This document shows, in pieces, positions 1 through 64,000 of a DNA stretch of 64,000 nt (position 1 is the stretch's first letter; the number at the start of each line of letters is the position of its first letter). The stretch is from Arctopsyche grandis (Eukaryota > Arthropoda > Insecta > Trichoptera > Hydropsychidae). A program made the position numbers and the translations under genes. Below the pieces are notes generated by a model that did no database searches, had not been told where the DNA came from, and saw only the letters and a list, made by a program, of their open reading frames with translations. The stretch lies in the NCBI RefSeq assembly GCF_051622035.1, contig NC_135360.1:8670001-8734000 (forward strand), in the 5' to 3' direction.

Positions 1-1352
1 GGTAGATCTACCTTATCCAATTTATTATTATATGAAAATTTTATTTCTAGTGCCTTATCTGTTAAATTGCAAGTTGACTCAATTTACACTGATTTCAGTA
101 AAGCATTTGACAAAGTTGATATTGAGATTTTATTATATAAACTAAACAGTATCGGAATCAGCGGTGTATTACTAAACTGGTTTCGGAGCTATTTGTCCAA
201 TAGATCATTATTAGTTAAAATCGGCCATTCTAAATCTTACTCCTTTAATCCAACTAGTGGCGTTCCCCAAGGATCTCACATGGGACCAGTCCTATTCAAT
301 ATTTTTATAAATGATATTATAAATATATTTAATGATGTTAAAGTGCTCTTATTTGCAGACGATTTAAAAATATTTAAATGTATAAAAGACACTAACGATT
401 GTGCTACTTTACAAACTAATTTAAACTCATTAAACGATTGGTGTTCTTTTAATAAATTATATTTAAACATTAAGAAGTGTTCTGTTGTCAGGTTCAGTAG
501 GTCAAATAACAAAATTATTTATAATTATCATATAAATAATGAATCATTACCATCATCATCGCTAATTAAAGATCTAGGAGTTATTTTTGACGACAAATTA
601 ACTTTTAATTCTCATATAAATTTTATCACAAAAAATGCCATCAAAACACTTGGTTTCTTAATAAGAAATAGTACTCACTTCAAAAATGTAAATACGATTA
701 AAATTTTATACACCACTCTGGTTAGAAACCAATTAGAGTACAATTCTACCATTTGGTCTCCTTATTTAATGAAACAAATTAACATAATAGAGTCAGTGCA
801 AATAAAGTTCACTAGATTCATCAAATTTAAATTTTTTAAAAGTCATAATCACTATGTCAGTAACGTTATTATTTATAGGAAACTTAATTTGCTAAAATTA
901 TATGACAGAAGGAAAATTAACGATATTTCAGTTCTGTGTGGTCTTCTTAATGGCACTATTAAATGCTCTGACTTGGTGAGTTTAGTGTGCTTCCATGTGC
1001 CGGGTAGATCAATTAGATGTAACCATCTTTTTGATATGCCCAGGTTTACCACTAATTACTCATTGAACTCAGCTATGTTGAGACTGCACAGAGTTGGAAA
1101 CGAATTATCCATGGTCGATTTATTCATTGTTAGTAAATATAACATGAAATCTATTTTATTTAAATATTTTTTTAATATAATGTAATTTATTTTGTAGTAT
1201 ATGAATGTATGTGTATTTTTCTTTTATATTTCATTTTAATTTTTTTTCTTTTTCTTTCTCTATTTCCAACATGTAAAATGGTCAATTTTTTCTTGACCGT
1301 AAAATAAAATAAAATAAAATAAAATAAATAAAATAAAAAATAAAATAAAATA
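1..1352 (+). mobile_element. CR1-like non-LTR retrotransposon, 3' part
   Basis: One frame is open from the first base of the window to the stop at 1183-1185 and encodes the palm and thumb of a non-LTR reverse transcriptase. Visible motifs are FSKAFDKVD, SGVPQGSHMGPVLF and the catalytic box LLFADDLKIF, followed by a thumb with LGFLIRN and LVRNQLEYNSTIWSP. The LGF(I/L)IRN...LVR...LEY pattern resembles CR1-like elements, which is a family inference. The 3' UTR ends in a small hairpin (GGTCAA...TTGACC, 1280-1298) and a (TAAAA)n tail at about 1301-1352. The 5' part, including any endonuclease, lies off the left edge. It probably sits in an intron of the protease homolog whose last exons start at 2105. 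The frame has no internal stop, so the insertion looks fairly young. Confidence 0.85.
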
Positions 1353-1506
1353 TATATATATGAGGAAATCATTTCTTACTATATTTACTAGTTTTATTGC
1401 CATGGTAATTAAGTCAATAGAAACCCCCCACTTCTATCATTTTCAAGGGAATTTTTTTTTATTAAATATATTGCTTTGTGCAAAGCTATGTTCATATAAT
1501 TTATAT

Positions 1507-2045
1507 GTTACAGTTGAAGTGTATCTTCAAGTTGTAATATATTTTGACAAGTTGGTATATATTCCATCTAATCTGGTACAAACTGCCATTATAGTTGTAA
1601 TATATTTTGACTATTTAGAATATATTCATTCTAACCCACGTAAGTTGATTCATATGGATAATTACATTCCAACTGGTCAAAATAAATTACAACTGAAAAT
1701 ACAGTTCAATTATAAGTTGGTACCAGGTTAGTTTGAAAAGTTAGGTTTTCGTTGAAACGTCACTTGTACTAGTAAATTGAGTTGGAAAGTCACATTTTTG
1801 TTTTGAACACATTCTAAGAGTTATCGTAATACGATACTCATACCTAGCAAATATTAACGCATTATTGAATTCTGAAGCATTCGTAAAAACAGCAGAGCCT
1901 TCAAAACTCAACTCTTATATTACAACTGGCGTACATTGTTGAAAGTGTATTTGCGTTTTTAGATATATAATTTACTAGTTGATTTATATTTGAATATGAA
2001 TGACCCGTACGCCAGTTATAACTGAAAATACACTTCGACTGCAAC
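1507..2045. repeat. MITE with GTTACAGTTGAAG termini, copy 1
   Basis: The left end GTTACAGTTGAAGTGTAT is matched by the reverse complement of the right end, GTTGCAGTCGAAGTGTAT. A second copy lies at 31090-31720 with the same termini and the same internal blocks (for example GGAAAGTCACATTTTTGTTT), so the boundaries come from two copies. Further inverted pieces occur inside, such as the CAACTGGTCAAAATA block against TATTTTGAC...GTTGG. No transposase is encoded. The superfamily is not recognised. Confidence 0.7.
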
Positions 2046-2104
2046 GTATATAATTTCAGGTTTTTTGTTGAATGTGAATTTATTGTGTGATATTTGATTT
2101 CTAG

Positions 2105-2772
2105 GTGAAATATAATCAAGTGCTCTACAATGGAGATCTCGTGATGGTAGAGCTGAAGCAGCTGCTGGAGTTCAATAGCACCGTCAGTGCGATATGTCTG
2201 GCGGATGCTTCGTTTGAACCTCGGCAACTGTGCGCCATAGCCGGCTGGGGAGTGCATCAAACTAATTGTAAGTGCAACACGATTTGAAACATCGATTTAA
2301 TTTGCTTATATTCAATGTCAATTTTTTGTATGCGTTTCAGTTGCAACGGCCGAACAATTTTTGCATCACTTGCCGTTGCCGACGCTGAACCAAAGCGAAT
2401 GTAACTCCACGAAGCATTACAACGGTCTGATCGGAGAGCAGCACATATGCGCTGGATATACGGATGCTGAAAAATCCCCTTGCTATGTAAGTCTTCGTTG
2501 AAATCTGAATTATATATTGTGTGATTACGTTGAAGCTCTATCGTTGATTTTGTTGTGTGTTGCAGAATGACGAGGGGGCTCCGTTGATGTGTTTCAACGA
2601 CTCGACCAGCTCGTGGGAATTGCACGGTTTATTGAGTTACCATAGCAACTGTGGCAGAAGTCATCACCCTGGCATTTTTGCATCGTTGACGTACGCTCCC
2701 ATTCACAAGTGGCTGACGAACAACGTCGGCTTACATCACAGCGGGACCAATTCCAATTATTACAGAATATAA
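2105..2772 (+). CDS. serine protease homolog (inactive trypsin fold), last three exons
   Basis: Exons are 2105-2267, 2341-2486 and 2566-2772, with GT/AG borders and phases 1 and 0; earlier exons lie off the left edge. The joined protein covers the C-terminal two thirds of a chymotrypsin-fold domain: the Asp-102 region (NGDLVMVEL), the CAIAGWG segment, and HICAGYTDAEKSPC leading into the active-site loop. The loop reads C-YNDEGAPL where active enzymes have C-QGDSGGPL, so the catalytic serine is glutamate and one oxyanion-hole glycine is asparagine. The residue two before that cysteine, at the specificity position, is serine. The end (PGIFASLTYAPIHKWL) is the normal terminal helix. It should therefore be a non-proteolytic homolog, as known for clip-domain SPH cofactors of phenoloxidase cascades. 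Whether it carries an N-terminal CLIP domain cannot be seen here. Confidence 0.88.
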
Positions 2773-4530
2773 CATTATAATGCATAACTGAAGATATTTA
2801 ATTGATGAAAATAATGTAAATTGTATACTACGCAAAGAAAACTGTTTAAGTATATATATATAAATGTTATATATTGTGATATAATCACACGTATTATATT
2901 GAAAGTAAACGTAGATTACTCTGGTTGTGTTAAAACAATATAAAGATTATAATAACATCAATATTTGTGATTTTTAAATGTGTAAAAATCATTATGAAAA
3001 TGATAATGATTAAAGTGTTAACTAGATTTGTAACCGTAAAATGACCTCACTCGAATGTATAAAAAGCAAGTTTTTGACGATGATTGGGAACAAATTTGTA
3101 CAATCAAATTTCATAATTGTTTACACGCGTACGATCAATACGAATTGTAAAGTCTGTTGTGTAAAATGTTTTTAGGATGCAAATTTCGTATGTTTTATAT
3201 GTATAATATGTATTTTATTTCTTTTCTTTGAACGTATCTTCCACTATTTTTGATAAGATGTCTAGTGTATTGTAAATAGTCATGTACAGATGCTTACGTT
3301 ATTTTGATTGTTAAAGCAAAATTAAGGCCTTGCGCAAACGGATGAGCTGTATATCTAAGTTAAGTTATCAATGTCTTTGAAAATCGCCAATACAAAAAAG
3401 TATTTCAAAACAAATTTTTTTATACACAAATGTCAGTAAAATTGTCTTAAATATTTCATTTTTGACGATGTATTTCAAATTCATAATAATGAATAATAAT
3501 TCACAACAATTATAAACATATATACAATTATAAACGATTACAATATTTTTTATACATTTACTTCTTTACTAATAAACATGTATGAAATTATAGATGTAAA
3601 TGTATTTATATATAAGCAATATAAATTATTTTTTCTTATGCGTAAATAAATAATACTGTTGGTCTAATGTGAAGCTGCTGCAATAAAATTAGTTATGGCA
3701 TATACCAAAAATATCTTCTGGTACTCAATTTTGACGGTTTAACTTTCAGACGTTGTTAAAGTATTACTCTGCGATTTGAATAAACATTTTCTTTTAATTT
3801 AATTTAAATATAGTTACGTATATATGTATTACCAAGTATATACGATTAAATTGTTATATCTGTTGATTATGAAGGTTGTTCAATTGCAAATAATAATAGT
3901 AAAATACATTATTTATGTTAAACGTGTGCATCGAATACAAACTGTAATCCGCATAATATTTACTAGTCACAAAAATATATTTGTGCCAATAGTTAAGTTT
4001 ATATAAAATAAATTAAGTTATATTTTACTATATATTATATATTATCTTTTCCTCTTTAGTGTATAATCTACGATTATGAATATTTGTGATAGGATTTTCG
4101 TGCATGTTGGATACATTTTCAATACAGCCAATATTTTATATTAGTTTTGTTTTAATGTACATTAAATTTTATTTAAAATTACTCAATGCGTTTCTTTTTT
4201 TTAATCGAATAAATAACTTATTTTAATTACATATATATTTTATATAATTTATATAAACACATATTTCAGAGAGTAAATTGAACATATATTTACATCCAAA
4301 ATCAGTTCAGTCATTTCTATCATTAACTAATCAATCCACATCCAATAATACACACTATGAATATGATAACAATTGAGATCTAACATATTTAAAAATAATA
4401 TCACAAAGGGAGCTTCAGTAATAACACTAACAAAAAAAAAAACACTTTTTTTACTAACCTTTACTAAGTTTGACCAATTGAATTCGAATATCACAATGTT
4501 TTTTGTCGGTTTCTTCTCGTTTATCAGTCA
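2773..4530. other. AT-rich intergenic sequence, no gene seen
   Basis: Downstream flank of the protease homolog. I see only short AT-rich frames and no protein family, tRNA or clear repeat ends. AATAAA-like hexamers occur near 3640 and 3778, far from the stop codon, so the true polyadenylation site is not resolved. Confidence 0.5.
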
Positions 4531-4534
4531 TTAA

Positions 4535-5190
4535 CTCAGAATCTAGTATTGCTGTACCAAAGGTGAGTATTGGAATCAATAGTAAGGTGTTTATTTCTAT
4601 TGATTGTGATTTTTATTGTTTTAAAATACGAATAATTAATTATATAGTGAATTTTAAGTAAAAATTTTTTTTCGAGCTATCATGCATTTATTGGACCAGT
4701 TTTATATTTCACTACGTTTACAAGGGTTGGTTTTCAATCTTAATATTTTATTTTAATTTTATCTGCATGTACTAATTCGAGCGGTAAATGATTTTAAATT
4801 ACAATATGAAATGTTCTAGGTTAGTGAGCATGAGCGACTGAGATGGAGTGATGCGCTCTCCATTCTTCATCTCATTCTTGCATCATCTATACGGTCGTAA
4901 ACACCCGCATTATTTAACTCAATTTAATTCGCTTACCGCTCGAATTAGTACGTTTAAATAGTAAAATAATTTAGTTTACATTATAAACGTGGTCAAGTTA
5001 AAAATAAGCGACATAAGTTCATAATATTACGGAAAAAATATGTAAGAAAAAAATAAATTTGACTTTTAAAATTCGCTAGATTATTAATTATAAATATTTA
5101 AAACCAACAAATATTACGATCAATAAGAAAAACGTCCAACTTTTGATTTCAATATTTACTTTTGGCACAGCAATCCTAGTTTTTGGGTGA
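4535..5190. repeat. foldback element with long imperfect inverted arms
   Basis: The stretch from about 4539 (CTAGTATTGCTGTACCAAAG and on past TATTGATTGTGATTTTTATTG) reappears inverted before 5187 (reverse complement CTAGGATTGCTGTGCCAAAA, then TATTGATCGTAATATTTGTTG). Each arm is roughly 150 bp and the match is imperfect. Inside the loop, 4769-4952 has its own termini, ACTAATTCGAGCGGTAA against TTACCGCTCGAATTAGT, so a second small TIR element may be nested. No coding potential is seen. Confidence 0.6.
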
Positions 5191-5529
5191 ATGACTACAA
5201 AAGCCAAAAAATCTATAAAAATTGCGCATTTTTTAAACGCTCATACATCTAATATATAATTTCGAAATAGACTTTGTATGTAAGTATCTTTGGTTGGGAA
5301 CTTCGTAAACAAAATTTTATCGATTTAAAATTCAGCACACTTCCAATTCACTCTATTAAACGAAAACAAAAAATAGTGTGGCCAGAACACTATCCCAATA
5401 AACATGTTTCAATAGAAAATACTCAATATAAAATAGTATTAACAGTGGGAAAAAATCCCAAGTGAAAATACGTACTTTTGACTTTTGATTTGAACTGAAC
5501 GACTACTTAGAGAGATTTGAAAGCTGAAA

Positions 5530-5876
5530 AGTACTACAAATGAAAGATAAAATACCCGACTATAGATTCCAATATTCATTATGAACAGAAAATTGACAGA
5601 TTTTGAGACATGCCGAACAACACGAAGATATAGAAAAATCGCGCGATTTAAAAAACACATATCTCCGAACCTCGAGCCAATCAACATTTTTTATTACCAG
5701 ATTCGTGTTTACTGGGCATAGATCTATAAGAAAAGTTACACATCTTGTCTCTGAACCATTATTCGTGTCGAACAGTGATATTATATTTTAACAAATTAAT
5801 TTAATAAAAAAACAAATGAACTATATTTTAGCTGTTTATATTACAAATACTGAGCGAAGCCGGGTAAAACAACTAG
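5530..5876 (+). mobile_element. Helitron-like non-autonomous element, 3' end (family H1)
   Basis: The element ends ...GCGAAGCCGGGTAAAACAACTAG followed by T, which matches the CTAG|T 3' terminus of Helitrons. The same terminal sequence occurs inverted at 36982 and, degraded, at 20448. The internal block at about 5535-5780 (CGACTATAGATTCCAATATTC and beyond) recurs at 28110-28360. I do not see a convincing terminal hairpin in this family, so the Helitron assignment rests on the terminus and T flank only. Its 5' end is not resolved. Confidence 0.45.
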
Positions 5877-5991
5877 TATTTCATAAACAAGAGGAAAACA
5901 ATAAAAACATTGTCATATTCGAATTGAATGGATCAAATTTAGTAAAAATATAAGTCTCCGCTCGGTTTTTTTTTTGTTGCTCAGTGTAATT

Positions 5992-5997
5992 TTTATT
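5992..5997 (-). other. polyadenylation signal of the zinc-finger gene
   Basis: AATAAA on the minus strand, about 110 bases beyond the stop codon of the 15-exon zinc-finger gene. Confidence 0.4.
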
Positions 5998-6105
5998 ACG
6001 TTAATTAGGTTATGTAAATACATTACCTCAATAAATAAACAATAAAAGGGACAGGTGAATGATTCACATTTTTACATTTTCAGACATCGAAATATTCGAA
6101 TGATG

Positions 6106-9100
6106 TCATTCCATGCTTTGAAAATACCCAGACCAAATCTCTTCTGAGGTGGAAGCTGAAATGACAATGAAATCATTTTTATACAAACAAAAATAATTTC
6201 AAATTATTAAAAAACAGTTGCATACTTTTCTTTGGTTGGAATCTCAACCTTTCATTGATGATCATGCCGTCATTGGGCATTGGTCGTGTTCGTGCATTAA
6301 AATCAGCACTCCTAGATGCTCCTATCGTCTTGGAAAAATTAAAACGGATATCACTTTCACTGTAATTCGGCAGCTTCAAACTCGATTCGTCACCGATGAT
6401 ATCCAAAACGTGAGAGTTTTCACCCATAGAGTTCATTTTGAAAGCATTACCATCAACGATTCTCATACTCTGAACGACAATCTTACCGTCTGTAGTTTTC
6501 GGCACGGCAAGTTTGTTATTCTCGTCTAACCTTTGATTCAAATCTTTATCCACCAGCGCAATTGTGCCGTCTGAATTGAAAATTGCGATTTTTAAATTGT
6601 GAGAATTATTTACGCCACTTCCTGGCACGTCTCTGGCCATAATCGACTCAATATTATTATCTATCTGACTCTGACGTTGACTGACGTAGCCAGTCAACTC
6701 CTCGTACGAATCTAAAGCGCCAACATCATCACCTTCGTCGAGGATTAACATGTTTGAATCTGATTGTGAATACTCATCAGTATCATCTGGTACTCTTGCG
6801 CTAGTAGGATTATCTAATATTGAGGTTTCTAATGTACATAGAGGCATATTGCACGGTTCATTTTCGACATCCTTATCATTGGTTATATGCCTGCTGACGT
6901 GTTCTGCTAGAGCTGAAGGTGTGGTGAAGGTGTTTGAGCAAACTTTACATGCATGGCATTTTTCACCAAGGTGATTACGTATATGAGAGGCTAAATCTGT
7001 CGCTATTGCAAAAGTTTTATGGCATATATAGCACATGTATGGTTTTTCACCTAAAAATTTCAATTAAAAATTATATATTAGTATATAATACTTAATACAT
7101 AGCCTGAATGCGCATATAACCTGAATGTTTTCTAAGATGAAAGTCAATATCTTCGCTGCGGCTGAATGTTTGAGGACAATATGAGCATTTGAAGGATCGC
7201 TGTGTCGAATGTGCTTTATCAGAATGAGTTGTCAATTCTTCCAAGCCAGTAAATTTCATTCCACATTCAGCACAACTGTGCCATCTGTAAGTGAAAATGA
7301 TCATAAACAGATCGCGTTACATGAAGTTGATTATATGTATGTATGTATGTAGCAAATAAGGTTATACTTTTGGTTTAGATTGTGCGTTTTTAGATGCGCT
7401 TCGAAAATACTCTCCAACATGAAGGCTTTATTGCACAAATCGCACACGTACTTGGAATTGTGAATTTTCATATGCGTTTTGAAACGTGCCATCGATTTAA
7501 ACATTATGTGACATATCCTAAAAAACGACAAAAGTAAATGGCAAATATGTGTAGCACTTTGTGAGACAAGTAATGTTTTTACCTCACGATGATTAACACT
7601 GAAATCTACATCTAAATATATATGTATCTAATAGTATATAATAATAGCGTAATGCGTGCATGTGCTGTTGACCATGCTCTGCCCATAGAGATGTAATAAG
7701 AATAGAGGGGCCCTTACGAATAAATAATTGTTGTCAATTTTACGCGGTACGTCTCTATAAATACGCTACATCGCACGGAATACAATCGAATCAATTTACT
7801 TATAAAAATGTATCCCATGTTGTTTATTTTGTGTTTTTGAATATATTTTTTTTACCGATGTTTGCCCATCTTGCGAGTAATATAAACAAACAGAGAAGTT
7901 TTTATCGGACATACGTCGAGCACCAAGCGTCAAATACGACTGATGCTAAAATTATTTAGATCTGTCTCTGGACAGAATGTCACTTGACAACAAAAGAACA
8001 CCTAAAGCCACTTCTATTAAGATTACATTTCTCTGGCTCTGTCTCTCTTTCTCCCATTGGAATCGTATGTCATGGAAAGAGATGCGGCATAGTGTGGGCA
8101 TAAGAGTGGGCTTTGCGCATGCGCGATGCTGCTGTCACTTTGGGCACTTTCAAACGGGTTTGGTGCATCCGCTCTAAAATCGCCAGACAAACGAACGACA
8201 GATTAACAGAACGGCAGCTTTAAACGTAATTCTCGTTTTCTCGAATGATAGATTGCACATCAGATGACGAGTAACCTTTCGATGTGCACAGATGCAATTA
8301 TTAAAATTCAGTTGGATCTTTCTGGCGAGTTTAATAAGGCAAGATTCGGAACTTATCGAATCTTGCCTTATTAAAATCGCCTGAAAGATCCAACTCAATT
8401 TTAATAATTGCATCTGCGTACATTGAAAGGTTACCCGTCATCTGGTGTGCAATCTATCATTCGAGAAAACGAGAATTGCATTTAAAGCAGCCGTCCGTTA
8501 ATCTGTCGTTCAATTTGTCTGGCGATTTTAGAGCGGATGCACCGCATCCCTTTCAAACACTCAGACACAAAATATATATGTATAGAAAGCAGTGGCGTGC
8601 GGTAAAATTCTTTCTCTTTTTGTCGTACAGCCTTACTTAATATGCGCGAACAGGATACAAGGGGAACAGCCTGTTCAAAAAGATAGAGAACTTCACCGCA
8701 TACCACTGATAGAAAGCATTGTCTTGAATCATATTCAAGATAACACCAATGATCATGACACACAGCATTAAGCAAGCGAGGAAGAAGAAGTCTTAAATAC
8801 AATTTCCACTTTCACGGTCGGGCTCAACTCTGGCACCATATTATTGATATCAATGCAAAGCTTAAAAAGACTGTGTGTTCGATAGACGAGTTACGAAGAA
8901 CACTCATAAACTTTAATTTTTTTGACGGATTCGTAATAGTCAGAATATCTCAAGAAAATATTTATGTGAAAACAGCACACGATTGAGTATATATATGTAT
9001 ATACAGTGCCGGTTTTAGGGGGGGGGGTTGAGTTGGGCGGTGCCCTAGGGCGCCAAACAAGTTAGGGCGCCGCTCGATGCGCCATAAACGTTTTCAAATT

Positions 9101-12100
9101 AAAATTAGAGCGCCAAAGATCCTACATTTGTACTCGGCAAATTCTATTCAAGCAATCTACTGGAAAAAGCCGAGTTCAAAATCTGATATTATTAGCAATG
9201 AACTTATCAATTTCTTCCTTTCTTTCAAATAAAGTTCAAGGTAAAATCAATCCACTCATTGTATTAAATTTTATAAAACGGCACAATTTACAAGAATTAT
9301 ATCTTTTTGCTGACACTGCCTGAAACTGTAGCAAGGTCCCAAGGTTGGGAAAAAGGAGGATGGTAATCCAGTTTTTTTATAATTTTTTTCTAAGGGTGTT
9401 TAGAAAAAATTGCCCGAAGGCGCCATTGGGTGTAAGGCCGGCACTGTATATATATAGGCATGAATAGATTAGGATTGCAAAGCCTTTTATCTAGCAGTGT
9501 ACAATGAAAGGTTGAATTCCATATTATACAGATTTTAATTTTATCTACAAAGGTTTCAGTTTTGAATAGTTTCATTATGCAAAAGTGTAAATGCACATAC
9601 TCGCACACCGGTCTGACTCTACAGAGCTCATCAATGTCAACCTCCCCTTGTTCGTTTATAGTCGGTGGTATAACATTGGCAGTGATTTCATCGTGCGTCA
9701 CCAGATGCTTTTTCAACGTGGTAATATCATTGTAACGTTTTCCACAGATGCTACACATGAATGGTTTCTGACCTGCAATCATATAACAATTAGTATCACC
9801 GACCGAAGAATATGATTATACACATTGAAAAATTCATAACCGGTGTGTATGTTCAAATGTCGTTGTAGTCGTTGAGGATGTGCGAAACTTTTTTCACAGA
9901 TATTACATGGATACGGCAAAATTTCTTCGTGTTGCCTCTGATGAAGCGTTAGGTTATACGATTGGGCAAAACCTAGCGTTGAAATAAATTTTATAGACAC
10001 ATGTACACATGTATATATGTAATTATATTAACCCTTTGAATGCTGACCAACGCCGATCGGCGTTTTGCCAACAAGTCCATGAGCCTGAAATACGCCGACA
10101 GGCGTTGCATTTTGAGTATGTAGGAAATAAATAAGAATACTACCCGCTAAGCCTTTCCAGGTAGCATTGAAAAATGGTCGTGTAATCCGAGTCAATGTTT
10201 ATAAAGACTGGTTCACACCGTAATTTCTGAAACCATAGTTGAATTTCTCGATGGAAATCCCTAACTGCTGAGTATTTTAAATTGTGGCTTGGCATTTAGA
10301 TTGTGAGCATTACATTTTAACAACAATGAAGAAGATGGAACTAGTTTTATAAAAATACATTCATTAATAGACTTCTTTAGTTTATTTTATATTGTTGCAA
10401 GATATATTAGAGAGTCTAAACACACCTTTACAAAACTCGAAATACTCGGTGGTAGTTACTAGGGTTTGTTTGGATTAGCTACAATTTTTATACCTGCTTT
10501 CTATTGGATTTCTAAATAATTCTAGTTGGAAATGTTGGCGAAATTTTCAGCGTGGCGGGCTTTCAACAGAAAAGACGTCAACACTCAAAGGGTTAAGAAA
10601 GTATCAAATTTTAGTTGGGTGTAAACCTTTTCCGCATTTACTGCAAAGGAAAGGTTTCGATCCTGTATGTGTTCTCTCATGGTTTTTCAAATGGTGACGA
10701 TAGTTGAATTTCTTCGGACAGTGCCGACACTGTAAAGTCCTATCTTCGATGTTCTTATGACACAACATATGTTGACGCAGACGTATCTTATGCGGGAATA
10801 CTTTGTGGCAATGTACACATTCATGTTTCTCCCCTTGAACATATACATACATATTTTATAGTAAATACTTGATTTTAAACGTACGTACATACATAGTTGC
10901 TTCATCATGATTTGAATTTTACAGTTGGCTCAGTAATGAAAGGAAGAATATTTCTCCAGTGGGTTCTAGATCCTCGCTGGAGAGGATAGAAAAGGATTAT
11001 AGAAATAAATGAAGAAGATTCATAAACGGTGATGTTAAATTTGTATGAAACTGTCTAAATAAACACTGTTGTAAATATTAGTACCAGTGTGTGAAAGTTT
11101 GGCGTGTCGTATAAGTTGATATTCATCGAGAAATGATAATTTGCACTCTGCACAAGGATGCTTTCCATTTCTGTTATGAATATTCATGTGAGTATTGAGC
11201 GATTGCCTGAAATTAGAATTGATATCAATCATAATATACATAGTTTCGATTCAAATTTATTAATAAAATATACAATACTTGAAGCTGAAAGTTTTGCCGC
11301 AGACAGCACAAATGAATTCGGATACATGAACCGACATATGTCTGTTCAGATCACGTTTTTCAACAAACCGCTTAACACACTGCGTGCACTTAAATATGCG
11401 TTCGCGTGTGTGCTTCACTCGGATGTGAATCTAAGCAGTAAAAGATTTAATCAAATCAATATTCAAGTTCTATTATATATAATATAATGTAAAAAGTAAA
11501 ATCCACGGCTGGATTGATGCACATTTACTGACCCCTAAAGAAATTTTGTTGGTGAATGAACGTCCACAATTATCACAGACGAATGGCTTACGAATTTTAT
11601 GTTTATTTTTCATATGTTTCAAAAACTTGGAGTGTGATAGAAACACGTCCGAGCATACATGACAAGTATCTTCGCTAACAATATCAAGTTTGGGTGATTC
11701 CTGAAATTATTATTGCGATTTATAAAAGAAAAATTATATATGTAAATACATAGTTTTTGATTTATACTCTATCTATTTTTTTGCTGTTTGTCTTGATTTT
11801 TTTTTGCTTTTTTTCTTGAACTTCACTTTTTGTAATTATCTTAATTTTTTCCATACAACTTTTCTTCGAAAGACGTCCTAAGGAAATATAAGAAAATTCT
11901 TAAGTTATAAATGCCATGAAGTGTAATTATGTATATGTTACAGGGCAAGTGATCACTCCGGTTCGTTCATGAACCGGATAAATTTGTTTGTTCATACAAG
12001 AAGTATTGGTTTTAGTTCAAGTGCTTTCAAGTCAAAATCTTTTTGTGTGTCAAAATGAATTTAAGAATTTAAAAAGGAAATTCTTTGGAAATCACATTAC

Positions 12101-15100
12101 AACGTTGCTATAATTCCTTTTTCCGCTAATGTTGAAAATATTGTAGCCCAGGTAAGCATACATATGTATGTACATCAGTGGCGGCTCGTCCATATGGTCT
12201 GCGGGGCTGCAGACCTCCAAGTATAGTAAATATGCTACAACTACAGGCTGATTCATCTCTGCAGCCCTCCCACTTTAAATTCTCACGAGCCGCCACTGAT
12301 GTACATAGAGGCAGTGGCGTCGCTAGGGGTGGTGTCACCTGGTGCGTGGTGGTTACACCTAAAAAATATTTTTTATTAATTATTAATATTTGTCAATTGT
12401 TATGACTAGAGGTAGGACCGGAAGCGTGCTTTTTCTAGGAAATAGGGCGTTTTGGGTCTATTTTCCAGGAAACAGGGCAAACTACAAAGCTAAAGAGCAT
12501 AAAAAAAAGGTTCATCATATAAATGAACAAAGCTCGGTGAACAATGAACAAAGAACGGCGCAAAGTTGGTCTGCTCTTTAGTTATGACATACGAGAGAGA
12601 AGCTAAGTTCACACGTTGTTTCTGGATTGCGTCTCCTTCTAACTGAATCAGTTACCCCTCTTATCTTTAGGTACATACATGGCCCGTGCATCGGAGCACA
12701 GCCATGGCTTTAGCCCCGGGGCCCAGCATCGAGATTTTTTTTTTTTAATTTGTTACGAAGTTGTCTTTCGTCTTCGTACTACGTAGTTATGTTTAAGTAG
12801 TAACTTGTCGGTGATACCTTAGCTATTATTTTTACACCATGACTTTTATTTGAAACTTGTGAAAATATATTATCACTTATTACTCCTTAATGTGTATTGT
12901 GAAAAGTATTGATGAAATGATTTTTAATTTTAATTTTTTTTTTGGGGGAGGGGGGGGGGGGCTTAAGCATCCTAGCCTGGGGGCCCGGCTTGGGGGATGC
13001 GTACATACACTGATTTCTTAGGAATTCTAACAAAAGCCAATTGCAGCTGCAGCAGACGGATTTCACGGTAGCTGTATAAATACAGAAAGCTGTATATATA
13101 CAGAAATTGCAATGAGGTGTGTAGCCGCTCGAGGACCATCATACAACGAATATGTCAAATTAGCGTTTTTCAATTTGAACAATTTGGTGTCGCCCCAAAA
13201 ATTGTGTCACCCGGCGCAGACCGCACTTCCCGCACTAAAGACCTAGCGATGCTTCTTCATAGAGGATTAGACAAACGATTGAAAATACCTGGCCAGATTG
13301 GTTCGTGTATGAAGAAACTAGTTCGAAAGAAATGTACACTTGGACTGTAACATACATATATACATATTACATATTATAAAACAATACACTTGATTATGTG
13401 GATACATTTAAATAGTGAGAAAAAATATAACGTGTATTGAAATAATTTTTTTTAACTTTGTTGTATAATATTATGTTTAATATACCTTTACCTTCTAATA
13501 TGTTATTGTCGTGCAATTTTGTGTGATCGTTAAACGCAATCTCATTGTCAAATTCCAACACACATTCATCACATTTAAAAATAAATTCATTATCGAAATT
13601 TGAACCCTTAAAATACATAATAAAAAATAAATGAATTTCTTGTTTAAAAAATGCCATTCAATTGTTCAAAGCAAAATAAAAACAATACCTTGAAAAATTC
13701 AACTGGAGGTGTAATTCTATCGTTTAATTCTTCATCGTGAATCGAATCTATGTTATGAGACGGTGTATATCTATCATTTGAATTTTCATCATGAATCGAT
13801 TCGAAATCGTTTGCATCGTTATCAATTTCATATTGAACATAATCAATGGTAGATTCCTTTACCAATTCCCCTTCTAAAAATTGCTTCTCAACCGTTGGAA
13901 TAATTGGTTTTGCATTCGGTATCTGAAAAAACAATCAACATTCGATTATCAGTTATTATTTACAATACAATTAAAGCACAATAGATATTCATTCGTACAA
14001 TTAACTTTTCAGAATACTGTCTGAGTATGGCGTCGGCCGTTTTCGCTTGTTGCTTAAACTGGTTAGCTTGATTTGTTTTGCTAACACACACATTACAAAT
14101 CTGTGCGGGAAGGCCATCATTACGGTATAACTAAAAAATGAAAAGCATTGTTATGGATATTTTAATTTATTTATTTATTTTATTCAATCAATCATGCGCA
14201 CTCGTCTAACAGACTGCTCCAACGCGACGAGTGTGCTATACAGATTAAGAATTATTAATTATATATATGGGTATACACCATAGATATATCATACACATAG
14301 ATCCGCCCTCACGCTTTATACTGGTCTCCCTTTTGGCGCATGCAAAATACATGGCGCATGCACAGTTTATCTCAGTAGGAAGGTAGGTACCGCTGCGTCG
14401 TAGGGAAAAAAACCTTTTTTTTCCCAACTTCCCCGCTAGTTACCCTTCAGGTAGTGAAGACAATATCTCCGACCAAAATCACACGTCAAGGCCCATCTAG
14501 TGTATTATACATCAATGGTATACACCCATTTATTTACATTAAAGATGACATCTATGGTCAAACATTATACAGAAGTATGTATTATAAAAGGCAAATACAA
14601 ACATTGATTAGCATCCACAGAGAAACCTGTGGACACAATTGCAGCATATATTTAAATCAGCGAAAATTGAGATGATGAATAACTCGAATTTTTGCGAAAG
14701 ATGGGACAAGGTTGCCAATTTGTTGAAACCGTTTCAAATGAGATCAGATAAATTGGCAAACTCTGATGGGAAACGATCGACCTTAGAGTCAGATATCCAA
14801 GGTCTGGCCAGCAGCACATGTACTTCAGGGATAAGACGCCGTGACCACACAATTGAAAGCATTTTATGCAACGTTTTATAATATTCAGAAGACATATGAA
14901 ACCACATTTTTTATAAACACTTTTTGAGAATATTTTACTAAGCTAGTTAAGAACTACATATGACAATGGAATACAAACATACTAATAGTAATGGTTATTG
15001 AACTTAACTCTCATATAGCAATACTTAATAATTATCTAAGTTCCATAAATGACCGTAACTAACGAAACTGTTGTTAATTTTAATGACGTTCACAAAGTAA

Positions 15101-15493
15101 ATGTGATCAAAATTGAATAAAAAATCTTTGTAAAACATGAATTTTGTTTATCATTTCGGGTAAGAAATCCTAAGCTGGGATGAACTTACTACTTCGTTTA
15201 AAAACAGGAGGCGAAACATTTGAAATTCTTTTGCAAAGTTGATTAATTTTATATATGGAAGGCTCAGAAAGAATAAAAATGTCGGCTGTGTTTTGTATGC
15301 GAGTATTCTAGAGGATTTTAATAGGGTGTACCTGTAATTCGGAGGCGTTCATCAAACGCATATGCAGGCCTACGTTTTCTCCGTCAATAAATATTGGAGT
15401 CATTTGCTGATTCTGGATGAGACAAGTCCTACAAACATCTTCCACGTTCAAAGGAAACTTCAGATCGTATAAAAACTCATATTCTTGTTCCAT
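6106..15493 (-). CDS. ZAD-type C2H2 zinc-finger protein, 17 fingers, 15 exons
   Basis: Exons, in order of translation: 15332-15493, 13999-14130, 13689-13922, 13492-13606 (alternative donor at 13486), 11768-11877, 11533-11700, 11279-11430, 11085-11206, 10627-10833, 9841-9972, 9601-9772, 7368-7517, 7121-7284, 6226-7050, 6106-6155. All junctions are GT/AG and phases agree throughout, giving 964 residues (966 with the other donor). Exons 1-2 form a ZAD dimerisation domain: CRTC, then NDGLPAQICNVC. Exon 3 is acidic with two copies of IHDE. Exon 5 is lysine-rich. The 17 C2H2 fingers run from CDEC (exon 4) to CKVC (exon 14), several joined by TGxKP-like linkers. An acidic tail of about 230 residues follows. 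ZAD proteins are nuclear DNA-binding regulators; the target is unknown. The start is the first ATG upstream of CRTC; further upstream in this frame only a TTG precedes it. Confidence 0.87.
8158..8545. repeat. foldback element, arms of about 180 bp
   Basis: The left arm from GGTGCATCCGCTCTAAAATC is repeated inverted up to GATTTTAGAGCGGATGCACC at about 8541. The arms match nearly throughout, including the blocks GATAGATTGCACA and GGCAAGATTCG, and meet around 8355. Both lie in intron 11 of the zinc-finger gene. No coding sequence is seen; the transcript should be able to form a very long hairpin. Confidence 0.8.
8590..8708. mobile_element. hAT-type MITE with 8-bp TSD ATAGAAAG
   Basis: 119 bp, beginning CAGTGGCGTGCGGTAAAATT and ending with the inverse of CAGTGGTATGCGGTGAAGTT. 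It is flanked on both sides by ATAGAAAG (8582-8589 and 8709-8716), a perfect 8-bp target duplication, which is diagnostic of hAT transposition. It carries a core (GAACAGGATACAAGGGGAAC) shared with other elements of this window. Confidence 0.85.
9004..9446. mobile_element. hAT-type non-autonomous element
   Basis: Left end CAGTGCCGGTTTTAGGG; the right end is the inverse of CAGTGCCGGCCTTACACCC. The 8-bp flanks TGTATATA and TATATATA differ at one base. 443 bp, no transposase frame. It lies in the same intron as the 8590 MITE and the 8158 foldback element. Confidence 0.75.
10032..10592. mobile_element. piggyBac-like MITE, TTAA target duplication
   Basis: The left terminus CCCTTTGAATGCTGAC and the inverted right terminus CCCTTTGAGTGTTGAC are bounded exactly by TTAA on both sides (10028-10031, 10593-10596). 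TTAA targets and termini starting CCC are hallmarks of the piggyBac superfamily. 561 bp, no transposase. A degraded sibling is at 34235-34770. The element lies in an intron between finger exons 9 and 10 of the zinc-finger gene. Confidence 0.82.
11942..12145. repeat. dispersed repeat fragment related to 30594-30955
   Basis: Shared blocks are the 'gttcatgaac' region, ACTAAAACCAATA-type sequence (inverse orientation), and the stretch around TTGCTATAATTCC/GGAAATTATAGCAA. The two copies are in opposite orientation and differ by deletions. Element class unknown. Confidence 0.4.
12176..12298. mobile_element. hAT-type MITE with 8-bp TSD ATGTACAT
   Basis: Starts CAGTGGCGGCTCGTCCATA and ends with the inverse of CAGTGGCGGCTCGTGAGAA. 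ATGTACAT flanks both sides perfectly (12168-12175, 12299-12306). 123 bp, no coding sequence. Confidence 0.85.
12407..12580. mobile_element. nested hAT-type insertion, TSD GTTATGAC
   Basis: 174 bp between identical 8-bp copies of GTTATGAC (12399-12406, 12581-12588) inside the 12312-13257 element. The ends TAGAGGTAGGACC and, inverted, TAAAGAGCAGACC are imperfect inverted repeats. The sibling at 48646-49006 provides the empty site. Confidence 0.75.
12679..13000. mobile_element. nested insertion with 8-bp TSD GTACATAC
   Basis: 322 bp between two copies of GTACATAC (12671-12678, 13001-13008). The inverse sibling at 48646-49006 reads straight through this point. Terminal inverted repeats are weak (...GTGCATC against GCATCCCC), so hAT membership is inferred from the 8-bp duplication. 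It includes long T and G runs. Confidence 0.6.
14164..14880 (-). mobile_element. SINE-like retroposon, antisense, lacking a tRNA head
   Basis: Read on the minus strand, 14670-14850 matches the body of the SINE at 23174-23617: TTGGATAT, GATCGTTTCC(C/T)ATCA, AGTTTGC(C/T)AAT, then TGAAACGGTT. On the minus strand the sequence ends near 14164 in an (AAATA)n tail preceded by a stem (GCACTCGTC against GACGAGTGTGC). The stretch 14240-14600 has no match in the SINE and may be a different 3' half or an insertion. No clear A and B boxes are seen at the 5' end. Confidence 0.45.
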
Positions 15494-15502
15494 ATTGTAC
15501 CA

Positions 15503-15674
15503 TTTGACAGCTGCTGTCAAACTAGTGTTTACATATGCCTTTCTTATACGAGTGGTCGTAAAACGATTTTTAGCAACCTCGCACTCTTTCAATTGTGTAG
15601 ATTTTATTATAATAAATTTTAATTGAATTACCTAATAATCGCAAGTTACTGATGAAACTTAGTTTCATCGATAG
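15503..15674 (-). promoter_or_regulatory. putative promoter region of the zinc-finger gene
   Basis: TTTGACAGCTGCTGTCAAA (15503-15521) is a 19-base near-perfect palindrome containing the E-box CAGCTG, ten bases upstream of the ATG. TATCGATG (minus, 15667-15674) is one base off the DRE octamer TATCGATA. Both motif types are known in TATA-less promoters of fly housekeeping genes. Their use here is inference. Confidence 0.35.
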
Positions 15675-15722
15675 TTAAATATCTGAAAATTTTAAGTTTG
15701 ATTGCTAATGTAGTTTATACAT

Positions 15723-16086
15723 GGGTCTACCTCACGGGCCCGAATGTGAAACGTCGGAAAACGCAAATATCGGAAGGCAAAGATTGAAAATCGAGAGATC
15801 TTAAATCGAAAGATAAAAGGGTGCATGATAAACGGCACATACTCACTTTATTTGCGCGAGCAGGATACAACAGGAACAAGAGGAACAGGCTTTTCCTCCA
15901 GAATTCTTCGCGCGCACATTAATACGGGAGGAAAAGCCTGTTCCTCTTGTTCCTGTTGTATCCTGCTCGCGCAAATTAAGTGAGTGTGTACCGTTTACCA
16001 TGCACCCTTTTTTTGATCTTTCGACTTATCGATTTTCGATATTTGCGTTTTCCGGCGTTTCACATTCGGGCTCGTCACGGAGACCG
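15723..16086. mobile_element. foldback element with 9-bp TSD, Mutator-like
   Basis: Almost the whole element is one inverted repeat. The left end GGGTCTACCTCACGG and right end (inverted CGGTCTCCGTGACGAG) lead into arms containing AAACGCAAATATCG, AGGGTGCATG and GCGCGAGCAGGATACAAC. The flanks are TTTATACAT on both sides (15714-15722, 16087-16095), or ten bases if the G is included. Nine-base duplications suggest the MULE superfamily. A sibling is at 63271-63590. Confidence 0.75.
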
Positions 16087-16108
16087 TTTATACATATGTA
16101 TTTTATTT

Positions 16109-16312
16109 GGTAAACGGATTATTGCGCAAATTGCGATCGCGCGCACGACAATCGTTGCCACAAAAATCGCGAACATGGAATATCTGGCACTCGAGGTCTC
16201 GTTAGTAAAATATTTTTTCGATAGATGGAGTTTTTGGGTGCCAGATGTTCCGTGATCGAGATTTTAGTGACGTGTGCGAGATCGTTTTTTTGCGGAATAA
16301 TCACGGCTGCCC
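16109..16312. mobile_element. MITE with GGTAA...GGATTATT termini
   Basis: Left end GGTAAACGGATTATTGCGCA; right end inverted GGCAGCCGTGATTATTCCGC. Related copies lie at 43510-43711 and 38104-38275, the last with a perfect 9-bp target duplication. They share GATCGAGATTTTAGTGACGT and GTGTGCGAGATC with the 43.5 kb copy. No clear TSD is seen at this copy. Confidence 0.6.
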
Positions 16313-16989
16313 ACCTCAGCCCCCCCAAATGACGCCCCTGTAAAAATATAAATAAATATACACTTCAAAGGTATTATGGAGGTTGAAGGGAATGAAACGA
16401 CGGAGTGTTGTACACACGACTATTTAATATGACGGTTGGGAAAGAAGTAGTTCAGCAGCGAGCAACATGGCCAAGTTGGTCCCAGCTCGCAGGATGGTGA
16501 CCGAAACCCGACCATGTCATAGAGCCGCTACAGTATTATATGTGTAAACATAATTTAGCTTTAAAGATAAGTTACAAAAAGTGTAAAATAGAGCTATGCG
16601 AAGTATTGTAAGTGTCAATAGATTAACTAATATGAAATGTATATTCAATGAATTGGATTGGATGAATGATAATAAAACCTTGAAAGTGTGCATGTTAGTA
16701 TATATGTATATTTAAATTATATAAAAGATTATTACCTAGCTGTTTTGATAAATATTTGTTAAAAGGATGTGATGTACATAGTTATGTATAATACTACATA
16801 GAGGTAAGTTATGTATATTATAATTAGCTTTCTAAGCTATGCTAAATAAATAAAATAAAATAAGCTTTAAACATTATCTAACATAAATGATTTTATAGCT
16901 TTTCATTTAAATATTAAGAGTTTGCTCAATTAAAATATTGATTTAATTTTTAAATCTTCATTTCGTATATATGTATTTTATATAATTCA

Positions 16990-19590
16990 TTTCTTCTTCT
17001 TCTTAATGCCTTGTCCGCAACCGAACGTTGGCGACCTCGTCGATTATTTGAAGATATCCGCATCGGTCTTCAACGGCTCGGAATAGATCTTCGGCGCTCA
17101 TATCGGTCCACATGCGCATGTTTCGAAGCCAAGATAACTTTTTCCTGCTAATCCATTTTTTTCCTTCTATTTTCCCCCATAGTTATCAAACGGAGAAATT
17201 CGTATTTTGGACCCCGTATCATGTGTCCGAGGTATTCCATCTTTCTCCGCTTGATGACAGAAACAAGTTTCCTGCCTCTCCCCATCATGCCGAGGACCGC
17301 TTCGTTTGATATCTTTTTGGTCCACGGAATCTTCAGCATACGCCTATAGACCCACATCTCAAAAGCTTCGATGCGGCTGATCATTTTGGTCTTCAGAGTC
17401 CACGTCTCACATCCGTGTAGTAATACTGTCCAGACGTAGCTCTTCGCGAATCTCAACCGCGTATGAACATTGAGATGCTTGTTTGTAAGCGTCGCCTTCA
17501 TTTTTACAAATGCTGTTCTAGCCATCTCGATGCGGATTCTTAGATCTTCATCTGGGCCCATCTCTTCATTCAGCCAGGTACCCAGGTATTTGAATCTTTT
17601 TACTCTTTCAATCACCTCTCCATCCAAGGTTAGATTCCCGGTGTCTGTTTGCATTCTATCTACTATCATAAATTTTGTCTTCTTTATATTTATGCGCAGA
17701 CCTCTTCGATTGCTTTATTGTTGTACACGATCTAGAGATCTTTGCAGGTCTGCTAAATTTTCAGCGACTAGTGCCGTGTCATCAGCATATCTTATATTGG
17801 TGATCGTCTCGCCGCCCATTTTGATACCCTCCGCTTCTTGGAGAGCATCGTGGAAGATGGATTCGGTGTAGGTTTTAAAAAGAGTAGGTGATAGGATGTA
17901 TCCTTGCCTGACGCCCCGCTCTATAGGAATCTCATCAGTGAATTGATCATCGACACGCACTACTGCAGTCTGATTCCAATAAATATTTCGTAGCAATCTG
18001 ACATCTTTGTCATCCAGGCCAATATTTTTTAAAGTTTCCATCAGGCGAGCGTGTTGGACACGGTCAAAGGCCCTTTCAAAGTCTATGAAGCAGATATACA
18101 CAGGTTTACGGACTTTGGAGTAGTAAGCAGGTTTACGGACTCTACATCTTTGGAGTAGTGTTTTCATGCAGAAAAGGGCCTCTCGGGTACCCAAGCCTCG
18201 TTTGAACCCAAACTGCTCTCCGCCAATCGCCTCTTCACACCGTGAGTAAATTATGTCCTGTATTATCCTAGTAGGATCTTCAATGTGTGACTCATTAGGC
18301 TAATTATTCTGAAGTCGCTACATGTCCTCGCGTTACTCTTTTTTGGCAACGGGATAAATATGGATTGTAATCAATCGCTAGGTAGTTCACCTGATAAATA
18401 TCTTTCATTGAAGAGTTTTGTGAGATATTCTATGTTATCGTCCTCCAATAACTTAAGGAATTCGGCAGGAATCAGATCCGGTCCAGTAGCTTTCCGACTC
18501 TTTGCTAGTTTTATAGCATGTTCCACTTTGGATTTCAATATATGTGTTCCCGTTTCTGGATCTTTAATATGCCCTTTAAAGACAATAGATCTGGTTTCTC
18601 TATTGTCTTTAAAGAGCGATTTTGTGTACTCAGTCCATTCCGATTTCTTTTCATCCATATTTAAAATGATTTTTCCATTTTTATTCCTAAGGAGTATGAA
18701 ATCTCTTTTTCTGAATGATCCTGTTGTTTCTTTTAGTTTTTTATGTACGTTAAATTCATCGTGTTTTTCTTGTAATTTTTCAATTTCGTCACATTTTTTT
18801 TTCATTTCTTTGATTTTCCTTTGAATTTGGTGGTGAATATTTTTATATTTTGTTGGATTATTATGTTTGTGTTTTCTACGTTCTTCCATTAAATGTATAA
18901 TTTCATCCGTCATCCAAGGTTGTTTTTTATTGATTATTTTATTTGTTTCAAGAAACTTTTTCCCAAATTGGGGTCATTGCTGATTTCATACCTTCCCACT
19001 TTAAGTTTACATTACTATTTTCTTCAATACATTTTTGTTTAAAATTTGTATTGATATCTTTTGTTTTATAAATCCAATCTTGGTTTAGGTTTTGATGTTC
19101 TTAAAATCTTTTTCAGTCTTATATTCAATTTCCCACTAAGTAGATTATGATCGGATGCCACGTCTGCACCAGAGTAAGTTGTCACCGATTTTATACTATT
19201 TTTTAATCTACTGTTTATCAAAATAAAGTCAATTTGGTTTCGCAAAATATAATCAGAACAGTCCATGTGTATTTCCATGTGTATAATCCAGGATTTCCAT
19301 GTGTATAATCTTCTTTTAGGTAGCTTAAAGAAAATATTCAAGATAACATACTGCTCTTCCTGGAAAAACTGAACAAGTCTGTCTCCTCTCTCATTTCTTT
19401 CTCCAAGTCCGAAGCGACCAGTTATACCCATTGTTTCTTCGTCTCCAACTTTGGCGTTGATATCTCCTATTATAATTTTAACATGTTTTTTCGTATATGT
19501 CATCAATTCTTTAATTTGTTGATAAAATTCTTCAATCTCATTTTCTTCTTTATCGAAAGTGCGGGCATACACTTGTATTATGTTAATTAA
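16990..19590 (-). pseudogene. RTE-like non-LTR retrotransposon, frame-broken
   Basis: Pieces in translation order: 19572-19066 is the C-terminal half of an AP-type endonuclease (IIIGDINAKVGDEE, ASDHNLL). 18913-18371 is the linker and RT fingers (SRKATGPDLIPAEFLKLL). 18194-17715 is the RT palm (FIDFERAFDRVQHARL, RGVRQGYILSPTLF, IRYADDTALV). 17669-17148 is the thumb and C-terminus (KYLGTWLNEEM, MEYLGHMIRG). At least three frameshifts separate them. The 3' end on this strand is an (AAG)n run near 16994-17003. The 5' end is cut at the (TA)n array starting at 19603. The RTE-like assignment comes from the short endonuclease-RT layout and the 3' simple repeat. Confidence 0.8.
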
Positions 19591-19599
19591 AATTCATTT

Positions 19600-19602
<3 letters not shown>

Positions 19603-19674
<72 letters not shown>
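19603..19674. repeat. (TA)n microsatellite
   Basis: About 70 bases of uninterrupted TA, directly abutting the truncated 5' end of the RTE-like pseudogene. Confidence 0.95.
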
Positions 19675-19683
<9 letters not shown>

Positions 19684-19989
19684 AAGTAATGCGTTGGTGA
19701 CATTGGAATTTTATTGCGCTTCCTTGTCTCTGATCTGGATTTCAAACATGTTCCTCGACATGTCCTAAAGTAGAAGAACTGTTTAAATAAATCTGTTTAT
19801 TCGTTACTAAGTATAAATTAAAAAAAAATTGTTCTTATTGAGTAGACGAGTGTGTTAACAAAAAATTAGTGTGTCATTAGTGATTAGACTACTAAAAAAT
19901 TGCTTGACAAAATACTAAATTAAAACATTATTTATATACTTGGCAATATATAAACTTTCACTATTTTGCAAATATAAATAAATATGTAT

Positions 19990-20205
19990 CAGTGCGTGTC
20001 ATGGAAATCTCTCTGTTTTTATCGCACAGGCTTACTAACATGTGAGGGAGCAGGATGCAAGGGGACCAGCTGACTTCATACCCAATCCCCTTGTAGCCTG
20101 CTCGCGCGCATGCAATGATATATAAGAGATATTGTATAAAGATAAAGATATGATATAATAATAAGAGGCTTGTAAAAACAGAGATATTCTCACGGCACGC
20201 CACTG
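19990..20205. mobile_element. hAT-type MITE, partly palindromic
   Basis: Left end CAGTGCGTGTCATGGAAAT; right end inverted CAGTGGCGTGCCGTGAGAAT. The 8-bp flanks ATATGTAT and TTATGTAT differ at one base. The interior folds on itself (GGAGCAGGATGCAAGGGGA against CCCCTTGTAGCCTGCTCGC) and belongs to the same core group as the 8590 MITE. Confidence 0.75.
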
Positions 20206-20234
20206 TTATGTATATATGTATGTGTGTACATATA

Positions 20235-20375
20235 TTATAATTTAATTATTATAATTAATAATTTAAATGGACTTAATTTAATTATTATAATTAATAATTT
20301 AAATGGACTTAATTTAATTATAATAAATAATTTAAATGAACTTAATTTAATTATAATTAATAATTTAAATGAACA
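20235..20375 (+). repeat. tandem repeat, period about 36, four units
   Basis: Four consecutive units of TTATAATTAATAATTTAAAT followed by G(G/A)ACTTAATTTAA. The unit spacing is close to 36 bases, with small changes between units. Noncoding. Confidence 0.85.
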
Positions 20376-20447
20376 TTCATTTATATTCATCAATAATATT
20401 TGGATTGGGTACTATACGGTATACAAAATGCTTTATTAAACAATGGT

Positions 20448-20560
20448 GGTTTTACCCGGCTTCGCTCAGTATTTGTAATATAAACCGCTTAAACATGGCT
20501 AATGTAATAGTAAACATTAATTTTTTTTTTATTAAATTTATTTGGATCGAAAAAAAATCG
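20448..20560 (-). mobile_element. Helitron-like family H1, degraded 3' end
   Basis: TTTTACCCGGCTTCGCTCAG followed by TATTTGTAATATA is the inverse of the 3' end seen at 5840-5876 and matches 36990-37030. The terminal CTAG itself is lost. A (TA)n array follows at 20638. Confidence 0.4.
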
Positions 20561-20634
20561 AATGGTTTTTTTATATATAAGGGAAACGGAACTGAAATTG
20601 GAACTGGGAATCGGAACTGAAATCAGAATTGGAA

Positions 20635-20637
<3 letters not shown>

Positions 20638-20729
<92 letters not shown>

Positions 20730-20756
20730 GTATATGTATATGTATATATATATAGA
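20638..20756. repeat. (TA)n / TATATG microsatellite
   Basis: A pure TA run to about 20715, then mixed ATATGTATATG units. Confidence 0.95.
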
Positions 20757-20819
20757 TATGCCCATCACACATATGATTCTTTGCAGATTAAAGGAATATG
20801 AGTTAAAAAAAAAAACATT

Positions 20820-22130
20820 ATGAAAGTTAAAAATTCTTAATAATGGCTTAAATTAAAATAATGGCTTAAAATTCTTCATGGAAATGCAAAATAGCATACG
20901 AGATGTGCAATAAATAATTATACCTCATAAAAGTTGGTATTGATAGTATTAAAATATGTAATTATGCATTGTTCATTGTGTGCAATTAAATTTACCAATT
21001 CAATTCATACAGGTAGTAAATATCTTGATAATTCGCAATAAAAGAGTCTAATCAACGTGCTCGTCGAACAATAAAATAATTGCCGGTAAAATAGTACACA
21101 AAGATGCCACCAATGTAAATTTCATATATGTAGATATGCATCTATTAATGTATTGTCAACGTGCGTTTCCTAATGACCCGGTCACAAATGAGATGAAAAT
21201 TACTAGTTTTTATAAAGATAATCACACAATCGATGCATGCTATACAATTGCAACACATTTAGGGGCTGTTCTAATGGTGTTTGAAGAAACTACAAACAAG
21301 AAGCACTAAAGAAACTTATAAAATTATCTTTGGAAACATAAAAAAAAAAACATTTTGACTATGGACTTAGCTAAATAGTACTTAGTTTTTTCCTCAAAAA
21401 GTCAGGAATAATGCTGTAAGGCTATATAAAAGTTGTTCTATTTATAAAGGCTACCTTCACCTTTAGTGATTATCTCATTCAGATGTTGGTTCAAGATCAT
21501 ATTTGAACATATTTGACTCAAGATCTATAATATATTTATTATTATGAATGACGGAGGTGGCCATGGTAGTCATATAAGTAATTGAAGGAGAACCAGAAAG
21601 CGAAATATGTACATGAAGGTAATTGTCAAAAGTAGGACATTGAAATGCATATGTATTATTGGGCAAATATGTTTCGATTCGACATAAATATGTATGTCAC
21701 AGGTAACAAACTGCCAACAAAATGAATGAATATAATAACGAGAGAAAAAACTTCTATAAATACTGTTTGCTACCAATGTTTCCTGTAGGCGAGTCTCTGA
21801 AGATTTAGCGCCATATATATATATTGAAAATTTATTTAATTAATTAATTTTTCTGTTGGTGTATTATATTGTTTATATGTAGGTAGGTAATAAATATTAA
21901 ATTAAATATATTTAAAAGGTATTTGAAAACAGGACTGACACATTTCTTTTAAATTTTTTTTCTAATTTAATATGCCAACATCCATGCGATGATATTTCAT
22001 CGGGTTCAACACTAGTATGTAGATAAAAGGTAATGATGGTGGATAATAGAAGAGAAGGTAAAAGTTAACAAGATGGGCTACTAATGCTGTCAAAAAGAGG
22101 GATAAATGACGTGATGGGGAATGATTGTTG
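20820..22130. other. AT-rich sequence, nothing recognised
   Basis: No protein family, RNA gene or paired repeat ends were found in either strand; the frames are short and low in complexity. Confidence 0.5.
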
Positions 22131-22131
22131 A

Positions 22132-22360
22132 ATGATTTATGATAAAATTTACAATTATCAATATTATCATGTTTATGTTCCTAATAATTATGTGCTTGGT
22201 AGATATCATCATTTGATGGTTGTACCTCCCGCCCGTACAAAGCTTTATCGGATGGCTCCTATTCCAAAAGCTATCCGGCTTCTTAGTGAAATGGTTTTGC
22301 CATGTCTTAATGTGATATATTCCACCTTAGTGAGCGTAGCTTACCAGAGATGATTTAAAC
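22132..22360 (+). pseudogene. possible reverse transcriptase C-terminal remnant
   Basis: The frame contains PPARTKLYRMAPIPKAIRLL followed by SEM and a stop at about 22353. This resembles the 'ART.....SPI.R...LLNE' end of CR1-like proteins. Only this short C-terminal piece is left, so the call is weak. Confidence 0.35.
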
Positions 22361-22689
22361 CTGTTTGTCTGGCAGCCTGCGGTCATCATTATTTTCATAA
22401 TTGGATGTGACGTATGAGTGGAATTTTGATTTTCTCTCTTCCATTTGGGCCTCACGGAGATGTTTTGTATTTACGGTTGGTTCTTATGTATATGTATATT
22501 GCTGCTGGCGGTGGATGTAAGACATTCCCTAATATGTATGTATTCTGTTTATTTGATATTTTTATGGTGTGTTTTTTTTTCTTCTGTTCATTTTTATGTA
22601 TTTTTTTTCTGCTTTTGCTTTTTATTTTATTATTGTGTATTTTTTTCTTGTTTTCTTGTGTAAATCATTGTGGCACATTAGGTTCTTCG

Positions 22690-22960
22690 GTTCTAAAGGT
22701 TTTCTTAGCCGTATCCTCCAGTACTTTGGGCACATCGCGAGGCGAGACCAGGACATCCTGAAAAAATTGGTCGTTCTGGGTAGCGTTTGGGGTAGCAGAT
22801 GAAGTTTACCATCCCCAACAACACGAAGTCAGGGCTGCCACTGGGAAAATGGTATTCGAGAGGATTAGAGTATTCGAGATTAGGTATTAGGTATTCGAGA
22901 GATTAGGATTAAAGTTCCGACCCCCAGACATGAGGAGAGCGACTGGAATGAAAAGGGGCT
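22690..22960 (+). pseudogene. RTE-like C-terminal remnant
   Basis: The frame reads LQYFGHIARRDQDILKKLVV then LGSVWG before a stop. This is the 'YFGHI.RR....LEKLVVLG.V.G' signature found near the C-terminus of insect endonuclease-reverse transcriptases. The catalytic domains are absent. Confidence 0.6.
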
Positions 22961-23039
22961 ATTTATGTAATGCCACAATGGTCTAAAACTATAAATAAAA
23001 CATATTTCACAACGATAAACTTTTTACACGTAGTGAAAG

Positions 23040-23775
23040 CAGTGGCGTAACTACTATGACGCAGGGGTATGCGGTGCATGTGGGCCCTTTGAGTCGATAG
23101 ACCTCAGGTAAGTCTTCAAATATTAATAAATACGTATATATCTATACATATATATTAATACATATGTATGTATATAGCCAGCAGCATAGCTCGGTCGTTA
23201 AGCTTCTGCCTAACACCGAGAGGCGCCGGGTTCGATCCCATGAGCTGACCTCGATTGAAAAGAATTTTTCTGAGTATATCTATAGTGCTGTTGGTCAGAC
23301 TTGGATATTTATGACTACAGATCGATCGTTTCCTATCACAGTTTGCTAATATTTCTGATTTCATTGTTGAAACGGTTCCCGTTTAAATTGGCTAAAAACC
23401 TTCCTACTTAATATGTCACCACTATTTGAGTATGATTAATTTGCAATAAAATGTATGTACAATTCATAGATGTCTCGTTAATTTGCGAGTTTTCAGTGTC
23501 TTGTAATTCAGCGATTTGTGTAATAAAAAATGCTGCATTGTTTGTAATTGGCCAGGAAGGCGCATTGCAATTTACCTGTAAGGCCTACCTGGTATAAAAT
23601 GTAATAAATAAATATCTACATATATGTATATTTTAAAGAAAAGAGTTATTAATTAGAAAACAGTCAAGCATGCATAAAAAATTCTGATTCGAAGGACATT
23701 TTATATTTGTAAAAATAAATAGTTACCCTTTGGTAACTTTTGCATGCGGGCCAAATTTTTCCAGTTATGCCACTG
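23040..23775. mobile_element. hAT-like element hosting a SINE
   Basis: Left end CAGTGGCGTAACTACTATG; right end inverted CAGTGGCATAACTGGAAAAA. The 8-bp flanks AGTGAAAG and AGTAGAAG agree at six of eight positions. The interior holds the tRNA-derived SINE (23174-23617). Without the SINE the element would be about 290 bp. Confidence 0.55.
23174..23617 (+). mobile_element. tRNA-derived SINE with hairpin 3' tail
   Basis: The head has the pol III internal promoter: A box TAGCTCGGTCGTTAAG (from about 23185) and B box GGTTCGATCCC (from 23230), spaced as in a tRNA. A central body follows; its core is also seen, antisense, at 14670-14850. The 3' tail from about 23556 (TTGGCCAGGAAGGCGCATTG ... GGCCTACCTGG) can pair into a stem and leads to (TAAA)n. 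The same tail occurs at 58867-58935. A- and B-box spacing and tail make this a complete SINE. Confidence 0.82.
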
Positions 23776-24086
23776 AGTAGAAGGGGATTTGCTATTGCCT
23801 TCTGGAGATTGCCAATTCGAAAGACAGATAGAGTTGATTGAATTTTTATTTGAAATGGCTTTTAAGGCGACCCTTTCATAAAGTTTTCTGTATATGAATC
23901 GCAAATACGTCAGAGCATCTAAAAGTTAAGTTCGGCGAGTCAAGTTACTTGGCATCATTTCAAGCCGGCACGGTTAAGCGGCAACACATCAGTTAACTAA
24001 GCGAAACTAAAGTTACGTTTCAAGATAACGAAAATAAATACATTGTTGGTAAATTTTAAATACAAATCCTATCAAATAAAATAGCA

Positions 24087-35712
<11,626 letters not shown>

Positions 35713-35893
35713 ACAATAATGTTGAAAAGTAAACGTAAGAATGCTTTATCTACATATAGGTACATACATACATATACACTATATATGTTTATATATTCAT
35801 ATCTATATATATATAGTTCAATTTAAATGTAACACATAATTTTGTTATTGGAAGTTGTCGATAAATCGATTTTATGAATGTACAAATAGTACA

Positions 35894-35899
35894 AATAAA
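35894..35899 (+). other. polyadenylation signal, gene A
   Basis: AATAAA, 182 bases after the stop codon. Confidence 0.4.
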
Positions 35900-36359
35900 A
35901 AAAAATAGTACAAATTGAATTATTTATTAATATTATCAATAGAGTGTGACGCATAAGAAGCACAACTAATTATCTATATGCTATTGATTTCGTATTAATT
36001 TAATAGAGTTCCGATATGTAATAATAATAGAGTTACGCACACATAAATGTGGCTTCCTAAATAATTTTAACACAAATGTGACTTCATTTCAGTGACTTCC
36101 TTAATAATTTGAAATGTTTAATTAACAAAAAGGCTGAAAATCCTACATATATAACCCGAAATAAAGAAAAAACGTTATGCCAGTGATAATCCACATTTTT
36201 TTCCACCAATGATCAATTTTGGAATGTATGCATTATATGTACATACAAATTTGCAATATTAAAAAAAAAGTGTATTTTATATTTATCTTTTAAGCCCATA
36301 GCATATTTTAACAATTTATTTACACTCATACAATAGTATATATGTATATATAGAGGATG

Positions 36360-36860
36360 CTTCTTTAAAGGTTTGTTTTTTGATTAGGCAACACTTTTTC
36401 CTGCGACAGCCAATTGACAGTTGATAGCTGATTTGTACTCAGTTTGGTTTGTCATTTTTCCATGAATAGACTTACGTTAGAATTACTTAGTTACGTTAGA
36501 ATAACGCTTGCGAATTGTGCAAATTTATTTCGAAACTCTTGGTTCAATTCGCGAAACGTACCATGCGATACATCCATCTTACAGTCGTTAATTCGCCTGC
36601 TGTGAGTTAGCCTTCAAGATCGTGTAGTTTAATACCTTTGGATTATTTTCTGTGAGGATTTGTAGTCGTTAGTCTACGCCGATATACCAAAGACGATAGA
36701 CGACTTGGAAGCCAACATTCGCCGCCTTATTGCAGATATACGGCACCAGCTGCTTGAAAAAGTGATTGAAAATTGGACTTCCAGATTGCGCTTTATTCGA
36801 ACAAGCCCCATGTGCCCAATATCATATTTTAACACTAATGGCATAACATTATCTTCCAAT
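36360..36860 (+). pseudogene. mariner/IS630-type transposon deletion derivative
   Basis: The frame at 36690-36845 reads TIDDLEANIRRLIADIRHQL then KVIENWTSRLRFIRTS, the C-terminal motif of a common insect IS630-superfamily transposase ('L..NIRR.IA.I.P..L..V..N...R'). The catalytic DD(E/D) part is absent. Sequence from about 36360 looks like the 5' non-coding end. Exact ends were not identified. Confidence 0.55.
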
Positions 36861-36981
36861 ACAGCTAATACCATGGCCATTACCAGGATTTTTATGTTAT
36901 ATTTTAATTAATTTTAAATATATATACATCCATTTATATACATTAAAAAAACGCCCTTTACATATGTGTAAATATGTATTA

Positions 36982-37200
36982 CTAGTTGTTTTACCCGGTT
37001 TCGCTCAGTATTTGTAATATACACAGTTTAAATATGGCGAATCTAATAGTAATTATTCATTTGTTTTTTTTTATTAAATTTATTTGAATCGAAAAAAAAA
37101 CTAACTTTATCGAATCGTCTTCAACGAAACTTTGATTTGTTTTTCGATTACCAACAAACCTTACATACATACATACAAAGTCTCTTTCGTAATTATATAT
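36982..37200 (-). mobile_element. Helitron-like family H1, 3' end
   Basis: Minus-strand terminus ...CCGGGTAAAACAACTAG followed by T, identical to 5873-5876 and its upstream sequence apart from a few changes; the interior TTTGTTTTTTTTTATTAAAT is also shared. The 5' end is not resolved. Confidence 0.45.
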
Positions 37201-37344
37201 TAGATGTATGTATGTATAATACAAATTCATTAATTCACTTACTAAATAAATATATTTTTAAATTTCATTACTTTGTATGTAAGGTGTCGCAAATTATGCA
37301 TACTTTGTATTTTACCAACTGCATAAGTTATTGTATCATATATG

Positions 37345-37615
37345 AATATAGTGGAGAGAAGGAAAATACCAAAATGGCAATGGGCGGGTCACGAACATAT
37401 GTAGCTAGAAGAATGGACAAAATAAGTAGTGGAATGGTACCCGAGAGAATGTAATAAGGTGAGAAGAAGGCCGCAAGGAAGATGGGTGGAAGAAAATAAA
37501 AGAAAGATGTGTGGCCTGTGGGGTGAGATGGATGAGAGCTGCGTAAAACAGAGACGAATATATTTAAGTGTGTGGAGAGGCCTTCATCCAGCAGTGGGCG
37601 GTGAATGGCCGTAGA
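37345..37615 (+). pseudogene. RTE-like C-terminal remnant
   Basis: Broken frames give EWYPRECNKVRRRPQGRW, RKMCG and RGLHPAVGGEWP, the C-terminal tail of the same RTE-like family found at 61150-62060 and 63601-64000. It is 5' truncated and has lost its frame. Confidence 0.7.
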
Positions 37616-38103
37616 TGATTTTATGAAAGTACATATTACCAACTACAGATAAATAAGTATTTTCTATAGTATTTTGCTTTCAAAAATGACTTATTTGGTA
37701 ATGAATAACATAAGTGGACTTTTAAGTGTACTAGCAGATTTACTAGTAAAGGGCCTCATGATGCCTGCAAGCCGCAGTTTGTTACACAATAATTTTTATA
37801 CGCATAACTCTTTTAAAGATTTTTGAATTTGAATACAAAGTTTTGTGTTGAATTATAATTTAAAATATGTTTCGAAAAACTATAATGTAACAGCAGTTTG
37901 GTATTTCATTTTTATAATCAAAAGAGCATTAGCCTATGACCCGTAGACTGAATCGAAAATTTATGAAGAAATCGATAACGCGCTTTTATTTACATATTTT
38001 TAATATATGAATTGCTAAGTTTTGTAATTCTTCAGGCATACCAAACTGAATTCATTAGTAAATAAAATACTTTTACTTGTTGTTTTTATTACACATATAA
38101 TAC

Positions 38104-38275
38104 GGTTCGGTGATTACTGGTCACAAAGTCACTAAAATCTCTACAACGGAACATCTGGCAGCCGAAAAGTCCATCATACTAACGAGAATTTGAGTGCCAA
38201 ATATTGTGTATTCGCGATTTTCATGGCAAAAATTGTCTTTGTGACCACCGCAATGTGACGAATAGTCCAATTACC
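38104..38275. mobile_element. MITE with perfect 9-bp TSD ATATAATAC
   Basis: Left end GGTTCGGTGATTACTGGTCA; inverted right end GGTAATTGGACTATTCGTCA. ATATAATAC stands on both sides (38095-38103, 38276-38284). Nine-base duplication points to the MULE superfamily. Related to 16109-16312 and 43510-43711. Confidence 0.75.
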
Positions 38276-38619
38276 ATATAATACAACATACGTACATCCA
38301 TTTGCGTATGTATTTTATTGTTCACATTTACAGTAAAGGGTATATTTAAAATAATAGAAGAAAAAAATGTGTATATAATATAACTAGTGTACATGAATTA
38401 ATTTACATCTAGAGAGCATATTATAATATTAAGTAAGTAAATTGGCAATTTATATTATATATAATACAATTTTATTTCCAATTGTACGCCGCTGTCGCAT
38501 ACATACATCTATGTAGATTACTGAGAATGTGCATATAACATTCAACTGTGTATATGATTTTAGCACAAGTACTCTTGTATTCTATACGAAAACCTCTTTC
38601 GAATTTCGCAAACGCAAGA

Positions 38620-41600
38620 ATGAAAAAGTCAGCTGATTTCTTGCGAGATGTAATCACTGTATTTTGCATGGTGACATTATCGCAAACAGTGTACGGACGT
38701 AAGTACATATACACAAAACTGTTAAAAATAAAAATACCTGTGGGTCCTTTTATATGAATGATAAAGTGAATGCTTATCTTGTTTGAGTAATAATTTAATC
38801 TGAAACAAATTTGCAGAAGAGGCATGCACTACTCCGTCGAATACTCCTGGAGTTTGCGTACTGGCTAATGCATGTCCATCAATATTTAAAATATTGATGA
38901 GCAGTATCAGAACACGTGAAGAGACGCAACTTTTACAAAGTTCCATTGTGAGTTGTCCACAAAGTGGCGATACAAAAGCGTGTTGCGAAAAACCCTCCAA
39001 GAGTTTGCGTAAGTTGTGATCTTTGCCTTGCTTAATTTTTACTCATTCATTCATTGCTTCTTTCAAGATTACGAAAAATACATTTAAACATTTTAAATTA
39101 TCAATTTCAGCACCATATCTCGTCGTCTGCAAACGCAATGATCCACAAATTAACAAATGCATAGAGAATTCTATTAAAGAAATGGGAGTGCGTATGGCGA
39201 TAGGTAATTCATTTTAAGTTTTGCCTAGTACATATATACGTATGTGTATGGAGGCAATATCATGCAACTAGAGAAAAATTATTAACCAAGTGTATAAGAA
39301 GCATTTCTAATGGTAAGAACACACTCAAAACTACAGCACGGCACACTTAGGTAGACTCCAGCTGTGATAAGCGTGTCTTCATGCCATTGGTAATTCGTAC
39401 AATCTAAAGTTTCTCCTACATTTCTTAAAATATGGGAATCACTGTCAAGCCTATATTAATACAAGGATAAAATATCACCGAAAATAATCTAGGGCGTGAG
39501 TTTTGCAAAGGATCGTGACGGCATAGATTAAGCGTGCTAGCGTTTTTTTTATTGTATGTGCAAAACTATCAAAACAACCCCCACTCTGTGTGTCTGCACT
39601 TTAAATGTTGAAACTTGTTGCCTCCATGTACATACATACATATATACATAGCATTTGTAATTTATCTAAAGTTTGATCGAAAACCGATGCTTAAATTCTT
39701 AAACACCTTTTTACAGGTGATTCGGACAATGGTGTAAAACAAGTTGAACCGATATTTGTCTCAAGATTCATAGATGGGATTTACCTGCCAATGGAAAATA
39801 TGGTTTTATATATGCAAAACGTGACATTTACTGGATTATCAAATTATCGAGTCAGCAATGCAAGGTACATATGTACATAGATAGTGCATTTAAATGTAGG
39901 TCAATTATATGTATATATATTTGTGCTTTAATTAAACCATATTTTCATTTTGCTCTAATTAAACCATATTGGTTTCAAACATAAATTGCACATATTATGT
40001 GATACGCTTCGCACATATGTACATAGATGTCTCTAAATAATATCGTGTAAAAATAATTTTTAATTTTAAATTCGCATCGTTTTAAAGCTTCATTTTTCAT
40101 ATCTTGACTATTGGAATAATAATAATAATAATAATAATCTTATATATAAAACCGAAACGGCGTCTGTAATTCGTTTGTGATTGACTGTTGTCAAAGTCGT
40201 TTCTGATTGGGTGGATTGGTCCACCCAATTGGTATTAATTAAAGACTCTCTAAAGTCGATGACCTAAAGCAGATTGTGTTTAGGTAATCTGTGTTTATAC
40301 CTGAAGGGTATAGACATTTTGTTGTAATCACCGAGACTCTTCACAAGTGTGTTAGTATGGTTATTAGTGATTCTGTCATAGAATCTATTGGTTAGTTTGT
40401 TAGTAATGTCTGTAACAAACGGAATATTATATATGGCATGCAGTTTTTTCAAGTAAGTATATATGGGTGTATTATAAATTATTTTGTATTACTTGGAGCT
40501 TGGAAAGGTTAGTATTCGAGGCGTTATTCCATACAGGTGAAGCATAGGTTAATAATGGTAATATGAGCGCGCGATATAATTTTATTTTATTTTGAGTTGA
40601 TAAAGAACTATGGCGATTAAATATTGGATATATTGAGGATATTCCCCGCATCACCTTGCATTTCGCTCCCTCAATGTGAATGTTACTCCTAAATATTTTA
40701 TTACTGACTGCCATTTCAGACTTTCTCCAGAGGGGATTTTCAGATCTGAACTTGGCTTATGCTTTCTAACACTAATGAATATGGCGTCTGTTTTGGTTTG
40801 ATTAATTTGAATTTTCCACTTAGTGAAGTGTTCAGTCATTATTTTAATTGTAAATTCAAGATTTTTAAGAATAGTGTCTGGTTTTTTGCTACTTGTGAAG
40901 CAAGCGGTATCATCTGCATATAGGGCTATGTCACAGTTTTTTGGAATAGGTATGTCATTTATATAAATGGAGAACAAGAGTGGGCCAAGCAAGCTCCCCT
41001 GCGGAATGCCAGCTGCGATTATTTTTGGAGACGATAATTAATTATTTACGCTAACCACTAGCTTTCTACGAGTTATGTACGATTTGATGATGAGAATTAG
41101 GTAGTTTGGTATTTCGTTAAGGAGTTTATGAATGAGTCCATCGTGCCAAACTGTGTCGAAAGCCTTTTTTATGTCGAGACATACCATTCCGGTACTTCTC
41201 TTCATATTAAAGTTCTTCGTCATGTGTTTAGTTAGTCTTGTTAGTTTTTGGGTCGTGGAATGTCCAGTGCGAAATCCAAATTGTTCATTTATTAATTTAT
41301 TATTTACGACTTTAAGTAAACGAGTGTAGATTATTTTTTCTAGAATTTTTGAATGCGTGCAAAGTAAGCTAATGGGTCGATAATTGGCCGGGTTTTTTGG
41401 GCTTTTGTCTGCTTCTGGGGACACCGCTTCTGGGGACATCGGAAACTTCCAATAGTCCGTCAAATTTGTTTTTCTCCTGAATTTTAAATTCAGGAGCAAT
41501 ATCTTTCACGTTCTTTGCCGTTTTGTTTGGAAACCCCCACTCGGTATCCATCTCAGCGGTCTGAGAGCAGCCTGGTTGAGGAGCTTCAGATGTTGCCATC

Positions 41601-43184
41601 AGTTGGGTCTTCGCATGGTGCCGACATGTGTTCTTTTTGTGTTCGTTGTGTGAGAGGTGTTTGTTGCGTATGTTGAAAAGGTGTGGGTTTTTTTGACGGT
41701 ATGACGTATCGCTGTATTATGACCGCTCGCACAGAGAGTACTTCTTCGATACGTCCGCTTGCACGGAGCGTCGAGAGACGAATGCATCTAAGGTATGGCC
41801 AGCAACATTGGATCTAGACTTAACGCCGTGATTCCTCAGTTATTAGCATTATACACTAACCACTGAACTATTTTGCTATTTTAACCGCTTAGACGCCCAG
41901 CCGACGCGCTGAGCGTATAATAGATACGGCTGTTTGCGCCTTAAGGCGCTTTGGGCAGCTAAGCGGTTAAAAGTAATAGACCTTGTATGTTTGTATTTAA
42001 CATCATTGCCAGAGACATCAGTCGAAAATAAATGTTTTGAGGGTAAAAATATATTTCAGAAACAGGTGTGGAGATCAGCAACTGAGTAATTTACTTGTAA
42101 TCACCAATAAACTTAGTTTTTTTCATACTTTCCCCTTTTATTTCTATATGTATGTATAAAGTCAAAAACTGGCCAACTTTTGTCGCCCCCCCTCCACCCA
42201 TGTAAAAAGCTGAAATATTTATTGGCTTCAGACAACAATTCTAATTTCAAATTTTAGATTAATTGGAAACGAAAAGAAAATAATGTACGACGCATACTAT
42301 GAACAATTACAAATAAAGAGTAAAATAAGACTCGAACGTCCAGGAATGCGTCGAATGCAGTTTGCGGGAATGATGTTAACCGGAGATATTGTCGGGAATT
42401 ACAGTAAAATATTATACACTTATACTTATACAAAAAATATATAATATGTATTATATTTAATTTCAATGTCTTTCTTTTGATTTCAGGTGCAAATGCTAAA
42501 TTTACATTAACTTACAAAATAATAAAAAGAGGTGACACGGAGTATATGGAATTCACTACAGTGAAAATAAATTTCGATATACATCAGAGTAACATTAAAC
42601 TATACGTAATGAATTCTGAAGTATCCTTATCAGGTAATTCTTGTCAACAACAAAAATATTCAGGTGTTTTAGATAGTTTTCAAGTAGCGACCTCTTTAAT
42701 AAAAATCAAATTTTACCCATGACCCCAACACATTCGAAAAAGGATTTTTTCAGTATAATATTGTTACTTCAATTTGAATTTGAAAATGTAAACAGTCAAT
42801 ATTTTATTAGAAACCCTATTTGGGACTGAGAATCCGTGTAATAATATATACCACTAGTGACATGGTGCACGCGTTCGTGCACGAGCACTGTATAATAAAC
42901 AGTCACTTGACAGAATCCGCGCATGCGCATTGTCATACAGTGTGACCTGACATAATAGAATGTAAAATAATTCAAAAAAGCACCTTAAAATACTTAAACC
43001 CAAGAATGTCATAAAGACATTACAGAACATAATGAAAATATTTATTTCATGTTTTTCAGAAAACGATAATTATCTCGCGGCATTGACACCTGAAATAGAA
43101 AAATCATTTGCAAATACTTATCTGAACGCCGCAAATGAATTCATCTCGCAGTATACGTACAATCAACTGCTTCCAGAATCCTAA
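38620..43184 (+). CDS. gene B: secreted CLIP-domain/takeout (JHBP) fusion protein
   Basis: Exons 38620-38698, 38817-39008, 39111-39203, 39717-39864, 42258-42403, 42487-42633 and 43060-43184; GT/AG borders, phases 1, 1, 1, 2, 1, 1; 309 residues. Signal peptide about residues 1-26 (VFCMVTLSQTVYG). Residues about 28-90 have six cysteines spaced as in a CLIP domain: CTTP, GVCVLANAC, SC, then CC. After it comes a full JHBP/takeout domain: the disulfide pair VCKRNDPQINKC, IENSIKEM, VEPIFVSRFIDGIYL, FTGLSNYRVSNAR and C-terminal SQYTYNQLLPES. There is no protease domain. CLIP modules otherwise act in protease cascades, and takeout domains bind apolar ligands; how the two work together is unknown. Intron 4 holds a Jockey remnant and a piggyBac-like MITE. 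Polyadenylation signal AATAAA at 43252. An in-frame ATG at 38548 is possible but would bury the signal peptide. Confidence 0.88.
38817..39008 (+). other. CLIP-domain exon of gene B, symmetric phase 1-1
   Basis: 192 bases. The exon enters and leaves in phase 1 (C|AA ... TTG C|). It encodes six cysteines with 9, 5, 26, 8 and 0 residues between them, inside the range of CLIP domains. The equivalent gene C exon is the same length and 48 of 65 residues are identical by hand count. Confidence 0.82.
39430..39600. repeat. half copy of the 29018 foldback MITE
   Basis: Shares GGAATCACTGTCAA, AAGGATAAAATATCACCG and GCATAGATTAAGCGTGCTAG with the left arm at 29030-29165. Just upstream, 39343-39390 (TTAGGTAGACTCCAGCTGTG) matches 28409-28455, so the same composite region is represented in both introns. 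Confidence 0.55.
40138..40235 (+). repeat. possible Helitron-like 5' end and 10-bp hairpin
   Basis: TCTTATATATAAAACCGAAA starts with TC after an A, as Helitron 5' ends do. ATTGGGTGGA/TCCACCCAAT (40206-40215 with 40220-40229) forms a perfect stem around TTGG. No matching 3' end was identified. Confidence 0.3.
40250..41800 (-). pseudogene. Jockey-clade retrotransposon with internal deletion
   Basis: On the minus strand 41599 starts an ORF1-like N-terminus (MATSEAPQPGCSQTAEMDTE) that runs directly into RT fingers (NPANYRPISLL). ORF1's zinc knuckles and the whole endonuclease are therefore missing. RT motifs follow in broken frames: MVCLDIKKAFDTVWHDGLIH, GPLLFSIYINDIPIP, ALYADDTACF, YASPVWNNAS. 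Upstream 41600-41790 is probably the 5' UTR. It sits in intron 4 of gene B, antisense to it. Confidence 0.8.
41885..41966. mobile_element. 82-bp piggyBac-like mini-MITE
   Basis: CCGCTTAGACGCCC at the left and the inverse CCGCTTAGCTGCCC at the right, bounded exactly by TTAA (41881-41884, 41967-41970). Different termini from the 10032 family, same target. In intron 4 of gene B. Confidence 0.75.
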
Positions 43185-43509
43185 AATAAGCACATACACA
43201 CACACATATGTACATAATTAGGTGTGATACTGAACGAATATTCAAAATTGTAATAAATATTTTAACTTATTTTTAATTCAATTAAAATGAACTTGATCAC
43301 TAAGACATTATCCATATTATTGTAATATTCACAATGGCAAATACATGTACATACATATGTGTAATTTATTTACTTTTTTTTAAATAAAAAATAAAAGCTT
43401 GTTGATACTGTTTTATTTATACTAGAGAAATTTATACCGACATTTTAGATTAAATATGCATTTTTAAATTTTTGTTGACGAAATCTGACAATACTATATA
43501 CATATATAC

Positions 43510-43711
43510 GGTAAATGGACTATTTCGCACATTGCGATCGCGCACACAACAATCGTCGTGACCAAAATCGCGAATACGGAACATTTGGCAATGGCGATTA
43601 CGTTTGAAGCTCTCGATGGATGAAATCTTCGGTTCGAGTTCGAAATCTTCTTCCGTGATCGAGATTTTAGTGACGTGTGCGAGATCACTTTGTGCGAAAT
43701 AATCTACAAAC
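43510..43711. mobile_element. MITE with GGTAAATGGACTATT termini, 9-bp flank
   Basis: Left end GGTAAATGGACTATTTCGCA; inverted right end GTTTGTAGATTATTTCGCA. Flanks CATATATAC and CATATGTAC agree at eight of nine positions. Same family as 16109-16312. Confidence 0.65.
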
Positions 43712-43739
43712 CATATGTACATATATAGATACATTTTTT

Positions 43740-44610
43740 TCTTTCTTTTCTTCTTTGGTGCCATCTATCTTTCGGTCATGTACGGGAAATAATCTTCCAA
43801 GATTACGAATTGGTATTCCGAATCTCTCACATCCAGACTGCCAGTTCTTGAGGCTTTTTCTTCTTAAACGCCTGGAGAGTTGTGTTCAGTAAATGCAAGG
43901 ATTCTATATTGGAGTGACGGTGCAGTCTCACATCTTACTGTTTGGATTTTCAGGTCTGCGTTTGTAATAAAGCAATATGCATTGGGATGATCCTCAGACA
44001 CTGGTTTTGGCATCTTTGCACATATTCGATATTGGATGGCCTACTGCACCTCCACAGTTGTATGCCATACGTTTATACTGGCTTCATACTGGCCTGGTTT
44101 ATTATTTTTTGCAGTACAGGTCCAATTTGGAGTGTATTTGTATTAGCCAGTACATCTCTTTCTGTTCGATTCGAATATGCTCTATTTTTTTTTTTTCTTT
44201 CTAAAGGCATCATGCTTCGATGTAAGCCTTGAGTTGAGGTGCAGGTCTAAAATGACTGAATTAGCTTGTGGAATTTGAAATCTATTGATGAAAGTCTGAA
44301 GTTTGATATAATTTGGTCGCAGCGTAAATGTGACTGCAAATGTGTTGATTTGAGCTCGATCAGTTTTATCTTCCAATCCTTGGTCTATTTTTTGATTCCG
44401 TTGAAGGCACGTTGCAAGCGTTCATTTTCTTCCACTTGCGACTCCCTCGCTGTCATAATCTTTGTGTCATCGGAAAATGTTCTAATGAATGTTTCTTTTC
44501 GTGTTGGTATGATAAGATAGGTTCCATTAGACTTTCCTCCGATACTCCTGTCTCTGTAAAAAGCCTCATCATAGGCAACTCTGAATTTGTGAACGGGTAG
44601 GCACAACTCG
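43740..44610 (-). pseudogene. 5'-truncated copy of the 54 kb Jockey family
   Basis: Minus-strand frames give FRVAYDEAFYRDRSIGG, ETFIRTFSDDTKIM, VTFTLRPNYIKLQTFINRF and LDLHLNSRLTS. These are colinear with FRVAHEEAF, TFADDTVIM, VTFALRRN and LGLHLDSRLTW of the element at 54376-58771. Its 3' end (GGCACCAAAGAAG then A-rich, on the minus strand near 43740) marks the same point where the long poly(A) starts at 58722 in the full element. Many frameshifts. Confidence 0.8.
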
Positions 44611-45164
44611 AGTCATTTGCAATAAGAAATACAGCTGGACAATATTTCTTGCCTTTTAACGATTGTTAAATTTTCATAATCACACGGTGCACTTGAACGA
44701 TATTAGAGTGTTAATTCTTAAAGTTAAATTGGAAGTCGGGAATATCAATTGGCGGCTTGAGTCTTTTCAGTAGTAATATGTACATGCAATTACTCAATCC
44801 TAGATTGACAGCATTTCTTTGCAATCAAACGGAACATGCACAAAAAATTGTAATGATGTCTAACAATGTCTAAGATGTCTAACAGGTGTAAAATTACGAG
44901 TAAATGGAAATAAACCTCCCAAACTATGTCTTCATGGTGTTTAAATATCACATAAAAATGCTATCTGACATATATACATATTTAAATAATTTATTACAAA
45001 TGACCTCTATTGATTCTGAAAAACAAGACAGGCCAATTTGAGAGAATATTTTTTATTATCTTAGTAAACGTCGCAAAATTTCATACATAAATATTTAGAT
45101 AAGGAAAATAATTGTTTATTCAATATTACATATTTTATCAAATATACATAGAATATATTTATAA

Positions 45165-46700
45165 AAACATAACCCAGTGCAGTACACTGGTTTTCATTTG
45201 ATGAAATTAAAGGGCCAATTTCATAAGAATTCTAAAAAAAAAATTGGGTACAAAAATAAACCAAAAAGAATTTTACAATTTTTAAAAGCACAATTTGAAT
45301 TTCTGAATAAAAACTTATAGTGCATTGCTATGATTTAGGTGAATGCGTCACGATAATATCCAAAATTCTGATGTGATCGACCATGACTTTATCTATATAT
45401 TTGAGGAATATAAGAAAGTCGCAAAACAAAATTCGATAATTAAACATACATAAACGTTCACACATACCGCTTACTCTGCTCTTTTTCCTATTATGCTTTA
45501 GATTAACATTAGAATAATATAATACTGTGATTACTAACCAAATTAAATTAAATTGTAAAATAGAAAATGATCATTAGATCAGTAGCTATTAAAATAGATA
45601 TAAGATGTATTGTGAACATAATTTCGTAATAATAAAAAGCATTTAAAAATCAAAAAAAAAATACCGCTTACGAAAGCATTTTCGATACAAATTGAGCGCA
45701 AATATAGGGGAACTTACACAAAACAAAAGTTCTACTCTACGGTTGTCGGATTTTGTTCAAAATTTATTATTATACTCATTAAATATCAAGAAAATAAAAA
45801 TAATTTAAAAGGTCGAAATAAAATAATGAAATATTGTTTTAAAACAAATACTATTTCTGGTTTACGAATTCTAACCAAAATCTTATGAGCTCTAAGTTAG
45901 TACACAAAGAATACATATATAAATTTTCAGCTTGATACGTTCAAGGGTGTGGACAGAATAGTGGTCACAACATTTTTGACCTTTCTAAGAGGAAAAAATC
46001 CCACTTCCGGTTCATTAAATTTGGTGATTTTCATCACATTAATACGCTTCATATTCATTCACATTAATATGTAAAATTTTCGTGAAGAGCGCACATTTTA
46101 AAAGGGTCGAAAAAAATAACGGAAGAAAAATTTAACAAGAGTAAACTGCCACTTTCAGTTGACGGATGCTTACCAAATTTTATACATAGCTTGGTATTAA
46201 ACTTAAACTTCTATATATGAAAATTCAATTCAATAAATCAATAGGTTTTTGAGAAAAACATAAAAAAAACCTCGATTCTCTAGAGTAAAAGTACTACTTC
46301 CGCTTCAGATAAAAATATTCAAAAAATATTACGGTATAAAATTTATATTTCTATTACATATAAAAAAAATTCGGGCAGCGGTTTGAGAGATAATTGAATT
46401 CAAAAACTTAAAAAAAGGGAAGAACCATTTGCGGTCAACTTAAAAATTTACGTGTATATCGATAAGAATTTCAGTAACTGATACTATGTTTCAGTTCGAT
46501 AGGACTAACGGTGTTCAAAAAATCCCCAAAATACACAGACACACACACATTTTTTCTAGATCATGAAAACGTGATCAGTGATTAATTCTGAGTTCGAATC
46601 AGTCAAAATCTCGAGTTTGAATTTTCGCATAATCACAAAACTTCATCCATGTATTGTTACATAGACAAAGTAAAAATGTAAAATAATGTAATTTAAATGT
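45165..46700. repeat. dispersed repeat R, longest copy
   Basis: Unknown class. It shares CAGTACACTGGTTTTCATTTG, TACTTCCGGTT-type blocks, ACGTGATCAGTGAT and GAATCAGTCAAAAT with 47540-48290, 51705-52040 and 60060-60480. No protein family was recognised and no TIR or tail defined. It lies immediately upstream of gene C. Confidence 0.5.
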
Positions 46701-46867
46701 ATTATTTCTGACTAACCGCCACTGATTTACACACATACTTATGTAAATAGATTACAGAGAAAAAAATGTATGTACATGCATACATATAGTCAACTATGAA
46801 TTAGATTCCATCACCAGTGCTATTTCAATCTTAACGGAGTCATCTTTCAAATTTTGCATTGGTAAAA

Positions 46868-49827
46868 ATGAAGAACTCAACTTATTTCTTGCTAGACATC
46901 GTCTTAGTTTTTTGCCTGGCGACATTATTACAAACAGTATACGGACGTGAGTATAAAAAAGCTTGAAAAATTGTTATAAAAATCAAAATTATTTCATTAC
47001 ACACGTCCTCGTTTATCTGAGCAGCAGAGTCTTATTTCAACGGAAATTCAAATTGCAGAACAGCCTTGCACCACTCAATCTTTTAGGCCTGGAGTTTGTG
47101 TACTGGCCAAAGCATGTCCACCCATAGTTAAAATATTGATGAGTAGCATGAGGACACGTGAAGAGACACAACTTTTACAACATTCTATTCGCAGTTGCAC
47201 GCAAACTGGTAGCACAAAAGCGTGTTGCGAAAAACCGACCATGGACTTGCGTAAGTTAAAATCCTCATTTTATTGAAAAAAAAATCGATTTCAACTAGTG
47301 CTGTGTCTGTACATACTTATGTATACATACATACATAATATATGTATGTATGTATGGAGGTGTGACTCATATTTGATACTTTTTGTTAATATTGTTGATT
47401 TCAGCACCATATCTTAGGGTATGCAAACGCAACGACCCATATTTTGACACATGCATAGAGAATTGTATAATAGAAATGGGAAAACGCTTGGAAAAAGGTA
47501 TTTATTCTATTTCAAGTTTTGGATAATACATTTATTTACATGGTGTAGTGAATCTGATGTGACCAACCTATGATTTTATCTGATTTATTTGAGGAACATT
47601 AGTAGTATAAAAAAAAAAAGGTCAATGAAACCTACATACACGTTCACACATACTGGCTATGAGAGCATTTTCGAATTGAACACAAGTGTAGGGAAACTTA
47701 CACAAATTAAAATCCAATTTACACCACAATCATGAAAAGTAGAACAAGAGTAAACTGCCATTTCCGGCTGACTGATCTTCATTTAATTTTATATGTTGCT
47801 GGTATTACGCTTTTTAGCTTTTTTTTTTTTAAAAATCAAGATTTAGTTCAATATCCTGAAAGGTTTTAGAAGAAAAAAGTATCGATTCTCTTAAAAGTAA
47901 AAAAAAAACACTACATACTTCCGATTGAGGTAAAAATATTTAAAAAATTACTTTATATAACTTATTGTTCCTATTACATGTGAAACAATTTGAGTCCAAT
48001 CCTTCAAGCGGTTTATGGGATAATTGTATCCAAAAAAATTTTAAAAACCTTACTGGGGAGATACCATTTTCGGTTAACCTAAAATTGAAAAAAAAATGAA
48101 TTAACGATAAGTTTCAGTGTGATGGCCCTAACGGTATTCGAATTAAATCCAAAACACAGACTCACATTGTACTTACACACACACAAGTCATGTAAACGAA
48201 ATCAGTGATCGATTCTGAGGTCAAATCAGTCAAAATTAACGCATGATCATAAAACTTCAACTATTGTTCCAACATACATACATTGCATACATACATATGT
48301 AGATGAAACAAAGTTATCCGAAGCATCTTTTAATGTTGAAACTTGTTAGTTGAAACTGAAAATTGTTGAAGATTACCAAACACTTTTTTACAGGTGATTC
48401 CGAGTTCGGTATAAAGGAACTTGAACCAATTTTCGTGGAAAACTTTCTAGATGGACTCTTCTTGCCAGGAAATTTGATTTTGTATTTACAAAACGCAACA
48501 TTTACCGGATTATCAAAACAACGAATTAGCAATGCAAGGTGAATAGCGCATGTAAATATTTGTTTTACACTTAACATCACCGTTACGACTTTTAACGGTG
48601 ATTTTTGGATTAAAAAATGAAAATAAATATGGATATTATGTATATCAGAAGCGTCGCTAGGCCCGTGCGGGGAGTGCGGTCTACACCGGGAGACACCTCA
48701 TTGCAGTTTCTGTATATATACAGCTTTCTGTATATATACAGCTACCGCGAAATCCGTCTGCTGCTGCTATATACCTATGTATATGGCATCAAATATGAGC
48801 TATAATTGGCATTTTTTTCTAATTCTTGAGAAATCAGTATGTATGTACCTAAAGGTAAGATGATTAACTGATTCAGTCAGACGGAGACGCAATCCAGAAA
48901 CATCGTGTGAACTTAGCTTCACTCTCGTAAATCATAATAATTAACAAATATTAATAATTAATAAAAAATATTTTTTTATGTGGCACCACCCCTAGCGACG
49001 CCACTGATTATTTCATATATTCATGAATATTTTGACTAAGATGTACCTGGTATTTAATAAAGAAATAAAAAACACACATGTTACCTTTCAAATTTTAGGT
49101 TCAGTGAAAGCGAGAAGAAAATTACTTATGATGCAAACCATGATCATTTATTCATAAATAGTAGTATAAGCGTGGACCTGCCAGGAAATAGATTCTCAGT
49201 TTTTCCGTTTTTCAGGGGAAATATTTTCGGGGACTACAGTAAGATGCACATTCATGATGTACATATGTACATACATTGTGCATATGTGTACATATATGTA
49301 TAATAAATATACACATGCACATTTGCTTATATAGACTTCGATGTTTTTTCTGTTGATTTCAGGTGCAAATTCTAAATTTACATTAATTTATAAATTAATC
49401 AGAAGAGGTGGAACCGAGTATATGGAGTTCACTTCAGTGGATATAAAATTAAATTTACGACAGAATAGCATAAGATTTTACACGAGTGGAGGGGATTCAT
49501 ACTTAGGTGAGTTTTGTCGACATTAAAAAAACGTATGCAATAATATAGTGAAATATTTGGAAACAAAATCAAAAATATTATAATTAAAACGTTCCTTCAC
49601 TCGATTTTAAACACTCCAATATAAACGTAAACTTTTGATTTGATTTAGCATAGAAGTACAAATAAATGATTGATGAGAAATTTTCGAAATACTTTTCAGG
49701 AAACGACGATCAATATCTTGGGGCGTTGGCACCTCAGATAGAAAAATCATTTGAGAACACCTATTTCGACGCTGCTAATGAATTTGTCTCCCAATATACA
49801 TATAATCAATTGTTTCCAGAATTCTAA
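46868..49827 (+). CDS. gene C: secreted CLIP-domain/takeout (JHBP) fusion protein
   Basis: Exons 46868-46946, 47059-47250, 47405-47497, 48394-48538, 49099-49238, 49363-49506 and 49700-49827; same phases as gene B (1, 1, 1, 2, 1, 1); 306 residues. Signal peptide LVFCLATLLQTVYG. CLIP module with six cysteines (CTTQ, GVCVLAKAC, SC, CC), then the JHBP domain: VCKRNDPYFDTC, LEPIFVENFLDGLFLPG, FTGLSKQRISNAR, IFGDY, EYMEFTSVDIKL and SQYTYNQLFPEF. It is clearly a tandem duplicate of gene B. The CLIP exon is better conserved between them than exon 5, which has diverged strongly. The first JHBP exon has an extra cysteine (IENCIIEM), so disulfide pairing may differ. Polyadenylation signal AATAAA at 49902. 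Confidence 0.88.
47059..47250 (+). other. CLIP-domain exon of gene C, symmetric phase 1-1
   Basis: Same length (192 bases), same phases and the same six-cysteine spacing as the gene B exon. Differences from B are mostly outside the cysteines and outside the shared core KILMSS(I/M)RTREETQLLQ. Confidence 0.82.
47540..48290. repeat. dispersed repeat R in intron 3 of gene C
   Basis: Partial copy of 45165-46700: GAACAAGAGTAAACTGCCAT, TTCAATATCCTGAAAGG-like and GATCGATTCTGAGGTCAAAT blocks in the same order. Confidence 0.5.
48646..49006 (-). mobile_element. hAT-type element, empty-site sibling of 12312-13257
   Basis: Inverted CAGTGGCGTCGCTAGGGGTG at the right end (49006) and CAGAAGCGTCGCTAGGCC at the left. 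Its interior is colinear with the 12.3 kb element (CTAAGTTCACACGATGTTTC, CAGACGGATTTCGCGGTAGC) but lacks the two nested insertions. In intron 4 of gene C. No clear 8-bp duplication is left. Confidence 0.75.
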
Positions 49828-49899
49828 AACAAGACACACAATTATATATAAATATGTAGATAATTAAGTGTAATGACTAAAGAATGTTATAAGTTGTTA

Positions 49900-50340
49900 T
49901 TAATAAAAATATAATGTATGTGTATAACTTTTTTTAATTGAATTATAATGAACAATGTATGCTTTCATTTATTTTTTATTAAATTTATTTGAATATTTAA
50001 CGATAGCCAATCGAAAACGAATTACTTATACACTAGCAACGGTCTTGATTATATATGTATATATTTATTTATATAAGATTACTTCCGACTGCATACCACT
50101 TGAAAATATATGTAAGTGAGGTGCATACAAATATTTCATAAATAGAAAATAAAACCACTTTAAAACGAACGATTGCATTGTTTATTTATTTATTATTACT
50201 ATTGATATTGTAACGTGGGAACATGGGAGAGAGTATCCACTGTCTAAGTGTATTTGTCGATGAACAATAGAAACCCCGGATTAGGCTAACGGGACTGAGT
50301 AAGTGAGTTTTCACTGAACAAGGCGAGTGCGGGTAGACCT
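49900..50340. other. downstream flank of gene C, no further gene
   Basis: AT-rich sequence after the polyadenylation signal, with no further JHBP exon and no recognised repeat ends. Confidence 0.5.
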
Positions 50341-50359
50341 ACATATGTATGTACCTATA

Positions 50360-51190
50360 CCGGTGCTACTCAAACTTTTTCAGTCGGTGGACCAGCATAT
50401 ATTTTTCAGTAATTCTCACGGACCAGCATCATATTTTTAAATAAAAAAGTTATATATGAATATGAGTGAAAATTTGTTCATATAACAAATAAAAATAGTA
50501 TTAAATATATGTAAGGAGTAAAATTTATTTTGTTGAATTCAAAGAAGTACAATATCTATATATCATATATGTACTTAGACAAAGATGAAAAATGAAAATG
50601 AAAAAAAAAACTAATGAGACATGAGCTTGTTTGTTATTAGATAACTTATCCAGTCGTGGTTTTATCGAACACAATTAATTCCACACATAATGAATCATGA
50701 ATATTTACGATATTTTGTCTTTATTAAACTAATGGTTGAGAAACCAGTCTCGTAAAGGTAAGAGAGTTTCAGTGCATATTCTTAAATATCTGGGAAGAAT
50801 TCTGCTTTCAATTTGATCTAAAAGGACGCAAGTGAAGCTCATTCACCTCCTGAATCGTTGAATAAATGCTGTGAAGCGACTTTGGCCTTTCATATGGATC
50901 AAAAAACCACCATGCGCAACAATACATATTAAACATAAAAGTAAAAATAACAACTAATGACTGCTGTGACCTGATTATTCTTCGGGCAGTGGATGGATTC
51001 GTTTCCCACAAAAAATGGTTCACTAAATATTGCTAATTTCTTAGAAAAACCATTATTTTTTGTTCTCTCCTCTCTTGCTTTGAACACTAATGGAGCAATC
51101 TATTGTTATTTTAAAAAGCATCCGCAAATCGCCACCGTTTAGTCATCTAATTCAAATAAACGGGTCTGAGCAAGTGTCCCCAACCTTTAT
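50360..51190. mobile_element. possible hAT-derived remnant
   Basis: GGTGCTACTCAAACTTTTTC and CGGTGGACCAGCAT resemble the 'GGTTCTCAAACT...GGACC' ends of insect hAT elements. Another terminus-like stretch, AAGTGTCCCCAACCTTTAT, stands near 51173-51191. No 8-bp duplication and no transposase could be shown. Confidence 0.3.
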
Positions 51191-51704
51191 ACATATAAGG
51201 GGGGCCGGAAAAAAAATATATTATTGGAATTCAGTCTGAAAAAATTTGCAAATGTATAATAATTTTGCAATATGGAATTTATATGTAATTTAAATTGTAG
51301 AATTTGGAAACAGCTTAAGTTGGAAAAGATGTTCTGTATCATAGGGAATCCGTAAAAAATAGTATAAATATTATTTTTAAAAATATTTAAGCAATATATG
51401 TATGTATTTACCACATTTGAATTCCAACCATGAATCTTTAAATTCCAAATTACAAAGTTGACGATAGTTGAATTATTAATGCATAATCAGTGGGAAAACC
51501 CGCATTTTAATCAAATGGTGAAAGAGGTCGCGTATACATATCTAAAAAGCTATCATATTTTAAGAATATTTCCTGATTGCGAATGTATTTATATTTTTGC
51601 AGAGATCATTATACATTTATTTAATTATCATGGGAAAATCCTCGTATTATCTTTATGTATCATAAGAATAAAATATAAATGTATTTACCACAAATGCTAA
51701 CAAA

Positions 51705-52040
51705 AAACCCAGTACATTGCAGTGGCTTAATTCGATGAAATTGAAGGGTGAACTTTATTCAAGTTCTCAAAAATAAAAATAAATTACGTACAAAAATCAG
51801 CCCAAAACCATTTTTGTTATATTTAAATATACAATTTTTAAATGTACAAGGTACAATTTAAATGTAGAGATATTTTAAATGTGACATATTTTCGGACAGT
51901 ATGTGGTGACAAGTCAGTCGGTGGGGAAAAATCGTGTGGTTACAACATTTTTGGCTTTTCTAAGAAATAAAAATCCCTCCTTTTTTTCAATTGAAAAAAT
52001 CTATGGGGCTTTATCTTAGTTTATCATAAAAGAATTTAAT
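51705..52040. repeat. dispersed repeat R, short copy
   Basis: AAACCCAGTACATTGCAGTG and GATGAAATTGAAGGGTGAA match the start of the 45165 copy. Confidence 0.45.
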
Positions 52041-52854
52041 ATAGTAGAATAAATAGAGTTTAAATCAGTATCAACCAGTGCTTCCAATCCCTGAAGGTTA
52101 CTTCTGCACAGGGATTGCGGTGCTGGGAATTTCCGATCCCGGGATCCCGGTGCTAGCACCGGGAAATCAAATGTATAAGAAAAAATAGTTCAATTGCATG
52201 TTTTCATATTTCAAAAACGTTCAATAGCATTTTTCAAACTCTCCCGATGTTTCACGCAAAAAAGACTCCCATATTGGCGTACTAATTTTGTGAGTATGGC
52301 TACATTCTTTCAATTTTCGACTCGCATCCATAAATTTCTATTCTAAATAGTAATGGTTTGCTATTGATCGTGCTATAGGCGTGCAGCGAATTCTTTGGGA
52401 TAAACGAACCTCAAGTGAGTGGGATTTTTTTCTGATTTTGACTTCGAAGTTATCGATGCAATCCTGAAGTGTTTTTACACTGGTATAATAATTTTACAAT
52501 ACCAGGAGTATATATATGTATATACCAGTGACGATCGTTCGTGTCGAGAAGAAGTGGGGTAGCGGGGAAGTGGGAGGGGGGGTGTGGAGCATCTGAAATG
52601 TGCTTGATATTGAGCACCTGACTTGGAACGGGTGACGTCAGCGTCAGATGCGCTTCGCGGGAGCTTACACACATACAAACATCCACGAAGACGCACACAA
52701 ACATTCATTCATCATTTCGAACGGGTGAACGTGTGTGGGTTCGGCGAGCGTGTAATGTGCGCGCTCAACATTTTACTATTAATTACTTTTAATATGTTCG
52801 CGCGGAAATGCAACGCGACAAGCAAAACTTGGAAAGCTTTAAAGTCTTATGAAA

Positions 52855-53815
52855 ATATTCTTTTATTGCACATGTCATTCCATATGGAATATGGAATTTA
52901 TTCTTCTGTTGAATACCCAACCTGCTCTGGTTTTCCACAGGGTTCTAATCTCGGCCCCTTACTATTCATTTTATTTGTTAATGATATTAGGGAAATATTC
53001 CACAACTGCAACTTCTTATTATATGCAGTAATCTAAAACTTTTTAGGTGCGTTGAATCTTCTTCCGATGCTCTACTGCTACAGAGCGATTTAGATTCACT
53101 CGTTATTTGGTCACACTCAAATTGTCTTCCGATAAGCGTTGACAAGTGTCACATTGTCTCTTTTTCCAGATCTCGATCATCAATTGAATTTGGTTACAAT
53201 ATTGATGGCTCTATTCTTGCCCGTCACACACATATCAAGGATTTGGGAATCACTTTTTCAAATATCTGGAATTTTAACTCTCATATCCAAAATGTGTGCA
53301 ATAGGGCTACAAAAACTTTAGGCTTCGTCATCAGAAACTCACGCGCCTTTAATAGCACCAGAGTGACGCGTTTACTGTATACTACATTGGTGCGCAGTTT
53401 GCTTAAATCTGGCTCGGCCATATGGAGTCCTAATCATTTAAGGTACACGCTAATGTTAGAGAGGGTGCAAAGAAAATTTCTTCGCTATCTCTACATGAGA
53501 GAGTTTGGGCGCTATCCCTACTTATTTCCCAGTAAGTTTATCATGGGCTCCTTGGGGTTTGACTCCTTAGCTTCATGTAGAAACAATCATCTTGGTAAGC
53601 TTTTTCTAAAAATTCTAAGGGGTGAATGTCATCTTCCTGAAGTTCTGTGTAATCTTAAACTTAGAATACCTGAGAAACTGAGAGAATCTCGCTCCAGAAC
53701 TCTATTCCTGCCTATTCGGGTCAGAACTAATGTGCTTGATGACTCACCCCTTTCAATAGCCATTCGACTATTAAACCTGATTTCTGGGAGCCTTGATGTT
53801 TTTACTTCATGATAC
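52855..53815 (+). pseudogene. CR1-like reverse transcriptase, frame-broken
   Basis: Pieces: SGFPQGSNLGPLLFILFVND (52930) and then LLYAVI with a stop where the catalytic YADD should stand, so a frameshift or change destroys the active site. The frame at 53243-53812 continues with KTLGFVIRNSRAFNSTRVTR, LVRSLLKSGSAIWSP and LMLERVQRKFLRYLY, colinear with the element at 1-1185. It is 5' truncated near 52855. Confidence 0.75.
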
Positions 53816-53956
53816 AGTTCTGTCAGGCAGCATATTTTAAATGACTTCTAGCTTCATACATATTTACACATGTGGTTTTCATTTTGTAATTTTATTATTT
53901 AGCATAATGTGTATGTATGTTGGTTTTATCTTTATTTATATATGTATGCTATTTTT

Positions 53957-54106
<150 letters not shown>

Positions 54107-54229
54107 TAATTTATCTTTATTTATGTGTATTTATGTGTTTATGTGTATATGCATGTATAATGTTTGTATGTTTATGGATGTATATAATGTATGTGTATGT
54201 GTATATGTATATGTGTATATATGTATATG

Positions 54230-54330
<101 letters not shown>

Positions 54331-54553
54331 AGGTGTATATGTATGTATATGTATATATGTGTATTTAATTTATAGTTCGTCGCCGTACACGGTTGCAATC
54401 GGTCGATGTCCGTTATCGCCTTATCGCGTTCGATATATTACATTTATAAACTTTATAAATATATAATAATTATAATATAATATAATAAGTGAATACACAA
54501 CAAGAAAATCAAACTGTTACCGGCGCGGCGCAGTTTTGCACCCGTTCTGAAAA

Positions 54554-55945
54554 ATGAACACAGATAATCCAGTGCCACTGGCGCAGCAGTACGATCCGTA
54601 TGATCAACTTACACATCTATGCCAACAATATGAAATCAGATGCAAACAATATGAGATAACTATAACCGATTTAAAGAAAAGAATTGAAATAATGGAAAAA
54701 AAATCCAGGCCTTTTACATCTATTCTAAATAGGAGCAAAAGTCTTGACAATATGAATAAAGACTACCACACGGATGAAGAAGAACTTGAAAATGAACTTA
54801 GCCAAAATGCAGAGAAAAGAAGTAAAAAAAGAAAAATAGATAAAGTATTATCTTCCCCGCAAAATAACCTGAAAGAAACACAAAAACAGCAAACCAATAA
54901 ACCTAACAAACAACCACTTCCACCGCCTATTTATGTGAGCAATGTTATTGACTTCAATAAGTTTAGAGCTCATCTATTATCAACAACAGAAACACCACCC
55001 ATTCAATGTCAATTTAAATTAATTTCAAATAATAGTATCAAAATCACTACACAAACCGAAGAAGATTATCGCAAAATCAAAAAAACACTAAATGATTTAA
55101 AACAACGTGAATGTAAAGACAACGAAAACCCCCTTCACAATCTAGAGTACCACACCTATCAACTCAAGAATGAAAGGTGCTATAGAGTGGTTGTTAGAGG
55201 TTTACCGCCATCAACAGACGTTAATGAAATAAAAGATTCTTTCAAAGATAAAGGATACGAAGTGGCCAATGTGGCAAATATTATGAAGAAATTTACAACC
55301 GATGGTGAAAGACAAATAAAACATTTCCCACTATTTTTTGTAGACCTGGTGCCAAAAGAAAACTGTAAAGAAGTATATGGTATTAAAGAACTTCTACATT
55401 GCAGAGTAACAATTGAACCACCAATGAAAGTAAAAGACATCCCTCAGTGTACAAACTGTCAACAACTTGGGCATACAAAAAATTTTTGCAATCGACAACC
55501 TAAATGCGTCAAATGTGCCGCAGACCATCACACAACAAAATGCAACAAGCAGAAAAATGTTCCCCCAACTTGTGCCCTGTGTGGCCAGCAAGGACATCCA
55601 GCTAGCTACAGGGGGTGTGAGGTCTATAAAAAAAAGATAAAAGCATCACAACCCAAAAAGGTAACAGTAACACAACGCGTACAACAAAATCAAATTGAAG
55701 TTGTTGATAAACAAACAACTGTGGACAAAACATATAGTGAAGCAGCTAAGTCCCAAGCAGACAAAAGCAAACAAGATATCGGGCAGGAAAATAAATCAAC
55801 TGAACCTACCATCGGTGGCATGATGCAGTTGCTATGTGACTTTCAAACTGAAATAAAACACCAACTCAACTGGCTCATAACCAGAGTGGAAAAAATTGAA
55901 AATCAGTGCAAATCACCAAGTAAACATAATAAAAATGACAGATAA
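54554..55945 (+). CDS. Jockey ORF1: gag-like nucleic-acid chaperone
   Basis: 463 residues. A coiled-coil-prone, charged N-terminus (about 20-110) is followed by a central domain around residues 210-290 (YRVVVRGLPPSTDVNEIKDS), as expected for the domain preceding zinc knuckles in Jockey ORF1. Three cysteine-rich knuckles come next, at about 297-360: CTNCQQLGHTKNFC, CVKCAADHHTTKC and CALCGQQGHPASYRGC. Jockey ORF1 proteins bind the element RNA and accompany it to the nucleus. The TAA stop overlaps the start of ORF2 by 11 bases. Confidence 0.87.
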   Translation: MNTDNPVPLAQQYDPYDQLTHLCQQYEIRCKQYEITITDLKKRIEIMEKKSRPFTSILNRSKSLDNMNKDYHTDEEELENELSQNAEKRSKKRKIDKVLSSPQNNLKETQKQQTNKPNKQPLPPPIYVSNVIDFNKFRAHLLSTTETPPIQCQFKLISNNSIKITTQTEEDYRKIKKTLNDLKQRECKDNENPLHNLEYHTYQLKNERCYRVVVRGLPPSTDVNEIKDSFKDKGYEVANVANIMKKFTTDGERQIKHFPLFFVDLVPKENCKEVYGIKELLHCRVTIEPPMKVKDIPQCTNCQQLGHTKNFCNRQPKCVKCAADHHTTKCNKQKNVPPTCALCGQQGHPASYRGCEVYKKKIKASQPKKVTVTQRVQQNQIEVVDKQTTVDKTYSEAAKSQADKSKQDIGQENKSTEPTIGGMMQLLCDFQTEIKHQLNWLITRVEKIENQCKSPSKHNKNDR

Positions 55946-58595
55946 TTCCCTACGCATATTAACATGGAATGCAAACGGACTCAATCAGAGAGTCCATGAA
56001 CTTGAAGTGTTTCTAAAGACAAACAACATCGATCTAGCACTAATATCAGAAACACACTTTTCACAAAGAAGTTACATAAAGATAAACGGATACTCGGCTT
56101 ATTGGACAACACATCCTAGTGAACGAGCTCGCGGTGGTACTGCTATTTTAATCAAAAAAAATATCCAGCACTTCGAACAAAAAGATATCAGAGAACCATT
56201 CATGCAAGCTACTATCATCACAATTAAATATGGCAATGCTGACTTAAATATTGCTGCAGCATATTGTCCTCCAAAGCATACCATCACAAAATACCAATTT
56301 ATAAACATCTTTAATTCCCTTGGGCCAAGATTTATTATTGGAGGAGACTACAACGTTAAACATACAGCTTGGGGATCACGACTTATAACTCCTGGTAAAG
56401 GAAACAACCTTCTATACGCGATTCAGAGCTCCTCGTGCGAGTATCATTCCTCACAAAAACCAACCTTCTGGCCGACCGACAGTAAAAAGGTACCAGATTT
56501 AATTGACTTTTTTATATCCAAAGGAATAGCCCCAAACCACATTGAGGTCGAAGGAATAGAGGACCTTACTTCTGATCACACACCAGTGCTAATGACACTG
56601 AGCACACTGGTAATTAAAAGAATAAGGAGACAGAACCTGACAAATAAACGCACTAACTGGGATATGTTCAGGAAAAAACTAGACCAATCAATAAATTTAA
56701 TAGTGAAACTTAAAACTATAGAAGATCTCGAACTACACACTCAAAATTTTATTGACTATGTACGAGAGGCTGCGAAAGAAGCTACACCTGTACCAAAAGA
56801 AAAACCAGACCAAATCATTAATTACCCCATGGAAATTAGACAATTGATTAAAGAAAGATGTAGAACAAGACGAATATGGCATAGAACCAGAAATATTGCA
56901 GACAAAAGAGAATTTAACCACATAAGTAACAAAGTTAACCGACTTATTAAAGAGCACAAACAAAATTGTTTTGAAAAATATTTGGAAGGTTTGGGCCCTG
57001 CAGCTGATAAAAATCATTCACTATGGAAAGCAACTAGGAAATTCAAACGACCAATTCTACAAATACCACCTCTGAAAAATGCACAAGGAGAGTGGATAAG
57101 AAGCAACAAAGAAAAAGCTGAGCTGTTTGCACAACACTTAGAGACAGTATTCCAACCACACAATATTCAATCTGATGCTGATTATACACCAATGTATCAA
57201 CCACAGCAACTAATCAAAACTGTCACCCCTATGGAAGTAGCTAAAGAAATAGATGACAACATAAATCCTAAAAAGGCACCTGGAATTGACGAAATCTCAC
57301 CGGGACTATTCAAGGAACTTTCGAAAAAGGCTATTATCATGCTAACATACTTATACAATGCATGTTTCCGGCTCAAGCATGTGCCAGAGTGCTTCAAAAC
57401 TGCTCAAATCATAATGTTGAAGAAACCAGAAAAGTCACCCGAACAAGTAACATCATACAGACCAATATCCTTGTTGCCTGCGATCTCTAAGCTATTCGAA
57501 AAACTATTATTAAAAAGACTCAAGCCCTTAATCGATGTTCCCGACTTCCAATTTGGATTTAGGTCGAAACATTCTACCATCGATCAAGTGCACCGTGTTA
57601 TTTCAAAAATAGAGCAATCGCTAGAGGAAAAAAAGTATTGTCCGGCTGTATTTCTTGATGTCTCACAGGCCTTCGACAGGGTATGGCACGAAGGACTTAT
57701 CCACAAAATCAGCAAGTCATTACCTGGAAATTATGTCAAATTACTGGAATCATACTTATCCGGACGCAAATTCAGAGTTGCTCATGAGGAGGCATTCTCT
57801 AACTTTTTCACAGCCTCTGCAGGAGTACCACAGGGAAGCGTAATAGGGCCTATACTGTACCTGATATACACTGCTGACATCCCGACAAGCGAAGAGACAT
57901 TCATTGGAACATTTGCAGATGACACAGTCATTATGTCATCGAGCGAGTCACAGGAGGAAGCATTTGAACGCCTGCAGCGTGCACTGGACAAGATCAGCAA
58001 ATGGACCAAGGACTGGAAAATGAAACTCAACGAGCTAAAATCAATGCAGGTCACATTTGCACTGCGACGAAATAGTGTCAGCACTCAGACTTTCATAAAC
58101 GGAATCCAAGTTCCACAAGCTTTGTCAGCTAAATATTTAGGACTGCATCTTGACTCAAGGCTTACGTGGAGGCATCACATTAAAAAAAAAATAGAACAGA
58201 TTCGAATTAAACAAAGAGAAATGCATTGGCTAATAGGAAGACACTCCAAATTAGACCTACAATGCAAAAAACTGATATACCAGGCAATCGTGAAGCCAAT
58301 ATGGACATATGGCATACAACTGTGGGGATGCAGTAAGCCATCCAATATCGAAAAAATGCAAAGATGTCAAAACCAGTTTTTGAGGATTATCACCGATGCA
58401 TATCGCTTCGTCACAAATGAAGAGATCCACAAGGACCTTAAAATCAAAAAAGTAAAAGAAGTCATCCGAGAATGCGCCGGGAGGCACGAGTTGAGACTGC
58501 ACCGTCACCCTAACATAGAAGCGCTGCAGCTATTGGACACAACTCACCAGCAGAGGCGTTTAAAGCGAAAAAAGCCTCACGAATTGGTGTTCTGA
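55935..58595 (+). CDS. Jockey ORF2: AP endonuclease-reverse transcriptase
   Basis: 886 residues from the ATG that overlaps the ORF1 stop (ATGACAGATAA). Endonuclease: LTWNANGL (about residue 9), ISETHF, GGDYNVKHTAWGS and the terminal SDHTPVL. Reverse transcriptase: fingers TSYRPISLLPAISKLFEKLL, palm VFLDVSQAFDRVWHEGL (about 572), AGVPQGSVIGPILY (about 628) and catalytic TFADDTVIM (about 659), then thumb KYLGLHLDSRLTWRHH. All catalytic boxes are intact, so target-primed reverse transcription looks possible. No RNase H domain is seen, as usual in the clade. Confidence 0.9.
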   Translation: MTDNSLRILTWNANGLNQRVHELEVFLKTNNIDLALISETHFSQRSYIKINGYSAYWTTHPSERARGGTAILIKKNIQHFEQKDIREPFMQATIITIKYGNADLNIAAAYCPPKHTITKYQFINIFNSLGPRFIIGGDYNVKHTAWGSRLITPGKGNNLLYAIQSSSCEYHSSQKPTFWPTDSKKVPDLIDFFISKGIAPNHIEVEGIEDLTSDHTPVLMTLSTLVIKRIRRQNLTNKRTNWDMFRKKLDQSINLIVKLKTIEDLELHTQNFIDYVREAAKEATPVPKEKPDQIINYPMEIRQLIKERCRTRRIWHRTRNIADKREFNHISNKVNRLIKEHKQNCFEKYLEGLGPAADKNHSLWKATRKFKRPILQIPPLKNAQGEWIRSNKEKAELFAQHLETVFQPHNIQSDADYTPMYQPQQLIKTVTPMEVAKEIDDNINPKKAPGIDEISPGLFKELSKKAIIMLTYLYNACFRLKHVPECFKTAQIIMLKKPEKSPEQVTSYRPISLLPAISKLFEKLLLKRLKPLIDVPDFQFGFRSKHSTIDQVHRVISKIEQSLEEKKYCPAVFLDVSQAFDRVWHEGLIHKISKSLPGNYVKLLESYLSGRKFRVAHEEAFSNFFTASAGVPQGSVIGPILYLIYTADIPTSEETFIGTFADDTVIMSSSESQEEAFERLQRALDKISKWTKDWKMKLNELKSMQVTFALRRNSVSTQTFINGIQVPQALSAKYLGLHLDSRLTWRHHIKKKIEQIRIKQREMHWLIGRHSKLDLQCKKLIYQAIVKPIWTYGIQLWGCSKPSNIEKMQRCQNQFLRIITDAYRFVTNEEIHKDLKIKKVKEVIRECAGRHELRLHRHPNIEALQLLDTTHQQRRLKRKKPHELVF

Positions 58596-58852
58596 ATGTG
58601 AGAGATTCAGAAGCCCAATTCACAATTTTGGGGACGGAGTGATGATTCCGTAGTGCCCGTACATGATCTGAAGAGCAACGATATCGCTGGTGATGATTTA
58701 TCGGGAATCGATAATATGGCACCAAAAAAAAAAAAAAAAAAAAATAAAAAAAAAAAAAAAAAAAAAAAAAAATATGTATGTATGTATGTGTATTTGTGTA
58801 TACGTGTAAGTATTTGTGTATATATGGATGGTGTACATATATGTTTATATAA

Positions 58853-58935
58853 TTGTCTTTGGCCAGGAAGGTGCATTGGGTTTACCTGTTAGGCCTTCTT
58901 GGTGTAAATTAAATAAAAAATAAAATAAATAAATA
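58853..58935 (+). repeat. SINE/LINE 3' tail module with (TAAA)n
   Basis: TTGGCCAGGAAGGTGCATTG, TTTACCTGTTAGGCCTTCTTGG and then an AAATAAA-type tail match the SINE tail at 23556-23617. CCAGGAAGG can pair with CCTTCTTGG. It lies about 80 bases after the Jockey poly(A), without any SINE head, so it is either a 5'-truncated SINE or the stub of the partner LINE. Confidence 0.65.
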
Positions 58936-59069
58936 AAATATGATTCGATTATTTGATGGACTATAGTTGTTTTTACGTATTACTTGAAAATAAATGTGAT
59001 ATAAAATAATCATTATATGTATTTAAAATATATATTTTTTTTCTGTGAACTTGTATTGTTTATTTCTCA

Positions 59070-59870
59070 ATTTTATTTATTTATTTATTTGGAAAATTTA
59101 CAGTTTATTAAGTTACATAGATTGATAGTAAAAAAACATAATTATGTTAAGTAAACCATTAATAATTTTCACATATAGGTAAAAAAAAGAAAAGCTCAAA
59201 CATTTAAAATAAGAAACAAAAATGATAATAGAGTAAGATAGTTAGAGAAAACAAAAAGAAAAAAAATAGAAATAGCAGTATAATAAAAATATCAAAATAA
59301 TAAGAATAATAATATGATAAAAATTATGAAATAATAAAAATAATATAATATATAACAAAAAACAAAAAGACAAAATAAATACATCAAAATAAAAATTCAT
59401 AATCACAATCGTAAATTTTCAATAAAATTAATCATCGAAAAACAAATTTGCAATAATCACTCTAGCTTGTATAGCATTAATATTAAATAAGTCAAACATA
59501 GAAATTGTTAAAATTAGTGTGTTGACGGTGGAGCTTGCACGCCAGATGAATGAGCTTCTTCCATAATTAGAAAAAGTATTAGGTATGTAAAGGAGCTCAT
59601 TACATCTAGTCATTCTATTTGGCACACGCAATGATAGTCTGCTCAATAATTGAGGACAGTCGATCGAGCCGTTAAGGATGTTCAAAATTGTTGAGATGTC
59701 AGCTATCTCCCTTCTTTTGACAAGTGGAAGTAGATGCTGACACCTACAAGCATCTTCATAGGAAGTATAGGATAATCCAAAACGGCTACTGATGTACCTC
59801 AAGAATCTCTTCTGAATGCGCTCCAATCTGTCTCTTGCACCAGAGTACTCTGGGTTCCAAACTTGGCTAT
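59070..59870 (-). pseudogene. CR1-like retrotransposon 3' part
   Basis: Minus-strand frame 59826-59428: MERIQKRFLRYISSRFGL, LPLVKRREIADISTILNILN, RVPNRMTRCNELLYIP and SMFDLFNINAIQARV, colinear with the C-terminus of the element at 1-1185. The 3' end on this strand is an (AAAT)n tail at 59074-59092. It is cut at about 59870, before the catalytic part. Confidence 0.75.
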
Positions 59871-60059
59871 ATATAATTGGCTATAAAGTTATTTCTTACG
59901 TGAATAATAATAATAAATAAATAATATTATCCATATGTGCTGATTAATAAGAGAGTGGTCAAACTCAAAATCATAGATAAATTTTATATCTTTATATCAT
60001 AATTATAATTAGTTTTTGGGGTTTTGTGCATATTTGCAAAAATTCAATTCAATTCAATT

Positions 60060-60480
60060 CAGGAAATTTTTATCTTCGAAGATTTTATATTAATTTATTA
60101 TATTTTTTCTAGTCAAATAAAAGAAGTATAAAAAACGAAATTCGATAATGCGCACACATGCATACATACATACTATCAGCGCATTTTCGATACAAGTTTA
60201 AGCGCTAATTTAGTTAAACTTACACAAGACAAAAGTTCTACTTCCGGTTGTCGGATTTTTACTTTATCTACTATGTACATAGTAACAATAGATGAAGTTT
60301 TGTGATTTAATATTTAAAATCACTATAAATATTAGCAAAAAATATCAAAAAGGTAGAAATAATTTAGAAGGTAAAAATAAAATATTGTCCAGTGGTGTGA
60401 AAAGTGTAAGAGGAAAAAATCCCACTTTCGGTTTATTACATTTAATGATTTCTATTTATTTTCATCACATTAATATTATA
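60060..60480. repeat. dispersed repeat R, copy 4
   Basis: ACACAAGACAAAAGTTCTAC followed by TTCCGGTTGTCGGATTTT, and AGAGGAAAAAATCCCACTT, match 45717-46020. Confidence 0.5.
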
Positions 60481-60933
60481 CAAGGATTATACTTGAATTT
60501 TCTTGGTATTGTCGAATTTCCGAGCGATCAACTTACGGTATACCTATGTAAAGTTTTGCCAACTTTAAACCTTTTACCAAATATTTATTGCAAAACTGTA
60601 CCGTTTAATATTCAGATAGGATATGACGTTCATATGTATGTTTATTTAATTTTAAAATAGTGTTTTAATTTAATTATATTGAATACGTAATAGTGTATAC
60701 ATATCTCACACAGATGTCACTTACATAAAAGAGGCAATTACAAATATTAAAAATTAAAACTCAAATTGAAAACTAGTTTTTTGAAGATATAGTGATCAAT
60801 AAATTGTCACACATTATTGATCACTCTTTTTAGCAAAATTTTGGAATCTCATTGTATTTAGGGTGTCCTTATTTATCTAGTAAAATTTAGTTTTCATTTT
60901 AAGTATTAACTTCAATATATTAAATTTTTAATT

Positions 60934-60985
60934 CAGTGTTCGATAACCTATGGCTCCGTAGCCGCATGCGGCTCTTATCATAAAC
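60934..60985 (+). mobile_element. solo hAT-like terminus
   Basis: CAGTGTTCGATAACCTATGG then CTCCGTAGCCGCATGCGGCT resembles a widespread hAT end ('CAGTG(T/G)TTC....GGCTC..GAGCC.CATGCGGCTC'). The other end was not found. Confidence 0.3.
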
Positions 60986-61149
60986 ATTTGTACGTATGAA
61001 TTATGTATATTACTTTATGAAAGCAAGTAAATACGAGTGTTAAAATTCCATTACTATTACAATGTTTTATTATTAATTTCAAGTCATATTTCATATCCAT
61101 TGTAATTCAAATGCGAGACGGCCGATAAAATCCAAAAATTAATTTTATG

Positions 61150-62060
61150 TACATACATAAGAACGCCACGCCACACCTTCGGTTAATCTTTTTTCAGACA
61201 CAGATAGATTTAGCATAGGAAAAAGTATAAGACAAGGATACACCTTCTCTCCTAAACTATTCAATGGGGTGCTTGTGGGTGCGCAGACTATATAGTTTTA
61301 ATAGCTCGCGATCCAGCTGACCTACTTAACAGACTAGTACAACTGGACAGGGAATGTAGGAAAGCAGGATTAAAAATTCACGTAGATAAGACCAAACTAA
61401 TGTTCAATAGTTATTGCATGCCTGATAGCATCCCATTAGATGATAAACCAGTAGAAGTAGTAAATAATTATTTATATTTAGGTCAAATAACAGATATGTA
61501 CGGCAGTAAAGAAGAATAAATAAAGAGACGTATGAAATTAGGATGGAGTGCATTTGGACGAATGAATGTTGTTTTTAAATCAAAAATGCCATTCTCAATT
61601 TGCCTGAAGAAAAAGATATTCGATCAATGCGTTTTACCAGTGATGACGTATGTATGTGAAACTTAGACATTGAACGCCAAGATGCTACACAAAGTTCAAT
61701 GCACTCAAAGAAGTATGGAAAACTATATGATCGGCATAACGAGGAACGACAGGAAGCGGAACATGTGGGTGAGAAGTATGATAAGGGTAGTGGATATAGT
61801 TAATAGTGTAGAGATTGAAATGGCAATGGGTGGGCCACGTGGCTAGAAGAAAGGACGAAAGGTGGACAAAAGAAGTGCTAGAATGGTACCCGAAAGAATG
61901 CAAAAGGGTAAAAGGATGACTGCAGGGAAGATGGGTGGTCGAAATTAGGAAAATGTGTGGGGTGAGATGTATGAAAGTTGCGCAAAACAGAGACGAATGG
62001 AAGCGTGTTGTAGAGGCCTTAATCCAGCAGTGGATGGTGAGTGGCTGTAGATGATATATT
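61150..62060 (+). pseudogene. RTE-like reverse transcriptase, many stops
   Basis: Broken frames give RQGYTFSPKLFNGVL, then after a lost YADD box LVQLDRECRKAGLKIHVDKT, VVNNYLYLGQITD, QRSMENYMIGITRNDRKRN and a terminal RGLNPAVDGEWL. Stops interrupt at several places and the palm is partly deleted. Same family as 63601-64000 and 37345-37615. Confidence 0.8.
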
Positions 62061-62439
62061 TCAAAATGTATCAAGAGACTTTAAAATTTATATTAATTGC
62101 AATAATTTAGAACCAACCAAATCATTAATTTCGTCTCACGGTGAGACTTTCACCATGTAAAAGTATTTGAAATATTGTTGATAAAAAACAAAAGATTTAT
62201 ATTTTAAATAAAATTTGAATTTGTTTTCTGTTATTCCCCAAATAAAATCATGATTAAATCAAAAGTTAATATTTTACATCTACGTACTACATATATGTAT
62301 AGGTACAAATGAGCTGAACTATGGTTTGATGCATGTTTAGAATCCAAGGTGGCTTTTGCAGAAATTTCGAAACCGAAGGGTTCGCGTGTCGCAAATTGAT
62401 TGCAAACCAATATCGACTTAAAGGTCTTATGACACGTGC

Positions 62440-62720
62440 ATCCGCAACGCACTGTTTGGGCGTGTGTCGTTAGAGCTGGTTTTCGCGCGCGTAATGTCGC
62501 ACTCGGATTGCGTAAACACACCCGCATTTCGCATCTCGCCGCAGACGAATATGGCCGCTGAAGTGCGGTAGTTTAATGGAAGCGAACAGTCGTCGAAGCG
62601 ATTACAAAATTTTCACTTACTTTTTCGATGGATAAGTTGCACAAATACTAATAATTATGGACGACTCAGTGGCGCATTCACTTCCCGCGCGATCGCAAAT
62701 TGTCGCCAATGTCAAACGGA
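62440..62720. promoter_or_regulatory. GC-richer island, possible promoter or first exon
   Basis: This is clearly less AT-rich than its surroundings, with many CpGs (GTTTTCGCGCGCGTAATG, TCCCGCGCGATCGCAAA). Short ATG frames exist: minus from 62527 (MRVCLRNPSATLRARKPAL) and plus from 62656 (MDDSVAHSLPARSQIVANVK). Neither is recognised and no splice-supported continuation was found. Confidence 0.3.
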
Positions 62721-63270
62721 TGTGATTTAACGGAGGAGATATATCGAACCATATCGAACACCCATTTTTTCACAATTGCAATAAAAATATTAATATATTG
62801 AGCGCAAAAAATGTCACTTTTTCACTTCTGCTATTTAGATCATATATAAAAATGTGCACAATTTCTCAAGAGAACTCAAATTCTCGTATGTTTAAGGGGG
62901 GCAATCAATAACTATAATGTTTCCTCTACCACTTACGTTACAGATATTGCACAATTTTTTAAATTATTATTTGACTAAATTGGCTTATTATTGCAGATTT
63001 GTTCCTTTTTTACATACCTCCTTTGCATTTCACATGGTTTTCGTGTTAGTGGTAATTTTTATATCTCTTATCTCTTATTAATTCTATCATACTGATAATT
63101 TTTCAAAATAAAGTCACTTTTTTTTGCAATACAGTGTATGTTACCTACTACATATATAAAGAAGATGAAGAGTGATTTTTTGTTTTTTGACAAATATTCA
63201 ATTGTTAAGCAAAACAGCCTCATGAAATATTGAGCAACGATCATATATGTACATATGTATCTTAAATATT

Positions 63271-63590
63271 GGTCTCCGTGACGAGACAGAATGTTAAACG
63301 ACAGAAAACGCAAATATTGGAAGGCAAAGATCGAAAATCGAAAGATCTTAAGTCGAAAGATCAAAAAACAAATGGTGCATGGTAAACGGTACACACTCAC
63401 TTAATTTGCGCGAGCAGGATACAGCAGGAACAAGAGGAACATGCTTTTCCTCCCGTATTCTGCGCGCGCACATTAATACGGGAGGAATTTTTTTTTGATC
63501 TTTCGACTTAAGATCTTTCGATTTTCGATCTTTGCCTTCCGATATTTGCGTTTTCTGTCGTTTAACATTCTGTCTCGTCACGTAGACCCC
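63271..63590. mobile_element. foldback element, sibling of 15723-16086
   Basis: Left end GGTCTCCGTGACGAGACA; inverted right end GGGTCTACGTGACGAGACA. The arms contain AAACGCAAATAT, GATCGAAAATCGAAAGATC and GCGCGAGCAGGATACAGC, as in the 15.7 kb copy; the right arm has an internal deletion. Flanks CTTAAATAT and CTTAAATCA agree in their first seven bases. Confidence 0.7.
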
Positions 63591-63600
63591 TTAAATCATC

Positions 63601-64000
63601 ATCATCATTTACAGCCATTCGCCATCCACTGCTGGATGAAGGCCTCTCCAACACGCTTCCACTCGTCTCTGTTTTGCGCAACACTCATCCATCTCATTCC
63701 GCACATTTTCCTAATTTCGTTCACCCATCTTCCTTGCGGTCTTCCTTTTACTCTTTTGCCTTCTCTCGGGTACCATTCAAGCACTTCTTTTGTCCACCTT
63801 TCGTCCATCCTCCTAGCTACGTGACCCGCCCATTGCCATTTCAATCTCTTCACTCTATCCACTATGTCCACTACCCTTGTCATATTTCTCACCCACGTGT
63901 TCCGCTTCCTGTCTTTCCTCGTTATGCCAAGCATACAGCGTTCCATACTTCTTTGAGTGCATTGGATTTTATTTTGCATCTTGGCGTTCAGTGTCCAAGT
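63601..64000 (-). pseudogene. RTE-like retrotransposon C-terminus, runs off the window
   Basis: The minus-strand frame is open from the right edge to 63605: IQCTQRSMERCMLGITRKDR, GHVARRMDERWTKEVLEWYP and GEAFIQQWMANGCK. The 3' end is a (GAT)n run (plus strand 63597-63608). The catalytic domains lie beyond the window. It is less damaged than the copy at 61150-62060. Confidence 0.8.

Follow-up and report, generated by a model that had tools for sequence, protein, structure and literature searches.

Gene models and domains at the locus

The window, i.e., the whole 64-kb stretch of DNA analysed here (C6:8670001-8734000 of a 475.7-Mb genome in 189 contigs), contains two tandem genes of seven exons apiece, g1 and g2, which encode proteins of 309 and 306 aa, respectively, and share 61% identity (Table 1). 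Both were rebuilt with open frames and without internal stops; all introns are GT-AG and their phases run 1,1,1,2,1,1 in either gene. The preliminary description had reported two complete seven-exon genes at these coordinates, with intact splice sites and every CLIP cysteine kept, and the rebuilt models bear this out, the junctions 38698/38817, 39008/39111, 46946/47059 and 47250/47405 being exact. In each protein a putative signal peptide, judged by eye, is followed by a CLIP domain and then by a JHBP/takeout domain. An exon-wise search of the genome with g4, covering the best candidates, placed CLIP and JHBP matches together at four places only, namely g1, g2 and the complete genes g3 and g4. 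The latter two, on C9 and C1, have CLIP exons that closely resemble those of g1 and g2; they encode proteins with hydrophobic starts (by eye) and have the same number of exons and the same intron phases as g1 and g2.

Table 1. Genes, exons and other features in the window and at related loci (bare positions refer to the window, prefixed positions to the named contig)
Feature	Position	Strand	Description
g1	38620..43184	+	309 aa
g1 exon 1	38620..38698	+	signal peptide (by eye), ends in phase 1
g1 exon 2	38817..39008	+	complete CLIP, 192 nt, symmetric phase 1-1; 46.2 bits alone (cut-off 20)
g1 exon 3	39111..39203	+	start of JHBP/takeout, holds its two cysteines
g1 exon 4	39717..39864	+	JHBP
g1 exon 5	42258..42403	+	JHBP
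g1 exon 6	42487..42633	+	JHBP
g1 exon 7	43060..43184	+	JHBP C terminus and stop
g2	46868..49827	+	306 aa
g2 exon 1	46868..46946	+	signal peptide (by eye), ends in phase 1
g2 exon 2	47059..47250	+	complete CLIP, 192 nt, symmetric phase 1-1; 39.8 bits alone (cut-off 20)
g2 exon 3	47405..47497	+	start of JHBP/takeout
g2 exon 4	48394..48538	+	JHBP
g2 exon 5	49099..49238	+	JHBP
g2 exon 6	49363..49506	+	JHBP
g2 exon 7	49700..49827	+	JHBP C terminus and stop
g3	C9:8838719-8835157	-	complete CLIP-takeout gene, 303 aa
g4	C1:19050362-19053913	+	complete CLIP-takeout gene, 302 aa
g0	24087..35712	+	ordinary takeout without CLIP, 247 aa; JHBP 271.5 bits
g0 exons	24087-24156, 27364-27455, 27544-27692, 29599-29732, 35414-35712	+
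g9	C6:9110882-9112191		CLIP-less takeout gene, first three exons modelled
Similar last exons	C6:9121879, C6:9128844
Four takeout-type genes	C6:8739770-8747887		directly downstream of the window
Seven other CLIP loci	C2:3868288, C4:4309345, C7:29495641, C7:29911011, C9:850832, C9:858733, C10:271495		CLIP, Sushi-like exon
Broken reverse-transcriptase-like frames	40472..41505	-	non-LTR type, in g1 intron 4 (by eye)
Long retrotransposon-type frames	54551..58595	+	non-LTR type, 464 and 904 aa (by eye)
Several long retrotransposon-type frames	17148..19593	-	non-LTR type (by eye)
Zinc-finger-like frames	6179..15631	-	like C2H2 zinc-finger exons, ZAD-like start (by eye)

The naming of the two domains in the preliminary description was confirmed by Pfam, both passing the curated cut-offs in both proteins. 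CLIP (PF12032, cut-off 20) scores 42.0 and 35.4 bits in full-length g1 and g2, and 48.5 and 46.2 bits in g3 and g4; JHBP (PF06585, cut-off 29.2) scores 91.4, 87.7, 87.9 and 95.8 bits in g1 to g4, with matches that span the profile from position 8-11 to 239 of 239. The four CLIPs have six cysteines each, spaced 9-5-26-8-0 in g1 and g2, where Cys5 and Cys6 are adjacent, and the gap between Cys3 and Cys4 is 26, 26, 24 and 24 residues in g1 to g4. According to the available part of PMC4676143, the gap between Cys2 and Cys3 is five residues in every clip domain of the species studied, and group 2 domains have 22-26 residues from Cys3 to Cys4; the CLIPs of all four genes fit both the five-residue rule and the group 2 range given there. 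In the 64 kb, searched on both strands, a CLIP-like six-cysteine pattern matches only g1 and g2. A chance match of six cysteines is ruled out by the Pfam scores above cut-off, by the purifying selection on g1 and g2 and by the occurrence at four loci. When bacterial/archaeal and viral contigs were searched for the CLIP pair, 23 and 42 pattern matches came up, and none of them is a relative. For the pair of CLIP exons, AlphaFold reached a mean pLDDT of 50.3, too poor for judging the clip fold or its disulfides.

The start of the JHBP domain carries the N-terminal cysteine pair that is a hallmark of the takeout/JHBP family (residues 97/107 in g1, with equivalents in g2 to g4). In g1, the stretch between the last CLIP cysteine and the JHBP exon is just seven residues long. 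A profile built from g1 to g4 matches solved structures of both domains in the PDB: CLIPs (2ikd, E 0.0002; 2ike, E 0.001), JHBPs (27gy, E 0.0009; 2rck, E 0.002) and a takeout-family protein (9ink, E 0.007). The two CLIP entries are those of Manduca PAP-2, a prophenoloxidase-activating proteinase. The JHBP bodies have diverged, scoring 88-96 bits vs 271.5 for the ordinary takeout g0, and on these sequences their ligand binding could have been lost.

Scans for Rfam, tRNA and NCBIfam gave no matches. Frames of non-LTR retrotransposon type occur at three places, one of them within g1, and zinc-finger-like frames lie towards the start of the window (Table 1).

CLIP-less relatives, selection and origin

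Upstream of g1 and g2 the window holds g0, which the preliminary description had not listed and which provides an empty-site comparison. The exon for its signal peptide finishes in phase 1 and is followed straight away by the JHBP part, and no CLIP-like pattern was found in its first intron, a phase-1 intron corresponding to the position occupied by the CLIP exon in g1 and g2. A second CLIP-less gene, g9, lies on the same chromosome about 0.4 Mb from the pair. Its first JHBP exon of 93 nt has the same phases as in g1 to g4, and a phase-1 intron of 85 nt stands where those genes carry the CLIP exon. Two similar last exons occur further along the chromosome. Four more takeout-type genes follow directly downstream of the window, and the 20 kb holding them contains no CLIP-like pattern. 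Thus, the g1/g2 pair sits within a takeout cluster.

Trees of the two domains were consistent with each other. JHBP trees were based on about 80 residues, with rows hand-picked from 97 exon matches in the genome. In the 29-row tree, from which one short row had been removed, g1 to g4 form one clade (support 99/99). In the 23-row tree, obtained by leaving out eight rows (four short ones from C10, one from C1 and three near-copies from C7) and adding g9 and a C6:9137 gene, the clade is recovered at 98/94, and the CLIP-less g9 is its sister (100/99), with at most 37% identity to its members. Since the rows cover part of the family, a closer CLIP-less relative than g9 may exist. The CLIP tree, comprising 34 of the 37 CLIP matches in the genome (three C13 matches omitted) and 53 columns, again unites g1 to g4 (96/95); its deep forks are weak and single out no donor of the CLIP exon. 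Independent CLIP-JHBP fusions are contradicted by these trees, because the four genes form a single clade for either domain, which argues for one fusion followed by duplication.

In addition, the position of a phase 1-1 CLIP exon inside a phase-1 intron of CLIP-less paralogues, g9 included, points to exon shuffling, and the empty site in the sister gene renders this origin unusually clear. The simplest history suggested by the sequences is one insertion in intron 1. In a takeout gene, a self-contained phase 1-1 CLIP exon would have landed in this intron, so that it came to lie between the parts for signal peptide and JHBP, and the fused gene would then have duplicated locally and onto two other chromosomes. 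The introns and near flanks of g3 and g4 align at 80-88% identity, a pattern indicative of copying at the DNA level from one chromosome to another rather than of a retrocopy. Taken together, the architecture and origin of this CLIP-takeout family can be proposed with high confidence.

The preliminary description held the architecture to be under constraint. This stands for g1 and g2, which at dS 0.70 have dN/dS of 0.23 in the CLIP exon (p 2.5e-5) and 0.39 in the JHBP part (p 7e-7), both below 1 in a simple Fisher test. It does not extend to the young pair g3 and g4 (dS about 0.1, and 0.11 in JHBP), where dN/dS is 0.77 for CLIP and 1.30 for JHBP and neutrality is not rejected for either part (Fisher test; p 0.45 for the JHBP excess). 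Between the subfamilies, g1/g2 and g3/g4 share 52-65% identity in CLIP and 32-37% in JHBP, and the higher conservation of CLIP is significant in all four comparisons (Fisher p 0.0001-0.005); dN/dS between subfamilies is rough, owing to synonymous sites near saturation.

CLIP exons elsewhere in the genome

Pfam found no trypsin domain in the proteins of g1 to g4, and no trypsin lies within 15 kb downstream of their CLIPs among the matches listed. A motif search of the surroundings of g3 (25 kb) and g4 (24 kb) detected no GDSG or AAHC string and just two IVGG-like strings, isolated and well distant from g4. A missed protease part is excluded by the Pfam result, the downstream comparison with the trypsin matches listed and the motif search around g3 and g4, and the earlier statement that these genes have no protease part is thereby upheld.

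A CLIP-family search of the genome gave 37 matches. At least 26 of them have a same-strand trypsin match within 15 kb downstream among the trypsin matches listed, one of these, at 12 kb, being doubtful as it may belong to the next gene. The trypsin list derives from scoring 150 of 462 candidates, yielded at least 176 matches and was compared by a hand-copied part; the 11 CLIPs left without a trypsin neighbour were checked by eye against the remaining trypsin matches listed. These 11 comprise the four takeout genes and seven loci of another type, in all of which a Sushi-like exon, recognised by eye, follows the CLIP. When four of the seven were tested with Pfam Sushi, one stayed below the cut-off of 20.7 with 18.3 bits, and the other three had no match. 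BTB-, BACK- or Kelch-like exons were recognised in the flank covered at five of the seven. Scores above the Pfam cut-offs were obtained for BTB, BACK and Kelch at the C10 locus, for BTB at C4 and for Kelch at C9:858733; BTB at C7:29495641 fell just below (19.9 vs 20.5); at C7:29911011 the assignment was made by eye. The C10 locus also has a signal-peptide-like start, by eye. A secretory start would be an odd feature for a BTB-Kelch protein, and the exons are a candidate single transcription unit.

A rough reading of splice motifs at 34 CLIP matches revealed a phase-1 acceptor before the CLIP and a good phase-1 donor right after it in g1 to g4, compared with none of 23 protease-type CLIPs. Six Kelch-type loci share this arrangement, the donor being weak at the remaining one. 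In the CLIP tree, the Kelch-type and takeout CLIPs are loosely grouped (82/62), together with two protease CLIPs. No published combination of CLIP, Sushi, BTB and Kelch was found in the open-access literature. One speculative and rather doubtful reading is that in this insect lineage CLIP is a mobile, self-contained phase 1-1 exon added at least twice to unrelated bodies (four takeout genes and seven Kelch-type loci), acting as a general extracellular address tag and not as a protease regulator. If true, such a tag would bring differing cargo proteins, takeout in one case and Sushi-like/BTB-BACK-Kelch in the other, to one CLIP-binding surface.

Possible roles and comparison with known systems

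CLIPs may dock to extracellular protease and phenoloxidase complexes. Clip domains have been proposed to mediate protein-protein interactions or to regulate cascades, as stated in the available part of PMC4676143. Since the g1-g4 profile matches JHBPs, a takeout-family protein and the PAP-2 CLIPs, these proteins would most likely act as ligand carriers that dock through CLIP. By analogy with relatives, which bind apolar ligands in an internal tunnel, the JHBP part would carry a small apolar ligand, and CLIP would dock this carrier to an extracellular partner such as a protease, a phenoloxidase or a cofactor, so that lipid or hormone would reach places where proteolysis or melanisation is under way. 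The stronger conservation of CLIP than of JHBP might be expected of a docking head whose partner is fixed. Points against this proposal are the diverged JHBP bodies, the open frame that g1 and g2 retain on skipping the CLIP exon, the absence of purifying selection between g3 and g4 and the poor AlphaFold model. This mechanism is put forward tentatively, at somewhat less than even chances; for the whole proposal of a small secreted-type two-domain family of shuffling origin with a docked-carrier role, the chances are about even.

Other explanations also deserve consideration. An assembly or modelling artefact in which two genes are read as one is highly improbable: four loci agree in their order and phases and all have open frames, the trees agree and the sister gene g9 shows the empty site. 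The earlier judgement that the architecture is not a one-off model error is accordingly sustained by four genes, a single origin and a sister gene without CLIP. The preliminary description had suggested either a tether between carrier and protease cascades or a decoy. In decoys or inhibitors, CLIP would rival genuine clip proteases and homologues for a partner and so damp melanisation or a Toll-type cascade, with JHBP merely a stable body. The absence of the protease, the better conservation of CLIP and the many clip proteases available to compete with (at least 26 of the 37 CLIP matches have a trypsin downstream among the matches listed) speak for it. Nevertheless, a mere spacer would hardly be conserved as the JHBP part is between g1 and g2 (dN/dS 0.39, p 7e-7), and a decoy role appears improbable. 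Still less probable is that CLIP represents a removable pro-part or a leftover, the mature product being an ordinary takeout. The seven-residue distance between the last CLIP cysteine and the first JHBP exon would fit, and takeouts need the JHBP part alone; across subfamilies, however, CLIP is the more conserved part, and the six cysteines are kept in all four genes.

Two further possibilities are each unlikely, if less so. When the CLIP exon is skipped in translations of g1 and g2, the frame stays open and a normal takeout N terminus results, so that CLIP might be optional in these genes. Depending on whether a tissue or stage includes the CLIP exon, the same gene could then yield either a soluble takeout or a form docked through CLIP. 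The exon is symmetric (phase 1-1), but such symmetry is expected for any shuffled exon, and both the exon and its GTAAGT donor are retained in all four genes. The domain mix might also have arisen from an arms race in a fast-evolving secreted product of saliva, seminal fluid or the like, rather than from docking in the haemolymph. This would agree with the JHBP dN/dS of 1.30 at dS 0.11 between g3 and g4, with copies on three chromosomes and with a second CLIP-bearing non-protease type in the genome; against it, the excess is not significant and g1 and g2 are under purifying selection. More generally, these genes keep a well-conserved CLIP and replace the protease with a putative hormone or lipid carrier, a natural experiment that separates CLIP from protease regulation. 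Both the binding partner of CLIP itself and the delivery of apolar ligands to immune cascades thus become testable.

Regarding novelty, no description of CLIP joined to JHBP/takeout was found in the open-access literature, and no open-access paper was found that brings PF12032 and PF06585 together. In the available parts of three papers, clip-domain and takeout/JHBP proteins appear as separate proteins (PMC8454146, PMC7681983, PMC2646746), and a term search of the available text of another found neither takeout nor JHBP (PMC12758981). The preliminary remark that no family is known to join the two domains fits the open-access literature searched; across insects it stands as provisional.

Compared with the takeout/JHBP family (PF06585), g1 to g4 have in common the JHBP domain, the N-terminal cysteine pair and the intron between signal peptide and JHBP found in CLIP-less genes, and g1 and g2 adjoin other takeout genes. 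They differ in that the usual layout places JHBP straight after the signal peptide whereas these genes interpose a CLIP exon, and in their diverged bodies, with JHBP scores far below that of g0. Clip proteases require a linker that carries an activation site and joins CLIP to the protease domain. CLIP is known as an N-terminal part of serine proteases and homologues (PMC4676143). With the clip-domain members of that group, g1 to g4 share a CLIP above cut-off, six cysteines, the five-residue gap between Cys2 and Cys3 and the group 2 spacing; by contrast, the trypsin domain is absent, g1 passes from CLIP to body without an activation-site linker, and the self-contained 1-1 CLIP exon was seen in none of 23 protease-type CLIPs in the rough splice-motif reading. 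The CLIP/Sushi-like/BTB-BACK-Kelch loci resemble g1 to g4 in their phase-1-flanked CLIP exon and in having no downstream trypsin among the matches listed, but their body is Sushi-like with BTB, BACK and Kelch where seen, whereas that of g1 to g4 is JHBP.
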